This document shows positions 1 through 64,000 of a stretch of 64,000 nt of DNA, in pieces. Position 1 is the first letter of the stretch, and each line of letters begins with the position of its first letter. A program made the translations under genes and the position numbers. The notes beneath the pieces are model-generated. The model was not told the DNA's origin. It searched no databases and saw nothing but the letters and a program-made list of their open reading frames with translations. The stretch is from Pseudomonadota bacterium (GTDB lineage Bacteria; Desulfobacterota; Desulfobulbia; Desulfobulbales; SURF-16), in the NCBI GenBank assembly GCA_018816555.1, contig JAHIVT010000041.1, positions 1 through 64,000 on the forward strand, read 5' to 3'.

Positions 1-1
1 C

Positions 2-73
2 GTCGCCTGGCAGAATTTGCCGCAGGAACTTCCCTGGCTCGATGGTACAAATTTGACCTTGCGGTTCAGTTGA
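2..73 (+). CDS. possible C-terminal end of an upstream gene (partial)
   Basis: Reading from base 2 the frame is open to a TGA at 71-73 and ends in a hydrophobic/aromatic-rich tail (…LTLRFS) of the kind seen at the end of outer-membrane or secreted proteins. Codon use resembles the neighbours. A different frame (from base 1) is also open, but it runs into the tRNA, so it is less likely. Only about 23 residues are visible, so no product can be named. Confidence 0.3.
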   Translation, partial: VAWQNLPQELPWLDGTNLTLRFS

Positions 74-154
74 CATGGCAATGGCAAACGTTAGTGGCTG
101 TGTCGGTTATGACTCCCGCGAAAATCGGTGATTATTATAAAAGTTTTACCGGTC

Positions 155-183
155 TTGACTGTATTGCTAAAGTTGTTTATTTT
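155..183 (+). promoter_or_regulatory. sigma-70-type promoter of tRNA-Leu
   Basis: TTGACT at 155-160 and TATTTT at 178-183 are separated by exactly 17 bases. This puts the expected transcription start at about 190, just ahead of the tRNA 5' end at 192. It is seen directly as a near-consensus match; promoter activity is inferred. Confidence 0.6.
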
Positions 184-191
184 TCAAGCAC

Positions 192-277
192 GCGAGAGTG
201 GCGGAATTGGTAGACGCACTAGACTTAGGATCTAGCGCATTACATGTGTGGGGGTTCAAATCCCCCCTCTCGCACCA
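192..277 (+). tRNA. tRNA-Leu (anticodon TAG)
   Basis: This is an 86-nt class II tRNA. The acceptor stem GCGAGAG pairs with CTCTCGC, the anticodon loop is CTTAGGA (anticodon TAG, reads CUA and related Leu codons), a variable arm is present, the T-loop is GTTCAAATC, and CCA is encoded at 275-277. Confidence 0.97.
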
Positions 278-300
278 GGCAGGAGCCAAGTGAAAGGTTG

Positions 301-345
301 AGGCAAAGGGCAATTTTGTTCAGCACCTTTGCCTTTTGTGTTTTT
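301..345 (+). terminator. Rho-independent terminator after tRNA-Leu
   Basis: AGGCAAAGG (301-309) pairs perfectly with CCTTTGCCT (326-334), and a T-rich tract (TTTGTGTTTTT) follows. It separates the tRNA transcript from tig. Confidence 0.7.
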
Positions 346-396
346 CAATCATAACTGATGCAAATACAATTTTCATATTAGAAAGGAAGGTACCAT

Positions 397-1731
397 ATGC
401 AGGTCAGCGTTGAAGATGTAAGCTCTCTCACAAAAACACTGAAGATTGTTGTTCCTGAAGACATTGTCTCAAAAAAAATTGAAGATGCCTATAAGGAATT
501 GAAGGCTGAGGTATCGATCAAGGGCTTCAGAAAGGGCAAGGTGCCGAGAAAAGTGCTTGAAAAAGGATACGGCGAGAAGATTAAAATGGAAGTGGGAGAG
601 AAACTGGTTCAGGATACCTATTTTGACGCCCTGGAAAAGATCGATTATAAACCGGTTGTACATCCTGAAATCAAGAGTCACAAATTTGCCGATGACGGTA
701 CCTTTGTCTATGAAGCCGAAATCGATGTAAAGCCCCAGTTTGAGCTCGGGCAGTATAAGGGCATTGAAGTGGAAATGCCTGAAATCATCGTGACCGACGA
801 GGCGGTTGAGGCGGAGATTGAGTCTCTGCGCAAGGAATTGGCGCCGCTTCGCAATATTGATGATCGCGGCATTGTTGTCGGTGACCTTGTGGTGGTCGAT
901 TTTCAGGGTTTTGATGAAACTGGCGAAGCACTTAAGCAGGTGAAAGCGGAAAATTATTCCGTTGAAGTCGGTTCCGGTCGCAATGGCGAGGATTTTGAAA
1001 ACGCCTGTCTTGGTCTGAAAAAAGGTGAGGAGGCAAGCCGGATCGTGGAATTTCCCCTCTCTTTAGCCAATCCTATTCTTGCCGGGAAAAAGGTGGAATT
1101 CAAGATCAATGTGAAGGAAATAAAGGAGCGTGTTCTTGCCGATGTTAATGATGAATTTGCCCAGGATGTGGGAGAAGAGTTCAAAACTCTTGACTCCTTG
1201 AAAGATCATCTGCGCAAAAAGTTAGAGAAACAGCGAAGCGATGCGCAGACCGGTGACCTGACAGACAAAGTTATGCTGAAGCTTCTGGAAAAGCATGATT
1301 TTGAAGTCCCGAACAAGCTTGTTGCTTATGAGGTGAATGAGCAGATCAAGCAGTTGGAGGATCACCTGCAGAAACAGGGCCTCACCCTTGAGTCCGCCGG
1401 TATGAATCAGGAAAAACTGGTGAATGATTATAAAGATGCCGCAGCAAAAAGAGTGCGCGGTGATTTTATTTTAAAGAAAATTGCCGAAACTGAAGAGATC
1501 AAACTCAGTGACGAAGATATCAACAAGGGTTTTGAGAGGATTGCCACCCAGTATGGCATGCCGGTTGACGAGGTGAAAAAATATTTCCGCAGCCGCAATG
1601 AACTGCTGCCTTTCATGAATGAACTCCTAAGTGAAAAAATCCTTGAGTTCTTGCGCGCAAATGCCGTTGTAACGAAAGTACCGGTTCAAGCTGCCGGTAA
1701 TGAATCAGAACAAGCAGGAGCCACCGAATGA
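397..1731 (+). CDS. tig: trigger factor, ribosome-associated chaperone / prolyl isomerase
   Basis: Trigger factor docks on the ribosome tunnel exit (L23), shields nascent chains and has peptidyl-prolyl isomerase activity. The 444-residue product has the usual family length. The ribosome-binding signature GFRKGKVP lies at residues 43-50. An FKBP-like PPIase segment begins near residue 160 ([11 protein letters not shown]), and the long helical C-terminal chaperone domain follows. The ATG at 397 is preceded by a strong AAGGAAGG Shine-Dalgarno at 383-390. The stop codon overlaps the clpP start (ATGA-type overlap), which points to translational coupling. The order tig-clpP-clpX-lon is the classic bacterial proteostasis cluster. 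Confidence 0.97.
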
Positions 1732-2330
1732 ATTTGATTCCAGTAGTTGTTGAGCAAAGCCCGAGAGGTGAGCGGGCTTATGATATTTACTCTCGTCTGT
1801 TAAAGGAAAGAATTATTTTTCTCGGCGGGGCGGTGAGTGATGATGTCGCCAATGTTATCATTGCCCAGTTGCTCTTTCTCGAAGCGGAAGACCCTGACAA
1901 GGATATTACTTTTTATATCAACTCTCCGGGAGGCGTTGTTACGGCAGGACTGGCAATTTATGACACAATGCAGTATATTAAAAGTGATATTGCCACGCTC
2001 TGCATGGGGCAGGCGGCAAGTATGGGTGCTTTTCTCCTGGCGGCAGGTTCCCCGGGCAAACGGTATGCCCTGCCGAACTCGAGGATTCTCATTCATCAGC
2101 CCATGGGCGGTTATCAGGGACAGGCCTCGGATATCGACATTCATGCCCGTGAGATCCTGCGGATGCGGGAAGATCTGAACAGGCTTCTTGCTCATCATAC
2201 AGGCCAAGCCCTTGAAAAAATCCGCAATGACACCGAAAGAGACTATTTCATGAGCGCTTCGGAGGCCAAGGAATACGGTCTGATTGACAAGGTTCTGGGC
2301 AAGCGGGAAAACGTTGACGAGGAGGTATAA
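1728..2330 (+). CDS. clpP: ATP-dependent Clp protease proteolytic subunit ClpP
   Basis: ClpP forms the tetradecameric serine-protease chamber that degrades substrates fed by ClpX or ClpA. The 200-residue product carries the catalytic triad: Ser98 in GQAASMG, His123 in LIHQPMGG and Asp172 in TERDYF. The start codon overlaps the end of tig by four bases, and clpX follows after two bases, so the three genes are almost certainly co-transcribed and translationally coupled. Length and motifs are canonical and nothing unusual was seen. Confidence 0.98.
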
Positions 2331-2332
2331 TT

Positions 2333-3589
2333 ATGGCAGATGACCATAATGATATTGATGTGATCTGTTCCTTTTGCGGAAAAAGCCAGGACGAGGTCAG
2401 AAAACTTATTGCCGGACCCAATGTCTATATCTGTGATGAGTGCATAGATCTGTGCAATGAAATAGTCAGTGAAGACCGTCTCCATGATCTCGAGGAACAG
2501 GGTGACGGCACTATATTGAAGCCGCGGGAAATCAAGACCCATCTCGATCAGTATGTTATTGGCCAGGATCTGGCTAAACGCATCCTGTCGGTTGCCGTGC
2601 ATAATCATTATAAACGTGTTGAGTCTAAATATACCAACAAAGAGGGCGATGTTGAGCTGCAGAAAAGCAACATCATCCTCATCGGCCCCACCGGCAGCGG
2701 CAAGACGCTTCTGGCCCAGACCCTGGCCAAAATTCTTAATGTTCCCTTTGCCATCGCCGATGCAACTACATTGACGGAAGCCGGCTACGTGGGCGAGGAT
2801 GTGGAAAACATTCTGGTAAATCTTCTCCAGGCAGCAGACCATGACATTGAAAGGGCAAGTCGGGGCATTGTCTATATCGACGAGATAGACAAGATCGCCA
2901 GAAAATCCGACAGCGCCTCCATCACCAGGGATGTATCCGGTGAAGGCGTCCAGCAGGCACTGCTGAAAATAATTGAGGGTACAGTGGCCAGTGTGCCGCC
3001 CAAAGGCGGCAGAAAACATCCCCAGCAGGATTATGTAAGGATTGATACCTCAAATATCCTTTTTATCTGCGGCGGCGCCTTTGTCGGTCTGGAAAAAGTT
3101 ATTAAAAGAAGGACCGGTACGAAATCCATCGGTTTCGGCGCCAAAGTGGTGGGCAAAACCAACAAAAAGGTGGGAGAAATTCTGGCTTCCGTTCAGTCCG
3201 AAGATCTGCTTCAGTTCGGTCTGATCCCGGAACTGGTCGGCCGTCTGCCTGTTATTGCCACCATGGAAGAACTGGAGGAAGAGGATCTGGTCAGAATCCT
3301 GCGTGAGCCGAAGAACGCCCTGACCAAGCAGTACGAGAAGCTGTTTGAATTTGAAAATATCCGTTTGCGGTTCACCGAGGGAGCCCTGAACGCCATTGCC
3401 AAAGAGGCGATGAAACGCAAATCCGGGGCAAGAGGGTTGCGTTCGGTCATAGAAAAAGCCATGCTGGATGTCATGTTTGAACTTCCCTCCGAGTCCAATG
3501 TGAAAGAGTGCGTTATCAGCGAGCAGGTGATCCTTAACGGTGATTATCCCGTTGTCCTTTATGAGAATGAAACCAAAAAAAGCGCTTGA
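2333..3589 (+). CDS. clpX: ATP-dependent Clp protease ATP-binding subunit ClpX
   Basis: ClpX is the AAA+ unfoldase that recognises tagged substrates and threads them into ClpP. The N-terminal zinc-binding domain has Cys12, Cys15, Cys34 and Cys37. Walker A is GPTGSGKT (118-125), and Walker B is IVYIDEID near residue 182. The pore loop is GYVGED, an RKH pore loop is present, and the ClpP-docking IGF loop lies near residue 266 (SIGFGA). The 418-residue length is standard. An unusually good ribosome site (GAGGAGG) lies 7 bases before the ATG. It forms the end of the tig-clpP-clpX unit. Confidence 0.98.
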
Positions 3590-3956
3590 GAAAGTGCCGT
3601 AGATTGTTGAAAATAGAAAGAGCAACCAAAGGGTATAAACTCCGTTGCGACAAAGTTTATACCCTTTGGAAAAATGAGGCGACTTGGAGCAAAGATCAGA
3701 GACCGGCTGCGAAGTCGACCTGATGGCAATATTCTGCGACAGGTAAAAAGCCAGAGTTTCATGAGTACTGGTATTTTAAGCCGAATTTTAACACTGCATA
3801 AGCAACTGAAATTTTTCAACACCTGGTAGAGGCATGCACAGGGACAGAACCCCCAAGTGACCGCCTGCATCAGCTTGCAAGCCGTTCCGGCTTGTCAGAA
3901 TTTGTCGTTCGTCAACCCTTTTTTTACTCTCTTAACCTTAAAATAGAACTGCCTTT
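3590..3956 (+). other. intergenic region between clpX and lon
   Basis: This 367-base spacer holds the perfect 16-bp inverted repeat listed separately. It also has a short open frame at 3674-3829 (51 very basic codons, no convincing ribosome site) and a T-rich stretch just before lon. A heat-shock-type promoter for lon would be expected here, but I could not identify a clear one. I see no supportable gene. Confidence 0.5.
3626..3669. repeat. perfect 16-bp inverted repeat downstream of clpX
   Basis: CCAAAGGGTATAAACT (3626-3641) is mirrored exactly by AGTTTATACCCTTTGG (3654-3669) around a 12-base loop, 37 bases after the clpX stop. No T-tract follows on the plus strand. It therefore looks like a transcript-end-stabilising or Rho-assisted hairpin, or a protein-binding dyad, rather than a textbook intrinsic terminator. 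Confidence 0.6.
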
Positions 3957-6371
3957 ATGTCAGATACCGAAACCAATATTTATCCCATGATGCCTTTGAG
4001 GGATATCGTTTTATTCCCCTTTATGGTGGCCCCTCTGGTTGTGGGACGAAGTAAGTCCATTAAGGCCCTTGAACAGGCTATGTCCAATCGTACAAGCATT
4101 TTTCTGAGCACACAGAAGGATGCCTCCGTTGACGATCCTGATGAAAACGGCGTCCACATGATAGGTACGGTTGCTTCGGTTTTGCAGCTGTTAAGGTTGC
4201 CGGACGGAACGATCAAAGCCCTTGTCGAAGGAAAGCAGCGCGGCAGAATCGTTTCCTTTATTCCGGGCCACGATTATTTCACTGTTGAAGTTGAAGAATT
4301 TCTTGAAGCAAAGCAGTCTGATAATCTTACTGTGGCGTACATCCGGGAGATTTTATCTTCCTTCAGGCAATATGCCAAACATAATAAGAAGATACCTAAC
4401 GAAGTGATTAAGTCCCTGGCGAAGATTGAAAATCCTGTAAAGTTTATCGATTTTCTGGCAGGGCATTTACCGGTGGGCACGGAGGATAAACAGCAAATCT
4501 TAAGCACTCTTGCTCTCCTGGAACGGATGGAACTGGTACTCAGCCTCATCCATAAAGAGAGTGAGATTGCTTCCCTGGAGGAGAAGATTCGCGACCAGGT
4601 GAAGAAGAAGATGGAAAAAACCCAGAAGGATTATTATCTGGCTGAACAGATGCGGATTATCCAGAAGGAGATGGCCGGCGGCAAGGATGATGTCAGTTCC
4701 GAACTGACGGAGCTTGAGCAGCAGATCGAAAAGAAAAAGATGACCAAGGCGGCCAAGGAAAAGGCAAGGCAGGAGTTCAAAAAACTGAAGATGATGCCTC
4801 CCATGTCTGCCGAGGCAACCGTTGTCCGCAACTATATTGATACCATTCTCAGCCTGCCATGGCTTGAGAAGACCCGCGCGAAGATTGATATCAAAAAGGC
4901 GGAAAACATTCTCAATGAGGATCATTTCGGGCTGGGTAAACCGAAGGAACGGATATTGGAATACCTGGCAGTGCAGGTGCAGGTCAAGAAAATAAAAGGG
5001 CCGATTCTCTGCCTTGTTGGCCCTCCTGGGGTGGGAAAAACATCGTTAAGCAAGTCGGTTGCCAGGGCCATGGGCAGGGAGTTTGTCCGGATTTCATTGG
5101 GTGGTGTAAGGGATGAGGCGGAGATCAGAGGCCACCGCAGAACTTACATCGGCGCCTTGCCCGGCAAGATCATCCATTCCCTGCAGAAGATCAAGGTGAA
5201 TAATCCCGTTTTCTGTCTTGATGAGATCGATAAGATGAGCATGGATTTCCGGGGAGATCCATCTTCCGCTCTGCTTGAGGTCCTTGATCCGGAGCAGAAT
5301 AATACCTTCAACGATCATTATCTTGATCTTGATTATGATCTTTCCGATGTTTTCTTTATTACCACTGCCAATAATCTCCATTCAATACCTGCGCCTCTGC
5401 AGGACAGGATGGAGGTCATCAAGCTCGATGGTTATACCGAAGAGGATAAACTGCAGATCGCCAAAGGCTTTCTTATCCCGAAACAGCTTAGAGAAAATGG
5501 CTACGCCGAGAAGGACATTACTTTTAATGACAACTCCATCATGGAGATTGTGCGGCGGTATACCAGAGAAGCAGGGGTGAGAAATCTTGAGCGAAGCATT
5601 GCCAGCATCTGCCGGAAAATCGCCCGGGATCGGTTGATTGTCAAAAAGAAAAAGAATTATCATATCACTGCCCAGTCCATCGCCAAGTACCTTGGCGTTG
5701 CCAGATACCGTTATGGCCAGGCTGAAGAAAAAGATGAGGTCGGTCTTTCCATCGGTCTCGCCTGGACGGAAGTCGGCGGTGAGTTACTGCAGATTGAAAC
5801 AGCTCTGATGCCGGGCAGCGGCAAGTTGACCATCACCGGCAAGCTGGGCGACGTGATGCAGGAGTCTGCCCAGGCTGCACTCAGTTATGTGCGGACACGG
5901 GCTGACCGTCTCGGCTTAAGCTCCGATTTTTATCAGAAACTTGATATTCATGTTCACGTTCCGGAAGGGGCAATTCCCAAGGATGGACCATCAGCCGGCA
6001 TCACCATGGCTACTTCCATGGTGTCGGCCCTGCTGAAAAAACCCGTACGGAAAGATATTGCCATGACCGGTGAAATAACCCTGCGGGGCAGTGTTCTGCC
6101 CATCGGGGGATTGACGGAAAAACTTCTCGCCGCTAAGCGCGGCAATATTAAACATGTACTGATTCCTAAGTTAAACGAAAGAAATCTCAAAGAAATTCCC
6201 CCAAAAATTTTGAAAAGCCTTACCATTGAGCTTGTTGATCATATGGATAAGGTTCTTGAGAAGGCCATTGTTGTCAATGAAGGTGAAACGCTTTTTAAAA
6301 TAGAAACGCCTGACGGTTTCTGCCCTGAATTGCCTCCGGTTGAAGCGGGAAACATTGTGTCTCCCCATTAA
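3957..6371 (+). CDS. lon: ATP-dependent Lon protease (LonA type)
   Basis: Lon is a homo-oligomeric AAA+ serine protease that degrades misfolded and short-lived regulatory proteins. The 804-residue product has the LonA order: an N-terminal substrate-binding domain (starting [12 protein letters not shown]), a coiled-coil segment (about 190-280), an AAA+ module with Walker A GPPGVGKT near 356, and a C-terminal S16 protease domain. The Ser-Lys dyad is Ser679 in PKDGPSAG and Lys722 in TEKLLAA, the same numbering as in the E. coli enzyme. The ATG at 3957 has only a weak ribosome site. The gene probably has its own promoter in the 367-base spacer after clpX. Confidence 0.98.
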
Positions 6372-6447
6372 CCTCTTTTTCGCATTTTGTTGGAGTTTTC
6401 CGTTGGGCTTTTTCCGCTGTTTTTTTGGAGTTTCACTTTGTTTTTTC

Positions 6448-6475
6448 TTGACTATATAGGGTGTTATTGTTAAAT
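6448..6475 (+). promoter_or_regulatory. promoter of the tRNA-Val/tRNA-Asp transcript
   Basis: TTGACT (6448-6453), a 16-base spacer and TTAAAT (6470-6475) lie just upstream of tRNA-Val. The -35 hexamer is identical to that in front of tRNA-Leu in this window. The -10 match is only moderate. Confidence 0.45.
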
Positions 6476-6492
6476 AGACCCATCATTTGCTC

Positions 6493-6568
6493 GGGCGGTT
6501 AGCTCAGCTGGGAGAGCATCGGCCTTACAAGCCGAGGGTCACAGGTTCGATCCCTGTACCGCCCACCA
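6493..6568 (+). tRNA. tRNA-Val (anticodon TAC)
   Basis: This is a 76-nt cloverleaf. The acceptor GGGCGGT pairs with ACCGCCC, the anticodon loop carries TAC, the T-loop is GTTCGATCC, and CCA is encoded. Confidence 0.97.
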
Positions 6569-6575
6569 GATTTAC

Positions 6576-6652
6576 GGGGTCGTAGTTCAGTTGGTTAGAA
6601 CGCCTGCCTGTCACGCAGGAGGTCGCCGGTTCGAGTCCGGTCGGCCCCGCCA
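6576..6652 (+). tRNA. tRNA-Asp (anticodon GTC)
   Basis: This is a 77-nt cloverleaf. The acceptor GGGGTCG pairs with CGGCCCC (one wobble), the anticodon is GTC in CTGTCAC, the T-loop is GTTCGAGTC, and CCA is encoded. It starts 8 bases after tRNA-Val and shares one promoter and terminator with it. Confidence 0.97.
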
Positions 6653-6660
6653 GAAATAAC

Positions 6661-6695
6661 AAGGGATTGCGTTGAAAAACGTAATCCCTTTTTTG
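6661..6695 (+). terminator. Rho-independent terminator of the tRNA-Val/Asp unit
   Basis: A 13-bp stem (6661-6673 with 6678-6690, one G-U pair) with a GAAA-type loop is followed by TTTTTG. It is a textbook terminator 8 bases after tRNA-Asp. The 250 bases between it and the next gene hold nothing I can support. Confidence 0.85.
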
Positions 6696-6986
6696 TTTGC
6701 CTGATTGTACTGATTCTCTCATTACTGCCAAAAACCCGCCACTGCCATTTCAGCCTGTTCCTTCCTTTATTTCTGTCGGATACTCGCTGGCAAATCTATG
6801 ACAATAGGATTGCTTCAGAATTAACAAACTTTCCTGTTATCCCAGAAAATTATTAGCTTTTAACCCGTGAAATCAGGTAGTGTCTGCTGGTGGAAGAGTT
6901 TTCCTCTCAGATTGAATTCTGGCAGATGAAAGCAGGTGTGGATCGTTTGTGAAAAGAGTTTGACGGGCAGGGGTGAGGCGGGAGTG

Positions 6987-7451
6987 ATGAAATACGTTAA
7001 AAGAATATTTTTACCTTTTATTTTAATGGCAATCGTGATGACGCTGTATCAGGTCATCAAGTTTTATCTCTTGCAAGGTCATTACACCATCTGGGAGTCA
7101 CACATCATGACCATCGTCTTCTCCTCCCTGCTGGCCACCAGTGTTTCTCTGGCACTGTCCAACTGGACGGAGAAGATTGAGAAAAGAAAAGTGGAAGTGG
7201 AGTTGCGGGAGGCAAGACTGCGCACCCTCCAGGCGACCATGCACACGGTGCAGCATATTGTGAATAATTTCCTCAATTGCGTAATGCTGATCAGGTTTGA
7301 GGCTGAAGAGGACGGTGCAATCTCGAAAGACTCACTGGAAAAACTGGAGGCAAAAATACAGGAAGTGAGCAAACAGCTGGTTGAGATCGGTGAGCTGGAT
7401 GATCCGGGTAACTCAGAAGAGTTCAGAAAATTTTTCCCGCCAAAAAAATAA
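6987..7451 (+). CDS. small membrane protein with a histidine-kinase-like dimerisation helix
   Basis: The function is unknown. From the ATG at 6987 (GGCGGGAG ribosome site just upstream; an in-frame ATG at 6936 lacks one) the product is 154 residues. Two hydrophobic helices (about 5-28 and 36-58) are followed by a charged coiled-coil. The segment HTVQHIVNNFLN around His90 resembles the phosphoacceptor helix of some sensor kinases. No ATP-binding domain follows, and the protein ends in a basic FFPPKK tail. It could be an orphan sensor fragment, or a histidine-phosphotransfer or dimerisation partner. It stands alone on the plus strand, convergent with the rubrerythrin-like gene. Confidence 0.7.
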   Translation: MKYVKRIFLPFILMAIVMTLYQVIKFYLLQGHYTIWESHIMTIVFSSLLATSVSLALSNWTEKIEKRKVEVELREARLRTLQATMHTVQHIVNNFLNCVMLIRFEAEEDGAISKDSLEKLEAKIQEVSKQLVEIGELDDPGNSEEFRKFFPPKK

Positions 7452-7523
7452 TATACGGATAAAACTGTCAGGGCAGGGGAAGCACCAATTTATGCAAATT
7501 TATTTGGGTGCCCGGATGATATT

Positions 7524-8024
7524 TTATTGAATCTCCATAAAAGTTTCCTTTTTCGCACTACAGACCGGGCAATTGTCAGGTGGGTGAGACTTGCAGACAT
7601 AACCGCAGAATTGACAGACAAAGTACCGGTCATCCTCTGCGCCACTGCTATCCTGTGCATCGTGCCCATAGAAAATGTGGAGTTTCTTTTCCGCATCGTA
7701 AAGCTGGGTGAGAACGCTGACAACGTTTGTCAGCCCAGCAGCCTTGGCATTGTTGATCTCTTCTGTGTATCGCTCTAAAATTTCTGCAATTTCCTTCTCA
7801 AATATCGTGGCAAGATAACTTTCGGAAGGATCAATCCTCCCTCGTATCATGTTTAATATCCGGCGCGCCTGTGCTGCCTCAGACTCGGAGAGTGCCCTGA
7901 GGAGGTGAGCTGTTTGGGGTTTGTCTTCCTTGAGTGCTTTTAAAGAGTATATTTTTTTCCGCGCCGCCGCTCTGGAGAGCAATGCATAGGTCTGCAGGAG
8001 ATTTTTTTCATTTTCGTCTGTCAT
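7524..8024 (-). CDS. rubrerythrin-like protein with C-terminal rubredoxin-type zinc/iron site
   Basis: The 166-residue product combines an N-terminal four-helix-bundle region of rubrerythrin type with a C-terminal rubredoxin-like knuckle (Cys137, Cys140, Cys152, Cys155 in CQFC…CPVC). Classical rubrerythrins reduce hydrogen peroxide at a di-iron site made of Glu and ExxH ligands. Here those motifs are poorly kept (SESEAAQARR, and EKKLH spaced one residue too far), so the di-iron site may be incomplete. The ribosome site CAGGAAC precedes the ATG. The upstream neighbour on the same strand is thiol peroxidase, so an oxidative-stress role is likely. The exact activity is uncertain. Confidence 0.8.
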   Translation of the reverse strand: MTDENEKNLLQTYALLSRAAARKKIYSLKALKEDKPQTAHLLRALSESEAAQARRILNMIRGRIDPSESYLATIFEKEIAEILERYTEEINNAKAAGLTNVVSVLTQLYDAEKKLHIFYGHDAQDSSGAEDDRYFVCQFCGYVCKSHPPDNCPVCSAKKETFMEIQ

Positions 8025-8113
8025 GGTTTTGTTCCTGAGCCCAGGTTATCATTGTAAAAAAAATGATTAAAATCGAATCAATGCAAAATAGAAAATACTT
8101 ATCAGCAATATCA

Positions 8114-8183
8114 CAGGGTCTTACCCTGACACAACAGGTAATTTCAGCATAATACCCATAAAAATAACGTATCTGTTGTGTCA
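8114..8183. terminator. stem-loops downstream of tpx
   Basis: Two inverted repeats follow the tpx stop on the minus strand. One is a perfect 11-bp pair (8127-8137 with 8173-8183, 35-base loop). The other is a compact CAGGGT/ACCCTG hairpin (8114-8119 with 8123-8128). No long U-tract is present. They plausibly end or stabilise the tpx mRNA. Confidence 0.4.
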
Positions 8184-8213
8184 GCGGTTGGTTTATGCCA
8201 GAACAGCCGACTA

Positions 8214-8726
8214 TTAATCCGGTAGGTCGGCAAGCACACGCAGGGCCTGATCATAATCAGGTTCCTGGGTGATTTCGGGAACCTGCTCAGTGTAGGCCAC
8301 CTTACCTGACTTGTCAATAATGACAATGGCCCGGGAGAGCAGGCCTTTAAGCGGACCTGTGCTGATCGTCACCCCGTAATCCCTGCCGAAACCTGCCGCA
8401 CGAAAAACCGAGAGGGGGATAACATTTTTCAGTCCCTCAGCTTCACAAAAGCGGTTGTGGGCAAAGGGAAGGTCTGCTGAGATGCAGAGGACTACGCCGT
8501 TTTTTGCTTCCCCAGCCTCCTTGTTGAAGCGTCGCACTGAAGCTGCGCATACAGAGGTGTCAATGCTGGGGAAGATGTTCAGCACAAGCTTTTTCCCATT
8601 AAAATCCTGGGGGGTGCAATCCGACAGATCGGTCTTTGTCAGTGAAAAAGAAGGTGCTTTCGTGCCGATTGCGGGCAGTTCGCCGCTGGTTTCCAGTGGA
8701 TTTCCTTGCAACGTGATATGGGCCAT
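8214..8726 (-). CDS. tpx: thiol peroxidase (atypical 2-Cys peroxiredoxin)
   Basis: Tpx reduces hydrogen peroxide and alkyl hydroperoxides with electrons from thioredoxin. The 170-residue product matches the family length. The peroxidatic Cys60 sits in SIDTSVCAASVRRFN and the resolving Cys94 in NRFCEAEG, equivalent to the Cys61/Cys95 pair of the E. coli enzyme. A GAGGAGAAACCC ribosome site precedes the ATG. The rubrerythrin-like gene lies 189 bases downstream on the same strand, giving a small peroxide-defence pair suited to an anaerobe. Confidence 0.95.
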   Translation of the reverse strand: MAHITLQGNPLETSGELPAIGTKAPSFSLTKTDLSDCTPQDFNGKKLVLNIFPSIDTSVCAASVRRFNKEAGEAKNGVVLCISADLPFAHNRFCEAEGLKNVIPLSVFRAAGFGRDYGVTISTGPLKGLLSRAIVIIDKSGKVAYTEQVPEITQEPDYDQALRVLADLPD

Positions 8727-8851
8727 GGGTTTCTCCTCATCGAGTTAATGATTTTCTGACTGTTTGTCTTGTCTGATTATTATATGCAATGGACGTCGTT
8801 TTTTGGGTTAGCAAGTTGTCTTGGCAGCTCTTATTGATAAGAGGTATGGTG

Positions 8852-9319
8852 TCAGCCTTCAGAGTTGTCATCGGTTGGTGACTGCGCGTGCACTCCCCGC
8901 CTTAAACTCTTAATTCTTCCTTCCAGAAAAGTTATACCGGTTAGCAGGATCACGGTCAGCAGGGTGACGACAATGGCCTCGGTGATTTTATTGAAGCCAA
9001 TCATGGAGCCTACTCCGGCAAGAACCCATATCACGGCAGCTGAGGTGACGCCCATAACAATACCTTCCCTGGCAAGGATGACGCCTGCGCCAAGGAAACC
9101 GATTCCTGTTACCACCTGCCCGAGCACCCGAGTTATATCTGTATTTTCATTAGAAAATTCTATGCCGAGGGAGATAAAAAGGGCCGTGCCGAGACAGATC
9201 AAGATGCTTGTTCTGATACCCGCCGGTTTTCCACGCAACTGACGTTCAAAGCCAATGATCGCCCCGCATAAAACGGCGGTACCGATACATTTCCAGAAAT
9301 CTACAGACATAATGTCCAT
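8852..9319 (-). CDS. MgtC/SapB-family inner-membrane protein
   Basis: The 155-residue product has about four to five hydrophobic helices and the family signature GFERQLRGKPAGIRT near residues 23-37. MgtC-family proteins are small membrane proteins linked to growth at low Mg2+ and to inhibition of ATP synthase in some pathogens. In free-living bacteria their role is mostly unknown. The gene lies between tpx and the cation/proton antiporter on the same strand. Those are separated by about 125 and 196 bases, so they are not clearly one operon. The ATG at 9319 was kept, and a second ATG lies three codons on. Confidence 0.88.
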   Translation of the reverse strand: MDIMSVDFWKCIGTAVLCGAIIGFERQLRGKPAGIRTSILICLGTALFISLGIEFSNENTDITRVLGQVVTGIGFLGAGVILAREGIVMGVTSAAVIWVLAGVGSMIGFNKITEAIVVTLLTVILLTGITFLEGRIKSLRRGVHAQSPTDDNSEG

Positions 9320-9515
9320 TTTTGCCGTTGTTCCTTGTTTATGGCAAAAAAAATATTTTAGGCCGACGTGTGGTTATTTACAGGGGAAAACACATAAAAA
9401 GACTCGCTGCCCAGAGCATTCATCAGGTCATCACGCCTGATTTGCAGCGGATATGTAATAACTTACTATATTTATCTGTTATATTCCAGTTAAGACAAAC
9501 AACGGCCTTATTTTT

Positions 9516-11354
9516 TTACAGACTGGCGGCAAATGCGGCGTATTTCTCTTGATCTGCCGGAGGAGCCAGACTGATGACAGTCCACCCCGGTAAAGGACTC
9601 CATTTAGTCTCAGCGGTAAAAATTTCCAGCTTGCCCTTTGGGGTAACGGCAAACAGCGCAATAGCAAGTCCACCAGACTGTTTCATGAGATCATCAAAGG
9701 TAAAGGTTGCTGAAAGGATGGTGTTACGAATCTGCCATCCTTTGGCGAGATTTGCCGCAAGTAATGAGAAGGTGATGTCTTTACCGAAGAGCAAGTGGCC
9801 GCATCGATTTGATGCAGCCTTGCGGATCAGCGGCAGCTCCTTTTGGGTTGCAACCTGCAGAGCGAAAACAGAGTTATAGCCAAGCTCCATCCGGTAGTGC
9901 ATGCAGGAAAGAGCATTCAACGGACCACGTGGAGAAAGAGCCAGCATTCTTCCCAGTCCGACCAGGTCCAGATGCCGGTCCGCATGTTCGGAAACGGGTT
10001 CGCCATAATATGTGTTAAATCCCTCCATTCTGGCGTTGCTTATTTTGTCCCAACTGGTATCGACCAGCAGGCTTCTGAAATCTGCCTCCCTCAGGGCTTT
10101 TGCAACAGCCAGGGCCACCAGATTGGCGCCGATGATGAGAACGCCTTTGGGATCAGGTTCTGCCACGCCCAATCGTTTGGCCAGAAAACTTGCCGTGCAA
10201 CTCTGCAATACAACGGTGCCGATGATGACCATGAAGGTGAGGGGAACCAGCAGGGTTGCTTCCTGGTATCCGCTTTGTTCGAGTTTGATGGCAAACAAGG
10301 CTGAGATAGCCGCAGCGACAATGCCGCGCGGCGCAATCCAACCCAGCAGGTGGCGTTCAGGCCAGGTCAGTTTTGAACCAAGAGTTGAGACCACCACGCT
10401 GATGGGACGGGCGAGAAACTGGATGGCCAGAAAAATGAACAGGACTGACCAGCCGAGGTTGGCAAACATCTGGAAATCCAGGCGGGCGGCAAGGACAATA
10501 AACAGTACCGTGATCAGTAAAACGCTGAGGCTTTCCTTGAAGTCGAGAATTTCATCCACCGGTACATCCTTCATATTGGCGAGCCAGATGCCCATGACGG
10601 TGACGCTCAACAGTCCGGACTCCTCCTGCAGAACGTTGGAAACGGTAAAAACAAGAAAAACCAGGGCAAGTGTGGCGACGTTATGCAGGAATTCCGGTAA
10701 CCAGTGACCACGAAGAAGCACTCCGTAGAGATATCCTGACAGAGAGCCGAGAAACAAGCCCAGCCCTATCAGCCTGCCGAAGGCCATCAATGTATGACTG
10801 ACGGCATTGCCGCTGCCTGATATGATGAATTCGTAAACCAGTACTGCCAGAGTGGCGCCGATGGGATCAACGACAATACCTTCCCAGCGGAGGATACTGG
10901 CCACAGAGGCGCTGGGGCGAACCGTACGCAGCATCGGCACGATCACAGTTGGACCTGTAACCGCAGTGATTGCACCGAAAAGGAGAGACAGTTCCCAGGG
11001 AAAATGAAGAACCAGGCGGGTTGCGGTAGCGGTGATCAGCCAGGTAACCAGCACGCCGAATGAGATCAGGTTGCGGACAACCTGAGTCAGGCCTTTGATT
11101 TGGTGATATTGAAGTGTCAGACTGCCCTCAAAGAGGATTACTGCGACGGAGAGAGAAATGAAAGGGAAGAGGAGATCGCCGAAAAGTTTATCGGAGTCTA
11201 GCAGACCGGTGATGGGTCCGGCAATAATTCCCGCGAAAAGGAGAAAGAGAATAGCCGGTAGTTTTACCCGCCAGGCAAGCCACTGGCAGAGAATACCGGT
11301 AAAGATCATGGCTGATACGAGCAATGCCTTGTCAGTGAGGATAAGGGAATCCAT
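9516..11354 (-). CDS. cation/proton antiporter (NhaP/CPA-type) with C-terminal Rossmann domain
   Basis: The 612-residue integral membrane protein has about 12-13 hydrophobic helices. It carries family patterns such as TAVTGPTVIVPML and VDPIGATLAVLVYE in the ion-translocating half. From about residue 400 a TrkA-N/KefC-like Rossmann fold begins (GVLIIGANLVALAVAKALREA), a domain that usually binds NAD(H) or nucleotides and gates transport. The likely role is exchange of Na+ or K+ for H+ across the inner membrane. The gene ends 196 bases from mgtC and begins 31 bases after the CDF gene, so antiporter and CDF exporter may be co-transcribed. Confidence 0.9.
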   Translation of the reverse strand: MDSLILTDKALLVSAMIFTGILCQWLAWRVKLPAILFLLFAGIIAGPITGLLDSDKLFGDLLFPFISLSVAVILFEGSLTLQYHQIKGLTQVVRNLISFGVLVTWLITATATRLVLHFPWELSLLFGAITAVTGPTVIVPMLRTVRPSASVASILRWEGIVVDPIGATLAVLVYEFIISGSGNAVSHTLMAFGRLIGLGLFLGSLSGYLYGVLLRGHWLPEFLHNVATLALVFLVFTVSNVLQEESGLLSVTVMGIWLANMKDVPVDEILDFKESLSVLLITVLFIVLAARLDFQMFANLGWSVLFIFLAIQFLARPISVVVSTLGSKLTWPERHLLGWIAPRGIVAAAISALFAIKLEQSGYQEATLLVPLTFMVIIGTVVLQSCTASFLAKRLGVAEPDPKGVLIIGANLVALAVAKALREADFRSLLVDTSWDKISNARMEGFNTYYGEPVSEHADRHLDLVGLGRMLALSPRGPLNALSCMHYRMELGYNSVFALQVATQKELPLIRKAASNRCGHLLFGKDITFSLLAANLAKGWQIRNTILSATFTFDDLMKQSGGLAIALFAVTPKGKLEIFTAETKWSPLPGWTVISLAPPADQEKYAAFAASL

Positions 11355-11385
11355 TTTATGTTGTCGGGTTACTGAGTTGAGCTTT

Positions 11386-12345
11386 TTACGGTGATGGTCG
11401 ATGATTATCAGTCAAACTGCCGGAATCCATATCATTATCCATGCGATCCAAATGCAGATCCGCCCATGATGCCGGATCGGACAGGGGTTCCAGGTGGGTA
11501 AAAACCGTGACATTGGGCAGAGAACGACAAATGTCCGCCTCAATGTCTTCAACAAGCCGGTGTCCTTGGTCAACAGTCCAGGTTCCGGGGGTGAGAACAT
11601 GGAAAGAAACAAACTTACGTGAACCTGACTGCCGGGTGCGCAGGGCGTGATAGTCTATCTCCGAGCGGGTATATTTCGCAAGTATTGTTCGGACAATTTC
11701 TATGTCTTCAGGAGGTATTGCCGTATCCATAAGACCATGAATTGATTTGCGCACAATCTGTATCCCGGTCCAGACAATATTCCCGGCCACGATGATGGCC
11801 ACAAGAGGATCCAGCCTTTGCCAGCCGGTTAATGCTACACCTCCCACACCAACTAAAACGCCGGCCGATGTCCAGACATCCGTTAAAAGATGATGTGCAT
11901 TGGCTTCAAGTGTAATGGAGTGATATTGTTTCCCGGCCCGTAGCAGAATGAAAGCAACAAAGAGGTTGACCAATGCTGCGGCAATTGAAACGCCGAGGCC
12001 CAGACCTATCTGTTCAAGGGGTTGCGGAGCAATGAATCGTTTCGTTGCGGCAAAAGCAATGCTGGCCGCGGCAATAAGAATTAATGTTCCTTCAACCCCG
12101 CTGGCAAAGTATTCCGCTTTAGTGTGGCCATAGGCATGGTTTTCATCAGCCGGCAGGGCGGCAACCCGTAGCATGGCCAGGGCCATCAACGCCCCGGCCA
12201 GATTAACTAAAGATTCAAGAGCGTCAGACAGCAGCCCGACTGAATCGGTCAGCAGATACGCAATGGTTTTCAAGGCCATGGTGAAAATTGCCGCACCGAT
12301 GGACAGCCAGGCAAAATTTGTTAATGAGAGACTCTTTTTTTTCAT
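11386..12345 (-). CDS. cation diffusion facilitator (CDF) family metal exporter
   Basis: CDF proteins export divalent cations (Zn, Fe, Mn, Co, Cd) in exchange for protons. The 319-residue product has six hydrophobic helices. The metal-site patterns are TDSVGLLSDALES in TM2 and HHLLTDV (HxxxD) in TM5, followed by a cytoplasmic C-terminal ferredoxin-like domain (about 210-300) with several His and Asp residues. The metal cannot be told from the sequence alone. The antiporter gene lies 31 bases downstream. The start ATG at 12345 begins a basic KKKSLSL leader. The 168-base gap upstream, up to the receiver-kinase stop, holds nothing I recognise. Confidence 0.92.
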   Translation of the reverse strand: MKKKSLSLTNFAWLSIGAAIFTMALKTIAYLLTDSVGLLSDALESLVNLAGALMALAMLRVAALPADENHAYGHTKAEYFASGVEGTLILIAAASIAFAATKRFIAPQPLEQIGLGLGVSIAAALVNLFVAFILLRAGKQYHSITLEANAHHLLTDVWTSAGVLVGVGGVALTGWQRLDPLVAIIVAGNIVWTGIQIVRKSIHGLMDTAIPPEDIEIVRTILAKYTRSEIDYHALRTRQSGSRKFVSFHVLTPGTWTVDQGHRLVEDIEADICRSLPNVTVFTHLEPLSDPASWADLHLDRMDNDMDSGSLTDNHRPSP

Positions 12346-12513
12346 CCGTCGTGTATTATCTATAGGGAGCGGGCACCCGTGGAGTGGGCTTCGCGTTGAA
12401 TTCTAAGCCTCAGCCTCATCACCTGGCTGAACCCATTTATTTTACAGGTAAATTTGAAATCCATAAAGGCCTTTATCCGACGAGATGCGTCGGTAGATGA
12501 GATAGCCTGAAAC

Positions 12514-13599
12514 TCAGGACGTTTTCTGCCCTGAGATGGCTTTAATAGGAAGCCTGACGGTGAAGGTGGTCCCTTCGTTTACGTTACTTTCAACGGAAAT
12601 TATTCCCTTATGGCTTTGAATCGTTTTCAGTGCAAAGGTGAGTCCAAAGCCGGGGCCATAGGTCTTGGAGGTAAAAAAAGGATCATAGATGTTCTTGAGC
12701 TTATCTTTATCAATACCTTTGCCGGAATCTGCCACCTGGATTTCAAAATAACCATCCGTAACACTGGTGGAGATTTTAAGCTCCCGCTTGTCGCCTACCA
12801 TGGCTTCAATTGAATTTTCTATCAGATTGGAGATGGCCATGGTGATATTTTCCTGGTCTGCATGGATCATGGGGGGATTTTCCATGAACTTCAAGATCAG
12901 TTTAATATGTTTTTTTTCAATCTCATGCTTGTAAATGCTCACGGCATTCATCGTTATCTCATTGAGATCGGATGGCTCGGTGTAGCAAAGCGTAGCCCCT
13001 TTCAGGGCAATAAGCTCGTGCACCATCCTTTCCAGCACCTCAACATTTTTCAGAATGATGTCGATGTATTTGCGATTCTGGCTGCCTTCCGGAAGATTGT
13101 CTCTGAGCCTTCGTCCGAAACCGCCGATGGCCACCAAGGGATTTCTCACCTCGTGGGAAACCTCATCGACAAAATGATCCAGAGCGTCAAATTTTTCCTT
13201 TTCCGCCAGTTTTTTGCTTTCGGTTTTCTGGGACAACAGGGTTCTGACCCGGGCCATGAGCTCCTTGAAATCAAAGGGTTTGGTGATATAATCATCCGCT
13301 CCGATATCAAGACCTTTCACTTTGTCCGGTACCTGGCTTTTGGCGCTGAGCATCAGAATGGGTATCTGCTTGAGTGATTCATCCTGCTTGATTCTCTTAC
13401 ATACCTCGTAGCCGTCTATTTTAGGCATCATGACATCAAGTACGACCAGATCCGGCACATATTCAGAGACCTTTTTCAGTCCCTCTTCACCGTCATAGGC
13501 CTCCGCCGTTTCATATCCCTCGATACGAAATCTTTTCCGCAGAAGTTCAACGGTATCGATGTTGTCGTCAATGATTAAGATTTTAGTCGTATTGGTCAT
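12514..13599 (-). CDS. response regulator-histidine kinase (REC-HisKA-HATPase), cytoplasmic
   Basis: The 361-residue soluble protein begins with a receiver domain (acidic pocket ILIIDDN, phosphoacceptor Asp55 in LVVLDVMMPK, Lys in YITKPFD). It continues with a kinase module: the H-box VSHEVRNPL around His149, the N-box NLIENSIEAM and G-boxes DSGKGID and GPGFGLTFALK. It therefore receives a phosphoryl group at one end and phosphorylates a partner from the other. It is the last gene of the cytochrome/sensor block, 19 bases after the lone receiver. This fits a relay from the large heme-sensor kinase through this protein, but its target is not visible in the window. Confidence 0.93.
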   Translation of the reverse strand: MTNTTKILIIDDNIDTVELLRKRFRIEGYETAEAYDGEEGLKKVSEYVPDLVVLDVMMPKIDGYEVCKRIKQDESLKQIPILMLSAKSQVPDKVKGLDIGADDYITKPFDFKELMARVRTLLSQKTESKKLAEKEKFDALDHFVDEVSHEVRNPLVAIGGFGRRLRDNLPEGSQNRKYIDIILKNVEVLERMVHELIALKGATLCYTEPSDLNEITMNAVSIYKHEIEKKHIKLILKFMENPPMIHADQENITMAISNLIENSIEAMVGDKRELKISTSVTDGYFEIQVADSGKGIDKDKLKNIYDPFFTSKTYGPGFGLTFALKTIQSHKGIISVESNVNEGTTFTVRLPIKAISGQKTS

Positions 13600-13618
13600 G
13601 AAAAAATATAAAAAAAAA

Positions 13619-14011
13619 TTACTGGAGATATCGTTTAATCTGTTCGCTGAATTCTCTGATATTGATCGGTTTGGTTATATACCCTTTACAGCCCACACCC
13701 AATGCCTTTTCACAGTCACCTTTCATGGCATGTGCCGTCAGGGCAATAACCGTTATATCTTTGTAATCCTCCATGTTTTTTAATCTTCTGGTCACCTCGT
13801 ATCCGTCAATTTTCGGCATGGAGATATCCATCAGCACCAGATCGGGTTTTTCGGCCATTATTTTATTGAGTGCATCTTCCCCGTCGTAGGCTTCAAGCAG
13901 ATGGTAGTTCTGTTTACCAAGGATTTTCATGACCAGTTCACGGCTGTCCTGGTTGTCATCAACTACCAGTATTTTCTTTTTATTTCGATTGTCCGGCTGA
14001 TCAGCTTGCAT
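13619..14011 (-). CDS. single-domain response regulator (CheY-like receiver)
   Basis: The 130-residue product has one receiver domain (ILVVDDNQD, phosphoacceptor Asp62 in LVLMDISMPK, Lys in YITKPIN) and no output domain. The start at 14011 is chosen because a TGAGGAAAT ribosome site sits directly before that ATG. A longer reading would need a TTG at 14032. It lies 74 bases after the hybrid kinase and 19 bases before the receiver-kinase. This suggests it shuttles phosphoryl groups within the relay or acts as a phosphate sink. Confidence 0.92.
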   Translation of the reverse strand: MQADQPDNRNKKKILVVDDNQDSRELVMKILGKQNYHLLEAYDGEDALNKIMAEKPDLVLMDISMPKIDGYEVTRRLKNMEDYKDITVIALTAHAMKGDCEKALGVGCKGYITKPINIREFSEQIKRYLQ

Positions 14012-14085
14012 ATATTTCCTCAGAAATTGCAAAAGTTATGATGAACTGCCCCACTGTGAGGGGCAGGCAATAACTTTGCAGGCAT

Positions 14086-17000
14086 TTACATCTTCTTAAT
14101 AGTATTTTTTAAAGTTTCCAACAAGTCATCTTCCGCCAGAATGGCTTTATTGAAGGTGGCCTTGATTCGTCCATTGAGTTCTTTTACTTTTTCCTCGCTC
14201 AGATCACTGTCTGTAATGAGAACGAGGGGAATATTTCTTGCCGATTCATCTGTCTTGATATACTCAATGACGTTTGAGCCGTTCTCATCCGGCTTGATCA
14301 TCAGATTGAGAACAATCAGGTCGGGTTTGCTCTCGTGAATTGCCTGTATTGCTCCCGTGTTATTGGATGCCTTTGTTATCTTATAGCCACCCTCATTGAG
14401 AACGCGGCCCAAGGTATGCAGAGTGCCTGGTTCATTGTCAACGAGCAGGATATTTTTTATGCTTGTCAGTTTTTCCAGATTCTTCAACTTATGCAGCAGT
14501 ATTTTTTTGTCAATCGGTTTGACCATATATTCGGTCGCGCCCAGAGAAAATCCGATTTTCTTTTCATCAACAATGGACAGGATGATAACCGGAATATCCT
14601 GCACAACAGGATCTTTTTTCAATTCCTGCAGGACCTCCCAACCGTCTTTGCCGGGCATCATGATATCAAGGGTAATCGCCGCAGGCTTGATCTCCCTGGC
14701 CTTTTCCACCGCACCCTCACCGGTATAATGGCCCAAGACGTTATAGTCCTCCCCGATATTTTTTCTGATCAGTTCAATAACCTCCGGGTTATCGTCAATA
14801 ACAAGAATTGTTTTTTTGATGCCCCGGTCAACTGCATCACCTTCCAGATCCAAATCATTCATTTTTTGAGCAGCAAATTCGCCGAGCACGAGATTTTCGA
14901 TAATTTCACATGTCTTGCAGTGCTCCGTCTTTTCTGGATATTTAGCCACCTCGATCCCTTTGCAATGAACTCCGCAGATCAGCCAGCAGCGCCTTTCCGA
15001 GTTGCCGTAAGCAGGGCAGCTTGTCTGCCCGCAATGGGCATATTCCCAGCACTTGACCCGTTTGCCGAGATAATAGGGATCCTTAAGAAAGAGATCGACG
15101 GGCTTATCAAAATATTCAGCCAGTTTTTCCGCCATGGCCAGCTCTATGATTGATTCAGTGGACTTTTCCATTACCTTCTTTTGCGCCGGCAGGGTAAAGC
15201 AGAATCTGCTTCCTTTGCCGAAATCGCTATCCACCCAGATAACCCCTTTGTGCAATACCACCAGGCCCCTGGCGATGCTGAGACCAAGTCCGGTACCTTC
15301 ATAAGGTCGACTGGCGGAAACATTGATCTGGGTAAATTTGTCAAAAAGTTTTGCCATATCATCTTTTTTTATGCCGATGCCGCTGTCTTCCACACATATT
15401 TCGATAAACAGGGAGGCTTCACCGGGGGCAATGCCCAGGGTCGAGGGTTTGGCGTGAATGGTGATGCCGCCATGGTCGGTAAATTTGACGGCATTTCCCA
15501 CCAGATTGACAAATATTTGTTTTACTTTATCCTTATCTATGAAGACGGTAGGGAGATCATCGGCGAAATCAAAATGCAGATAGAGACCCTTGGCATCGAG
15601 AACCGGCTGAAAAAAAATGCTGATGGTGTCTCGCATGCTAGTGAAGTCCGTCTCTTGAATGTCGAGTTCTATTTTCCCTGATTCGATTTTAGACATATCA
15701 AGGATGTCGTTGATTAATTGCAGGAGATGCTTGGCGTTATTTTCTACCTTCATCAAGCTTTTTTCCTGTTCTTCGTTTATTTCACCGTCAATCCGGTCCA
15801 GCAGAAGTTGTGTATAACCAATGATGGAATTCATAGGAGTTCTGAGTTCGTGAGACATGTTGGCCAGGAAGGCGGACTTGAGCCTGTCGAGTTCCCGCAG
15901 ATCTCTGATGGCCCGTTCCAGCATCAGGGTTCTTTCCCGCAACATGACGGTCCGATGCGCCACCTCCTGTTCCAGCCCCTTACTCAATGAGGAAATCTTT
16001 TCGTACATTTTTTCCAGATTGCCCAGCATCTGGTTGGTATGACAGGCGATTTTATCCATGACTTCATTGCTGTCATGGTACTCGGCCCGCACCTGCAGAT
16101 TGCCGTCCGAGGCCTGCTTCAGGATGGCGAGCAGATTCTCGGCTCTGAACTCAAGATATTTCCGTTGTTCTTCCTCTCTTTCGGAGATACTCTGGATATA
16201 ACGCAGCCGTTCAGCTTCGAGAACATCACTGATATCCCTGAAAATCTGCACCGCCCCGGTAATATTACCCTGGGCGTCTTTCAGGGCGCTGGCGCTGGCC
16301 ATGACGGGAATAAGAGCTCCTTCCTTGTTTGAGATGATAATTCTGATATCTTCAACCGGTTCACCTGAGACAAGACATTTTTTGATTGGACAGTCGGTGT
16401 CGCAAATATTATCCAGGCAGATATCACTCTTGAATACCTCCCGGCAGGTTAATTTCCCCTCTGTTTCCTGTTTGCTGTATCCGGTTAATCGGGCGCATGA
16501 GCCGTTCATAAAGGTCACAACCAGGTTGGTATCGACGATGACCAGTGGATCGGCTATGGCCTCTTTGAGGCTGTTGGCATATTCAATCTTGTCCTTGATG
16601 CTTTTCACCATGCTGTTGAAGCTGCCGGCCAAGATACCAATGGAGTCCGAGGAATGAACAGGCGCGAATACGGAAAGATCTCCCCTGGCCAGTTCTTCAG
16701 CCTTGGCGGCCAGCTCGGTTATGGGTTTGGTCACCAGTCTGGCCAGCAGGAAATAGATGATGGTAATCAGCAGGCCTATACCGATGAGGCTTGCTATAAT
16801 GGTATGATTCCGTAGGGTGGCGATGGCCAGATAGGTGGCATCAGTGGATTGTCTCGTCAACAGTCCACCGAGAACCTTGCGTGAGTCGCCGTGGCAGTGA
16901 TGGCATTCCTCGTTATTATAAATGCTGTGGATGGTAACCAGATAATTGACGCCGTCCTTCTCCTCTTCAAAATAGCTTATCCGTGGGGGAACGGCGGTTT

Positions 17001-17382
17001 CAAGCAGGGTTCTCAGGGCAACCAGGGTCGCCCGGTTGCCGGTGAAGGTCGATACATCGGCCCCGATGCGGTCTTTATTGGTGGCAAAAACAATGCGCTG
17101 GTTAAAATCGCATATGACGATTTCCGTGTCCTCCAGTTCATCGCCGATATCAAGAAGCTGTTTTTCAACAGAGGGGCTGTCTCCCAACGACATCGTATGT
17201 TTGATGCCCGCATAGGCCAGTGATTTTATGTCTTGGCTATAAGTGGTCATCCTTTCCCTGATATGTTCCCGTTGATTGGTGATACTGAAATAGATGACAC
17301 CGCCCATGACAATGGTGACGCCGATGGTGAGCAGGGTTTCCAGATGAAGGATTTTTTTGATAATTCCATTCAGGATGATCAT
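14086..17382 (-). CDS. large hybrid histidine kinase with periplasmic c-type-heme motif, Cys-rich PAS, two-CW cluster and two receivers
   Basis: The 1098-residue membrane sensor is laid out as follows. TM1 (about 14-36) precedes a periplasmic sensor domain with a c-heme motif CHHCH at 160-164. TM2 (195-215) leads to HAMP (216-270). The PAS domain (about 270-385) contains five cysteines between 313 and 336. The kinase follows with H-box SHELRTP (His511), N-box NLVGNAVKF and G-boxes DSGIGI and GTGLGLS. A cysteine-rich segment at 778-825 resembles the two-CW type (KCWEYAHCG…RRCW). Two receivers close the protein, the first with Asp906 (LDIMMPGKDG). In the second the phosphoacceptor position is Asn1026 (VLNLMIKP), so it is probably a pseudo-receiver. 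The start at 17382 follows a GGCGGAGG site inside the end of the tetraheme gene, one base after its stop. Redox sensing by heme is inferred. Confidence 0.93.
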   Translation of the reverse strand: MIILNGIIKKILHLETLLTIGVTIVMGGVIYFSITNQREHIRERMTTYSQDIKSLAYAGIKHTMSLGDSPSVEKQLLDIGDELEDTEIVICDFNQRIVFATNKDRIGADVSTFTGNRATLVALRTLLETAVPPRISYFEEEKDGVNYLVTIHSIYNNEECHHCHGDSRKVLGGLLTRQSTDATYLAIATLRNHTIIASLIGIGLLITIIYFLLARLVTKPITELAAKAEELARGDLSVFAPVHSSDSIGILAGSFNSMVKSIKDKIEYANSLKEAIADPLVIVDTNLVVTFMNGSCARLTGYSKQETEGKLTCREVFKSDICLDNICDTDCPIKKCLVSGEPVEDIRIIISNKEGALIPVMASASALKDAQGNITGAVQIFRDISDVLEAERLRYIQSISEREEEQRKYLEFRAENLLAILKQASDGNLQVRAEYHDSNEVMDKIACHTNQMLGNLEKMYEKISSLSKGLEQEVAHRTVMLRERTLMLERAIRDLRELDRLKSAFLANMSHELRTPMNSIIGYTQLLLDRIDGEINEEQEKSLMKVENNAKHLLQLINDILDMSKIESGKIELDIQETDFTSMRDTISIFFQPVLDAKGLYLHFDFADDLPTVFIDKDKVKQIFVNLVGNAVKFTDHGGITIHAKPSTLGIAPGEASLFIEICVEDSGIGIKKDDMAKLFDKFTQINVSASRPYEGTGLGLSIARGLVVLHKGVIWVDSDFGKGSRFCFTLPAQKKVMEKSTESIIELAMAEKLAEYFDKPVDLFLKDPYYLGKRVKCWEYAHCGQTSCPAYGNSERRCWLICGVHCKGIEVAKYPEKTEHCKTCEIIENLVLGEFAAQKMNDLDLEGDAVDRGIKKTILVIDDNPEVIELIRKNIGEDYNVLGHYTGEGAVEKAREIKPAAITLDIMMPGKDGWEVLQELKKDPVVQDIPVIILSIVDEKKIGFSLGATEYMVKPIDKKILLHKLKNLEKLTSIKNILLVDNEPGTLHTLGRVLNEGGYKITKASNNTGAIQAIHESKPDLIVLNLMIKPDENGSNVIEYIKTDESARNIPLVLITDSDLSEEKVKELNGRIKATFNKAILAEDDLLETLKNTIKKM

Positions 17383-17383
17383 C

Positions 17384-17887
17384 TCAATGTCCTCCGCCAT
17401 GAATGAGTGGCCTGAATTTGAAGGCCTGAATCATCTCGCTGGTGTGGCACTGATCGCAGGTCTGTATGGTCGGATGGCCAATGATCGATTCAGGCTTTGC
17501 GTCTTCTATGTGAATCGATCCCGGGCCGTGGCAAACCTCACAGCCGGCATTTTTCAAAAGAGGAGTTTTTTCAACGCTGATAAAGCCGCCCGGTTTCCCA
17601 TAGCCTGTAGTGTGACAGGTATAGCATTTCTTTAAATCTTGTTCGTTCAGACCTTTCTGCAGTCTTTCAATGCTTCTATAGGAGTTGCTTTTTTTTGTAT
17701 AGATGGAGAAGTTGGCATATTCCTTCTCGTGGCAGGGCTGGCAGGAGAGGGAACCAACATAAACTGGGAGGGCAGGGAAAGGCTCTTTTGCTGCGAGGCA
17801 TGGCGATACACACACCATGCAGAACATAGATATGATCAGTAATTGTAATGTCGTTTTATGCAGATTAAGTGCGGAGGGGGATTTCAT
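17384..17887 (-). CDS. secreted tetraheme c-type cytochrome
   Basis: The 167-residue product has a signal peptide (hydrophobic stretch about 13-32 ending CLAA). Four CXXCH heme-attachment motifs follow: CQPCH, CYTCH, CEVCH and CDQCH. The pattern GCEVCHGPGSIH and the overall spacing resemble cytochrome c-554-type tetraheme proteins. Heme attachment in the periplasm is family knowledge; the electron partner is inferred. It sits between the 15-heme gene (19 bases upstream) and the heme-sensor kinase, whose start is one base after this stop and whose ribosome site lies inside this gene. Its expression is thus tied tightly to the sensor, and it could be an electron donor or signal partner for it. 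Confidence 0.92.
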   Translation of the reverse strand: MKSPSALNLHKTTLQLLIISMFCMVCVSPCLAAKEPFPALPVYVGSLSCQPCHEKEYANFSIYTKKSNSYRSIERLQKGLNEQDLKKCYTCHTTGYGKPGGFISVEKTPLLKNAGCEVCHGPGSIHIEDAKPESIIGHPTIQTCDQCHTSEMIQAFKFRPLIHGGGH

Positions 17888-17906
17888 GCCCGTTCTCCAT
17901 GCAATC

Positions 17907-19520
17907 TTATCCTTTATCCCAATGGCAGCCGGTACACTGGGTTATCCCAGGCTTTAACCTCAATTTGTTTTTGCGTTGCGAACCTTCGGCCGAAGCAGGG
18001 TATTTGATAACTCCCAGATCGTGTGGATTATGGCAGGTAGCGCAGACCACCTTGCCATGATACAGGGGTAACTCGACCCCGATCCTTTGTACAGAGGTTT
18101 CAAGGGCTTTCAAAATTTTTGCTGAAGGTGTTACCAGGTGACGGCCTCCTGCGGGATGGTTTTCACTGAAGCCCGGATGGCATCCGATACAGTATTCATT
18201 GGGGTCATCAACTATAAATATAACATTTTTCGGCCCGAAAAGGTAGATATCCGGAAGGGATGCATGACATAAAAGGCATGTTTCTTTTCTGATGTGACCA
18301 TGTTCATCAACCTGCAGGTGAGGATTTAAACGACGATAGGTCTCCTGACGATGACAGAGAAAACAGAATTCGTTGCGCGACAACCCGGTTCTGCGCAGGA
18401 AGTTGGGATTTTCCTTGCCCACAGAGTCGATATGCCGGGCGGTTTCCTGCAGGGATGACTGGTGGCAGGTCTCACAGGAGAGTTTCCCGTTCTGCAGAGG
18501 CATGTCCGGAGGTATCTTCACCTGTTTTGAGGGGATAATGCCCACCGGATGAATATCAGCCCTGGCAAACTCTGACTTGTGGCAGCGGTTGCAGAGCTCG
18601 TTGAGATCGCCACTGCCGAGAAGACTCGGATTTCCTTTGGATGGAGCGCCCTTGTGGCAGGAAATGCACATCAAGTTTTTCCAGTGGGGATTGATATTTC
18701 TGGAAACTGCTGCCAGCTTGAGGTATTCATTGGTGATCAGATGGTTTTCTTCCACTTTGCCGTGATGGATATGGCAGCTTAAACAGTACATCTGGCCCTG
18801 CTGCAGGTTGCTTGCGGGATCAAGCAATTCCTGGACAAGGGGATCCGGCAAGGGGTCGAGATCCTTGTAGTGGTTTTTCCTGAGCGACCAGTGGCAGAAG
18901 AAACAGACGGCGTCAACTTCATCCTTGGCCATTTTCCCCTTATTCTTTCTTTTCTCCGGGGTGGCGATATGACAGAAAACGCATGTTGTGGTGTCTGTGG
19001 TATGCGGCGAAATGCCGGCAAAATGTTCCTTATGGCAGATGGAGCACAAGCTGGTGCGGATAGTCTGGTGTGAGGTATTGTTTCCTCTGAGAAGATACGG
19101 GGTAAACTTATCCTGGTGTATGTAATGACAGGTCAGGCAGACAATCTTTCCCTGATATATGCCATTGCCCAGGGGCAGGTTGAAATTATCCAGTCCGGCG
19201 AACTGATTGATCGGCTCTATCCCCAGCGGGTGAAGATTAGCTCCGGCATGGCACATCTCGCAGAGACTGATACTGTCAGCACTGATCAGGCCTTCTGCCG
19301 TTTTGCCGTCTTTATCCTGTAAATGGCATTTGTTGCAGGCCATGCCATGGGGGTTGCCTATGGTCTCAAGAGGAGGAGAGGGGATTGTCAAGCCGTCATT
19401 TGTTCTGTGCAGCCTTCTGTCGGGTGAAATAGTTACAGATTCAGCAGAAATTGCCGTTGGAAGACTTGCGATGAGTGTTGCTGCCAGAAAAAAGAGCGAT
19501 GCGATGCAGAAACGGCCCAT
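17907..19520 (-). CDS. secreted 15-heme c-type cytochrome
   Basis: The 537-residue product has a cleavable signal (ends PTAISA) and 15 CXXCH motifs by direct count, from CNKCH to CTGCH. There is roughly one heme per 36 residues and many extra His residues for bis-His ligation. Pairs such as CEMCH…HPLG…CLTCHYIH and CHPGF…HPAGG…CATCHNPHD match the doubled-CXXCH repeat type found in large respiratory cytochromes. There is no membrane segment beyond the signal, so it is expected to be periplasmic or exported. It starts one base after the 22-heme gene, so the two are surely co-transcribed and probably act as one electron wire. Confidence 0.94.
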   Translation of the reverse strand: MGRFCIASLFFLAATLIASLPTAISAESVTISPDRRLHRTNDGLTIPSPPLETIGNPHGMACNKCHLQDKDGKTAEGLISADSISLCEMCHAGANLHPLGIEPINQFAGLDNFNLPLGNGIYQGKIVCLTCHYIHQDKFTPYLLRGNNTSHQTIRTSLCSICHKEHFAGISPHTTDTTTCVFCHIATPEKRKNKGKMAKDEVDAVCFFCHWSLRKNHYKDLDPLPDPLVQELLDPASNLQQGQMYCLSCHIHHGKVEENHLITNEYLKLAAVSRNINPHWKNLMCISCHKGAPSKGNPSLLGSGDLNELCNRCHKSEFARADIHPVGIIPSKQVKIPPDMPLQNGKLSCETCHQSSLQETARHIDSVGKENPNFLRRTGLSRNEFCFLCHRQETYRRLNPHLQVDEHGHIRKETCLLCHASLPDIYLFGPKNVIFIVDDPNEYCIGCHPGFSENHPAGGRHLVTPSAKILKALETSVQRIGVELPLYHGKVVCATCHNPHDLGVIKYPASAEGSQRKNKLRLKPGITQCTGCHWDKG

Positions 19521-19521
19521 T

Positions 19522-22263
19522 TTATTTTACCCCGTTGTTTTCTTTATCCTCGCCGGCAGGTTGTCTTTGTGTATCAGACTCAACTTGGTCGGCGGTGGGC
19601 ATCGAAATCCCTAAAATACTCTTTTTCTCATTGGCATTATGGTAGAATCTATACAGTAAAAGGGTTTTAATTCCATGGCAAGCATAACACAATTCATTTC
19701 TTGCACCTTTTCTGAGAAAACTGTTAACAACAGTGCCCTCAATGTTTTTCCCTGACCCGGCAGTGTCTTCATTTGCGTCCCAGATATGCGGATCATGACA
19801 GGTGGAACAGGTTATTTCCCCGGAAACCGCCTTTTTACCTTCCTTGGTATATAAAGGAATGGGATCAGGCGACGGGCCGATGGACAGCAGGATATTCCGG
19901 TAAGACTTGTGATAGCCGAAATAGAATTGTTTCGGATGTATGCCGGAGGAAATGACCTTGCCTTTACCCGCACCGTTTTTGGCGTGGCAGCCGTTACAGG
20001 CTTTCTCGATGAAGTCCTGTCCGGTATCATCCAGCGTGTAATTCCACAGCAGGGTTTTCTCAGGAGCATTGTGAACGGCATGGCATGGTGAGCAGACTGA
20101 CTCTTCCTTGGCCATTTTTCCGCTTTTATTCAGCGATGTGGGAGCTGTTACCCGCATGTCATGATCGGTTCCGGTGACAAAGCTTTTGCGCAGGTGGCAT
20201 TTGGCGCATAAAGTCGGTTTTTCCAGATTGGCGCTTCTGAGGAAACTGTTGTCAGCAGTGCCCTCAACGTTGCTGCCCTTCCCCTTCTTGCTGAGTTGGG
20301 AATTCCATCTGTGGGGATCATGGCAGGTATGACACTCCATAACTGAGGTGCCGTCAGACAGTTTCCGCAGGGGCAGTGACAGGTTGTAGGTGTCTTCTAT
20401 TTTGACGTTCACCGGATGGGTGTTCTGTCCCAAGGTCTTTTTATCCGCCGGTCCTTTCTTGACATGGCAATTCAGGCAGAGAGAGGAAGGGGATGTGGGT
20501 TTTGTGTCGAATTTACGCGCCCAGAGGTACGGACCGCTGGCCTGATGCGGCACATGACAGGGTGAACAGACACCTGATTGACCGGCGGTCTGTTTAGCGA
20601 TATTGTTCTCTTTGGGCGCAGTGACGGTGAGGTCGTGATCAGTGCCTTCCACATAATACTGCTCCACATGGCATGAGGCGCAGAGAGAACTGTCCGTGCC
20701 GGAACGCTTCCGCAGAAAACTGGTGAAGGGTGTCCCTTCATCATTAATGCCTTTGCCCTTCTTGCTGCTCTGTGAGTCCCACCTGTGGGGATTATGGCAG
20801 GTATGACACTCCATCACTTCATTTCCATCCGTTTTGGTATAAAGCGGCAGTGTTTTCGGATCCTTCAGCTGATCGGCTTTTTGCATGGCAACGTTGACCG
20901 GGTGGGTGAACCTGCCCACCGTCTTTTTGGCTGCGATGCCTTTGTCGTTATGACAGGTGAGACAGAGTTTGGACGGTGAAGACAATGAAGCGGGATCTTT
21001 TACTTTTCGTGCCCAGAGATACGGACCGGTGGCCTTATGCGGGATATGGCAGGCAGTACAGACACCGGTCTGTTTTATGGTCTGCTTGAGGACATTGATC
21101 TCGTCTTTTGCCGTAATGCTGAGATCGTGATCGGTTTTGTCAACCATATACTCGCCCTTATGGCAGGTGGCGCAAAGGGAATCACGCTGGCCGGCTAGGG
21201 CCTTGGTTCCCGGTTCGTGCTGGTGGACCTTATGGCAGGTGTAACAGTAGACAGTATTGTCGGTCCCGCCGTCAAGTTTCACATGGCTTGCCGGATCAAG
21301 CTTGTATTTGACATAAAGGGGATGGTTGCTTTTCTGCCAGTCGGCAGCGGAGGATCGGTCGGCCTTGTCTGGATGACAAAGCTGGCACAGTGATTCTTTA
21401 TTTTTTACCAGGGCTTTTGTACCCTTTGGAAATTGATGCACCTTGTGACAGGAAAGACATTCGAGGTTGTTATTCGGGCCTAACTGAATCTTTACCCCCC
21501 CGACATTGGGATTTTGTTTAAACTCCACGAGCAGGGGATGGTTGACCTGCTTATTCACCGGGGCATTGGGAGCATCGTATTCACCCGGGTGGCAGAGCGT
21601 GCAGAGGGTTGATTGTTTTTTAACCTCGAAAAGGAGATTTCTTTCCACGCTGCCATGGGCGGTATGGCAGCTTTCACAGATAACAAAATTGGTATCTGTG
21701 GCGGATGGTACAGCACCCACAGCATATAACTCTTTCGGGATAGGCCGCTTGCCCTCATGGGTAGGATGGTTAGTCTTGTCCTGGACCGCCTGATCGACAT
21801 GGCACATCTCGCACATTATGGAATCTTTATTGGAGATACGCAGAAAAATGGTGCGTTCTATACTGGTATCCGTGGTAACGGAGTGCGCGGAGTGACAGGT
21901 GGCGCAGACAACTTTACCATCTTGAGAAAGCGGAAACATTTTCGGAATTTTGACTTTGTCCGAAGGGAGCATATCGGTTTTATGCCTGTCCAGTATCCAT
22001 ACCTTCTTCCGGGAGTCATCAGTTGACCCGTCATGGCAGCTGAAACAGATCATTTCTTCGCCGGCGACATCTTCTTTCTCATATCCCACCAAGGCAGTTC
22101 CATGTCCTTCGAGGAATTGATCAATCCATCTGAAGTGACAGATGGCACATTCACGGGCAGAATTCTGGGTCAGATTTCCGGCTGCCTGTACATTTGGTGC
22201 AGGCGGCAGAAAAAGTGTAACCGCAAGGATCAGGATGAATGAAAAAGGTGATAACCGGCGCAT
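19522..22263 (-). CDS. secreted 22-heme c-type cytochrome with repeated tetraheme modules
   Basis: The 913-residue product has a signal peptide (about 1-27, ending NVQA) and 22 CXXCH motifs by direct count, starting CAICH at 39 and ending CYACH at 859. Residues 215-350 show two diheme repeats of about 72 residues (LCTLCHPGEY…CLSCHKVHQ and LCQLCHPDKA…CYTCHKVHQ). Residues 362-857 consist of three tetraheme modules of about 160 residues with recurring TDHD…A, GPYLWARK, HPVNV and HTCHxPHRW. It has no membrane span after the signal. The likely role is long-range electron transfer across the periplasm or outside the cell. The acidic, heme-free tail after residue 870 is odd. Confidence 0.95.
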   Translation of the reverse strand: MRRLSPFSFILILAVTLFLPPAPNVQAAGNLTQNSARECAICHFRWIDQFLEGHGTALVGYEKEDVAGEEMICFSCHDGSTDDSRKKVWILDRHKTDMLPSDKVKIPKMFPLSQDGKVVCATCHSAHSVTTDTSIERTIFLRISNKDSIMCEMCHVDQAVQDKTNHPTHEGKRPIPKELYAVGAVPSATDTNFVICESCHTAHGSVERNLLFEVKKQSTLCTLCHPGEYDAPNAPVNKQVNHPLLVEFKQNPNVGGVKIQLGPNNNLECLSCHKVHQFPKGTKALVKNKESLCQLCHPDKADRSSAADWQKSNHPLYVKYKLDPASHVKLDGGTDNTVYCYTCHKVHQHEPGTKALAGQRDSLCATCHKGEYMVDKTDHDLSITAKDEINVLKQTIKQTGVCTACHIPHKATGPYLWARKVKDPASLSSPSKLCLTCHNDKGIAAKKTVGRFTHPVNVAMQKADQLKDPKTLPLYTKTDGNEVMECHTCHNPHRWDSQSSKKGKGINDEGTPFTSFLRKRSGTDSSLCASCHVEQYYVEGTDHDLTVTAPKENNIAKQTAGQSGVCSPCHVPHQASGPYLWARKFDTKPTSPSSLCLNCHVKKGPADKKTLGQNTHPVNVKIEDTYNLSLPLRKLSDGTSVMECHTCHDPHRWNSQLSKKGKGSNVEGTADNSFLRSANLEKPTLCAKCHLRKSFVTGTDHDMRVTAPTSLNKSGKMAKEESVCSPCHAVHNAPEKTLLWNYTLDDTGQDFIEKACNGCHAKNGAGKGKVISSGIHPKQFYFGYHKSYRNILLSIGPSPDPIPLYTKEGKKAVSGEITCSTCHDPHIWDANEDTAGSGKNIEGTVVNSFLRKGARNELCYACHGIKTLLLYRFYHNANEKKSILGISMPTADQVESDTQRQPAGEDKENNGVK
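19693..21180 (-). repeat. three tandem ~160-codon tetraheme modules inside the 22-heme gene
   Basis: The modules cover residues 362-525, 526-683 and 684-857 (20689-21180, 20215-20688 and 19693-20214). The heme motifs recur with spacings of 158-164 residues (Cys364, 528 and 686; Cys402, 566 and 724; Cys434, 596 and 756; Cys486 and 644, with Cys819 slightly further out). Modules one and two are the most alike; the third has diverged. This points to growth of the protein by internal duplication. Confidence 0.85.
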
Positions 22264-22268
22264 AATTT

Positions 22269-23318
22269 TTACTGACCCTGTCTTTCCAGAATCAGCACCC
22301 TGTTGTTGAACATTTCAACGACATAAAGACGGTTACCGGAAATAGCCATTCCCACCGGTGTCTTGAATTTGGTAATCTTTCCGTTACTGTCTCCGACGAC
22401 ACCAATAAGCCCTCCTTCCCGTTTGAAAACCTGAACAACTCCTAAATAACTATCTGAGATGAACACCTCGTTTTTTTCGTTTACCACCACACCCTTTGGT
22501 CTGAAAAATTGACCGGGTTCAATACCCCATTCACCTATGAAACGGGCAAACTTACCATTTGATTCAAGAACCTGTACCCGGGTATTGATGGCCTCTACAA
22601 TATAGATCCTGCCCAACCGGTCAATATCAATCAGAAAGGGGAAGCGGAATTCACCAGGATTGCGGCCCATTGTCCCTGTGGACCAGAGCAGTTTGCCGGA
22701 ACGGTTCATTGAAACAACCCGGTGATTATCGTTGTCCACTACAATATACGTATTGTCAGGTCCGAAATTGACATCAGTAGGATCGCTCGGCTTGCCGTTA
22801 ACAGAGGAGGGGACATCAATGTAATGAGGAGTTTTCTCTTCCGCGGCAAAGAGGGCAAGTCGGTGATTTCCCGAATCCGCCACAACCACATCACCCCCAG
22901 GTGAAACATCGATACCAAGGGGCTGTTTGAGAATTCCCGCACCTCCCAGGGTAAATATTTGTTCTCCCTTGGGGGAATATACTCTGACCGTGTCTGCTGT
23001 ACCGTCTAAAATGAAAATCCTGCCGCTCTGGTCAACGGCAACATCACTGGGAAGTTTCATTGAGCCTGAGATCGACAGGACAGGTTGGAATTTAACAATA
23101 TTTGGTGCGCCATCTTGAGCAAAGATGATGGCCGGGAAAAAAACCGATATGATAAGGAGGGGAAATAATAACCAGCACCTTTGGTTGTTTCTGCACTGTC
23201 TTCCTTCACTGCCCTTATTGCCAGCTTCAGCTGATGTACGGGTTAACTGATCCAGATCAGCTGAGCTGGCAATGGGGCAATGCATATCGACAGAATGTTC
23301 TCGCAGGCAAAGGTGCAT
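22269..23318 (-). CDS. NHL-repeat beta-propeller protein, exported
   Basis: The product has about 349 residues. After an unusually long polar leader comes a hydrophobic signal or anchor (WLLFPLLIISVFFPAIIF). A run of six or so NHL-type blades follows, each with patterns such as GxIxIxDxxxxxVxVxxxxG (DQSGRIFILDGTADTVRVY; LGRIYIVEAINTRVQVL; KNEVFISDSYLGVVQVF). NHL propellers are binding scaffolds and have no heme. Similar proteins recur in multiheme-cytochrome clusters, where a structural or docking role is suspected but unproven. The start is uncertain. The longest reading begins with TTG at 23330, and ATG 23318 has a short-spaced AGGA. The gene lies five bases before the 22-heme gene and about 20 after the cytochrome b-c fusion. 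Confidence 0.85.
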   Translation of the reverse strand: MHLCLREHSVDMHCPIASSADLDQLTRTSAEAGNKGSEGRQCRNNQRCWLLFPLLIISVFFPAIIFAQDGAPNIVKFQPVLSISGSMKLPSDVAVDQSGRIFILDGTADTVRVYSPKGEQIFTLGGAGILKQPLGIDVSPGGDVVVADSGNHRLALFAAEEKTPHYIDVPSSVNGKPSDPTDVNFGPDNTYIVVDNDNHRVVSMNRSGKLLWSTGTMGRNPGEFRFPFLIDIDRLGRIYIVEAINTRVQVLESNGKFARFIGEWGIEPGQFFRPKGVVVNEKNEVFISDSYLGVVQVFKREGGLIGVVGDSNGKITKFKTPVGMAISGNRLYVVEMFNNRVLILERQGQ

Positions 23319-23338
23319 GGTCCTAGTCAAATGTGGTC

Positions 23339-24931
23339 TTAGTCAGTGGAACGGTTCTCCATTTTCAGTTCGTTCATTTTCTGCTTTCTCATCAGATCGG
23401 GATCGAACATGGTCGGGAGATAGAACTGCATGTATCTATTGATCATATCAGCAACCTCTGTCCGATAGAGACTCTCGGCACGTTTTGGTGGATAGCCTAC
23501 CCGTGCAAGATCTATATAAGGTTGTTTGCTGTTGTGGCATTCCGTACACTGAACCGGTTTTTTTGCCATGTTCTTATGGATAATTACTTTTGCCTTACCC
23601 TGTTCCTCAGGAGTCAGAATATCTTTCTGAGCAATGTAGGATTTAATAAAGTTGGGATCTTCAGCCTCATCCATGCGGCGAATTTCATTGCCGTTGTTGC
23701 TGTCTGATACAAGTACCGGGATGAGTCTTGCTCCGTAAACGCCGTTACTGCCCTCAATTTTATCGATCTTCTCATCCGTCATGTTGTCAAACCAGACGTA
23801 GTTGAATTTGCCGGAGAAATTTTCCTCACGGTCATGGCACACCTCACAGGCCATGAAATAACTATGCATGTTAAGGAAAGAACGGATATCAGGAGCCTTG
23901 CTGTGCGGTAAGGTGCCATGACAGGTCACACAGAATTGCGGGTTCGCTAGCTTTAAATTCACGGTATCATCTACGTTGTGGAAATGCCTGGTATACTTCG
24001 CCGTATCCCCACTATGGATTAATCTATCAAAGCCGGTGCTTGGTGTTTTGGCCTTGGCTGAATAGGTGGGTGGAAAATAAAGAAGCTTGCCCAGTAAAAA
24101 CATTACGCCCATAAAGAAAAGAATGGAACAATAGGTCATGAATTCGACGAACACTTGTTTGACGGATTTCGGTCCGTGGTGACCATGGTGATCGTGTTCA
24201 TCGACCGGAGCGAGTTTCCCTTCTGCAACCAGGCGGTTGTACATGGCGCCATGTTCGATTTTCAGATGGTGGTTAGACATCTTGCCGTCTATCCAAACCC
24301 TGCTCATGGGGAACTGGCCAGGTTTAAAGTGCACCTGATAAAAGTGCCATACGATGATGGCCATGGTGGCCAGGCAGGCCTCCATGCCGTGAATCATAAT
24401 CGAGAGATCAAGAACGAATTTGCTCCAGTATACTTCCGACCAGAGGAAAATACCGGTCACGGATATGATGATGGTACCCGCTACCAGAGCCAGATATTCA
24501 GCCTTTTCCCTGTAATCGAAACGTTCGAATTCAGGCGGTTCCGGACGCTGACCGAAATAGTATGCCATATTTCCGATGATATCCGTCACGTCTTTTAATG
24601 TGGGGATCATGGCGAATATGAAAGACCGCCCGGCCTTGGTGAAAATACAGTAACGGACATGATCGAGTCCGCCGATTATCATGATTACCCCGGCTATCCT
24701 GTGAACAAGTCCACGATATTCGAATATGGTAGTTCCATATGATCCCAACTTGAGTATCCATGCCTCAGGCATCTTGAGCATGTATCCGGTTATTACCAGG
24801 ATAAAGAAGGTCACAAAGGTTATAAGGTGCTGAAGGCGCTCGGGGCCGTTCAGCCTTACAATTTCCTTGGGGAGGTTGTCGTTGTTATGCATCATCTCAC
24901 CATCTTTGCCAATTATTTTATCGGAGTCCAT
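23339..24931 (-). CDS. cytochrome b (FdnI/HydC-like) fused to a triheme c-type domain
   Basis: The 530-residue product begins with a four-to-five-helix cytochrome b module (about 20-215). This has conserved His residues in RLQHLITF, GLVHRIAG, LDHVRY, IHGMEA and VWHFYQVHF, typical of the diheme b subunit of formate dehydrogenase and NiFe hydrogenase. A further helix (about 260-280) precedes a periplasmic C-terminal part with three heme motifs, CVTCH, CEVCH and CTECH. The same b-plus-c fusion idea is seen in the Geobacter inner-membrane protein CbcL, which takes electrons from menaquinol. I infer the same entry-point role here, feeding the multiheme proteins encoded downstream. An alternative ATG lies 12 codons on. 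Confidence 0.92.
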   Translation of the reverse strand: MDSDKIIGKDGEMMHNNDNLPKEIVRLNGPERLQHLITFVTFFILVITGYMLKMPEAWILKLGSYGTTIFEYRGLVHRIAGVIMIIGGLDHVRYCIFTKAGRSFIFAMIPTLKDVTDIIGNMAYYFGQRPEPPEFERFDYREKAEYLALVAGTIIISVTGIFLWSEVYWSKFVLDLSIMIHGMEACLATMAIIVWHFYQVHFKPGQFPMSRVWIDGKMSNHHLKIEHGAMYNRLVAEGKLAPVDEHDHHGHHGPKSVKQVFVEFMTYCSILFFMGVMFLLGKLLYFPPTYSAKAKTPSTGFDRLIHSGDTAKYTRHFHNVDDTVNLKLANPQFCVTCHGTLPHSKAPDIRSFLNMHSYFMACEVCHDREENFSGKFNYVWFDNMTDEKIDKIEGSNGVYGARLIPVLVSDSNNGNEIRRMDEAEDPNFIKSYIAQKDILTPEEQGKAKVIIHKNMAKKPVQCTECHNSKQPYIDLARVGYPPKRAESLYRTEVADMINRYMQFYLPTMFDPDLMRKQKMNELKMENRSTD

Positions 24932-24964
24932 AGCTGTTATCCCAGATGATTGTTTCAGCTTTTC

Positions 24965-26164
24965 TTAATGAAGCTTACCTTTGCTTTTGTTGATAAGTAT
25001 TCTTATAAAATCAAGCATCTGGTGTGCCATCATTCCTCCAATCACCACGGTGATCAAAAGAGTATATACATATTTTACTATGATGTAGACTTTGCGTTGG
25101 AAAATCTGCTGCTCGTCAAGCTTGGTGATATCCACATCCTCAGACGTGACGGCGCTGAGATCACGGAAGCGCCTTTCCTGTTTCAGACTATCCATTTCGT
25201 TTAAAGTAGCTTCACCCTCGACATAGGCGCTAACCTTTTTCTCAAATCCGCTGCCGGTAGGATGAATTTTACCTGTGGCAAACTGCTCGGTGGCTTTGGG
25301 ATGACATACCTGTGTACCGTTGAGATTGGAACAGGTCGCCTGCAGATTCTGCTTATGAACCGCTGAACCGGGATTGGAGCCCGTTTTCATGGAATGAACC
25401 GTGAAACCGACAGGGGCATGACAGCTGAGGCAATCAGGCATATTCGGGTCGCCATACAAAACACCTTTCCAGTGGAAGGTATCTTTATAGTTGGACGTGG
25501 CAGTAAGCCCATGTCGGGCCATCTTCTTTTCGTCCTTATGGCAATCGAGACAGAGTTTAACGGTCTGTACAGCTGTTTTTGACCGGTGCATCCGGTGGGC
25601 GAAATGCTGGTAGAAGCGATTGGTCCACTCCTTGTTCTCGTGGCAGCCCAGGCAGCGCCGCAGGGCATCTTGTGAAATGCCGGCCTGCATTGTAGTGAGG
25701 TCGCTGACAGGTTGGTAGACAGCATTCACATGGCAGTCGGTGCACTGGGGTAGATCCTCGGTGCATTTTTTGGTCATCTCGGGGGTGTACAGACCATGGA
25801 TGCTTGTATTGAATTCAGCATAAATGCCGCCATGGGAGAATTCTTTGTCGGTGGATGGTTCCTTGAGATGGCACTTGGTGGAGCAATCCACTTTCTTTGC
25901 ATCGGTGTGGGGGATGACATCAAGATTCAGATGGCAGTTCCTGCACAGGACCTTACCATGAACGGAATTGATGTATATGTCCTCGCTGACGTAAAACAGG
26001 CGCGATTTGCCTGTTTGTGTGTCAATCCTGCCCAACCCGGGGTACTTGTGACATACGCTACATGCTTCTTCATCCGCCGCGTAAATGAAGGATGGAGCAT
26101 TCAGCGTTGAAACCATCCAAATCATTAGAAAGAGGCAGACACATCTGCTTAAATGATTTTTCAT
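24965..26164 (-). CDS. membrane-anchored multiheme cytochrome c (six CXXCH plus CX3CH and CX8CH)
   Basis: The 399-residue product starts at ATG 26164, directly behind a GGGAGGG ribosome site; a longer reading from 26203 lacks one. It has a signal peptide (ends FIYAAD). Six standard heme motifs are seen: CSVCH, CRNCH, CTDCH, CLGCH, CLDCH and CLSCH. Two non-standard motifs occur at positions where hemes would be expected, CSTKCH (CX3CH) and CSNLNGTQVCH (CX8CH). A single C-terminal transmembrane helix (about 355-377) ends in a short basic cytoplasmic tail. It is the first gene of the nine-gene block, 33 bases before the cytochrome b-c fusion. It is probably the periplasmic partner of that quinol oxidoreductase. 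Eight hemes are inferred, six are certain by motif. Confidence 0.9.
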   Translation of the reverse strand: MKNHLSRCVCLFLMIWMVSTLNAPSFIYAADEEACSVCHKYPGLGRIDTQTGKSRLFYVSEDIYINSVHGKVLCRNCHLNLDVIPHTDAKKVDCSTKCHLKEPSTDKEFSHGGIYAEFNTSIHGLYTPEMTKKCTEDLPQCTDCHVNAVYQPVSDLTTMQAGISQDALRRCLGCHENKEWTNRFYQHFAHRMHRSKTAVQTVKLCLDCHKDEKKMARHGLTATSNYKDTFHWKGVLYGDPNMPDCLSCHAPVGFTVHSMKTGSNPGSAVHKQNLQATCSNLNGTQVCHPKATEQFATGKIHPTGSGFEKKVSAYVEGEATLNEMDSLKQERRFRDLSAVTSEDVDITKLDEQQIFQRKVYIIVKYVYTLLITVVIGGMMAHQMLDFIRILINKSKGKLH

Positions 26165-26882
26165 TATCCCTCCCTCATCATGTGTTTCTGTTTGTTCAAA
26201 CACCGCTCAATGCATAAAAAAAGTGAATTTCAGGATCACCTCATTAAATGGGGCGGACCCTGGTGTGATTCACTATTCAAAATGAATTTTGCGGTATTTT
26301 TAGAAATTATGAGTTGTCTGTTTTAATAAAAAAAAATCGCCCCAAAAAAAAATAAATTCTCTCTTCTTTCATTCAGAATGAAGAACTTAACTCTCTTTAT
26401 ACTACATGCTCTGCTGAAAATTGAAAGCAGTAATTAACCAAGATTTTTATTATTTTAAAAAAATAGTAATAAAATTGGCTATTCATTTTATAGCAAAAAT
26501 TATAACAGATTCTGTAAAAAAATGAATGCTCAATTTTTGCTCGCGCCAGTATAACTACTTAGCAATAAATTTGCGGTGTGGTAAATTGTCGCAGAAAGCA
26601 GAATCTGATTGTTTTTTGGCGGCAAGAGAGGGTGGTTGAATTGTTTTTTTACCTTGCCTTACATTAGCTTTTTTTTAATTTTTTCACTATCTCAATGAGT
26701 TAAGTTTTTTGTGGTACAGCCAATGATGGGAAGAAAGATGAGGAGTGATCAGTGTCGCGGATTTGCAAATAATTATATTGCTTTTGTTTTGATAACTAAT
26801 TGATTGGGTTGAACATTTGCCGGAAGAGAATTTCTGATCAAAAAATGGAGCAAAGGTGACGAGTTGCAGCAGGCCTGTATCA
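26165..26882 (-). promoter_or_regulatory. AT-rich upstream region of the cytochrome operon
   Basis: These 718 bases are gene-free and strongly AT-rich, with phased A/T runs (for example two A9 tracts at about 26328-26352). They contain the end of the ATPase transcript and must contain the cytochrome-operon promoter. I found no clear -35/-10 or sigma-54 (GG-N10-GC) element. The imperfect inverted repeat GTGAATCAC…GTGAT…ATTCAC (about 26228-26270, read on the minus strand) lies some 70-110 bases before the first start. It is the best candidate for a regulator site. Confidence 0.4.
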
Positions 26883-27791
26883 TTATTTCTGATCAATTGT
26901 TTTGAGTTCGGAGTGGACGGTTGCTTTGAATCCGGCAACCAGGTCCAGTAATTCCGAGGTGATGGTAGACTGCCGTTTTATCCTGTATGCACCCCGTAGT
27001 TCCTCAACATGTTCTTCAATATTTTTTTCCGCATTCTGCAGGGATCTCAGGCGACTTGCCTGCTCACTGGCCAGGGATTCGGCCTGACTGCGGAAAAGAG
27101 TGACGAACAGATACTGGCGGATTAATCCGGAAAAAAGCTGGTCGGCCGGCACCCGGAAACTGGGGAGTGATCTGCCCGGCCATTGCTTTTTCCGCAGAGA
27201 GCGCAGATGGTCATTATCAATTGGAAGTAAAACCTGGTGATCGGGACTGGCCGAAGTTAATTTTTCATATCTGTTAAGGAAGATATCAACCTGGGCTATT
27301 TTGTGTTCTTTAAGCCAGCCTTCCACGCTGAGAAGCACTTGATAGATGCTGGCGTTAATGCCGTTGACGGAACCGGGAACCCAGAACTGTTTGTCTATGA
27401 TAAAACCTCCCGCCTCGAGCCGGGCCGCAATCCGTGCGCCGATGACGATCAGTTTGAGGGATGAGAAATCAGTGACTTTCATACTGATAAGCTGCTGTCT
27501 GACAAAATCGGCCAGGCGTTCATTGAATCTGCCGCATAAACCCTGATCGGAGCCGAAGATGATCACCCCTCTGGTGAATTGGTCCGATACGGCGGCATGC
27601 CGCGGCAATGCCGTTTCCTTGAGTACCGTCTGCAGTCCAAGTTCGATGACTTCGACAAAGGTGTCCAGCGAGGCAAGTGCCCGTTCATACTGACGGATAT
27701 TGACGGCAGACAGGGTCTTCATGCTTTTGACGATACCCTGCACCTTGGTGGTGGTTGTTATTCTTTTGTCCAGGTCCTGTAAGGTCTCCAT
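26883..27791 (-). CDS. atpG: N-type ATPase gamma subunit
   Basis: The gamma subunit is the central rotor shaft that couples ion flow in the membrane ring to catalysis in alpha3beta3. The 302-residue product has the long N-terminal helix (TLQDLDKRITTTTKVQGIVKSMKTLSAVNI) and the C-terminal helix (AEKNIEEHVEELRGAYRIKRQSTITSELLDLVAGF, shortened here in meaning: residues about 255-295) that form the coiled-coil shaft. It is divergent from housekeeping gamma, as expected for the alternate F1F0 class. It is the last gene of the operon, six bases after alpha. No epsilon or delta follows, which distinguishes it from a standard atp operon. Confidence 0.93.
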   Translation of the reverse strand: METLQDLDKRITTTTKVQGIVKSMKTLSAVNIRQYERALASLDTFVEVIELGLQTVLKETALPRHAAVSDQFTRGVIIFGSDQGLCGRFNERLADFVRQQLISMKVTDFSSLKLIVIGARIAARLEAGGFIIDKQFWVPGSVNGINASIYQVLLSVEGWLKEHKIAQVDIFLNRYEKLTSASPDHQVLLPIDNDHLRSLRKKQWPGRSLPSFRVPADQLFSGLIRQYLFVTLFRSQAESLASEQASRLRSLQNAEKNIEEHVEELRGAYRIKRQSTITSELLDLVAGFKATVHSELKTIDQK

Positions 27792-27797
27792 GTTATT

Positions 27798-29318
27798 CTA
27801 TTCCATGGTGCCGGCAATGGGGGCAACCGCCTGTCTGCAGGAGGCGAGCAGGGCGGCTTTTTCATCTTCGGACAGTTTATCTCCCTGGCGGATTTTTTGG
27901 CAGATGTGGGGGAGGTCCCTGAATATTTTTTCCGTGATTTTTTGCTCGGCCGCCTTGATTTCCTTGACCTCAATTGCGTCAAGCAGGCCTTCGGTAAGGG
28001 CAAGCATGACTGCCACCTGTTCATAGTCCTTCAAGGGGGAGTATCTGCTCTGCCGCAGGACCTCCCTTACTCGTTTGCCACGTTCCAGGGCTTTCTTGGT
28101 ATTATCATCAAGTCTTGTGGCAAAACGGGCAAAGGTTTCAAGCTCCTCGAACTGGGCATAGGACAGACGCATCTGTCCGACAAGATCCCTGTAGGCAACT
28201 TTCTGCGCCTTGCCGCCAACCCTGGACACGGATTTTCCCACATCAACCGCGGGCAGCATGCCCTTGGAAAAGAGATCAGGTGAAAGATAGATCTGACCGT
28301 CCGTGATGGAGATGATATTGGTCGGAATATAGGCGGAGAGGTTCTGCGCCTCGGTTTCCACAATGGGCAGAGCAGTCAGGCTGCCACCGCCCAGGTCCTG
28401 GCGTAGATGGGTTGCTCTTTCCAGCAGCCGGGAATGGATATAAAAGATATCGCCGGGATAGGCCTCTCTTCCCGGGGATCTCTCCAGCAGCAGAGATATC
28501 TCACGATAAGAACGGGCGTGCCGGGTAAGATCATCATAAACGATGAGGACATTTCTGCCCCTGGACATGAAATATTCCCCGATGCTGGTGGCGGCGTAGG
28601 GCGTGATGTACTGCAGCCCCGGGGCATCCTGACCGCTTGAGACAACCACCACCGTATAAGCCAGAGCGCCATGCTCTTCAAGTTCATGAAGCACCTTGGC
28701 CACTGCCGATTCCCTTTGGCCGATGGCGGCATAGATGCAGATAACCTCCTTGTCCTTCTGGTTGACAATGGCGTCAAGGGCGATGGATGTTTTGCCGGTC
28801 TGGCGGTCACCGAGAATGAGCTCCCGTTGCCCCTTGCCGATTGGAATCAGGGCGTCAATAACCTTGATGCCCGTTTCAAGGGGACTTGCCACCGGCAGAC
28901 GTTCCATAATCGCCGGGGCCGGGTGTTCAAGCGGACTTCGTTCAAGATGCGGGAGAGTTCCTTTCTCATCAAGGGGTTTGCCGGTGGCGTCGATCACCCT
29001 GCCGAGCAATTCCTCTCCAACCATGACATCGGCCACCCGGCCGAGACGTTTTACCTCATGACCGGCCTTGAGTGAATAGCCTGTGCTCAGCAGAATGATA
29101 CCGACCTTCGCCGGGTCGAGACTGGCAACAATACCGAGAGTGCCGTCCTCAGCCTGCACCAGTTCCTCGGAGGTAACGCCGTTTAAGCCGCTGGCATAGG
29201 CAACCGGCCCGGAGACCGAGATAATCCGGCCCACATCCTCGGCTTTTAGTGAAAATTCATTGGAGTCCAGGGTGCGTTCAAGGGCGTTACGGGTTTTTTC
29301 AAGTGATGCTTTCAGCAT
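27798..29318 (-). CDS. atpA: N-type ATPase alpha subunit
   Basis: This is the non-catalytic nucleotide-binding subunit of the F1 head. The 506-residue product carries the P-loop GDRQTGKTS near residue 170. It also has the alpha-type signatures [30 protein letters not shown] and [17 protein letters not shown] (in place of the usual SVSRVGSAAQ). The gene is nine bases after the b-delta gene and six before gamma. The position of alpha and gamma at the far end, away from beta and epsilon, is diagnostic of the N-ATPase arrangement. Confidence 0.95.
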
Positions 29319-29327
29319 AATGTCAGA

Positions 29328-30086
29328 TCAGGTTAGGTGAAGGTTTGCAGCAAGTTCTTTTTCAAATTTATCCAGATAGTTGCCGGCGTCCCACTGGATC
29401 TTCTTGCCCGCTGCCTCGATATGGATGCCGGCCAGCAGGGACTCGTCAACCACAAAACGGCAGTGCGGATTTTCTCCCCACAGGGACTGGAGACGGTTGT
29501 TGATCTCTTCATTTAATAAGGAAGAAAGGTTAAAGGCGCTTGTGACGATGACCTCCTCACCGGTCTCGGCAAGGTGACGGCTGATCTGTTCATTGTCTTT
29601 ATGGGAGAGTTTGCCGAGCTCCGCGAGAAAAACCGTTAAGATTCTTTTTTCCAGATCATCGCCCGCCAGATCACGCAGGGTGTTGTTGGCCAGTTTATGA
29701 AAGCCTTTGGCAATGGTCATGCTCGTTTCTCTCAAGAAAGATTCCTTTTCCCTGGCAAGGGAGGCGAGCCACTGGGTGCGGTTCTGCTCTATTTCCCGGC
29801 GCACCGAGGCAATCAGTTCGTCGCGGAACAGGTCAGCTTCCTTTTTTGCCCGTTGCATTTCAGCGGCAGCAGAGGATTTCAGCTGCCGCTGCAGGTCAAC
29901 AAATTTCCCTTTTTCATGCTCTGCCTGGGCTGCCTGCTCTGCGGCATCGTTTAAACGGGCAGCGATCTTTGCTTCCCGCTCTGCCATGGCGTTCAACACG
30001 GGTTGATAGAGCACTTTTTTCAGCAGCCAGACCAGAATGAGGAAATTGATGATCTGGGCGCAGAAGGTAAACCAGTCTATGCCCAT
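29328..30086 (-). CDS. atpF: N-type ATPase b subunit with C-terminal delta-like domain
   Basis: The 252-residue product is about 90 residues longer than ordinary b. Residues 5-24 form the single membrane helix, followed by the stator helix (about 28-125, PVLNAMAEREAKIAARL…). Residues 175-248 (GEEVIVTSAFNL…FVVDESLLAGIHIEAAGKKI…LDKFEKELA) match the C-terminal domain of the F-ATPase delta subunit. There is no separate delta gene in the operon, so this fusion is expected to supply both the peripheral stalk and its anchor on top of F1. It lies three bases after the c-subunit gene. Confidence 0.92.
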   Translation of the reverse strand: MGIDWFTFCAQIINFLILVWLLKKVLYQPVLNAMAEREAKIAARLNDAAEQAAQAEHEKGKFVDLQRQLKSSAAAEMQRAKKEADLFRDELIASVRREIEQNRTQWLASLAREKESFLRETSMTIAKGFHKLANNTLRDLAGDDLEKRILTVFLAELGKLSHKDNEQISRHLAETGEEVIVTSAFNLSSLLNEEINNRLQSLWGENPHCRFVVDESLLAGIHIEAAGKKIQWDAGNYLDKFEKELAANLHLT

Positions 30087-30089
30087 TGC

Positions 30090-30368
30090 TTAACCTGCAG
30101 CATGTTTAATGGCGTATTCCCAGAAGGGATTGGCAAAGATCAGGATAATGGCGATGACAAAGGCGTAGATGCCGGTTGACTCAATCATGGCCATGGCAAC
30201 GAAAAGAGTGCGGGTTATTGCCGCGGATTCATCCGGCTGCTGTGCGATGGAACGCAGGGCGGCGGCCGCCGCCATCCCTTCGCCGATGGCCGGACCAAGG
30301 GCGCCGATGCCCATGCAGAGGCCGGCTGCCAGCACCGACATCATACCGATTAACTCTATTGCATCCAT
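30090..30368 (-). CDS. atpE: N-type ATPase c subunit (rotor ring)
   Basis: The 92-residue two-helix hairpin starts at ATG 30368, which follows a GGGGGAAAT ribosome site; a longer reading from 30461 would overlap the a gene. Helix 1 has GIGALGPAIGEG with a glutamate at position 30, where the Na+-binding Ilyobacter c subunit has Gln32. Helix 2 has MIESTGIYAFVIAIILIF, with Glu63-Ser64-Thr65 identical to the Na+ ligand set EST. Two membrane carboxylates are a hallmark of N-type c subunits. The ligands suggest Na+, but the Burkholderia N-ATPase c ring was reported to be H+-specific, so the ion is not settled. Confidence 0.94.
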   Translation of the reverse strand: MDAIELIGMMSVLAAGLCMGIGALGPAIGEGMAAAAALRSIAQQPDESAAITRTLFVAMAMIESTGIYAFVIAIILIFANPFWEYAIKHAAG

Positions 30369-30420
30369 ATTTCCCCCTTTTATTTTGTCTGACGGGCTGG
30401 TTATGAAATTTTCAGCACTT

Positions 30421-31119
30421 TCATTTTGTTTTGCGGTTGGATGATGATTCAAGTTCTTCATTTTTCAACACTGAGGATATGTATATCATGGCCAGCAGCG
30501 CAAAGATATATGCCTGAATTGTCCCGGTCAACAGTCCCAGGGCGCTCATGACAACAGGTAAAAAGAGCGGCACGATGAGGAGAAGCACAAAGCCGATTAT
30601 CGAGCCGCTCAAGACATTGCCATATAAACGGACAGCCAGGGCCAGGGTGCGGGACAGGTCGCCGAGGATATTGAACGGCAGCATGAAAAATGTCGGTTCC
30701 ATATATTGTCTAAGATAACTGCCCAGACTTCTCGAAGACAGACCAAATACCGGCACGGCGATAAAAACACAGAGGGCCAGGGCGCTGGTGGTGGAAAGAG
30801 AGGCGGTGGGCGAGTGGTAATAGGGAATAACCGACAGCAGGTTGGAGACCAGGATGAAGATGAAGAGGGTGCCGACAAAGGGCAGGAAAGGTTCGGGTTT
30901 TTGCCTGGTGATTTCCTCGATCTGTTTGGCGATGCCGGCAACAAGGATTTCCAATACATTCTGCCAGCGGCTGATGGTCACATCGCTGGACAAATTTCTG
31001 GTGATCAGCCAGGAGCCGGCAACTAGCAAGACCATTTCCAACCAGGTGAAGACAATGGTGGCATTGAGGCTACCCCAGCCCCAATCGACGATGATAAACT
31101 GGTCAGGTGAAAATTTCAT
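30421..31119 (-). CDS. atpB: N-type ATPase a subunit (ion channel stator)
   Basis: The 232-residue membrane protein has five to six helices and provides the two half-channels next to the c ring. The essential arginine is Arg164 in LALAVRLYGNVLSG. Other a-subunit features are PFVGTLFIFILVSNLLSVIPYY near 80-101 and GTIQAYIFALLAMIYIS near the C-terminus. It starts four bases after atpR ends and is followed by the c gene 52 bases on. Confidence 0.94.
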   Translation of the reverse strand: MKFSPDQFIIVDWGWGSLNATIVFTWLEMVLLVAGSWLITRNLSSDVTISRWQNVLEILVAGIAKQIEEITRQKPEPFLPFVGTLFIFILVSNLLSVIPYYHSPTASLSTTSALALCVFIAVPVFGLSSRSLGSYLRQYMEPTFFMLPFNILGDLSRTLALAVRLYGNVLSGSIIGFVLLLIVPLFLPVVMSALGLLTGTIQAYIFALLAMIYISSVLKNEELESSSNRKTK

Positions 31120-31123
31120 GGCG

Positions 31124-31426
31124 TTAATTCATATTGGGTTTGGCCGCAGGGGCAGGTTCCCGCAATCTGCGAATCATTACCTGCCGGGCAATCAAAAAAC
31201 CGATGAGCAGCAGGATGAGTCTCTGCCAGTCGTCCTGCATAGAGTAATAAAAAATCCCAATGGCCAGGGTCAGGCGGATGAGAAAACTCAACAGCAGTTT
31301 GCTGCCGAGATTTTTTTGGCCGCTGTATCTGCTTAAGGTCAGCCACAACCCCTGGAAATAAACAAGGCCCACAGCAAAGCCGATCACCAGCATGGCAGCA
31401 AGAATGAGCAAACGGTCAATCTGCAT
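31124..31426 (-). CDS. atpR: N-type ATPase accessory protein AtpR
   Basis: The 100-residue, three-helix membrane protein is specific to N-ATPase operons. In the family it has been proposed to carry conserved arginines that interact with c-ring carboxylates during assembly; here Arg37 (TLSRYSGQ), Arg51 (SFLIRLTL) and Arg69 (DDWQRLIL) lie in or beside helices. A strong GGAGGGTCAC ribosome site precedes the ATG. It lies between atpQ and the a gene, exactly as in other N-type operons. Confidence 0.88.
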   Translation of the reverse strand: MQIDRLLILAAMLVIGFAVGLVYFQGLWLTLSRYSGQKNLGSKLLLSFLIRLTLAIGIFYYSMQDDWQRLILLLIGFLIARQVMIRRLREPAPAAKPNMN

Positions 31427-31436
31427 GTGACCCTCC

Positions 31437-31742
31437 TTAATGGGTTCCGCTTTCTTTTTTAACCCAGCGCCAGGCCCCCACCGCCCCGAGAACCAAGCCG
31501 CCGATCATGCCCGTGAGGGTCCAGGAAACCTGGTTGTCCATCAGGTGGAGTGTGTCAAGCCAGCGGCCAATGAAGGTGCCGATAACGGTGGGCACGGCAA
31601 TGGTCCAGCCGATGGTGCCGAACATTCCGAGTCCGAAAAATATCGGCTTTTGTCTTTCCTGCCGGGCCTGCTCCCTTTTCTCGTATTTCTTTTCAACAAT
31701 TTCCGGCAGATGTTCTTTGTGCGGCTTCTGTTCCTTGGTCAT
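31437..31742 (-). CDS. atpQ: N-type ATPase accessory protein AtpQ (AtpI-like)
   Basis: The 101-residue protein has a charged 35-residue N-terminus and two membrane helices (about 38-58 and 70-90). The second ends in GAVGAWRWVKKE, like AtpI and related Mg2+/Ca2+ import or c-ring assembly proteins. It lies five bases after epsilon and ten before atpR. The role in assembling the rotor ring is inferred from AtpI. Confidence 0.88.
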   Translation of the reverse strand: MTKEQKPHKEHLPEIVEKKYEKREQARQERQKPIFFGLGMFGTIGWTIAVPTVIGTFIGRWLDTLHLMDNQVSWTLTGMIGGLVLGAVGAWRWVKKESGTH

Positions 31743-31747
31743 GGCGC

Positions 31748-32146
31748 TTATCTTTTTTTCAGTTCCGCAAAACGGCGGAGCATGGAATGTTCCAGGCCTG
31801 CCAGAGCGGTCCGGGCCTTTTTCTCAAGGTCATCGAGCTGGTAAAACTCTGTGGCAACGATATTGACCAGAGAACGGAAATCTTTACCCTCTATGCAGTT
31901 GCGGGTGGAGATGTTTACCTTGCCACCCTGTTTGACCAGCGAGCCATGATCAACGGCAAAGTAAAAGGTCTGACCTGCATTATCCACCACCGTGAGGACC
32001 CCGGGAACGAGAACGGCAATATAGTCCACATGACGGGGCAGCAAGGTGAAATACCCTTCAAGACCTTCCGCGATGACCTTTCTGACCGTGTCAGCCTGCC
32101 AGCAAATTCTGGTGGGCAGATAGATGCCGAGCGAAATTGAGTTCAT
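31748..32146 (-). CDS. atpC: N-type ATPase epsilon subunit
   Basis: The 132-residue subunit has an N-terminal ten-stranded barrel of F-type epsilon (EGYFTLLPRHVDYIAVLVPGVLTV with a GxxxxLxxHxD-type pattern) and a C-terminal helical pair (about 85-130, rich in Glu, Lys and Ala). In F-type enzymes epsilon links gamma to the c ring and can brake ATP hydrolysis. It lies six bases after beta, the beta-epsilon pair at the front of the operon being typical of N-ATPases. Confidence 0.92.
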   Translation of the reverse strand: MNSISLGIYLPTRICWQADTVRKVIAEGLEGYFTLLPRHVDYIAVLVPGVLTVVDNAGQTFYFAVDHGSLVKQGGKVNISTRNCIEGKDFRSLVNIVATEFYQLDDLEKKARTALAGLEHSMLRRFAELKKR

Positions 32147-32152
32147 ATCCGG

Positions 32153-33691
<1,539 letters not shown>

Positions 33692-33882
33692 TCAGTCAAG
33701 AACAACTTCAACCGCCTGATGATGACCCTGCATTGCAGCGATTGAGGAAGTCGGCAGAAGCCTCACCGGGGTTCCAGAGACAGGCTTTGTGGTAAGTGAA
33801 ATATCTTGCCCGGGCAGAAACACTCAGGGCGGTTTGGAATTGGCGGGGTTGGTCGGAGAAAAAACAAGAACCCAAAAGCCGG

Positions 33883-36156
33883 TTATTGGCCTTTATCCTC
33901 CTCAACTTGTTTCATCATCACCTCTGCCATCTCTTCAGCAGGCAGGGGCTTCATGAAATAATGACCCTGCATGAGATCGCATTGATGATCTTTCAGGAAA
34001 AGATACTGCGCCTCGGTCTCCACTCCTTTGGCAGTGACCTGCAGGTCCATATTGTGCGCCAGGGAGATGATGGCCTTGATGATTGTCTCATCGTGCACGC
34101 TGCGCCCGATATTTGCCACAAAGGAAAGATCGATTTCCAATGTGTCGATGGGCAGGCGTTGCAGATATTTCAACGATGAGTATCCGGTGCCGAAATCATC
34201 GATGGCAACTCTCACACCCAGTTGATGGATTTTATTGAGCAGGGCAACGGTGGTTTCCGGATCATTCATGACCGCACTTTCAGTCAGTTCAATTTCAAGC
34301 TGATTCGGCGCAAGCCCTGTGGTTGCCAGGATGGTGTCAATGGCTTCCCATAAATTTTTATTGCGCAGTTGTTTCATGGACACCTTCACCGCAACAATCA
34401 TTTTAAAGGCGGGGCCGAATTTTCTGTGCCACAGCGCATTGGTGCTACAGGCTGTATGGAGAGTCCATTCGCCGAGCGGGCCGATGATGCCGCATTTTTC
34501 AGCGATGGGAATGAAGACGCCCGGGCTGACCAGCCCCTGGGTGGGATGATTCCATCGCACAAGGGCCTGCAGGCGGACAATTTTTCCACTGCTGATCTCA
34601 ACCTGCGGCTGGTAGTGAACCGTCAGTTCCTCATTCTGCAGGCTGCTGCGCAGATCCTTTTCCAGCCGCATCCGCTCCAGGGCAAAACGCTGCATCTCGG
34701 GCTCGAAGAACTTGTAGTTGTTCTTGCCGTCCTCCTTGGCGTGATACATGGCAATGTCGGCCGCCTTGCAGATGTCCTCAACCGTGGTGCCGCTCATGGG
34801 GTATACGGCGATACCGATGCTGAAGGTGGTGATTATTTCATGGCCGGCCAATTGATGGGGAACCGCAAGCTTTTCCAGGACCTTCTGGGCCACGAGGGCA
34901 GCATTTTCCGGGTTTTCGATTTCAACAAGAACAATGGCAAACTCATCCCCGCCCAGCCTGGCGACAAGGTCTTCCTTGCGCACGCATTTTTTGATCCGAT
35001 CAGCGACACTCTTCAGCAGAAGATCTCCCACGTCGTGTCCCTTGGTGTCATTGATCAGCTTGAAATTGTCCAGGTCCATGAAAAGGACGGCCATCTGCAG
35101 GTTGTGTCGCACGGAACGATCAAGTTCCATATCAAGAAATTCCTGATACACCCTGCGATTGGCCAGACCGGTCAAGGGGTCGTAATGGGCGAGTTCGCGG
35201 AGTTTCCTCTCCATTGCTTTTCGTTTTGAAATATCCTGCAAGAGCATGACGCCTCCGGTGCCGGCACAATTTCCTTCATGAACCGTGGCGCACGTATATT
35301 CAACCGGGAATTTTTCGTTGTTGAATCTGCGGAATATTGCGTTTTCGTCCCTGTGCTGTCCACAGTTTCTGAGCACACTGTATACCGGAGACTCTTCCCA
35401 GGATGAGGCGGGGGTATCGTCATGACACATGAATCGTTTGATGTGGCAGCCGACCAGTTCCTTTTGCATGGAGGCCAGAATTTTTTCTGCAGCAGGATTG
35501 GCATAAATGATAACTCCCTTTGCATCGAGTCCGATAATTCCCTCACCGGCATGATACAGGAGGAGTTCATTCTGTTGATAAAGCGCATGCAGGTTTTCAT
35601 TGGCCTTTTTTAATTGCAGCTGCATCCGCATCAGTTCCTCATTTCTCTCCACCGCGTTTTCATAGGTGGAAACCAGGAGGTCGACGATCTGGGTCAGGTC
35701 GGAGGTGATGAAATGGGATTTGCCGGCGAAAAAGATACAGATGCCGTTTTCGCTGGTTGAGCTGCGGCGCATCTCCTGGTTGACCAGAATATGCCTGATG
35801 CGGGAAAGGAGAAATTTTTCTTCATAGGGTTTGGTGACAAAGCTGTCAGCACTGCAGGCCAGGGCATTGATCACCTCCTCGGGATTTGACAGGGAGGTGA
35901 GCAGAATCACCGGCACATCCTTTAATGAGTCATCAGCCTTGATATTGCTGCATAATTCGTAACCATCCATCTCCGGCATGACAATATCACTGATAATGAC
36001 GGACGGTTTCTCTTTGCGGGCGCTGTCCAGTCCTTGCCTCCCGTTATGGGCGCAAGTCACCTTGAAGCCGTTTTTTTCCAGAAGAAACTGCAGCTGCACC
36101 GCCTGAGTGAGACTATCTTCTACAATTAAGATATGCGTATCTTGCGGAAGTGGCAT
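33883..36156 (-). CDS. REC-PAS-GGDEF-EAL response regulator: diguanylate cyclase with a degenerate EAL domain (Wsp-type output)
   Basis: The 757-residue product has a receiver (Asp57 in IISDIVMPEMDG), a PAS domain (about 200-310) and a GGDEF domain with intact RLGGDEF near residue 400. The I-site RKED lies five residues before it, so c-di-GMP synthesis with product inhibition is expected. The EAL domain (about 505-750) has lost key residues. EAL reads QAL (LQALVRW), the metal Asn reads Lys (AVKVSMKQL), the catalytic Lys reads Glu (LEIDLSF) and AEGVE reads AKGVE. DDFGTGYSSL is kept. It is probably not a phosphodiesterase. It lies 12 bases after cheB, at the position of wspR in Wsp operons. Confidence 0.94.
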   Translation of the reverse strand: MPLPQDTHILIVEDSLTQAVQLQFLLEKNGFKVTCAHNGRQGLDSARKEKPSVIISDIVMPEMDGYELCSNIKADDSLKDVPVILLTSLSNPEEVINALACSADSFVTKPYEEKFLLSRIRHILVNQEMRRSSTSENGICIFFAGKSHFITSDLTQIVDLLVSTYENAVERNEELMRMQLQLKKANENLHALYQQNELLLYHAGEGIIGLDAKGVIIYANPAAEKILASMQKELVGCHIKRFMCHDDTPASSWEESPVYSVLRNCGQHRDENAIFRRFNNEKFPVEYTCATVHEGNCAGTGGVMLLQDISKRKAMERKLRELAHYDPLTGLANRRVYQEFLDMELDRSVRHNLQMAVLFMDLDNFKLINDTKGHDVGDLLLKSVADRIKKCVRKEDLVARLGGDEFAIVLVEIENPENAALVAQKVLEKLAVPHQLAGHEIITTFSIGIAVYPMSGTTVEDICKAADIAMYHAKEDGKNNYKFFEPEMQRFALERMRLEKDLRSSLQNEELTVHYQPQVEISSGKIVRLQALVRWNHPTQGLVSPGVFIPIAEKCGIIGPLGEWTLHTACSTNALWHRKFGPAFKMIVAVKVSMKQLRNKNLWEAIDTILATTGLAPNQLEIELTESAVMNDPETTVALLNKIHQLGVRVAIDDFGTGYSSLKYLQRLPIDTLEIDLSFVANIGRSVHDETIIKAIISLAHNMDLQVTAKGVETEAQYLFLKDHQCDLMQGHYFMKPLPAEEMAEVMMKQVEEDKGQ

Positions 36157-36168
36157 ATTGTATCCTCT

Positions 36169-37218
36169 TTATGGAGTTGCTCGTTGTGTCACTTTGTTGA
36201 GCAGTCTGGATATTTCAACCGGCGGCAGAACATAGCTCGCTGCCTCAAGTTTTACCGCTTCCCCCGGCATGCCGTTGACCACCGCGCTTGCCTCGTCCTG
36301 GGCAATGGTAAGGGCACCTTTTTTTCGTAATGCCAGCAGTTCAGCGGCACCGTCCTTGCCCATACCGGTGAGCAGCACCCCAATGCCATACATGCCATAT
36401 TCTTCTGCTACCGAACGGAATAAAAACGAGATTGCCGGTCGCAGCCCGTTTTCCGGGTAGGCTGTTTTATCAATGACAATTCTTCCCTTGGCTACACCCA
36501 TTTGCACAGCCGCCGGGGCAAGATAAACATGACCGGCCTGCAACCGTTCTTCATGCTCAGCGATCTTCACGGGTAATGAAATGGTCTTTCCCAGCCAGGA
36601 AGCCATTCCCTCAACAAAGCCTGTGGCAATATGCTGAACAATAACAATGGGTAAAGGGATTTTTTTGTTCAGCCCCTCAAGGATAGCCTTGATGGCAGGC
36701 GGTCCACCGGTTGAGGCGCCCATGGCAAGCAGCTGAGGAGCAACCTGCATCTCCATAAGGGATATGGGAGTCTGCTGGTAGATTTTTTTCATCTGCTGCC
36801 ATGGCTTTCGACACACCACCCGTATCTCTGCCATGGCTTTGACGGTCTGCACAAACAGGCTGGCCAGCCGTTTAAAATCGGGGTGCCCCGGACCGGGCGG
36901 CTTGGGAATGGCGGTTACCGCTCCCGCCTCGATTGCCTCAAAAGAGCGGGCCATCTCTCCCGGCTGCCATATGTTACTGCAGATGATAATGGGTACCGGA
37001 TGGATTCCAAGAATTCTCCTGGTGGCCTCATAGCCGTTCATTTTCGGCATATTGATATCCATCACCACGATATCGGGCTGCAGCAGGGTCATCAGGCGGA
37101 TTGCCTGCTCGCCATCCTGGGCCCTGCCCACGACACTGAGTTCATCATCGGCATCCAGGAGGGCGGAGATGAATGCAGCAGTGGTGGCTGAGTCGTCAAC
37201 AAGGAGGACTCTGATCAT
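36169..37218 (-). CDS. CheB/WspF-like receptor methylesterase response regulator
   Basis: The 349-residue product has a receiver (Asp54 in IVVMDINMPKMNG), a linker and a CheB catalytic domain. The catalytic residues are Ser in GASTGGPPA (near 167), His in VQHIATGFVEGM and Asp in GMGKDGAAE. It removes methyl groups from the MCP when phosphorylated by CheA, providing adaptation. In Wsp systems the homologue WspF is the negative regulator whose loss locks c-di-GMP on. Its start overlaps the cheA stop by four bases. Confidence 0.95.
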   Translation of the reverse strand: MIRVLLVDDSATTAAFISALLDADDELSVVGRAQDGEQAIRLMTLLQPDIVVMDINMPKMNGYEATRRILGIHPVPIIICSNIWQPGEMARSFEAIEAGAVTAIPKPPGPGHPDFKRLASLFVQTVKAMAEIRVVCRKPWQQMKKIYQQTPISLMEMQVAPQLLAMGASTGGPPAIKAILEGLNKKIPLPIVIVQHIATGFVEGMASWLGKTISLPVKIAEHEERLQAGHVYLAPAAVQMGVAKGRIVIDKTAYPENGLRPAISFLFRSVAEEYGMYGIGVLLTGMGKDGAAELLALRKKGALTIAQDEASAVVNGMPGEAVKLEAASYVLPPVEISRLLNKVTQRATP

Positions 37219-39599
37219 ATCAGTTTCTCTATCACTTGGAGAAGATTACTCTGGTCAAAGTTGCTTTTGACGATATAGGCATTAGCTCCTACCTGGATTC
37301 CCCGTTCCCGATCTTGATCGGTGGCGAGGCTGGTGCAGAGAATCAGCGGGATATTGGCCAGGGCTTCATCAGCTCTGATTTTTTCGGTCAGCTCAAAACC
37401 GCTCATGCGTGGCATTTCTACATCCGATAATACGAGATCAAAGTTGTTAATTTTGAGTTTCGTGTAGCCGTCGACACCATCAACCGCGGTTGTAACCACA
37501 TAGCCTGATGCCTCCAGAATACTTTTCAACAGGGTGCGTGAGGTGATGGAATCTTCCACCACAAGAATCGACTTCGGTTTCTGTTCCTCCTGCTTTATTC
37601 GCGCACTGACAAATCTGTCCCCGACAGTGCCCACCGCAGATTTAAGCAGATCATGGACATTGAGAATGGGTACCACCTGGCCCGTACCAAGAATGGTGGC
37701 TCCGGCAATATTTTTTACCCTCAGCAGTTGTTTGCCCAGTTCTTTAAACAACACTTCCTGCTCAGCCAGCACCTCATCAACCTCAAAGCCTATTCGTCTG
37801 TTTGAGGTGCCAAGCACCATCACCTGGATTTTATTTGATTCTTTGCGGATGCCAGGTTTTTTCATCTGCAGGGTGTCTGCCAGCCCCACCAGTGAAAGGG
37901 GCTCCCCGTCATAGGTGATAGTCGCCTTGTTCTCTACTGTTCGGATAGAGGCAACATTGACATGCAGCACAGCCACAAGGTGGGAACTGGGGGCGAGAAA
38001 GGGTTGTCCGGCAACCCGCACCAGCGTACCCCGGAAGGTTGCCAGTGAAAGAGGGAGACATACGGTGAATGAAGATCCTTTGCCGGGAATGCTGGAAAAA
38101 TCAAGCTGTCCGCCCAATTTTTCCACCCTTTCCAGAAAGATGGCCATGCCGAGCCCTCGTCCTGAAAGCTGGGAGAGGCTTGAGGCGGTAGACATGCCAG
38201 AGTGAAAAATAAGGCCCTGGGCTTCTTTTTCCGTCAGCCTTGCCGCATCCTCGGCAGAGATAAGGCCTCTTTTCACTGCTGAGTTGCGCACCATGTCCGG
38301 ATCAATGCCGTGGCCGTCATCTCCCAGGGTTATCTCCACCTTGCCCCCTTCAATTTGATCGACATGCAGGAAGATGCGGCCCCGTTCCGGTTTATTCAAC
38401 ATCCGACGTTCCTCGGGTTTTTCCACGCCGTGATCCACACAGTTGCGTAGCAGATGCACCAGCGGATCTTTCAACTCCTCAAGAATACGACGGTCGATTT
38501 CGATTTCAGCGCCTTTCAGCTCCAGATCAATTTCCTTGCCCTGACTCCTGCCCAGTTCTCGCACCATCCGGGGAAAAGGGGCAAAGAGCGTGGTACTGGG
38601 CAGCATGATGACACGTTTCATGTCCTCCAGAAAATAGGTGATCTTCCTGTCGAGAAATCGCTGGTTCTGTTCAGCGGATTTAGCCAGAATGCGGATGTCC
38701 TTGTGAGTCGAATTGATGAAATCCCGATTCCAATCGAGAAATTTTTGAATTTCAGCGCTTCTGGTATCCCCCTGCTCCTTCTCTACTGCCAGCTCTTTGC
38801 GGTATCTCCTGAGCAGAGAATCCTTCCTGGTCCATTTTTTATGCCAGCTTTCAAAGCTTTGACACAGCTTTTTCAGTTCGTTTACTTCCTGGGATACGCT
38901 CAGTTTTACGGCAATCATTTCTTCAGCCTTGAGGAGCAGCTTGTCAAGTCTGTCGGTAGAAATCCGCACGCTACTGCCTAAATTCGGATTTTCCACCGCC
39001 GGTTTCAGTTTCGGTGGAGATTTGTCAGGGGGTTCTTTTGCCGGGGCGTCCGGCCTGGCGCCGTCATCCGCTCCGGTCGACGTCTGCTTGCCCGGCGGCT
39101 CTTTCAGCAGAGCGCTCATGGTATCCTTGATCTGCTGTAGGGCGTCATTAACTGCCGGAGGTTCAGCTGGCCGAGGCGGCTTTGGCCGACTTGCTGTGGT
39201 TTGCCCTGCATGCAGGTTCTCTAACTGCTGCAGAATGGCAGCCAGCTCATCCTTGCCGGCGATTTTTTGCTCGGTGGCCAGGATGTTTTCAATAAAACTC
39301 ACCACCTCGTGCATGGTGTCAAAAACAGTGGAGGAGGGAGTGATTTCACCCCGTTTCATGGCGCCGAAGACGCCTTCCATGGACTGGCTGATCGTCTCAA
39401 TTTCCGAGAGGTTGACTGCTCGTGCGGCCCCTTTCAGGCTGTGCGCCTCCCTGTAGACCACTTCAAGGATTTCTTGACACTGTTCCGTATTTTCGGTTTT
39501 CTCCAAATCCATGAGACGGGTGGACAGGGAAGCAAGCCTCTCCGCTGATTCCATCTTGAATGCTTCCCTCAGTCTTCTGAGCAGTTCTTGTTCATCCAT
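37215..39599 (-). CDS. CheA-REC hybrid chemosensory kinase (WspE-like)
   Basis: The 794-residue product begins with an HPt domain (phosphoacceptor His53 in EAHSLKGAARA), followed by a long Pro/Lys-rich linker. Next come the dimerisation and ATPase domains (NCVDHGVEKPEE; GDDGHGIDPD; GRGLGMAI), a CheW-like coupling domain and a C-terminal receiver (VVEDSITSRTLLKSILEASG; Asp in LVLSDVEMPRMSG). CheA-REC fusions are typical of alternative-function chemosensory systems such as WspE rather than flagellar CheA. It is expected to phosphorylate the CheB and the GGDEF response regulator encoded next. Confidence 0.95.
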   Translation of the reverse strand: MDEQELLRRLREAFKMESAERLASLSTRLMDLEKTENTEQCQEILEVVYREAHSLKGAARAVNLSEIETISQSMEGVFGAMKRGEITPSSTVFDTMHEVVSFIENILATEQKIAGKDELAAILQQLENLHAGQTTASRPKPPRPAEPPAVNDALQQIKDTMSALLKEPPGKQTSTGADDGARPDAPAKEPPDKSPPKLKPAVENPNLGSSVRISTDRLDKLLLKAEEMIAVKLSVSQEVNELKKLCQSFESWHKKWTRKDSLLRRYRKELAVEKEQGDTRSAEIQKFLDWNRDFINSTHKDIRILAKSAEQNQRFLDRKITYFLEDMKRVIMLPSTTLFAPFPRMVRELGRSQGKEIDLELKGAEIEIDRRILEELKDPLVHLLRNCVDHGVEKPEERRMLNKPERGRIFLHVDQIEGGKVEITLGDDGHGIDPDMVRNSAVKRGLISAEDAARLTEKEAQGLIFHSGMSTASSLSQLSGRGLGMAIFLERVEKLGGQLDFSSIPGKGSSFTVCLPLSLATFRGTLVRVAGQPFLAPSSHLVAVLHVNVASIRTVENKATITYDGEPLSLVGLADTLQMKKPGIRKESNKIQVMVLGTSNRRIGFEVDEVLAEQEVLFKELGKQLLRVKNIAGATILGTGQVVPILNVHDLLKSAVGTVGDRFVSARIKQEEQKPKSILVVEDSITSRTLLKSILEASGYVVTTAVDGVDGYTKLKINNFDLVLSDVEMPRMSGFELTEKIRADEALANIPLILCTSLATDQDRERGIQVGANAYIVKSNFDQSNLLQVIEKLI

Positions 39600-39651
39600 G
39601 TTCTTTACAATTCGGTCGGCTGACAGGTTTAGGATTATCGGCAGTGACGGT

Positions 39652-41694
39652 TTATACCGTAAACCGTTCCGCTATCATTTTCAGACTGCGGGCAAGCTCA
39701 TCAAGATCATGGGTTGCATTTTCAAGTTGTTTGGTGCTGTCGACGTTCTGCGCCGTGGCGTCCTTGATGTTTTCCATGGCCAGTACCAATTGATCCATAC
39801 CCACCAGTTGCTGATGGCTGGAGGCATTGATCTGGCCGACTGTCTGGGAGGATTCAGCCATGGTGTTCTCAAGGGTGGCAATGGTATCACCCGCTTCAGC
39901 AGTCAGGTTCATTCCGGCTTTCACAGCCTTGCTTCCGCGTTCCGTGGCCATTACCGCAGCGCTGGTTGCTTTCTGGATGTCGTTGAGAATGGATCTGACC
40001 TGGCTGGTTGCATCTTTGGACTGTTCCGCCAGACTTTTTACCTCTTGGGCGACCACGGCAAATCCCTTGCCATATTCCCCGGCTTTGGCAGCCTCGATGG
40101 CGGCGTTGACTGACAGAAGATTGGATTGGTCGGTGATATCGTTTACTGCACCGATGATTTCTCCGATATTCTGGGTCTGTTCGCTGAGGCGGATGATACT
40201 GTCAGCAACATATTCCATTTCCTCATTAATCTTTTTCATACCTTCCACGGCCTCTTCGGAAGCCCGTTTGCCTGCCGTGGATATCTGGCTTGCCTGGCTG
40301 GCCTGCTCGGCTACCTGCTTGGCCTTGGCGTCGGAAAGTTGAACCGTATGACGCACCTCTTCCAGGGTGCTGCCCACCTCGACAATGGTGGTCGAGGTTT
40401 CCGTGGAACTGGTGGCAAGCTGGGCCACTGATGAAGATATTTCCGTGATGGATGAGGCAAGGCGGTTTGTGCCTTCTCTTATCTGTTCCACCTGGTTGCG
40501 CAGGGTATCGACCATGTGATACGCTGCGTTCGTCAGCATGCCAACCTCATCCTGCCGTGTTGTCCGCTCAACGGTGACGGTTAGATCACCTTTGGAAACG
40601 CGGGAAAACAGGTCTGACATGTGGGCCAGGGGTTTGACGATTGTTTTGGCAATGGAGAAACCCACCAGGCTTGAAAGGGTAACCAGGCCCAGGGCAAGCC
40701 ATGCGGTTTTTATGGCAAGGTACTTGATTGGCGCAAAAGCTTCGCTTTTGGTGATTTCCGATACGATGACCCAGTCGAAGCTGGCACCCAGCTGTTCATT
40801 AAGGCCTACATGGCTGTAGCTGGTTAATACTTCCTGATCCCGATAATTGGTCAGCACCTCTTCGCCGTAATTATGCTGCAGGCCTCTGTTGACCGCTTCT
40901 GTCTTTACCGGTTGCTGCAGAATAGTCGGATTATCGGTCAAGCGGGAGTCGGAACGCATGAGATAATCATTGCCTACCAGATAGGTTTCACCGGTATTGC
41001 CCATGCCTGTTTTTTCCTGCACGATTTGATTGATCTGCTCGATGTTGAGCTGCAGAGCGAGAACAGCGGATATTGATCCGGATTCATTAAAGACCGGTGT
41101 GCCGATGAAGATGGCGGCTTTGTTGTTAAATGGGGCATATCGGGAAAAATCAACGAGAACGGACCTTTTCTCGTTGATGACTCTGGTCCAGAGCTGCCCC
41201 AGGCCTGAGTCATGCACGGGACCGACCTTGAGATTGGTGCCGAGATCACCCTTGCGCAATACCGTGTACATGACGTGTCCGTGGGCGGCGCAGATGAAAT
41301 ACATATCGGCATAGCCATAGGCGTTGAGATATTTGCGGAAATAGGGGTCGATTTCGGTGTAAATATTTTTGTATTCCGCTGTGCTGATGTCATAATCACC
41401 GGTGGGATCACCGCCGCCCGCATCATGATATTTTTTAAGTTTATCAAAAGAATCAGTGATATCGACGGACTGAGCCAGAATATTCAGATCATTGCTTCTA
41501 TCCTGCAGATAGCCTAAAATCTGCTTCCTTTTGATCTCATTGACGGCGGAAAGTTGTCTGAAGTAGTTTTTCTCCAGACAAATCTTGGAATAAGTGAAGG
41601 TCGTAGCAGCAACAACTCCGATGGCAAACATTGCCCCGGTGATATAAAAAAATATCATCTGCCGCATCAGGTTCACTTTTATCATCTGTCTCAT
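39652..41694 (-). CDS. methyl-accepting chemotaxis protein with Cache-type sensor (WspA-like)
   Basis: The 680-residue receptor has TM1 (about 10-32), a large periplasmic double-Cache-like sensor (about 35-320, with [13 protein letters not shown]-type motifs: [14 protein letters not shown]), TM2 (about 330-352), HAMP and a long signalling coiled-coil. The coiled-coil carries the hairpin signature [20 protein letters not shown]. There is no C-terminal CheR-tethering pentapeptide. It is the only receptor in the window. It lies after the second cheW, separated from it by 200 bases that hold a strong hairpin, and 52 bases before cheA. Ligand specificity cannot be read, although Cache domains usually bind small organic molecules. 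Confidence 0.94.
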
Positions 41695-41717
41695 ACTTGC
41701 TTTTCCTCCTGATATTT

Positions 41718-41771
41718 AGGAGCCGTTACGAAATAAGCTTTTATTTATTTGAGTATTTCGTTACGGCTCCT
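41718..41771 (-). repeat. perfect 18-bp inverted repeat (hairpin) between cheW and mcp
   Basis: Bases 41718-41735 (AGGAGCCGTTACGAAATA) are perfectly complementary to 41754-41771 around an 18-base AT-rich loop. On the transcript the stem ends about 23 bases before the mcp start codon, and the mcp ribosome site (CAGGAGG) follows immediately. There is no U-tract, so an mRNA processing or stability element is more likely than a terminator. Confidence 0.7.
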
Positions 41772-41894
41772 TATGCCGTCTCTGATATCCGAACGACGAT
41801 ATTAAGTTATTATAAAGGTTCACTCCGCAGTGTGCAGCGCAATCATTATGGCTTTTCCTTGGATTTACTTGATAAAAGCCTCTATAAGCCGGTT

Positions 41895-42413
41895 TCAGAC
41901 TACTTCTTCATTGACAATCAGCCGGGTATCCGCCAGCAGTTTCGCCCCATCGAGGATTACCAGGCGTTCCTTGCTTACGCCTTTCAGAAAATCAGCCCTG
42001 ATTCCGGTAAGAGTAGGAAGAGAAGGCATAATCTCTTTTTTTACAATGGTATCTATGCCGATAATCGCATCGGCCAGGATGCCGAATTCCATGTTTTTTG
42101 ACTGCAGGATAATCGCACTGGCACTGTCAGTTAATTCTTCAGAATGCATCTCAAAAAAAATGCGTAAATCGATTACGGAAACAATCTGCCCCCTGACATT
42201 AATGATTCCCTGAACAAAGGATGGGACTCCCGGCATCGGGGTCAGTCTCCGCAGAGGGTAAACTTCAAGGATATGGTCAAGTTCCAGGCCGTAGATTTCC
42301 CCTCCCAGCTGAAATTCGACAATTTTCAGGACATCGCTTTCCTGCTCCTTGTCCTTTAACGGTCTGGCCAGCTCTCTGGCCCGGTTGCGGAGAATATCAT
42401 GTTGATCGTTCAT
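41895..42413 (-). CDS. CheW-like coupling protein (second copy, WspD/WspB-like)
   Basis: The 172-residue product has a CheW fold (VEFQLGGEIYGLELDHILEV; PLRRLTPMPGVPSFVQGIINVRGQIVSVIDLR spans about 55-90) after a 30-residue charged leader. CheW links receptor arrays to CheA. It lies five bases after the methyltransferase gene. Two CheW proteins flanking a CheR-TPR protein is the hallmark of Wsp-type operons. Confidence 0.94.
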   Translation of the reverse strand: MNDQHDILRNRARELARPLKDKEQESDVLKIVEFQLGGEIYGLELDHILEVYPLRRLTPMPGVPSFVQGIINVRGQIVSVIDLRIFFEMHSEELTDSASAIILQSKNMEFGILADAIIGIDTIVKKEIMPSLPTLTGIRADFLKGVSKERLVILDGAKLLADTRLIVNEEVV

Positions 42414-42418
42414 GTTAA

Positions 42419-43996
42419 TCAGTCACCAATTCGTTCCAGCATTGACTGGGCGGTTTCTCTCAAGCGGCCGACCGTCAATCCCTCTGAACCGGGAAGCACC
42501 GCATCAGACGGGAGAGAGTCCAGGAGGGAGAGGGTGTTTTTGAGATATTTTTTTGCCTCCAGCTGATCGGTTACCAGACTGGCCAGTTGGAAGTGGGCCA
42601 GGACAAAGTCATGGTCAAGATACAGGGATTGCTTGAGCAGTCTGACCGCCTCCTGCTTTTCTCCCTGTTCCTGGCAGACCGTGGCCAGAAAATGGTAATA
42701 GGCGGTGTTAAGTTTATCCATGACAATTGCCTGTTCGCCAAGGTTCCTGGCTTCGGTCAGATTGCCCTGATTCGCGTGGGTTTTGGCCAGCAGCGCCAGC
42801 ACTTTCGTTTTGAAATAGCAGACATTCTGCAGCTCGTTGACCTCCAGCAGTTTCTGCAGTTTTGTTCGAGCCTCTTCATAGCATCTGTCCTGAAAGAGTT
42901 TATCTGCCGCGTGATATTGCTCCATGAGAGAGGCACTCTTCTCTCTTTCATCCGGTTTTTTCTCCTCAGACTCAGCCTGAGCTTGAGGCCGTTCCTGTTG
43001 TCCTGTCTGGTGGGTGTGAGCAGCGGAAGAAATCGTTGTCAGTTTCCTGTTGTGATGGCTGATCGACTGAACCGTTACTGTCTTTCCGGCGGGAGGTTGA
43101 AAATGTTTTCTGCACCGGTCTGTATGGGCTGGGTCCTGTTTGCGGAATATATGCACCCCGTCCACATGTTCTCCGTTGAGCCCGTGATGTTCGATAAAAC
43201 CTATCTCACTTGCGGCCAGCAGCAGCCAGCCGTTCGGGTTCAAAGCCATGAAGAGACGATTGATGACGTGTTGCCGAAGTTTCGGAGGAAAGTACATGAG
43301 AACATTACGGCAGAAGATGACATCAACCTCTGATGTGTGATTCAAGTCGGAGGGATAATTATTGCCCGCCAGATTAAGCTGGACAAAGGTCACCGTTTTT
43401 TTCAGGGAGGGTGCGATGCTGAAGCAGTTGTCTGTTTTTTTGTTAAAGTGCTTGGACACAAGCCACGAACTCATGTTGCGAAAAGACCATTTACTGTAGT
43501 CGCCTTTCTTTGCTTTGGCAATGAATGCCTTATTTATATCCGTGGCCAGGATGGTCACATTCCATTCTTCAAGAGCGGGAACCTGAGCCACGGTCATGGC
43601 GATGGAATAAGGTTCTTCACCGGATGAACAGGCTGCGCTCCAGAGTGTTAATTCCCGGTCCTTTTCCGTTTTTACCGCCATTCTTTCAGGGATGATGGTA
43701 TGTTTCAGGAGGTCCCATACCTGCTGATCACGGAAAAAAAAGGTTTCACCAATGGTGAGATAGCGGGTCAGCAGATCTTCACGCCTCCGCTGCTGGGGGA
43801 GATCAAGCAGCCATTGAACCGTAGCTGTCGTGTCGCCAAGGTTCAGATCCCGTCCCATCATCATGATCTTCCGTTGCAGTTCCGGCCAGCGGTTTTCCGG
43901 AAAATAGAGACCAATGCTTTTCCTGATCACGTCATTAAGCATGACCATCAGGGAATACGGGATCTCTTTTTCTGTCTGTGGAAGAACTTTATTCAT
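42419..43996 (-). CDS. CheR-type methyltransferase with C-terminal TPR repeats (WspC-like)
   Basis: The 525-residue protein starts at ATG 43996, overlapping the end of the upstream cheW by eight bases; a longer reading from 44062 would run deep into that gene. The N-terminal CheR domain (about 1-260) has the SAM-binding SAACSSGEEPYSIAM motif and DVIFCRNVLMYF. A His/Gln/Glu-rich linker (about 270-350) follows, then TPR repeats (about 350-500, ADKLFQDRCYEEARTKLQKLL; AYYHFLATVCQEQGEKQEAV). CheR methylates receptor glutamates. The TPR fusion is specific to WspC-type enzymes. Confidence 0.94.
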   Translation of the reverse strand: MNKVLPQTEKEIPYSLMVMLNDVIRKSIGLYFPENRWPELQRKIMMMGRDLNLGDTTATVQWLLDLPQQRRREDLLTRYLTIGETFFFRDQQVWDLLKHTIIPERMAVKTEKDRELTLWSAACSSGEEPYSIAMTVAQVPALEEWNVTILATDINKAFIAKAKKGDYSKWSFRNMSSWLVSKHFNKKTDNCFSIAPSLKKTVTFVQLNLAGNNYPSDLNHTSEVDVIFCRNVLMYFPPKLRQHVINRLFMALNPNGWLLLAASEIGFIEHHGLNGEHVDGVHIFRKQDPAHTDRCRKHFQPPAGKTVTVQSISHHNRKLTTISSAAHTHQTGQQERPQAQAESEEKKPDEREKSASLMEQYHAADKLFQDRCYEEARTKLQKLLEVNELQNVCYFKTKVLALLAKTHANQGNLTEARNLGEQAIVMDKLNTAYYHFLATVCQEQGEKQEAVRLLKQSLYLDHDFVLAHFQLASLVTDQLEAKKYLKNTLSLLDSLPSDAVLPGSEGLTVGRLRETAQSMLERIGD

Positions 43997-44450
43997 GATC
44001 CGCCGTGATTTTTTCCATATAACTGAATTCCTGATCGTTGAAAAAACGGGCCATATCAACAATAATCACGCTGTTGTTGTCGAACTTTCCCACACCTTCA
44101 ATATAGTGCCCCAACCCATGGTGGATTTCTTCGGCCTGATGGAATTTCCGATGATCAAATTGTACAACGCCTATCACACCGTTAACAATAAAACTGACGA
44201 GAGAGACGGCCTTGAAGATGATGATGCGGTCATCGACTTCCATGCCGCGTTCCGGCAGGTGCCATTTTTTTCTGATATTGACAACCGGCAGTATGCGGCC
44301 TTCCACATTCAGCAGTCCGATAATAGTATCCGGGCCATCGGGCAGAGGGATAACGGCTGCAGCCCGGATAATCTTTTCCACTCTGGAAACGGCTACGCCA
44401 AACAACTGGTCGTCAATCCTGAAAATACAATAGCAATTTGTCTGATCCAT
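43989..44450 (-). CDS. CheW-like coupling protein (first gene of the Wsp-like operon)
   Basis: The 153-residue product has CheW features (FRIDDQLFGVAVSRVEKIIRA; PDTIIGLLNVEGRILPVVNIRKKW spans about 38-65) and a bulged hydrophobic core, but little extension at either end. It is the first gene of the seven-gene chemosensory operon. Its stop lies inside the start of cheR, so translation is coupled. It is more divergent than the second copy and may couple a different receptor or dock the CheR-TPR protein. Confidence 0.92.
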   Translation of the reverse strand: MDQTNCYCIFRIDDQLFGVAVSRVEKIIRAAAVIPLPDGPDTIIGLLNVEGRILPVVNIRKKWHLPERGMEVDDRIIIFKAVSLVSFIVNGVIGVVQFDHRKFHQAEEIHHGLGHYIEGVGKFDNNSVIIVDMARFFNDQEFSYMEKITADHE

Positions 44451-45257
44451 AGATATTTTCGCAGAAATTTAGCTGGTTAACGGTATCCCTTCATCAGAGT
44501 CAGAGTGTGTTTTGCGAGGTAACTTCCTTTTATTACCAGCTTAAAGAACACGGGAAAAACAAGGAGTAAAGTAGCGGAACACATGATACTCAACTCCATC
44601 ATGCAATAAATCATAACATCAAATGATGTTATGATATCTGGACGGAAAGCAAGCATTAACTTGAAACCCGGTAGTTACAGAAGAGGTTCATCTATTTGCC
44701 TTGGGCGAATGACTGTTTTTGCTGCCCTGGAGGATCGGCGAAAATCTAAAGTCATACTTGCCCCCCAATGGAACTTTGTTATTTGGCAGTTTTTTTGTGC
44801 GTTCATAGGAGCAAACGGCATGAAATATCAATCATGAAGCATATCCTTTTCCCCCGCCCGGATAATGAAGGGAACTTCTTGTTTTATTGAATTCCAGGTA
44901 TCACAGCAGGCTACTTAATTTACGCATTTTAAAAAAAATATGTCAATCATTGATGGAACATATTTGTAACGATAATAGTAGAATAGTACCTTTTTTTTGT
45001 TATATGTGCTGTTTGGTTGGTACATACATGCAGGATGTCCCTGATGTTTTTCTGCAGGACACCTCTTTACGATAAGCATGGCATCATTTTTTTTGAGACA
45101 GGACAAAAGGGTGGGGTAGAGGATGGGAGGTGAAATAATACCCCGCTGCTTGCGGTGGGGTAAGTTCATTGAAGAGTTGCCGGCCATCAGAAAGTGCCCA
45201 CGGTTGTGGATGGGAATTTCCCCCGGCATCGTGAGGATTTCTTGTGAGTGCCGGCAG
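44451..45257. other. intergenic region upstream of the Wsp-like operon
   Basis: This 807-base gene-free region contains the 26-bp dyad listed separately. It also has a GC-rich hairpin TACCCCGC/GTGGGGTA (45139-45162) that may end the tlpA-like transcript, and an AT-rich block at about 44930-45000. Short open frames here have no ribosome sites and no recognisable sequence. Confidence 0.5.
44610..44635. promoter_or_regulatory. 26-bp near-perfect palindrome, putative operator of the Wsp-like operon
   Basis: ATCATAACATCA (44610-44621) and TGATGTTATGAT (44624-44635) form an exact 12-bp dyad around AA. It lies 160 bases before the first start codon of the operon. The short loop favours binding of a dimeric regulator over an RNA hairpin. 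The regulator is unknown. Confidence 0.5.
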
Positions 45258-45794
45258 TTATGGAAGATATTTCCCAAGCATCTGTAAGGCAGCAGGAGAG
45301 TTCCAGTTTCGGGGGCCGATGATCTTTTCCCGTAAAATTCCCTGCGAATCGATAATAAAAGTCTCCGGCACCCCGGTTATACCATATCGGGCAGCTCCCT
45401 TGGAGTCGGGATCAATGAGAATCGGGAAGGAAAGGCCTATCCTGCCCGCGAGCATTCGCGCAAGGTCCGGATTGTCATTGCTCAAAATGGTCAGCATCTG
45501 AAACCTGTTTTTGTCCATGGCCCGGTTGAGTGCTTCCATGGAAGGCAATTCTTCCTGACAGGGAGGGCACCATGTTGCCCAGAAATTAATGAAAACCAGT
45601 TTGCCGCGCAGGTCGGCAAGTTGCCACTTTTGACCCTGAATATCGGTTAAGTTGAAATTGGGGGCAAGACTGTTCAGTGTAGCCTTTTCCGGATATTTTT
45701 TTTCCCCCTGACCACAGCCGACCACAAAAAAACTGATCAGTAAAAGCAGAAGGGCGGAACGAACAGCAAATGCATGGTTTATTTTCCGGTTCAT
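45258..45794 (-). CDS. TlpA-like thiol-disulfide oxidoreductase lipoprotein
   Basis: The 178-residue product starts at ATG 45794, which has AAGGAAG nine bases upstream; the longer reading would use a TTG. The signal ends in a lipobox (FVVGC, Cys27), so it is anchored to a membrane as a lipoprotein. The thioredoxin fold carries the CPPC active site (Cys76, Cys79 in WATWCPPCQEE). TlpA/ResA-type proteins reduce periplasmic disulfides, including apocytochrome c CXXCH cysteines before heme attachment. That would fit the cytochrome-rich genome, but no cytochrome-maturation genes are adjacent. Confidence 0.93.
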   Translation of the reverse strand: MNRKINHAFAVRSALLLLLISFFVVGCGQGEKKYPEKATLNSLAPNFNLTDIQGQKWQLADLRGKLVFINFWATWCPPCQEELPSMEALNRAMDKNRFQMLTILSNDNPDLARMLAGRIGLSFPILIDPDSKGAARYGITGVPETFIIDSQGILREKIIGPRNWNSPAALQMLGKYLP

Positions 45795-46510
45795 TGCCAA
45801 TAACTTCCTTGTAAAAAAATGTATCTCTAAAGATTTCTCTCTACTCCTTCAATATACGCCCCTTGCAGAAGAAAATAAATAAAATCTCTTCATAACTGCG
45901 TTTGATGGGGTCATGATCCGCTCCTCATTTTTTTAAAAAACCGGAAAAGAGGCATTGCATCTGATTGTAGTCGATATTTGCGTCATATTATTTAATCCAT
46001 CAAAACAGATGATTAGCAGATTTTACATATTTTTTTCCAAATATTTTTTTCTTGTAAGCTCTTTGTAAGATTTTACCTGTCATATTCAATGATCTCTTAG
46101 TCCGTATAGTTCATATCTCTTTATTAATGGATAAGGACTTTTGAGATTTTTCTCCATAGCAAAGGATTTTAAACGGATTTTCTGAATTGCTGGGAGAGGT
46201 GTTTATTTGGGAAACGGCGGGAAGGAGTGTGAATCCGGTGAGATACGAAATAAATGAAGAGAGAAGCATAAACCAACAGGTATTTCACAAATGATAAGGA
46301 GGCAAAATCAAGAAGGGTTAAATGAGTACAAAGTAAAAAATGGGGGCAGGTGATAGTCGCATACTTTGTAACTGTCCGGTCCGTTTCCATTTCTAAATGA
46401 TGCAACCTGTTTGGAGAAAGGGGTGATCGCCATATTGAGTGAACATAGGAGGAATACAGGCGATCAATTTTTGTTAAATGAGATGAGATAATGAAAAGAA
46501 AGGAGAATGA
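45795..46510. other. AT-rich divergent intergenic region
   Basis: These 716 bases separate the divergently read tlpA-like gene and the first secreted-protein gene. They are AT-rich, with T- and A-runs (46020-46060) and a TTGTAAG direct repeat near 46053-46072. Promoters for both sides are expected here, but I could not fix them. No gene is supportable. Confidence 0.45.
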
Positions 46511-47584
46511 ATGATGAGAAAACATAAATTGAAACCGTATGTGTGTACCGTTGCTTCCACCAGCCTTCTGCTTCTGTCGGCAACCGCGTTTAATGTAATG
46601 GCTGAAGAAGAGGTGGCTAACAATCTCTCTGTCCCCCTCGTTTTTTCTGAAGGTTATGGATTGACAGGCTTGCCTGCATTTGAAAAATCAGGTTTGCCAG
46701 GCGGTCTCACTCCTACGTGGGGGACACCGTATGAATATAATGGAGTGGAATACTTTCTTCAGGCAACTGACAGCCTTTGGCAGGCTGGCTGGAGTGCTGA
46801 TGCCTTACTTGAAGAAGATCCTCAACCGGTGTCCGTAACAGTGAATTGGTCAGATGATGTCATTAACACAAAATGGAACGACATGTCGGTTATTCCGGTA
46901 GGTGTTACCCTCTATACTGATATGCCTGTAGGGATGACCATGACCGGATATTCGATGTTTACTCTTCCCGCCTCTATTCTGGATCAGACATTGATCGCTG
47001 AAAAAGAGGACACGTCGGTGGTGATCAGCTCTGATGAGGTAGTTGACGAAGTCTTTGGAACTAATCAATCGACCTATGAGACCTCCACGCCGAATGTCTA
47101 TTCCATCTGTGCCCGGCTGACGATCCAGAAGCTGACAAAAGATCTGGATGATGAAGATGTTGTTCTTGATCTTACCTGGGATCCTGATGCAAAACGGTGG
47201 ACTGGAGATGTTGAGGATGAGGATCCTTTCAACAGCGCGGTCTACGAGGGCTTTGGTATTCATGCCAGGCCGACATGGTACACAGCCACGATTGATGGTC
47301 TTGGACAGATAGTTTATCTGTACAACTGGAATTTGGCTCAGATGCAGCAGGGACCTGATGAGGATCGATCAGGATGGTACCGTTTGACTTTCAGTCTCGA
47401 TCCGGTAGCAGAATACAACATTTACCAAGGCAAATATATCCTCAAGAATAAGTATACTGTCGACTGTAATACCTCCCTTGATGCGCTTGATGCATCAGAC
47501 AGCCCGGATGCAGTGCTTGTTTCTTCCAGCCTGACCTACGTGGATATTCAAATTACCAGCGAAAACACCGGAGAGGATGAGTAA
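46511..47584 (+). CDS. secreted acidic protein of unknown function
   Basis: I do not recognise a family. The 357-residue product has a signal peptide (about 1-31, ending NVMAEE) after an AAAGGAG ribosome site; two adjacent in-frame ATGs (46511 and 46514) are possible. The mature part is strongly acidic (Asp/Glu-rich, ends GEDE). It has many Trp, Tyr and beta-branched residues (WSDDVINTKWNDMSVIPVG; DVVLDLTWDPDAKRW), suggesting a beta-sandwich exported protein, and no CXXCH or membrane helix. The next gene, also secreted and acidic, lies about 160 bases downstream on the same strand, so the pair may act together at the cell surface. Confidence 0.85.
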   Translation: MMRKHKLKPYVCTVASTSLLLLSATAFNVMAEEEVANNLSVPLVFSEGYGLTGLPAFEKSGLPGGLTPTWGTPYEYNGVEYFLQATDSLWQAGWSADALLEEDPQPVSVTVNWSDDVINTKWNDMSVIPVGVTLYTDMPVGMTMTGYSMFTLPASILDQTLIAEKEDTSVVISSDEVVDEVFGTNQSTYETSTPNVYSICARLTIQKLTKDLDDEDVVLDLTWDPDAKRWTGDVEDEDPFNSAVYEGFGIHARPTWYTATIDGLGQIVYLYNWNLAQMQQGPDEDRSGWYRLTFSLDPVAEYNIYQGKYILKNKYTVDCNTSLDALDASDSPDAVLVSSSLTYVDIQITSENTGEDE

Positions 47585-47746
47585 CAGAGAGGGCACGGAA
47601 AAAGGATAAGGCCAGCCTTGGTTATATTTGCCGGATATTAAGCTTTTAACGGGTATTCAGTGCCCACTATCTTATGTTTATTTGCAGGGTGTGAGAATTT
47701 TCTCTTTAAGCTATGGCATGAAAATGAAAAAGAGAGGAATCGTATT

Positions 47747-49528
47747 ATGAAAATGATGAGAAGCAGATTGATGAGCTTTGCATATTTACCCGCCATGTTC
47801 GCCTTGTTGGCGGTTCCGGCGCCCTTGTTTGCCAAGGGAAACCCGAGTGATCCTGACAATACCATCGATGGCCCGCTGCTTGACAAGATGTCGGATTCAG
47901 GCGCCCTGTATGGTGATTTATACAGGATAGCCCGCTATAAAGGTGGGGAGACCAAGAACGTCCCTGTTTATGATGAAGATGGAGATCCTGTTTATACGTG
48001 GGAGTATAACTGGGAAGATCCGGATGGGAAGATCTCAATCTATCCTGTCAAGCGGCAGGTCTGGACAACAGGTATCGCAGTGGGCGGCGAACCGATTTTG
48101 ACTGAAGATTTTGCCGTCTACACTATTCTCGACGAGGAGCTATCCACTGAGGACAACCCGGTTTATGTCATTAATCAGGCCACAGGGGGTATCTATTATC
48201 CCGCCCCGTTGCCAAGTCAGTGCGTGCAGCCTGTGGCAGAACCCAAATGGGGTCTCGAAGACAACCTTATCCTTCTGGTAAAGACCTATGATCCCACTTG
48301 GGAAAGAACCGAATGCGCGGTGTCGACTGATGAGTTTCTTGCAGCCGATGAAACACTTGAGGACGTATTTGATCAAGACGACCATCATGTTGCAATCTCA
48401 TATAGTGATTTGGTGCAGGAGGTTGAGTTCGGCCGGTTGAATCTGGCCAGGGCGCCGAAGGCTGTTCTGGACGCCTCCTTTGATGAGGCGATCCGCTCTT
48501 TAAATGCAGCGAAGGACATTAAGATAGATGCATCGGGACGTCTGATGGTAACCACCGACATCTATGACGAGTTCCTTATTGATGAGAACAACGATCCTCT
48601 GGTGGTGGATACAGTGGAAAAGGCGATTGACTCACCTAAGGAAAATCTTGCCCTTTATCTTAAGCTCATCGAGGACGGACATCTGGTCACTCCGGCTGAC
48701 GAAAGAGCTCCCATTGATTATTCGCTCTATGGCGGTATGCCATTGAGTCAACTCCTTGAACTGGTTGATGGCCCGTCCGATGCCCCCCGGCCTACCATCG
48801 ATATTGTTAAGATGGAGTCTTTTGGGCTTGGATATCTGGTTGATGCCGGAGCTATTGTTTCTTATTCCATAAGAATGGAATCGGATGGCAGCCTGTACTT
48901 GGATGTGTATGGCAACATGGATATCACCTGTACGGCTGAAGAATTGGTGGACGATCAATACTGTGTCGAGTATGAGGGGATATTGACCTCTTCGGACAGT
49001 GATAAGTGCGCTGGGGAAGACTTCCCCCTTGCAGCTTCCTTCTTTTCTGCCGCGGCTGACAAAAAAGGCAATATCACCGTTGACAAGATCGTGTATACAA
49101 ACTCGATTCTCGGCATTAACAAGGTCGTCGGCTACAGCGCCTATGATGAAGACGGCAAACCTCTCGATGACGCGATTAATTACTCCAAGAATCCCGTCTA
49201 TTTTAATTATGAGACGCTAGCAGAATACAATCGTTTTGGGACATATGGTATTCAGGCAGATGGTAATGCAAAACGTGGTCGGGCACAGGAAGGCCGTAAT
49301 GACGGTGAACCATATGTTTACGACGGCATGGTCGAGTATCTGGAGGAATCATCTACCGCCGGTACTTGGGTGAAAACGCCAGCTTCCATACATCAAAGAG
49401 TATTTGTTGATCAAGAAATTGCAGAACCGCAAATAAACTCTAATATTGGTGGTTTCACCGCCATGTCTGATGATGACCTGCAGGTCATCATATTTACCCA
49501 TACTTACCAGATTCCCGAGTTGAGATAG
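47747..49528 (+). CDS. large secreted acidic protein of unknown function
   Basis: No family is recognised. The 593-residue reading starts at ATG 47747, where AGAGAGGAATC forms the ribosome site and a proper signal peptide (about 1-30, ending PLFAKG) begins. The track-length reading from 47660 would put 29 polar residues before it. The mature protein is rich in Asp, Glu, Tyr and Gly, with repeated strand-turn patterns (PVYDEDGDPVYTWEYNW; YSAYDEDGKPLDD) and few cysteines. It has no heme motif and no C-terminal sorting signal that I know. A strong terminator follows. It may be a surface or extracellular structural protein paired with the preceding gene. Confidence 0.83.
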   Translation: MKMMRSRLMSFAYLPAMFALLAVPAPLFAKGNPSDPDNTIDGPLLDKMSDSGALYGDLYRIARYKGGETKNVPVYDEDGDPVYTWEYNWEDPDGKISIYPVKRQVWTTGIAVGGEPILTEDFAVYTILDEELSTEDNPVYVINQATGGIYYPAPLPSQCVQPVAEPKWGLEDNLILLVKTYDPTWERTECAVSTDEFLAADETLEDVFDQDDHHVAISYSDLVQEVEFGRLNLARAPKAVLDASFDEAIRSLNAAKDIKIDASGRLMVTTDIYDEFLIDENNDPLVVDTVEKAIDSPKENLALYLKLIEDGHLVTPADERAPIDYSLYGGMPLSQLLELVDGPSDAPRPTIDIVKMESFGLGYLVDAGAIVSYSIRMESDGSLYLDVYGNMDITCTAEELVDDQYCVEYEGILTSSDSDKCAGEDFPLAASFFSAAADKKGNITVDKIVYTNSILGINKVVGYSAYDEDGKPLDDAINYSKNPVYFNYETLAEYNRFGTYGIQADGNAKRGRAQEGRNDGEPYVYDGMVEYLEESSTAGTWVKTPASIHQRVFVDQEIAEPQINSNIGGFTAMSDDDLQVIIFTHTYQIPELR

Positions 49529-49554
49529 ATCATTATAGACTCGTGCATTGAAAA

Positions 49555-49615
49555 AAGCGGCTTCAGGTTTGTGTTTCTTCTCCAACACTAACCTGAGGCT
49601 GCTTCACTTTTTCTT
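49555..49615 (+). terminator. terminator after the secreted-protein pair
   Basis: A 15-bp stem with two G-U pairs (49555-49569 with 49590-49604), a 20-base loop and CACTTTTTCTTT after it form an intrinsic terminator 26 bases past the stop of the second secreted gene. A-rich sequence on the other side could let it serve both strands. Confidence 0.75.
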
Positions 49616-49619
49616 TATC

Positions 49620-49847
49620 CTATTTAGGGACGATTCCTCCACTCGCTTCCGTTTCATCTGCCGCTGGCCGATTTTTTTCTAATAGCGCGACATAACGTAC
49701 ATTCTTAATTTTCCCTGTTCTATTAAAGCCGGTTTTCATGATCCATTCCCGTAACCACCTTTTTCCTGTCTGACGGATGTAATGCTTGAATTCCGGCCGG
49801 TTATGTTGTTTATTGAACACTGAAGCGTCCGGATGTCTGCCTGTCAT
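49620..49847 (-). CDS. doubtful small basic ORF in the spacer before pgm
   Basis: A 75-codon frame (basic, with RQTGKRWLREWIMKTG) occupies part of the 383-base spacer between the secreted genes and pgm. It has no ribosome site, and its end abuts the terminator. I cannot recognise it. It may be chance or a decayed gene. The rest of the spacer shows nothing besides the pgm ribosome site. Confidence 0.2.
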   Translation of the reverse strand: MTGRHPDASVFNKQHNRPEFKHYIRQTGKRWLREWIMKTGFNRTGKIKNVRYVALLEKNRPAADETEASGGIVPK

Positions 49848-49911
49848 GCGGTCAGGCGCTTTTTTAAGTCGTACACCAATTATGATGTGAAACTGTTACA
49901 GGAGGTAAGGA

Positions 49912-51564
49912 ATGGCTCTGCACCCACAGGCTGGAAAACCCGCGGCTCCGGAGAATTTATGCAATATCCCCCGGCTGATTGCCGCCTATTATCAGTATAC
50001 GCCTGACGTCAGTCAGGATGAGCAGAAGGTCAGCTTCGGCACATCGGGACACCGGGGCAGTTCCTTTAAGAACAGTTTCAATGAGCCTCATATCAAGGCT
50101 ATCTCCCAGGCGATAGTTGAGTACCGGCTCTCCCAGAGTATCACCGGTCCCATTTTTGTCGGCATGGACACCCATGGCCTGTCCGAGCCTGCCTTTGCCA
50201 CCGCCCTGCAGGTCTTTATCGCCAACGGTCTTGAGGTTCGCTATCAGCAGGGCAGGGGATACACGCCCACGCCGGTGGTATCCCATGCCATACTCGGCTG
50301 GAACAGGACGCATCCCGACAATAAGGCCGACGGGGTGGTGATCACTCCCTCGCACAATCCCCCGGAAGATGGCGGTTTCAAGTACAATCCTCCCCATGGC
50401 GGTCCTGCGGACACCGATGCCACCAAGGTGATCGAGCAACGCGCCAATGAACTGCTTGCCACGGGACTGCAAGGGGTTCGCTTCTTGTCCCTGACAGAGG
50501 CTTTTTCCTCTGCCCAGGCCGTGGCCTATGATTTTGTGCAGCCTTATGTGGATGACCTGCAGCAGGTCATTGACATGGAGGCCATCCGCAAGGCCGGCGT
50601 TAAAATCGGTGTTGATCCCCTGGGCGGCTCAGGTATCGCCTTCTGGCCCGTTATTGCCGAGAGATATGGCCTGGATATCGAGGTGGTGAATAACCGGGTT
50701 GACCCGACCTTTTCCTTTATGACCCTGGACAAGGACGGCAAGATCCGTATGGATTGCTCTTCCCCTTATGCCATGGCCTCGCTGATTGCCCTGAAGGATC
50801 GTTTCGACATTGCCGTGAGCAATGACCCTGATTACGACCGCCATGGCATTGTCACTCGTGAGTTTGGGCTGCTTAATCCCAATCACTACCTGGCCGTGTC
50901 CATCAATTACCTCTTCACCCATCGGCCCGGCTGGGGTGCGGATCTTCGCGTGGGCAAAACTCTTGTTTCAAGCTCGATGATCGATCGGGTTGCTGCCGGC
51001 ATCAACCGGAAATTGTCGGAGGTGCCGGTGGGGTTCAAATGGTTTGTCCAGGGTCTTTTAAAGGGCGAATATGGATTTGGCGGTGAGGAAAGCGCCGGCG
51101 CGACATTTCTGCGCAAGGACGGCAGCGTCTGGACCACTGACAAGGACGGCATCATCATGGCGCTGCTGGCGGCCGAGATCACCGCGGTAACCGGCAAGGA
51201 TCCCGGTCTGCATTACCAGGCACTGGAGGATAAGTTCGGCTCGCCTCTCTATGAGCGGATCGAGGCCCCGGCCACCGCTGACCAGAAAAAGGTGCTGTCA
51301 AATCTTTCTCCTGATGATGTGGAGGCAAAGACCCTGGCCGGTGAGACGGTGCTGGCCAAACTGACCCATGCGCCGGGCAATGACGCATCCATCGGCGGAT
51401 TAAAGGTTGTCACCGAAAACGGCTGGTTTGCCGCCAGACCTTCGGGCACCGAGGATGTTTACAAGATTTACACGGAAAGTTTCAAGGGGAAGGCCCATCT
51501 CAAACAGATCCAGCAGGAGGCCAGGGAGATTGTTGCCGCCTCGTTTGCCAAGGCCGGTTTATGA
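49912..51564 (+). CDS. pgm: phosphoglucomutase (alpha-D-glucose phosphate-specific)
   Basis: Pgm interconverts glucose-1-phosphate and glucose-6-phosphate, feeding glycogen, UDP-glucose and surface polysaccharide synthesis. The 550-residue length and sequence follow the E. coli Pgm type. The phosphorylated Ser147 lies in [11 protein letters not shown], a metal-binding loop DPDYDRHG is present, the sugar-binding GGEESAG motif is present, and the phosphate-binding RPSGTED is near the C-terminus. An AGGAGG ribosome site lies eight bases before the ATG. It stands alone on the plus strand, convergent with the YkgJ-like gene. Confidence 0.97.
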
Positions 51565-51645
51565 TTGGGTGATTCATGCACTCTTTAAACTCACCGGCCG
51601 GGCAGTATCAGTAAATTGCCTGCTGTCATGATGTGGCCAGACAGC

Positions 51646-52314
51646 TCAAACAGGATTGGTCCATTCCAGCCGGATTGAGGAGCCTGCCATCTTCACCCGA
51701 AGACCAGGGTGTTGCAGAGACTGGAAGAGGGGCCGACCGAAATAGAAAAGTTCCTGCTGCAGGCTGAGTCTGAATGCGGAGATGGCCTGCTCGCGCAGCT
51801 GCAGGTCCTGCTGCATGAGGCCTGTCAATTCCTCCATGCTTACCTTAGCCGGCGTTGGCGAGGAGAGATGTTCCATCAGCGGTAGAGCCTTGGCGTAGGA
51901 ACATTGCTGTTGGTGCTTCCTGATATGCGCTGTGAGGGGATCTTGGCCCGTAACCAGATCAAAACGACTGAGACAGTCCCTGCCGTAGATCGCTTCAATT
52001 CCCCCGGTGTCCCAGCATTGCAGGAGTCTGCACTCAAGCGGCCGGTTTGCATGGATAATGCAGGCGGACTGGGCGGCATCATAAAAAATACACTCCCAGC
52101 TTGCGCCTTTGCCGGCAATTTTGATCATTTCCTGGGCGGCGGGTTCCACCTTCCCCGTAAAAGGGTTAAAGGCAGGCTCCCCTTTTCTGATGGTCACGAG
52201 ATTCTGCAGGGAAAAGATGCCTTTTTGCACAAGCGGCAAATCTTCCCGGTGGAGTATCGGTCCGCCATTTTTACAGCATGTTCCGCATCGCTGACATCGT
52301 TGTTGTGGTTGCAT
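51646..52314 (-). CDS. YkgJ-family cysteine-cluster protein
   Basis: The 222-residue product begins with the metal-chelating cluster CQRCGTCCKNGG (residues about 8-19) and has further cysteines (CIFYD…CIIHANRPLECRLLQCW) that complete the YkgJ/CxxCxxCC-type domain. Such proteins are thought to bind zinc or an iron-sulfur cluster; no reaction is established. A basic helical C-terminal half (about 150-220) is unassigned. It is divergent from the PAS-GGDEF gene across a 166-base spacer. Confidence 0.88.
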   Translation of the reverse strand: MQPQQRCQRCGTCCKNGGPILHREDLPLVQKGIFSLQNLVTIRKGEPAFNPFTGKVEPAAQEMIKIAGKGASWECIFYDAAQSACIIHANRPLECRLLQCWDTGGIEAIYGRDCLSRFDLVTGQDPLTAHIRKHQQQCSYAKALPLMEHLSSPTPAKVSMEELTGLMQQDLQLREQAISAFRLSLQQELFYFGRPLFQSLQHPGLRVKMAGSSIRLEWTNPV

Positions 52315-52480
52315 AGGGTAATTATTATAATTTATTCCTGGAATTTTCCAACAGGTTGTTTTATTTTGTACTTTTTCTATGACTCGCAGGCAGAAATTTA
52401 TTCGCGTGGCAGAGTTCAGAAATCCTGGCTATTGCTTAAAAGTCGTTGCAGTCCACTCGTGGGAAGGGGCATAAGCTGGT

Positions 52481-53488
52481 ATGAATTATTGTAATAAATC
52501 CAGGGAAGAGCTGGCCGAGGATTTGGCCAGATTACGCAAGAGAGTCGAGGAGCTTGAACAAGCCGCGGGTTCAGCCATGACCGAAAGCCGTCTGGACCGG
52601 CATCTTGATCATAACCGTCTCTGGCAGGAAACCTTTGATGTTGTTGACGATCTGATGTATATCGTTGACCGTGAATTTAAAATTGTCCGGGCCAATAAGG
52701 CAACCTGCGACAATTTCGCGCCGCAAGAACTGCTGGGCAAAAAATGTTTTCAGTTTTTCCATCAACTCAATAACCCTGCAAGCCACTGCCCCGCCTGCAA
52801 GGTTTTTCATTCCGGTAAATCATATCATGTCGAACGCCAGGAGCCATTCCTGGAGAACCGATGGTTTACCGTTTCGGCATATCCCATCAAAGATGATCAT
52901 GACTTTGTCTGGCAATGTCTTGTCGTCTACCGGGACATCTCCGACTGCAAAAAAATGATAAACAAGCTCAATGAGCTTGCCATCAAGGATGATCTGACCG
53001 GCCTTATCAACCGTCGTCATTTTATCGAGGTGCTTGCCCGTGAATTCAGACTTGCCGCCCGCCGAGGCAGTGGACTTGTTTTCATGCTTTTTACTATAGA
53101 TAAATTTAAAGAGATCAATTCTTCCTGCGGCAGAAAATTCGGAGATTTTCTGTTAAAGGAAATTTCCGCTATCCTGGTTAGTAATGTGCGGAATACGGAT
53201 ATCTGCGGCCGCATCGGCGCAGATGAATTCGGTGTGCTTCTGCCTGATGCTGATGCTGTTGAAGGGCAGAATATTGCCCGCAATATCCATTTCCAGATGT
53301 GTCAGTTTGTTTTTGATGATGGGGAGATCGGCCGTCAGATTTCCATAAGTATCGGGGTTGCGGCAAATAATGCGGAGAATTTGAAAAACCATGAGGATTT
53401 CTTCTCGCTGGCTGACAAAGCGATGCATGTGGCCAAAAGTGAGGGCGGCAACAAGGTTGTGTTACTGAAGGATAGTGATGTGCAATAA
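52481..53488 (+). CDS. PAS-GGDEF protein with GADEF variant
   Basis: The 335-residue cytoplasmic protein has a short coiled-coil (about 6-28), a PAS domain (about 45-165, with a CxxC pair in HCPACKVF) and a GGDEF domain. The active-site loop reads RIGADEF instead of GGDEF, with an I-site RNTD five residues before it. The Gly-to-Ala change may weaken or abolish cyclase activity, leaving it as a c-di-GMP-binding sensor, but some variants stay active. A GGGAAGGGG-type ribosome site precedes the ATG at 52481. It converges on the next GGDEF gene. Confidence 0.9.
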   Translation: MNYCNKSREELAEDLARLRKRVEELEQAAGSAMTESRLDRHLDHNRLWQETFDVVDDLMYIVDREFKIVRANKATCDNFAPQELLGKKCFQFFHQLNNPASHCPACKVFHSGKSYHVERQEPFLENRWFTVSAYPIKDDHDFVWQCLVVYRDISDCKKMINKLNELAIKDDLTGLINRRHFIEVLAREFRLAARRGSGLVFMLFTIDKFKEINSSCGRKFGDFLLKEISAILVSNVRNTDICGRIGADEFGVLLPDADAVEGQNIARNIHFQMCQFVFDDGEIGRQISISIGVAANNAENLKNHEDFFSLADKAMHVAKSEGGNKVVLLKDSDVQ

Positions 53489-53504
53489 GGTGACTTGCCG
53501 CCGG

Positions 53505-54530
53505 TTAAAAACGGACTAGATTGCGTCCGTCTGCCTTTGCCTGGTAGAGGGCGCGGTCGGCAGCCTCGACCAAACGCTCTGCCGTAGCGTCGGTCCAGGC
53601 AGGATTAAATGTCGACACGCCGATACAGACGCTGATGTTTATGTCGCGATGAATGATTTTCCCTTTTATGTTGCGGATGACAAAGGAATAGCTTTCGATC
53701 TTGTCTCTGATGATTTCAGCCTGTCTGACTGCCTCTTCAAGTTTTACCCCGTACAGCACAATAGCAAATTCTTCTCCGCCGTATCTGACGACAAGGTAGT
53801 CTAAACCGGATTCTCCCAGCTTCTCCTGCTGCATATGTGCACTGATGATCTTGGCAACGGTACTTAGGGCCTGATCGCCGATTCTGTGACCATAGCTGTC
53901 GTTGAATTTTTTGAAATAATCGATGTCGAGCATAAGCAGAGAAAGGGGGCGCAATGCCGTGAATAAGTCAATTTTTCTCTGGAGAAACTGGTCGAAATAA
54001 CGGCGGTTGCCAAGTCCGGTAAGCTGATCGGTCTTGCACAATCTTTCCAGATTGTCAGTGTCCGTTTTCATCATATCAATGAGAGAGCGGAAGGCGATGC
54101 GGAGCTGCTTGATCATTATGCTCGGCTCCGCATTGTTCTGGATAGTCGTTATAGCTGAGTTCTCAAGTCGAGCCACCTCGCCGGTTCTTTTAATGGAGAG
54201 TTGCCGGAATTCCTGCAGAAGATCTTCCGATTCGGCAATTGCCTCCTGCAACTGTTCAAGACTCGGCGCATTCAGCACTCTGTTTTGTTGCACAAAAGCC
54301 TTTTGAAGATGGCCGGCTGAAAAGTCATTTTGTTCAAGAAGTTCGTCGGTCAGTTGCCGCAGATCGTTTTTTTGCTGGTCGGTCAGATGATTACATTGCT
54401 GCTGGATGAGGAGACAGTTGAAGAAGGCGCGCCAGTCAGAATCTTCAGCAATACCCTTCTCATCGAGCAGCCGGTTCAGCAGTTTCTTGTCTGTAAAGGG
54501 TGAAGAGGAAGGGATTTTTTTGTCAGCCAT
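53505..54530 (-). CDS. diguanylate cyclase (GGEEF)
   Basis: The 341-residue soluble protein has a helical N-terminal region of unknown fold (about 1-165) and a C-terminal GGDEF domain with the active variant VRYGGEEFAIVL. The substrate loop LDIDYFKKFNDSYGHRIGD is intact. The RxxD inhibitory site is absent (GLDY at that position), so product inhibition is not expected. It starts three bases after the HDOD gene stop, so the two are co-transcribed and likely act together. Confidence 0.93.
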   Translation of the reverse strand: MADKKIPSSSPFTDKKLLNRLLDEKGIAEDSDWRAFFNCLLIQQQCNHLTDQQKNDLRQLTDELLEQNDFSAGHLQKAFVQQNRVLNAPSLEQLQEAIAESEDLLQEFRQLSIKRTGEVARLENSAITTIQNNAEPSIMIKQLRIAFRSLIDMMKTDTDNLERLCKTDQLTGLGNRRYFDQFLQRKIDLFTALRPLSLLMLDIDYFKKFNDSYGHRIGDQALSTVAKIISAHMQQEKLGESGLDYLVVRYGGEEFAIVLYGVKLEEAVRQAEIIRDKIESYSFVIRNIKGKIIHRDINISVCIGVSTFNPAWTDATAERLVEAADRALYQAKADGRNLVRF

Positions 54531-54533
54531 GCC

Positions 54534-55391
54534 TTAGTTCGATAATTTTGCCGTTTCGTTGAATTGATAGAAGAATTCATCAATAATTCTTTCCATATTT
54601 TCCTGGAAATTGGGCACATCCGGCAGCTGTTGGTTCTGATCAATGAAATCCTGCACATTGAAAGTAAAATTTTCCGGCAGAACCGAACGGATACCAATAC
54701 TTTCCACCAGAAAGTTCGACAGACTGACGATTTTGACGTTCAGCTGCTCAGCCTCCGGGCAATTCTGCCTGTGGTGGAAGCCGACCGGTATGGTGATGTT
54801 GTCAGGCAATCCCCATTTCTGCAGCAGCGCCATACCGACCCTGGCATGATCCGTTTGCAGCAGGAATTGCTCCAGTTCAATAAGAGAATTGAATTTCCTG
54901 CCCAGATTTTTGTTGTTTGAGAAGGCAATTTGCAGAGGCCTGTTCAGAATGACCTTGCCGATATCGTGGAGTAGAGAGGCCGTATAAACAGCTCCTGGTT
55001 CCTCGGCTTTGGCATATTTTGCTATGACCGATGACAGAACTGCTGTGGCATGGGAGTGATGCCATAAGGTGCCCGGTTCAAGATTGTAGGCCTGCTGGGG
55101 AGATCGCATTAACCCGGCAGACGCGCCGGTAATGGCGATAATTTTCACCGTTTCCAGTCCGAGCCGGATAATGATATCCTTGATTGACGTTATTTCACGC
55201 ATATGGCCGAAATATGCCGAATTTGCCAGCCGCAGCATGTTGGCCGTCAGGTTGGGATCCATCTCGATCTTGTTGGCCATCGCCGGGATACTGACCTGAT
55301 TGTCGTAGGCCATCTGTAAGACCTCCAGGGCGATGTCCGGCCTGGGAACCAGTCTGTCGACATCCTTGATATATTTATTTTCCGTTTCCAT
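54534..55391 (-). CDS. HDOD-domain signalling protein
   Basis: The 285-residue product is a single HDOD domain with the typical start (LVPRPDIALEVLQMAYDNQVSIPAMANKIEMDPNLTANMLRLANSAYF, residues about 13-60) and the HD-like segment SLLHDIGKVIL. Metal ligands are partly kept, but HDOD proteins generally lack phosphohydrolase activity and act as regulatory scaffolds in motility, virulence and c-di-GMP networks. It forms a two-gene operon with the GGEEF cyclase. Confidence 0.92.
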   Translation of the reverse strand: METENKYIKDVDRLVPRPDIALEVLQMAYDNQVSIPAMANKIEMDPNLTANMLRLANSAYFGHMREITSIKDIIIRLGLETVKIIAITGASAGLMRSPQQAYNLEPGTLWHHSHATAVLSSVIAKYAKAEEPGAVYTASLLHDIGKVILNRPLQIAFSNNKNLGRKFNSLIELEQFLLQTDHARVGMALLQKWGLPDNITIPVGFHHRQNCPEAEQLNVKIVSLSNFLVESIGIRSVLPENFTFNVQDFIDQNQQLPDVPNFQENMERIIDEFFYQFNETAKLSN

Positions 55392-55445
55392 ACGCTCATG
55401 CCGTAATAAATGCGATATTCTTAGCGGATTGCCGCAGCGGTCAGG

Positions 55446-56441
55446 TTACAGCCGGACAACAATCCTTCCCTTTATTTTTCCTTTGAGTATATTGTCTATC
55501 TCATTGCTTAAATGATATAAGTCGATGTCTCGTGCAAGCTCGTGCAGTTGATCTATTTTCCACTCTGCGGCGAGCTTGTTCCATATCCGCTGACGTACGG
55601 AAAGAGCACAGCTTGCCGAGTCGATACCGCTTAAGGTAACTCCCCGGAGGATAAACGGATACACCGAGAGGTTGAGGTTCGGCGAGGCCACATTGCCGCA
55701 ACAGGTGACTATGCCGCCATATTGGGTGGTTCGGATGGCGGTTGTCAGAATGTCACCACCAACAGTATCAACAACACCGGCCCATTTCTCTCTCAATAAC
55801 ATTTTGCCGGTTGTGTCAGAGGCTTGCTGGCGGGTGAGGATGTTTGCCGCGCCAAGTCGCTTAAGCAGCGCATGCTCCTCGCTCTTTCCCGTTACTGCTG
55901 TCACCTGATAGCCCAGTTTGGCCAGAATGGCCACTGAGACGCTGCCCACTCCGCCTGTGGCCCCGCTGACCAGGATTTTGCCGTCTTCCGGTTTGATGCC
56001 GTGGTCAACTATTTTAAGCACTGACTGGGCGGCCGTAAAGCCGGCCGTGCCGTAGATCATGCTCTCGTAAAGGCTCATGCCCTGGGGAAGGGGTACGATC
56101 CATTCCGCCGGGACCCTGATAAACCGGCCAAAGCCACCCGGAATTTTTGTGCCCAGGTCATAACCGCAAGCAATGACCTCGTCTCCGGCTTTGAACTTTC
56201 CGGATCTGCTTTCCATGACAATTCCTGCAGCATCCACGCCGGGTGTATGGGGGTAGCGGCGGGTAACGCCCTTGTTTCCCGATGCGGACAGGGCATCCTT
56301 GTAGTTCAGGGAAGAAAAATGTACGGCAATGAGCACATCGTGATCAGGAAGTTCAGAAATGTCTCTTTCTTTTATTTCTCGGATAAAGACATTGCCAGGT
56401 TCTTCCCTGACAATCATGGACTGAAACAGCTGCTGCGTCAT
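55446..56441 (-). CDS. AcuI/YhdH-type acryloyl-CoA reductase or quinone oxidoreductase (MDR family)
   Basis: The 331-residue medium-chain dehydrogenase/reductase lacks catalytic zinc ligands. It has the family opening SSLNYKDALSASGNKGVTRRYPHTPGVDAAG and the NADPH-binding GATGGVGSVSVAILAKLGYQV. In characterised relatives (AcuI) this reduces acryloyl-CoA to propionyl-CoA, part of DMSP and 3-hydroxypropionate metabolism. Substrate here is not certain. It is divergent from the NSS transporter across about 216 AT-rich bases. Confidence 0.9.
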   Translation of the reverse strand: MTQQLFQSMIVREEPGNVFIREIKERDISELPDHDVLIAVHFSSLNYKDALSASGNKGVTRRYPHTPGVDAAGIVMESRSGKFKAGDEVIACGYDLGTKIPGGFGRFIRVPAEWIVPLPQGMSLYESMIYGTAGFTAAQSVLKIVDHGIKPEDGKILVSGATGGVGSVSVAILAKLGYQVTAVTGKSEEHALLKRLGAANILTRQQASDTTGKMLLREKWAGVVDTVGGDILTTAIRTTQYGGIVTCCGNVASPNLNLSVYPFILRGVTLSGIDSASCALSVRQRIWNKLAAEWKIDQLHELARDIDLYHLSNEIDNILKGKIKGRIVVRL

Positions 56442-56657
56442 ATTTTTTAACTATTATAAAGAATTACACTTTTTTGAAATGAAATTGCGTTCATGCTGAG
56501 ATGTTTTTATGAATTCATCTTACCTGATTCCTTAGTTTATTGACAAAGATTTATTTTCATTTAGACTGGCTGCAGGAAAATTCGAAACTACGGCGAGGAT
56601 AAGACCGGACATACGCATATTCCTTCATGATAAATAAATTAAGGATCGGACGATAAG

Positions 56658-58217
56658 ATGAATGAAACACCACAGCGAGCCATCTGGGGCAGCAAGATCG
56701 GCTTTCTTCTGGCCGCTATCGGCTCCGCCGTTGGGCTTGGTAATATCTGGCGTTTCAGCTACATGGCCTTTGAGCATGGCGGTGGCGCATTTCTCGTTCC
56801 TTATGGATGTGCCCTGCTGCTGGCCGGCATTCCGCTGATGATTCTGGAGTATACCCTGGGCCACAGGGAGAAGGGCTCGTCTCCGCTGGCCTTTACCCGT
56901 GTATCACCCCAATGGGAATGGGCCGGCTGGTGGATGCCCACTGTGGCGCTTTTCGGCATCATGCTTTATTACGCTGTTATCATCAGCTGGTGCATCAATT
57001 ATTTCTTTTTCTCCTTTAATCTTGCCTGGGGCGCTGATCCCCAGGATTTTTTCTTTAATACTTTTCTGCAGCTTTCCGCTTCACCCTTCGAACTCGGCGG
57101 CATAAGAATTCCCATTCTGTCCGCCACGTTTTTTGTCTGGTTTATCTGCTGGATCATCTGCTACCGGGAGGTGAATCACGGCATTGAAAAGGCATGTACT
57201 GTCTTCATGCCGATTCTTTTTCTGCTGACCCTGATTCTTGTCGGCTGGACCATTACCCTTGACGGGGCGACAGATGCCATCAGAGACTATTATCTGAAGG
57301 CCGACTGGGATAAAATCAATATCTTCAGCCATTTTAATGATCCCGATGTCTGGTCGGTGTGGATTGCCGCCTTTGGCCAGATCTTTTTCACCTTGTCCCT
57401 GGGCTTCGGCATCATGATAACCTTTGCCAGTTATCTGCCGAAAAAGACGGATATAGTCGGCAATGCCCTGTGGACATCCATCATCAATTGCGCCTATTCT
57501 TTCATAGCCGGCTTTGCCGTCTTCGGTATCGTCGGGTTCATGGCAAAGGCCAAGGGGGTGGCTTTCAATGAGGTAATCAAGGGCGGTCCCCAGCTGGCTT
57601 TTGTGGTTTACCCGGAGGCGATCCGTCAGCTGCCATTCGGCCAGTCTCTGTTCGGGGCCATGTTCTTCCTGGTGCTTATTTTTGCCGGTCTTTCCTCCGG
57701 CATTTCTCTCATCGAGGCCTTCACCTGTTCCATTACAGACAAGTTTTCCTGGTCGAGAAAGGCGGTGGTCAGCGGCCTCTGCCTGCTCGGTTTTCTGGGA
57801 AGCATTATTTTCACCACCAGAAGCGGCATGCTTCTGCTCGATATCACCGATCATTTCATCACCAATTATGGCTTATTGATGGGGGGCATTTTCGAATGCT
57901 ATATCGTGGGCTGGCTGCTGAAGGCCCATGTGGCAAGAAGCCACGTAAACAGGAGCGGAGGCTTGTCGCTGCACGTTATCTGGGATATCTGCATCCGCTA
58001 TTTTACCCCTCTCGTTCTTCTGGTTATCATGCTGCAGGCCTTCCTGGGTGAACTGCGCCAGGCCTACGGCGGTTATTCGGCAGATGCGCTGATCCTCTTC
58101 GGCGTGGATTGGCTGCTGCTGACCGTTGTCGTATCCGTTCTTTTTACATTTTATCCCTGGAAAAGGGAGAAACTGAAAAAACGCCATCATGTGGCGGAAG
58201 ACCAACTTTTAACCTGA
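56658..58217 (+). CDS. neurotransmitter:sodium symporter (NSS/SNF) family transporter
   Basis: The 519-residue protein has about 11-12 helices. It begins with the NSS sodium-binding signature FLLAAIGSAVGLGNIWRF and continues with GGGAFLVPY. LeuT-type relatives import amino acids with Na+. The substrate is unknown. Na+ dependence fits a sodium economy also suggested by the N-ATPase and antiporter. The next gene begins 24 bases downstream. Confidence 0.93.
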   Translation: MNETPQRAIWGSKIGFLLAAIGSAVGLGNIWRFSYMAFEHGGGAFLVPYGCALLLAGIPLMILEYTLGHREKGSSPLAFTRVSPQWEWAGWWMPTVALFGIMLYYAVIISWCINYFFFSFNLAWGADPQDFFFNTFLQLSASPFELGGIRIPILSATFFVWFICWIICYREVNHGIEKACTVFMPILFLLTLILVGWTITLDGATDAIRDYYLKADWDKINIFSHFNDPDVWSVWIAAFGQIFFTLSLGFGIMITFASYLPKKTDIVGNALWTSIINCAYSFIAGFAVFGIVGFMAKAKGVAFNEVIKGGPQLAFVVYPEAIRQLPFGQSLFGAMFFLVLIFAGLSSGISLIEAFTCSITDKFSWSRKAVVSGLCLLGFLGSIIFTTRSGMLLLDITDHFITNYGLLMGGIFECYIVGWLLKAHVARSHVNRSGGLSLHVIWDICIRYFTPLVLLVIMLQAFLGELRQAYGGYSADALILFGVDWLLLTVVVSVLFTFYPWKREKLKKRHHVAEDQLLT

Positions 58218-58240
58218 TCCGTGAGAATAACAGGCTGCAA

Positions 58241-58768
58241 ATGACTAAAGTGTCCATTCATGAAAAGCTTTTTGCCCTTTACCGTGTCAGTTCGGAACAT
58301 CTGACGGATTTTTTTAAGGGTGGCAATTTCGACGAGTATGCCATCCGGGCAAATGACTTTGATGTGTTCTGTGCCTTCTGGGTAACAGCCTGCTATCTGC
58401 GCAGCATCAGCAAGCCGCATGAGAGGGAGGTGGAAGATTTCAACCGGTCGATTGTTGTCAGCATTGTCGACAGGATTATCGCCTCCCGTCCGCAAAAGGG
58501 GCTTGAAGAGGAGCAGATTGATTCTCTCTCCCAGACAATTACCAATGTTTTTGTGGATAGATTTTCCAGTTACCGCGAGTTTTTTAAATCCGACCTGAAG
58601 CAGAGGGAGACCGATAGTGTCCGCCTCTTTCCCCGTCTGGTAGAGGGCTTTTTGGGTAATGTGCTGGATAAGCCCGTCCCTGAGCACTCGCCGATTCGTC
58701 AACTTCTTGATTCCACATTGGAAGATATGCTGAACAAGTCAGCGATTTTTTTGTCGGCTGACCTGTAA
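58241..58768 (+). CDS. conserved-looking hypothetical protein
   Basis: The 175-residue reading starts at ATG 58241, after the transporter stop; a longer frame from 58109 would overlap the transporter and has no ribosome site. The soluble, helix-rich, slightly acidic protein has no motif I recognise (for example FDVFCAFWVTACYLRSISKP and LVEGFLGNVLDKPVPEHSPI). It is probably co-transcribed with the transporter (24 bases) and the dehydrogenase (18 bases). Confidence 0.75.
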   Translation: MTKVSIHEKLFALYRVSSEHLTDFFKGGNFDEYAIRANDFDVFCAFWVTACYLRSISKPHEREVEDFNRSIVVSIVDRIIASRPQKGLEEEQIDSLSQTITNVFVDRFSSYREFFKSDLKQRETDSVRLFPRLVEGFLGNVLDKPVPEHSPIRQLLDSTLEDMLNKSAIFLSADL

Positions 58769-58786
58769 AATAGAGATAGAGGTATT

Positions 58787-59758
58787 ATGCAGAAAATTAA
58801 AATTGGTGTAATCGGTGTGGGGTATCTCGGTAAATTCCACGCCCAGAAATATGCCGCAATGGATGATGTGGAACTGGTCGGCGTGGCGGATGTTTCAGGT
58901 GAGGCCGCCCGCCAGGTTGCCCAGGCAAACAATACGAAGCCGTTTGAGGATTACCGGGAGCTTTTACACCATGTTGATGCGGTAAGTGTCGTGGTGCCGA
59001 CGCCGATGCATCATCAGGTGGCCAGTGACTGCTTTGCTGAAAATGTGGATGTGATGCTGGAAAAACCCATGACCGTTACCCTGGCCGAGGCTGATGATCT
59101 TATCGACAAGGCGGAGAAGGGCAATCGTATTCTCCAGGTAGGCCATCTGGAGAGGTTTAACCCGGCAATCGTCGCCATGCAGGATTATCTGACCTGCCCG
59201 GTTTTTATCGAATCACAGAGGGTTCATTCTTTCAAGCCCCGGGGGGTTGAGGTGGATGTGATCCTGGATTTGATGATCCACGACATTGATATTATCCTCA
59301 CTGTTGTCCCATCCCCCCTTGAATCAATCTCAACCATCGGCGTGCCGGTGGTGACCAAGGAAACCGATGTTGCCGCCGCCCAATTAATCTTTGTCAACGG
59401 CTGCACCGCCAACGTCACGGTGAGCCGTGTGGCCCATGACAATGTGCGCAGCCTGCGCATATACCAACCAGGCAGCTCTCTCACGGTAAATTACGCCACC
59501 AAGGAAATAAAAATTATTGAGCGCCTCCCCGGCTCAACCCCGGAAGGTTATCCCAATGAAAAGACGGCACATTTCTGTTTTACCGAGCAGGACGCCCTGG
59601 CTGCGGAACTGACGGATTTTGTTTCCAATGTCCGCCTGAGGCAGAAGCCGAAGGTCTCCGGCCGTGAAGGACGGCGGGCTCTTGAAGTGGCATTGCAGAT
59701 TATCAGTCAGATCAGGGACCATATCAACAGGCATAAAGACATTTTATGCTGCGGATAA
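58787..59758 (+). CDS. Gfo/Idh/MocA-family NAD(P)-dependent sugar oxidoreductase
   Basis: The 323-residue product has the N-terminal Rossmann fold (IGVIGVGYLGKFHAQ), the family motif EKPMTVT near residue 100 and a C-terminal alpha/beta substrate domain with DLMIHDIDI. It overlaps lpxB by 13 bases. GnnA, which oxidises the 3-position of UDP-GlcNAc for amide-linked lipid A in some bacteria, belongs to this family and sits in lipid A clusters. A GnnA-like role is possible, but no GnnB aminotransferase is present in the window. Confidence 0.9.
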   Translation: MQKIKIGVIGVGYLGKFHAQKYAAMDDVELVGVADVSGEAARQVAQANNTKPFEDYRELLHHVDAVSVVVPTPMHHQVASDCFAENVDVMLEKPMTVTLAEADDLIDKAEKGNRILQVGHLERFNPAIVAMQDYLTCPVFIESQRVHSFKPRGVEVDVILDLMIHDIDIILTVVPSPLESISTIGVPVVTKETDVAAAQLIFVNGCTANVTVSRVAHDNVRSLRIYQPGSSLTVNYATKEIKIIERLPGSTPEGYPNEKTAHFCFTEQDALAAELTDFVSNVRLRQKPKVSGREGRRALEVALQIISQIRDHINRHKDILCCG

Positions 59759-60879
59759 TGATCGTTGCCGGCGAGGCCTCAGGCGACCTGCATGGGGCTC
59801 ATCTGGTTGCCGCCATGAAGCAGCTTGCCCCTGATCTTTCCCTGTGCGGCATGGGTGGTGGGGAATTGCGTCGGCAAGGCGTGGACATTTTATATGATGC
59901 CGCCAAAATGGCGGTTGTCGGCCTGGTTGAGGTTATCGCTCATCTCAGTGATATCCGGGCCGCCAGGACAGCACTCGTCAATGAACTGCGGAGCAATCCG
60001 CCCAACCTGCTCATTCTCATCGATTATCCTGATTTTAATCTGCTGCTGGCGCAAAAGGCCAGACAGCTCGGCATCCCCGTTTTTTACTATATCAGCCCCC
60101 AGGTCTGGGCCTGGCGCAGCGGCCGGGTCAAAAAAATCGGCAGAATCATTGATCGGATGGCGGTCATCCTGCCCTTTGAAAAAGAGTTTTACCAGAAGCG
60201 CGGGGTTGAGGTTGATTATGTGGGGCATCCTCTGCTTGATTCGGTCCGGCGCACCATGTCCAGAGGTGATTTCTGCCGGCTCCATCAGATCAAGCCGGAT
60301 AACATTCTGCTGGGGATTCTGCCGGGCAGCAGAAAAAAAGAGATACGCGCCATGCTGCCCGTTTTTCTGGAGACCGCAGAGAGGTTGCGGGAAATTCATG
60401 CAAACCTGTCCATCCTGCTTCCTTTGGCGCCGAGCCTCACCATGGAAGATCTGATTGACTGCGGGTTGAACAGGCAAAAGCTCGATATCAAGGTTATCAC
60501 CGAGGATCGGTACGATCTCATGGCCTCCTGCGATCTGGTCATTGCCGCATCCGGCACGGTGACCCTGGAGCTTGCCATTCTCGATGTGCCCATGGTGGTT
60601 GCCTATAAGGTGTCACCCCTGACCTGGTTTGTGGGCAATATGCTGGTCAAGGTTAACCATGCCTCGCTGGTCAATCTCATTGCAGGCCGTGAGGTGGTCA
60701 AAGAACTGATGCAGGATGAGGCCACTCCCGAGAATATCAGTTCAGCCTTGCAGGATATCTTCCCAGGCAGCGTAAAAAGGCAGGGTATGCTCCACGATCT
60801 GGCAGAGGTGAGGAGAAAACTCGGCGGCGAAGGGGCCTCGATGCGGGCTGCGCAGTTGGCCCTGGCCACAGCCCGCTGA
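59746..60879 (+). CDS. lpxB: lipid-A-disaccharide synthase
   Basis: LpxB condenses UDP-2,3-diacylglucosamine with lipid X to form the lipid A disaccharide at the inner membrane. The 377-residue product has GEASGDLHG at 9-17, the SPQVWAWRSGRV motif, VGHPLLD and LPGSRKKEI, all diagnostic of the family. It starts inside the end of the dehydrogenase gene. The presence of LpxB confirms a Gram-negative, lipopolysaccharide-type envelope. Confidence 0.97.
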   Translation: MLRIMIVAGEASGDLHGAHLVAAMKQLAPDLSLCGMGGGELRRQGVDILYDAAKMAVVGLVEVIAHLSDIRAARTALVNELRSNPPNLLILIDYPDFNLLLAQKARQLGIPVFYYISPQVWAWRSGRVKKIGRIIDRMAVILPFEKEFYQKRGVEVDYVGHPLLDSVRRTMSRGDFCRLHQIKPDNILLGILPGSRKKEIRAMLPVFLETAERLREIHANLSILLPLAPSLTMEDLIDCGLNRQKLDIKVITEDRYDLMASCDLVIAASGTVTLELAILDVPMVVAYKVSPLTWFVGNMLVKVNHASLVNLIAGREVVKELMQDEATPENISSALQDIFPGSVKRQGMLHDLAEVRRKLGGEGASMRAAQLALATAR

Positions 60880-60969
60880 GGATGCAAAAAACAGGTGAAA
60901 AAAATTCTGTTGCCTGGTAAGTATTTTTTTTCGGGAAGAAAAACGTCATAATAATATTAAAGGTTATCC

Positions 60970-61380
60970 ATGAAAATTTTGATTGCTGAAGATGATGTGA
61001 TGACCCGGGTCATCCTTCAGGAAATGCTGGCTGATGTAGGTACAACCCATGGGGCTGAAAATGGTCGTGAGGCAATTGAAGTTTTTACCCAGGCTTTGCA
61101 GGATAGGGATCCTTTTGATCTCGTCTGCCTGGATATCATGATGCCTGAAATGAATGGCCAGGATGCCCTGGTGCAGATCAGGAAAATCGAAGAGGATCTG
61201 GGCGTAATCCCGGAATACCAGGTGAAGGTGATCATGATAACCGCCCTGAGTGATCCTGAAAACATCAGAAAGGCAAAGGAAGAAGGCCGCTGTGAGGCCT
61301 ATATGACCAAACCGGTCAAGATGGATCAGCTGCTTCAGCAGATAAAGAAGCTTGGTCTGGTTGTGTCGTATTCGTTTTAG
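60970..61380 (+). CDS. CheY-like single-domain response regulator
   Basis: The 136-residue receiver has the acidic pair in ILIAEDDVMTR, the phosphoacceptor Asp in LVCLDIMMPEMNG (near 58) and the Lys in YMTKPVK. It lacks an output domain. It lies 90 bases after lpxB and its kinase partner is not identified. Confidence 0.92.
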   Translation: MKILIAEDDVMTRVILQEMLADVGTTHGAENGREAIEVFTQALQDRDPFDLVCLDIMMPEMNGQDALVQIRKIEEDLGVIPEYQVKVIMITALSDPENIRKAKEEGRCEAYMTKPVKMDQLLQQIKKLGLVVSYSF

Positions 61381-61399
61381 AAAACGAATACAGGTGGAT

Positions 61400-61479
61400 A
61401 GTCTGTAGGTATTTAGGTTGTTAGCGGATGAGGATTTGCCTCGACTTCTTTTGCTAACAGACTAAAAGTCTAAATACCT
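61400..61479. terminator. convergent stem-loop between the receiver gene and mutY
   Basis: AGTCTG (61400-61405), AGGTATTTAG (61407-61416) and GTTAGC (61420-61425) pair in nested, slightly bulged order with CAGACT (61458-61463), CTAAATACCT (61470-61479) and GCTAAC (61453-61458). It lies between two converging genes and abuts the mutY stop, so it probably terminates both transcripts. The pairing order is not fully collinear, so the exact fold is uncertain. Confidence 0.5.
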
Positions 61480-62561
61480 TAAATCCCTGAGCTGTTCCGA
61501 AGATAATCAATCAATTTCCTGTGGCCGGCCGGGAAGGCAAACCTGTGCAGTTCGGTAAAATACACCCATCTATTTTCCTGGGCGGCATGAAGGGCCGGCT
61601 CTTGCTCCTCCCCATCCATCACCTCACAGAAAAAGCCATGCAGAATCACCCGGTAATGCATGTAGCTGTGCCTGACGCTGGTGATTTCTCCTGTCACGCC
61701 CACATGCAGCCCTGTTTCTTCCAGAAACTCCCGCACCACCGCCTGTTGCGGCATTTCTCCCTCCTTCAGACGCCCTCCCGGAAACTCCCACAGGTTTGCC
61801 CACACATCATCCGCCTGTCTTTTCTGGATTAAAATCTTGTCGCCTCTCACCAGAATCCCAGTAGCCATCTCGATAAAAATGGTCTTTTTTTTCGGCAGCA
61901 GCATCGGCCGCTCCGAGACAATCTGTAACTGGTGGGCTTTGCAGTAGTCGCTAACCGGACACTGGCTGCACAGGGGATTTTTGGGCAGGCAGACCAGGGC
62001 GCCAAGCTCCATCAAGGCCTGGTTGAACATGCGGGATTTGCCGACCGGCAGCATCTCCGCAGCCTTCTGCCAGACCAGCGTTTTGTTTTCTCTGTTCTTG
62101 ATCGGGGTGGCAATATCAAACAGGCGGGCAAAGAGGCGTTCAACATTGGCGTCAACCACCGGAAAGTCCTGATTAAAGGCAATGCTCATGATGGCACCGG
62201 CCGTATACGGGCCTATGCCCGGCAGTTTGATCAGGCTCTCATAGCAATCAGGCAGCATATTGCCCTGCTCAGTCAGGAGCTTGGCCGTACGGTGCAGATT
62301 TCTGGCCCGGGAGTAGTAGCCGAGACCTTCCCAATATTTGAGCACCTCGTCCTCATCGGCTGCGGCAAGGGAGATGATGTCAGGGAAGCGATCAAGCCAT
62401 CTGGTGAAATAGAAGACAACCCGGTCCATCTGGGTCTGCTGCAGCATGATTTCAGAAATCCAGACCTGATAGGGCGCGTAAGTATGACGCCACGGCAGAT
62501 CCCGGCTGTGTATGTCAAACCAGCCCAGCAGCTTGTCGATAAAATGGGGGTCAAAAGACAT
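61479..62561 (-). CDS. mutY: A/G-specific adenine DNA glycosylase
   Basis: MutY removes adenine mispaired with 8-oxoguanine. The 360-residue product has catalytic Glu37 (SEIMLQQTQ), the helix-hairpin-helix LPGIGPYTAGAI (113-124), Asp137 (VVDANV), the 4Fe-4S ligands Cys191, Cys198, Cys201 and Cys207 (C-x6-C-x2-C-x5-C) and a C-terminal NUDIX-like domain (about 230-355, WEFPGGRLKEGE). It starts five bases after the methyltransferase gene stop, so the two are co-transcribed. Confidence 0.96.
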   Translation of the reverse strand: MSFDPHFIDKLLGWFDIHSRDLPWRHTYAPYQVWISEIMLQQTQMDRVVFYFTRWLDRFPDIISLAAADEDEVLKYWEGLGYYSRARNLHRTAKLLTEQGNMLPDCYESLIKLPGIGPYTAGAIMSIAFNQDFPVVDANVERLFARLFDIATPIKNRENKTLVWQKAAEMLPVGKSRMFNQALMELGALVCLPKNPLCSQCPVSDYCKAHQLQIVSERPMLLPKKKTIFIEMATGILVRGDKILIQKRQADDVWANLWEFPGGRLKEGEMPQQAVVREFLEETGLHVGVTGEITSVRHSYMHYRVILHGFFCEVMDGEEQEPALHAAQENRWVYFTELHRFAFPAGHRKLIDYLRNSSGI

Positions 62562-62566
62562 GGTTG

Positions 62567-63295
62567 CTACTGTCTGCGTTGGCTGTTCAGCCAGTCGATG
62601 CGGCTCCAGAGCCCCTGAATGATGCGGACCTCCCGTTGGTCAAGGCCGGCCCGGCCGAATATGCGGCGGAAGGTGTGCAGGATATGGTCGGGATTCTGTG
62701 GATCAAGATACTCAGCCTCGACCAGAGTCCGGCGCATGTGCTGATACATGTTTTCCAGCGTTCTGCTGTCGGTTTGCTCGGTTCCTTGGGGTTGGTCCTG
62801 CTGGGCATGGCGTCCCCGGCTCAGCTCATAAAGGCAGATGGTTACCGCCTGGGCCAGGTTGAGGGAGGGCAGGGCCGGGTCTGTGGCGATGGTAACAAAA
62901 AACTGGCACAGATCCAGTTCCGCCGTGGTCAGGCCGCTGTCTTCCCGGCCAAAGACCAGAGCGGTTTTCACGGTTGAATCATGCCGGGCAAACAGGGGGG
63001 CAATCTCCTGGGGTTCGAGAAAATCCTGCCGGTATTTGCCGAAGCGGCGGGTGGTCCCCAGGCAGAGACTGCAGTCGGCCAGGGCGTCGGCAAGAGTACC
63101 GAACATCCTGGCTTTTCTGAGCAGGTCTCTGGCACTGACCGCCATGTCCCTGGCCTGTTTGCTGAGATGATCCGCCCGGGGTTTGACCAGGCGCAGATCA
63201 GTAAAACCGAAATTCATCATCACCCGGCAGACAGAGCCGATATTGAGCGCGCCCTGGGGTTCGACCAGGACCACACTGACAGCAGGGGGTGGCAT
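62567..63295 (-). CDS. TrmJ-like SPOUT RNA 2'-O-methyltransferase
   Basis: The 242-residue product has the SPOUT-family opening VVLVEPQGALNIGSVCRVMMNFGF, the GREDSGLT loop and the SAM-knot motif SLNLAQAV. TrmJ methylates the ribose at position 32 of tRNAs, and close relatives have other RNA targets. It is upstream of mutY with a five-base gap. The first gene after the leuB end is 130 bases away. Confidence 0.9.
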   Translation of the reverse strand: MPPPAVSVVLVEPQGALNIGSVCRVMMNFGFTDLRLVKPRADHLSKQARDMAVSARDLLRKARMFGTLADALADCSLCLGTTRRFGKYRQDFLEPQEIAPLFARHDSTVKTALVFGREDSGLTTAELDLCQFFVTIATDPALPSLNLAQAVTICLYELSRGRHAQQDQPQGTEQTDSRTLENMYQHMRRTLVEAEYLDPQNPDHILHTFRRIFGRAGLDQREVRIIQGLWSRIDWLNSQRRQ

Positions 63296-63316
63296 TTAAG
63301 AACTCCAGGAATTAAT

Positions 63317-63395
63317 CACGGAGCGCACAGAGCACGCAGAGGTAACTATCTATAATAAATAGTATTTCTCTGCGCTCTCCGTATGCTCTGTGGTG
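63317..63395. repeat. imperfect palindromic repeat of the CACAGAG/CTCTGTG type
   Basis: CACGGAGCGCACAGAGCACG (63317-63336, continuing GCAGAG) and the region 63368-63395 (CTCTGCGCTCTCCGTATGCTC…) are inverted copies around an AT-rich centre (about 63342-63367). Such CACAGAG-rich palindromes occur in many copies in several deltaproteobacterial genomes. It lies between trmJ-like and leuB, both read on the minus strand. Confidence 0.6.
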
Positions 63396-63425
63396 AAGAA
63401 TAGAATTGTTGCGAGTTTGTCTCAT

Positions 63426-64000
<575 letters not shown>

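Follow-up and report, generated by a model that had tools for sequence, protein, structure and literature searches.

The window, that is, the whole stretch of 64,000 nucleotides analysed here, belongs to a 4.9-Mb assembly of 183 contigs from a subsurface sulfur bacterium, the source genome having a dissimilatory sulfite reductase since dsrA was found in it (585 bits in a profile search, against a cut-off of 393). Between positions 12514 and 26203 the minus strand holds nine open reading frames, A to I (Table 1), all of them confirmed by an ORF check of the window. The start of gene A is the ATG at 26164, its longest frame beginning with a GTG at 26203. Pfam backs every gene call, with b561, NHL, Paired_CXXCH/cytochrome c7, C554, HAMP-PAS-HisKA-HATPase-REC-REC, REC and REC-HisKA-HATPase matches.

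Table 1. Features of the nine-gene run and of its upstream border, in window positions
Feature	Positions	Strand	Description
A	24965..26164	-	7-8-heme c cytochrome (6 CXXCH, CX3CH, CX8CH); signal peptide; C-terminal TM anchor
B	23339..24931	-	b561-type membrane cytochrome with a three-heme c domain fused at its C-terminus; probably the quinone-reactive subunit
C	22269..23330	-	NHL beta-propeller, exported
D	19522..22263	-	Doubled-CXXCH cytochrome, 22 hemes (18-24 in relatives)
E	17907..19520	-	Doubled-CXXCH cytochrome, 15 hemes (10-11 in several Desulfobulbales relatives)
F	17384..17887	-	c554-family tetraheme cytochrome, conserved C-terminus F-x-F/Y-x-P-L-I-H-G-G-x-H; predicted dedicated partner of the sensor
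G	14086..17400	-	Hybrid histidine kinase: TM, heme-c Cache, TM, HAMP, PAS, HisKA, HATPase, two-CW-like Cys cluster, REC, degenerate REC
G, sensor part	16723..17346	-	Periplasmic heme-c Cache domain (CHHCH) and its two TM helices
G, Cys-rich stretch	14821..15063		Two-CW-like, between kinase and receivers
H	13619..14032	-	Lone receiver domain
I	12514..13599	-	Receiver fused to a cytoplasmic histidine kinase
F1 gamma gene	26883..27791		F1 gamma subunit of an alternate (N-type) F1F0 ATPase

A preliminary description of the locus, made from the sequence alone, had counted nine same-strand genes with about 52 heme sites, and both figures are borne out. CXXCH motifs number 6 in A, 3 in B, 22 in D, 15 in E, 4 in F and 1 in G, and the run has 52 c-heme sites, or 53 counting the odd site. 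Gene A carries extra sites, namely a CX3CH kept in all relatives and a CXnCH in which n is 8 in the window and 4 in several relatives. For A, formerly labelled octaheme-like, the reading as an octaheme reductase had to be dropped: it shows no match to the octaheme tetrathionate reductase family (TIGR04315, at E 0.01) and has no PDB relative. Intergenic gaps amount to 33 (A-B), 8 (B-C), 5 (C-D), 1 (D-E), 19 (E-F), 53 (G-H, or 74 from the ATG of H) and 19 bases (H-I), while F and G overlap by 17. The tight spacing first described therefore stands, its largest gap of 74 bases applying only if H begins at that ATG; the range is otherwise -17 to 53. In a promoter and terminator scan of the run, counts were modestly higher than in shuffles, and no clear internal boundary appeared. 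The F1 gamma gene (TIGR03323, 282.7 bits, barely above cut-off) lies, with the genes above it, directly upstream of the cluster, and neighbours of similar size occur in two genomes of the same genus, G001 and G004.

Two modules and their distribution

The nine-gene order is common to three other genomes of the window's genus (G001, G004 and G005, where B is 97, 87 and 65% identical, respectively), H being present in all three and detected by tblastn in G004. Conservation over such distances argues that the order is not due to chance; a search for it in relatives had been suggested by the preliminary description, and in these three it is neither absent nor scrambled.

Outside the genus, the two halves of the run occur separately. 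In three genomes from another family (G032, G042 and G051), and at many named loci, genes A-B-C-D-E follow one another with no F-I beside them. Conversely, F-G-H-I are found without A in a different genus of the same family (G011), and on their own in G173 (locus L225). The genomes of five further loci (L047, L048, L053, L064 and L108) have both modules, on different contigs or far apart. At L217, L218 and L219, F and a heme-c chemoreceptor lie inside che operons with CheA, CheY, CheW, CheR and CheD-like genes (named by size, sequence start and order), and nine of ten F-paired sensors scanned are chemoreceptors, the tenth being a kinase. The run thus consists of two independently conserved modules, A-E and F-I, rather than the single package formerly proposed, and among the genomes sampled they are joined only in the window's genus, F-G(-H-I) and A-E being found apart elsewhere.

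Module A-E, a predicted quinone-to-periplasm electron module, is of scattered occurrence, A being found in 25 of 395 genomes of a phylum sample. About 66 named loci, in Desulfobacterota, Nitrospirota and others, carry it; in-order b, triheme, NHL and D homologs accompany A at 60, 59, 50 and 45 of the 66, respectively, counts that are lowered by contig ends and strict thresholds. Records with A include Desulfocapsa, Desulfosediminicola flagellatus, Desulforhopalus, Desulfurivibrio AMeS2, Desulfobacterales, Thermodesulfovibrionia, a Thiodiazotropha and a Sumerlaeota MAG, and a search of viral contigs returned no relatives. A second, more distant form of the module has the b and triheme parts mostly as separate genes and a D of 18-24 hemes, often with a 7-8-heme relative of E upstream of A.

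Known electron-transfer systems of Geobacter resemble this module in part. The operons of CbcBA and Cbc5 (cbcEDCBA) likewise encode a b-type cytochrome together with a multiheme c cytochrome and other c cytochromes, acting on menaquinol (PMC11434368, PMC12307469), a likeness drawn from their descriptions; A-E differs from them by the triheme domain that its b subunit carries or has as a separate partner, by the NHL propeller and by an 18-24-heme cytochrome. Among 70 loci with A, a pattern search of limited reach met no record titled Geobacter or Desulfuromonas. CbcL, like B, is a single protein with a membrane b domain and periplasmic c-hemes, yet it has six TM helices and nine c-hemes (PMC9129911), as compared with about five and three in B. 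Hence, the idea of a quinone-side b/c module with large multiheme wires is retained, while its assignment to the CbcL type is not.

No beta-barrel was recognised among A-I from translations and Pfam, in agreement with the preliminary description, which had placed any outer-membrane conduit elsewhere. Porin-cytochrome conduits such as MtrAB, Pcc and OetABI would represent the next step outward, and genes of this kind do occur on another contig of the source genome (C25), where a 9-heme DmsE/MtrA-family lipoprotein (TIGR03508, 254 bits, cut-off 192) is encoded beside a 663-aa GSU2204/MtrB-like protein. The match of the latter to PF11854 (26.9 bits, above cut-off in one search) is weak, for hmmscan listed nothing. 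Besides the MtrA-type lipoprotein and the MtrB/GSU2204-like barrel, that run (L174, positions 6977-13339 of C25) encodes two exported proteins and a histidine kinase with heme c, so that this genome has a conduit accompanied by a heme-c kinase at two places.

In Desulfurivibrio (L041, at about 2,446,500-2,459,400 of the D. alkaliphilus genome, and L104), A-E come directly after genes for two lipoproteins, one with 9 hemes and one with 7, between which a heme-less, exported, barrel-like protein of 440 aa is encoded; no match to this putative porin was found in the source genome. Long barrel-like proteins are also encoded near A-E in Desulfosediminicola and in Desulfocapsaceae or Desulfobulbaceae MAGs (L057, L086 and L099), calls that are a reading from sequence because no Pfam family matched. 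A further cluster, present twice in the source genome (L175 and L177, contigs C22 and C35), encodes cytochromes of 26 and 16 hemes together with an NHL propeller and a PpiC-type isomerase, and resembles another cytochrome export system; the neighbours of the 26-heme genes, considered as porins, turned out to be these isomerases.

The heme-c sensor and its tetraheme partner

The sensor part of G finds the Geobacter sensor domains GSU0935 (3b42, E 7.5e-13) and GSU0582 (3b47, E 2.4e-8) in profile searches. Its AF2 model (pLDDT 89) has the same two among its Foldseek matches (E 5e-6 and 3e-4), with strands 133-143 and 158-167 flanking the CHHCH at 148-152, i.e. a Cache/PAS-like fold with a CXXCH insertion. 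Like those proteins (class 40H; sCache_heme, DUF3365/Tll0287), it places the CXXCH between two strands, has flanking TM helices and offers a candidate Met in the N-terminal helix; it differs from them in being mounted on a hybrid histidine kinase and preceded by a dedicated tetraheme cytochrome. Scores against PF21563 and PF11845 remain below the cut-offs (21.0 of 27 and 15.1 of 24.1 bits), although F-paired relatives at L198, L202, L203 and L206 pass PF21563. I read the G sensor, on the evidence of its predicted fold, as a divergent relative of sCache_heme outside the curated family. The domain family is common, occurring in 130 of 297 genomes.

Met60 of GSU0935 is an axial heme ligand, and in both GSU0582 and GSU0935 Met ligation is reported to switch with the redox state of the heme (PMC8396549). 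A Met in the helix motif IKHPMAxGD of most sensor sequences, including that of the window (HTM), would correspond to Met60, judging from the profile alignment. Leu replaces it in 5 of 28 sequences, the F-paired sensors of L202, L203, L205, L207 and L208, which provide a natural contrast between redox and gas sensing.

Concerning the signalling parts, the second receiver of G has an Asn at the position of the phospho-accepting Asp, and the Cys-rich stretch (28.5 bits, cut-off 35) might bind metal. The preliminary description had spoken of a heme-sensing phosphorelay. A heme-c sensor is indeed in the run, the wording being inapt because this sensor contains heme, and kinases and receivers are present; the relay is incomplete, as Pfam detects neither an HPt nor a DNA-binding domain among G, H and I.

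Heme-c kinases adjoin A-E-type modules also outside the genus, at seven loci. In the kinases of L061, L063, L090, L062 and L109, the CXXCH lies in a periplasmic stretch of another kind, rich in helices; L061 and L063 also have NtrC-type regulators. Those of L076 and L096 have a G-like domain, again with NtrC-type regulators. The A-E loci L038 and L058 use heme-less kinases with LuxR-type regulators, a point against the explanation favoured below.

Gene F matches the cytochrome c554 family (PF13435, 68 bits, cut-off 20.8); its AF2 model (pLDDT 55) is unusable for fold comparison. A search with the G sensor part revealed a four-heme gene just upstream of the sensor in most of the top 30 loci. 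These upstream genes align as a single family that ends in F-x-F/Y-x-P-x-x-x-G/A/S-G-x-H and whose members from outside the genus share 39-59% identity with F. In the reverse search of 297 genomes with an F profile, 36 matches scored 176-246 bits before a drop to 122 and below, and each of the 36 is followed immediately, on its own strand, by a G-type heme-c Cache domain in a chemoreceptor or a histidine kinase. As paired examples had gone into the profile, pairing is fairly tested by the matches outside it, which are more than a dozen of the 36. Five of five further cases from other named genomes are paired as well, the two genes usually overlapping or lying a few bases apart. Two apparent exceptions are duplicates: L244, scored as unpaired by the script, coincides with L209, at which the sensor can be seen, and L250, which did not fit the tail pattern, coincides with L211.

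By comparison, none of 12 F relatives lacking the GGxH tail (84-100 bits) is paired. These tetraheme proteins (L275-L284, L291 and L297), mostly from Nitrospirota, have a different tail, such as KTHEHFPLKYEH, and no adjoining sensor. F, taken for part of the conduit in the preliminary description, thus belongs, judging from this pairing, to the sensor as its dedicated partner. No description of the F-G pair or of the NHL module was found in the open-access papers searched, nor one of an F-G pair joined to an electron-export run.

Proposed electron flow and redox sensing

I favour, at a probability of about 0.55, an explanation in which A-E form an electron conduit and F-I a redox sensor, F bridging the periplasmic pool and the sensor heme. 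Within the presumably co-transcribed run, A-E would let the quinone pool exchange electrons with the periplasm, B through two b-hemes (expected from its family) and three c-hemes, A as its membrane-anchored multiheme partner, and D and E as large wires put together with the help of the propeller C. The path would be completed by a conduit across the outer membrane whose genes lie elsewhere. A-E would thereby feed the periplasmic cytochrome pool, between which and the Cache c-heme of G the periplasmic tetraheme F would shuttle electrons, equilibrating the sensor heme with the pool. Oxidation or reduction of this heme may alter its distal ligation, the conserved Met of the N-terminal helix being the likely ligand, and the change could switch the kinase of G and, via H and I, an output encoded outside the run; the F-paired sensors with Leu at this place argue against the ligand switch. 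That the sensor reads the redox state of the conduit, as first suggested, is plausible: lying in the same run, it probably reports the conduit's electron load. The F-G signal as such is not conduit-specific, since the pair is mostly found with chemoreceptors and no A-E beside it.

A different role for the sensor is the main rival to this explanation, because a signalling-type sCache_heme protein binds nitric oxide tightly and releases it slowly (PMC12889525), and GSU0582 and GSU0935 bind both NO and CO (PMC8396549). G could accordingly be an NO sensor, with F, a member of the c554 family, supplying electrons or handling reactive nitrogen, and with the conduit neighbourhood reflecting nitrogen-oxide stress or acceptors. 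Yet GSU0582 and GSU0935 are also reported to show a redox-linked change of coordination and distinct midpoint potentials (PMC8396549), the different heme-c kinases gained by other A-E modules (L061-type) fit redox sensing better, and the run has no NO-linked genes; NO sensing is the less likely reading, but a serious one. Still less credit is due to the nine genes being one unit, in which F is part of the wire and G reads the conduit directly. Same strand, tight gaps and an order kept in four genomes of the genus speak for it; already weakened, it is made very unlikely by the fact that F invariably goes with a heme-c sensor, whether cytochrome modules are present or not, and that A-E occur without F-I outside the genus.

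The joining of A-E and F-I may be incidental within one genus, the sensor controlling something else, for instance motility or a distant regulon. F-G elsewhere reside mostly in chemoreceptors and che operons, H and I have no DNA-binding domains and G011 has F-G-H-I without A-E; against this, the order persists down to 65% identity of B with only 19 bases between E and F, and heme-c kinases adjoin the module in other lineages too, which leaves an incidental joining rather unlikely. A-E might also run inward, from a partner or a mineral to the quinone pool, the sensor then reporting electron supply instead of the acceptor. The dsrA gene of the source genome would suit such a route, and reverse operation has been proposed for CbcBA of Seep-SRB2 (PMC10553843). 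Nothing in the sequence sets the direction, and D. alkaliphilus, when reducing ferrihydrite, raises the expression of 13 of its 46 multiheme cytochrome genes (PMC12545173), a set that may include genes of A-E; inward flow is a possibility that I hold to be less likely than not.

Taken singly, the ingredients of the favoured explanation (heme-c Cache receptors, c554-type cytochromes, b/c quinone modules) belong to known kinds. The F-G pair may, at slightly below even odds, represent a widespread two-protein redox receptor of bacteria. A dedicated tetraheme cytochrome, docking by its GGxH tail, would connect a Cache receptor that bears a c-heme with the electron pool of the periplasm, and the kinases and chemoreceptors concerned would respond to electron load and not to a small molecule; here, the receptor would be built into the run of the very conduit it reads.

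The pair bears on how cells sense the state of extracellular acceptors. Heme-c receptors such as GSU0582 and GSU0935 were already known, and the F gene, never found away from a heme-c receptor in the sample, is an immediate candidate for the missing link that sets their redox state; two small proteins suffice to test it. Module A-E, for its part, is a further putative complex between quinones and periplasm that recurs in several phyla, with an NHL propeller and wires of very large size, and occurs also in Desulfurivibrio, a genus for which iron-oxide respiration on sulfide has been demonstrated (PMC12545173). The F-G sensor, in turn, suggests how cells may read the electrical load on their cytochrome wires.

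Follow-up and report, generated by a model that had tools for sequence, protein, structure and literature searches.

We lean towards reading the product of gene D, a 22-heme cytochrome from a bacterium of the Desulfobulbales, as a single-chain, capped heme wire of the OmcE type, and its neighbours A and B as a split quinone oxidoreductase that combines cytochrome b with a multiheme part. Gene D lies in the window, which is the whole stretch of 64,000 nucleotides that was analysed (contig JAHIVT010000041.1 of assembly GCA_018816555.1). The new point is the recognition, by profile comparison, of the tetraheme module of D as a putative OmcE-type protomer. No description of OmcE-type modules fused in one chain was found in those parts of the open-licence literature that the search covered.

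Modular organisation of D

Gene D (19522..22263, minus strand) was identified from its ORF, its CXXCH count and its Pfam matches as a modular cytochrome of 913 amino acids. The ORF translation contains 22 CXXCH motifs and no cysteine outside them, in agreement with an earlier note on this DNA, which had described a 22-heme protein with three tetraheme modules. Judged by eye, the N-terminal end is a Sec-type signal peptide (about residues 1-27) in which no lipobox was seen. The Pfam matches are to generic families (Paired_CXXCH_1, Cytochrome_C7 and related cytochrome families), and the only NCBIfam model above cut-off was a doubled CXXCH domain.

From heme 10 onwards, the distances between each heme and the fourth one after it are 164, 164, 162, 158, 158, 158, 160, 175 and 173 residues. 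The interval of 158-164 residues that had been claimed for residues 362-857 (19693-21180 of the window) holds for seven of these nine offsets and fails for the last two, where the final tetraheme module carries a longer insert. Seven heme pairs lie at this interval; shuffling of the gaps gives 1.8 on average, and the fraction of 20,000 such shuffles that reached seven was 0.00055. The separate diheme repeat of about 72 residues was also recovered, with offsets of 73, 72, 71 and 71; across the boundary to the first tetraheme module the offset is 62. These are repeats of the sequence too, beyond the heme positions alone: with shuffles in which CXXCH was kept in place, the tetraheme modules M1 and M2 are identical at 92/157 residues (z = 37; 66% identity at the DNA level), M2 and M3 at 59/168 (z = 22), and the two diheme units at 33/74 (z = 19).

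The protein can be divided as follows, all coordinates being on the minus strand. An N-cap with a CHDG motif (residues 28-226, hemes 1-6; 21586..22182) was delimited by its heme spacing of 34, 47, 31, 45 and 25, conserved among relatives, and by alignment A8, which covers its first four hemes. Two diheme units, recognised by repeat alignment and spacing, come after it: unit 1 (residues 227-298, hemes 7-8; 21370..21585) and unit 2 (residues 299-369, hemes 9-10; 21157..21369). The three tetraheme modules were defined with the module profile in the OmcE register, from HDL to the last CXXCH, and correspond to M1 (residues 370-533, hemes 11-14; 20665..21156), M2 (residues 534-691, hemes 15-18; 20191..20664) and M3 (residues 692-864, hemes 19-22; 19672..20190). 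The chain continues with a C-cap (residues 865-880; 19624..19671), established from the C-end histidine counts, in which His875 lies 12 residues past the last proximal histidine. The acidic docking tail that the earlier note had suggested after residue 870 is not supported: residues 870-913 are not clearly acidic (7 D/E and 6 K/R; 6 and 3 in the last 24 residues), and past the capping histidine the sequence shows no conservation beyond the genus of the window.

Relationship between the tetraheme module and OmcE

When the module profile A4, which runs from HDL to the next CXXCH, was compared with the PDB, the first match was 7tfs (1.7e-11), followed by 9yuq (4.8e-8) and OmcS (9.3e-7). 7TFS is OmcE (PMC12954529). 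The same structure was the top match of a two-module profile (3.7e-9) and the best match of a single module of the window taken alone (0.0025). The genome of the window also encodes a stand-alone OmcE-like tetraheme protein (C18:15627-16463), to which matches at 1e-8, some of them partial, were found in 27/96 genomes of the order. A profile of 15 such stand-alone proteins (A5) retrieved only 7tfs (2.8e-38) and 9yuq (2.1e-37) at a threshold of 0.001.

The two profiles, A4 and A5, are aligned end to end by hhalign over 144/167 columns, with a probability of 99.4, an E-value of 1.2e-21 and a score of 141. As controls, a decaheme family and the 15-heme family of the neighbouring gene E gave 5.9e-11 and 8.3e-13 against A4, respectively. 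A second comparison, with five other multiheme families, gave scores of 41, 107.5, 94, 69 and 56; the values for the 15-heme family (94 to 107.5) reveal a high background likeness among multiheme cytochromes. The N-cap matched A5 over two hemes only (3.7e-11, 44 columns). In a further control with CXXCH fixed, the OmcE pieces scored 43.6 bits, where the best of 2000 shuffles reached 22.0, and 9yuq scored 32.0 bits, with 20.7 for the best shuffle, this control being slightly favourable because the pieces came from printed alignments.

Four CXXCH motifs and four distal histidines form invariant columns in the same order in A4 and A5, and of 150 modules chosen by CXXCH spacing, 150, 150, 149 and 149 retain the respective distal histidine. 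The OmcE protomer and the D module share the order HDL, CxxCHxPH, LW, LCxSCH, HP, LPL, ECxxCHxxH, FL(R) and LCxxCH. However, OmcE is a separate polymerising tetraheme subunit that ends just past its last CXXCH, whereas D joins its modules covalently and has, in addition, an N-cap, diheme units and a histidine cap. A free protomer is a feature of the OmcE-type filament cytochromes, and the modules of D are fused, so D is not classed as an OmcE-type filament protein, even though it would function as OmcE does. Each of its tetraheme modules is a probable OmcE-type protomer, and D as a whole is a probable covalent, capped nanowire.

Module junctions and the proposed histidine cap

In the OmcE filament, which has a helical rise of 34 angstrom, one axial ligand of an interfacial heme is a histidine supplied by the neighbouring subunit (PMC12954529, PMC9473688). 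HD(L/F/M) stands at the start of the stand-alone OmcE-like proteins, which end two residues past the last CXXCH in 17/20 ORFs and 19 residues past it in the other three. Within D and its relatives, the HDL histidine is found 11 residues past the preceding CXXCH histidine in 137/150 modules, counting to the first histidine; in the remaining 13 the spacing has a different value, mostly 3. At the C-end, which no further module follows, a histidine at exactly +12 is present in 51/51 complete C-ends outside the distant Geo-type group described below, and His875 itself is present in 18/19 rows of alignment A1. This conserved histidine probably caps the last heme.

Taken together with the filament structure, this register suggests that the contact between OmcE subunits is repeated at the module junctions within one chain, which the C-end histidine would close. 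The proposed mechanism is thus one in which each tetraheme module would be a full OmcE-type protomer fused head to tail to the following one, the HDL histidine of the next module of the same chain would stand in for the inter-subunit ligand of OmcE, and the last heme would be capped by the built-in histidine at +12. Because of this built-in cap, the wire formed by D would be closed rather than an open polymer.

Apart from those in CXXCH motifs, 21 histidines are conserved in every or almost every row of the family, for 22 hemes. A 22nd histidine, H349, is kept in all 12 rows of the same architecture and in 12/16 overall. Since only 21 are firmly kept, heme 1 may be without a fixed distal ligand or may receive one from a partner.

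Heme number among the relatives of D

Named genome records contain 21 loci with D-like genes, of which L031 and L032 are distant. Such genes also occur in 6/22 genomes of the family of the window and in 34/395 sampled genomes of the phylum, the latter count including a distant group with 25-34 hemes. Genes of the D type thus occur in Desulfobacterota and Nitrospirota, and the relatives belong to Desulfurivibrio sp. SURF_16 (86% identical), Desulfosediminicola flagellatus (IMCC35005, locus L018), other Desulfobacterota, Nitrospira and Thermodesulfovibrionia. The distant group, with 25-34 hemes at tighter spacing, is called here Geo-type, which is our own label and not a taxonomic one (rows L055, L056, L058, L061, L062, L091, L093 and L096); it may correspond to GSU2210. 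Because of its size and neighbours, the locus of the window was considered as a 27-heme GSU2210 or Cbc5 cluster. This identity was rejected: the Geo-type kin share the +12 histidine (8/8) but not the neighbouring genes A, B and C, which were present at 0/5 of their larger loci.

Outside the Geo-type group, complete genes encode 12, 15, 16, 18, 20, 21, 22, 23, 31, 34, 38 or 49 hemes, and two further genes, with 32 and 48 hemes, are open at the 5' end of their contigs. The comparison of module number among relatives, which the earlier note had named beforehand as a check, therefore revealed strong variation. With a six-heme N-cap, d diheme units and t tetraheme units, 40/46 complete proteins fit a heme number of 6 + 2d + 4t, a rule that is descriptive because it was fitted on the same data after the spacings had been seen. 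Incomplete ORFs, the eight Geo-type rows and sequences contained in a longer one do not enter this count, and its six exceptions are L064, L066, L092, L020, L028 and L049. The commonest combination (d,t) is (2,3), with 14 proteins, followed by (1,2) with eight, (1,3) and (0,3) with six each and (1,1) with two, while (2,2), (0,4), (4,5) and (2,7) appear once each.

The gain of modules can be followed in the DNA. The 22-heme protein L038 and the 18-heme protein L025 are clearly orthologous, with exactly one module as the difference between them, although the count for L025 may be an underestimate because draft assemblies can collapse near-identical repeats. In L038, whose gene sits on a contig of 2.3 Mb, M1 and M2 are identical at 434/469 bases (92.5%), and M1 of L025 has 67-68% DNA identity with either of them. 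In L065, with 38 hemes, one diheme unit and two tetraheme units are duplicated together as a block, with 82% identity over 1226 bases. For 119 modules taken from 40 representative proteins, the most similar module lies in the same protein in 17 cases and in another protein in 102, which indicates that most of the duplications are old and some are recent. The stepwise lengthening that had been proposed for D is consequently well supported, by relatives with 12 to 49 hemes and by these recent tandem gains. In the proposed mechanism, the length of the wire would be set by the number of tetraheme and diheme units and changed by tandem duplication.

Gene neighbourhood

Genes A to F form a tight run on the minus strand. 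Gene A (24965..26203) has six CXXCH motifs by motif count, atypical CX3CH (107) and CX8CH (291) motifs and a hydrophobic segment near the C-end. Gene B (23339..24931) encodes a cytochrome b561-type membrane domain (Pfam PF01292, 2.6e-13) with three CXXCH, so that A and B together hold nine CXXCH. Gene C (22269..23330) encodes an NHL six-bladed propeller protein (Pfam NHL, 4.3e-23). Directly after D, gene E (17907..19520) encodes a cytochrome with 15 hemes by CXXCH count, and gene F (17384..17887) a tetraheme c554-like cytochrome with four CXXCH (Pfam PF13435, 1.4e-18).

This arrangement is frequent around the relatives of D. Using phmmer with the proteins of the window and a criterion of 50 bits or more, kin of A, B, C and E were found within 6 kb and on the same strand of 37, 43, 46 and 38, respectively, of 53 non-Geo-type D genes, and relatives of C lay within 400 bp of D in 36/53. 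The count refers to larger loci, with one duplicate locus dropped and the cases at contig ends included. Some relatives have A-B fusions of 889-921 aa with nine CXXCH and a b561 match below the Pfam cut-off, and two Nitrospirota records (L026 and L030) carry the A-B-C-D set twice in tandem. In its architecture, the A and B pair is comparable to CbcL and CbcBA, in which a cytochrome b domain goes together with a multiheme domain; the nine CXXCH of the pair agree with the nine c-type hemes of a CbcL-like oxidoreductase.

As to a possible outer-membrane conduit, genes A-F of the window gave no Pfam porin match, and barrel-like proteins stand near D in some relatives only. In the genomes of one family (f37), a decaheme cytochrome of the GSU2203 (4.3e-108) and DmsE (2.8e-80) families, both over cut-off, and a GSU2204-like barrel-like protein (3.2e-93, below the model cut-off) are found near the set. 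The genome of the window has, on another contig, a DmsE-family decaheme (2.0e-75) near an MtrB/PioB match (1.9e-6, over cut-off), which is a candidate conduit.

The neighbourhood fits an exchange of electrons between the quinone pool and the exterior of the cell, in either direction. Electrons would probably enter or leave through the A/B pair, as a split quinone:cytochrome oxidoreductase made of cytochrome b and nine or more c hemes. They would probably pass along D towards E and F and a conduit in the outer membrane, in the manner of extracellular electron transfer.

Predicted structure and length

An AlphaFold2 model of the full-length mature D, made with 19 rows, had a pLDDT of 44 and a pTM of 0.31, and its structural search returned nothing at Z 2 or more. 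A two-module model with 41 rows, headed by M1-M2 of the window, was better defined (pLDDT 72.9, pTM 0.66), and against solved structures Foldseek returned nothing with E below 2 and VIA-align nothing at Z 2 or more. This outcome is not taken as evidence that the OmcE fold is absent, because such cytochromes have little secondary structure (PMC9473688).

The homology of the modules to OmcE makes a linear heme chain likely in D. Assuming 8.5 angstrom per heme (34 per four hemes, the value of OmcE), the 22 hemes of D would span about 19 nm and the family, with 12-49 hemes, about 10 to 42 nm, if the OmcE rise holds. As a first guess, D would span the periplasm. Fully extended proteins with 31-49 hemes would exceed the typical width of the periplasm, and the longest ones would then be too long for a straight fit, so that a surface location or folding is possible for them.

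Alternative explanations

The location of D leads to a different explanation, which we consider unlikely although it keeps some weight: D would be exported and would itself be an extracellular wire instead of spanning the periplasm. OmcE filaments sit on the cell surface (PMC12954529, PMC9473688), the lengths of the D family are too variable for a fixed gap, and a Sec-type signal peptide in which no lipobox was seen is consistent with export. Nevertheless, the conserved C-end histidine cap distinguishes D from the stand-alone OmcE-like proteins and makes the growth of a polymer through this end unlikely, and no export gene was identified in the D operon. Quite unlikely, in our opinion, is that D is a periplasmic electron reservoir (a capacitor) like the dodecaheme GSU1996, with module number meaning storage and not reach. 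The two proteins are alike in being single chains of repeated small heme domains, and GSU1996 (PDB 3OV0), which is monomeric and linear in the crystal, has been proposed as a capacitor (PMC10138318); besides, 31-49 hemes suit storage better than a fixed gap. On the other hand, GSU1996 consists of four triheme domains with one His-Met heme each, whereas the tetraheme modules of D have four conserved distal histidines and resemble OmcE. GSU1996 was not among the best 25 to 30 PDB chains listed for the D profiles, and D has in this respect only a general Pfam Cytochrome_C7 match. Moreover, the association of D with a dedicated pair resembling a quinone oxidoreductase and with the NHL protein suggests a specific path.

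It could also be argued that D is a generic large cytochrome with paired CXXCH motifs and compact globular modules, whose likeness to OmcE would belong to the multiheme background. Every multiheme family compared gives some score with the module profile, and the model of D has no structural match to OmcE. Against this, the OmcE match is the highest one, runs end to end and includes all eight histidines in order, and the shuffle control with CXXCH fixed stays far below the OmcE score; we regard this explanation as very unlikely. The capped, single-chain wire is the reading that we favour. What weighs against it is the high background likeness among multiheme cytochromes, the lack of a structural match for the two-module model, an operon in the window that has no porin, a candidate conduit placed on another contig, and lengths of 31-49 hemes that would be too great for a periplasm.

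Other known systems and implications

With regard to the cytochrome clusters already described, the partners of the Cbc5 cluster are CbcC, CbcD and CbcE, and an NHL gene is not mentioned in the parts of the reports consulted (PMC11434368, PMC10989804). The 86-heme cytochrome of Desulfuromonas acetexigens and other giants resemble D in the very high number of hemes in a single chain (PMC12133095). The D family points to an evolutionary path linking filament subunits with giant multiheme cytochromes.

The broader proposal is that nature made nanowires whose length is encoded in a single chain, from fused OmcE-type subunits with intramolecular ligation and a dedicated histidine cap, their length evolving by whole modules (about 10 to 42 nm at 8.5 angstrom per heme) and their sequences linking them to giant cytochromes; for this proposal as a whole our judgement is evenly balanced. 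How long a polymeric cytochrome nanowire becomes is not fixed by its gene, whereas the D family would offer wires of defined length. As its natural members differ mainly in module number, the dependence of conduction on length could be measured directly. D is also a concrete candidate for an electron path across the envelope in sulfur-cycling Desulfobacterota and Nitrospirota. In Desulfurivibrio alkaliphilus, sulfide oxidation is coupled to iron oxide reduction, and multiheme cytochromes have been proposed for this process (PMC12545173). The genome of the window carries dsrA.

Relatives of the modular cytochrome and proteins resembling OmcE

Distant relatives of D, the 22-heme modular cytochrome, were found at loci L055-L062 and L090-L096, where they carry 25-34 hemes at tighter spacing. 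The histidine 12 residues past the last CXXCH histidine, presumed to cap the C-end of D-type proteins, is common to 8/8 of this group, and the neighbouring genes A (multiheme), B (cytochrome b561-type) and C (NHL propeller) are present at none of five of its loci. One D relative (L020, 8101-10791) has CAIWH in place of the first CXXCH, which leaves it with 21 hemes.

The family of stand-alone tetraheme proteins resembling the nanowire cytochrome OmcE matches PDB 9yuq, a 218-aa "putative multiheme cytochrome c" of 16 chains, as strongly as OmcE, and this entry is possibly another OmcE-type filament. Besides, 11-heme proteins (L111 7891-9606, L018 18445-20151, L085 13756-15513 and L032 9866-12331) have an N-terminal part of OmcE-like appearance, in which HNL is followed by a CH..PH heme and a W; they are possible further OmcE fusions.

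Genomic surroundings

Within the operon, gene A (24965-26203, minus strand) contains an atypical CX3CH at residue 107 and a CX8CH at residue 291, which may be sites for extra hemes. Upstream of operon A-F there are ATP synthase-like genes (26883-32146, minus strand; alpha, gamma, a, c and b-type subunits), recognised by eye from the sequence only, whose order looks like that of an N-type (sodium) ATPase. Gene F, tetraheme and c554-like, is adjoined by a hybrid sensor histidine kinase (14086-17400, minus strand) with HAMP, PAS, HisKA and receiver domains, followed by two more response-regulator-like ORFs (12514-14032). The kinase bears a CHHCH motif at residue 166, in what is possibly a heme-sensing domain.

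The genome to which the window belongs holds two other cytochrome clusters, identified by eye (L108, ~8707-19730; L110, ~2793-12681). Their genes encode cytochromes with 26 and 16 hemes, along with an NHL-like protein and a large, possibly barrel-type protein.
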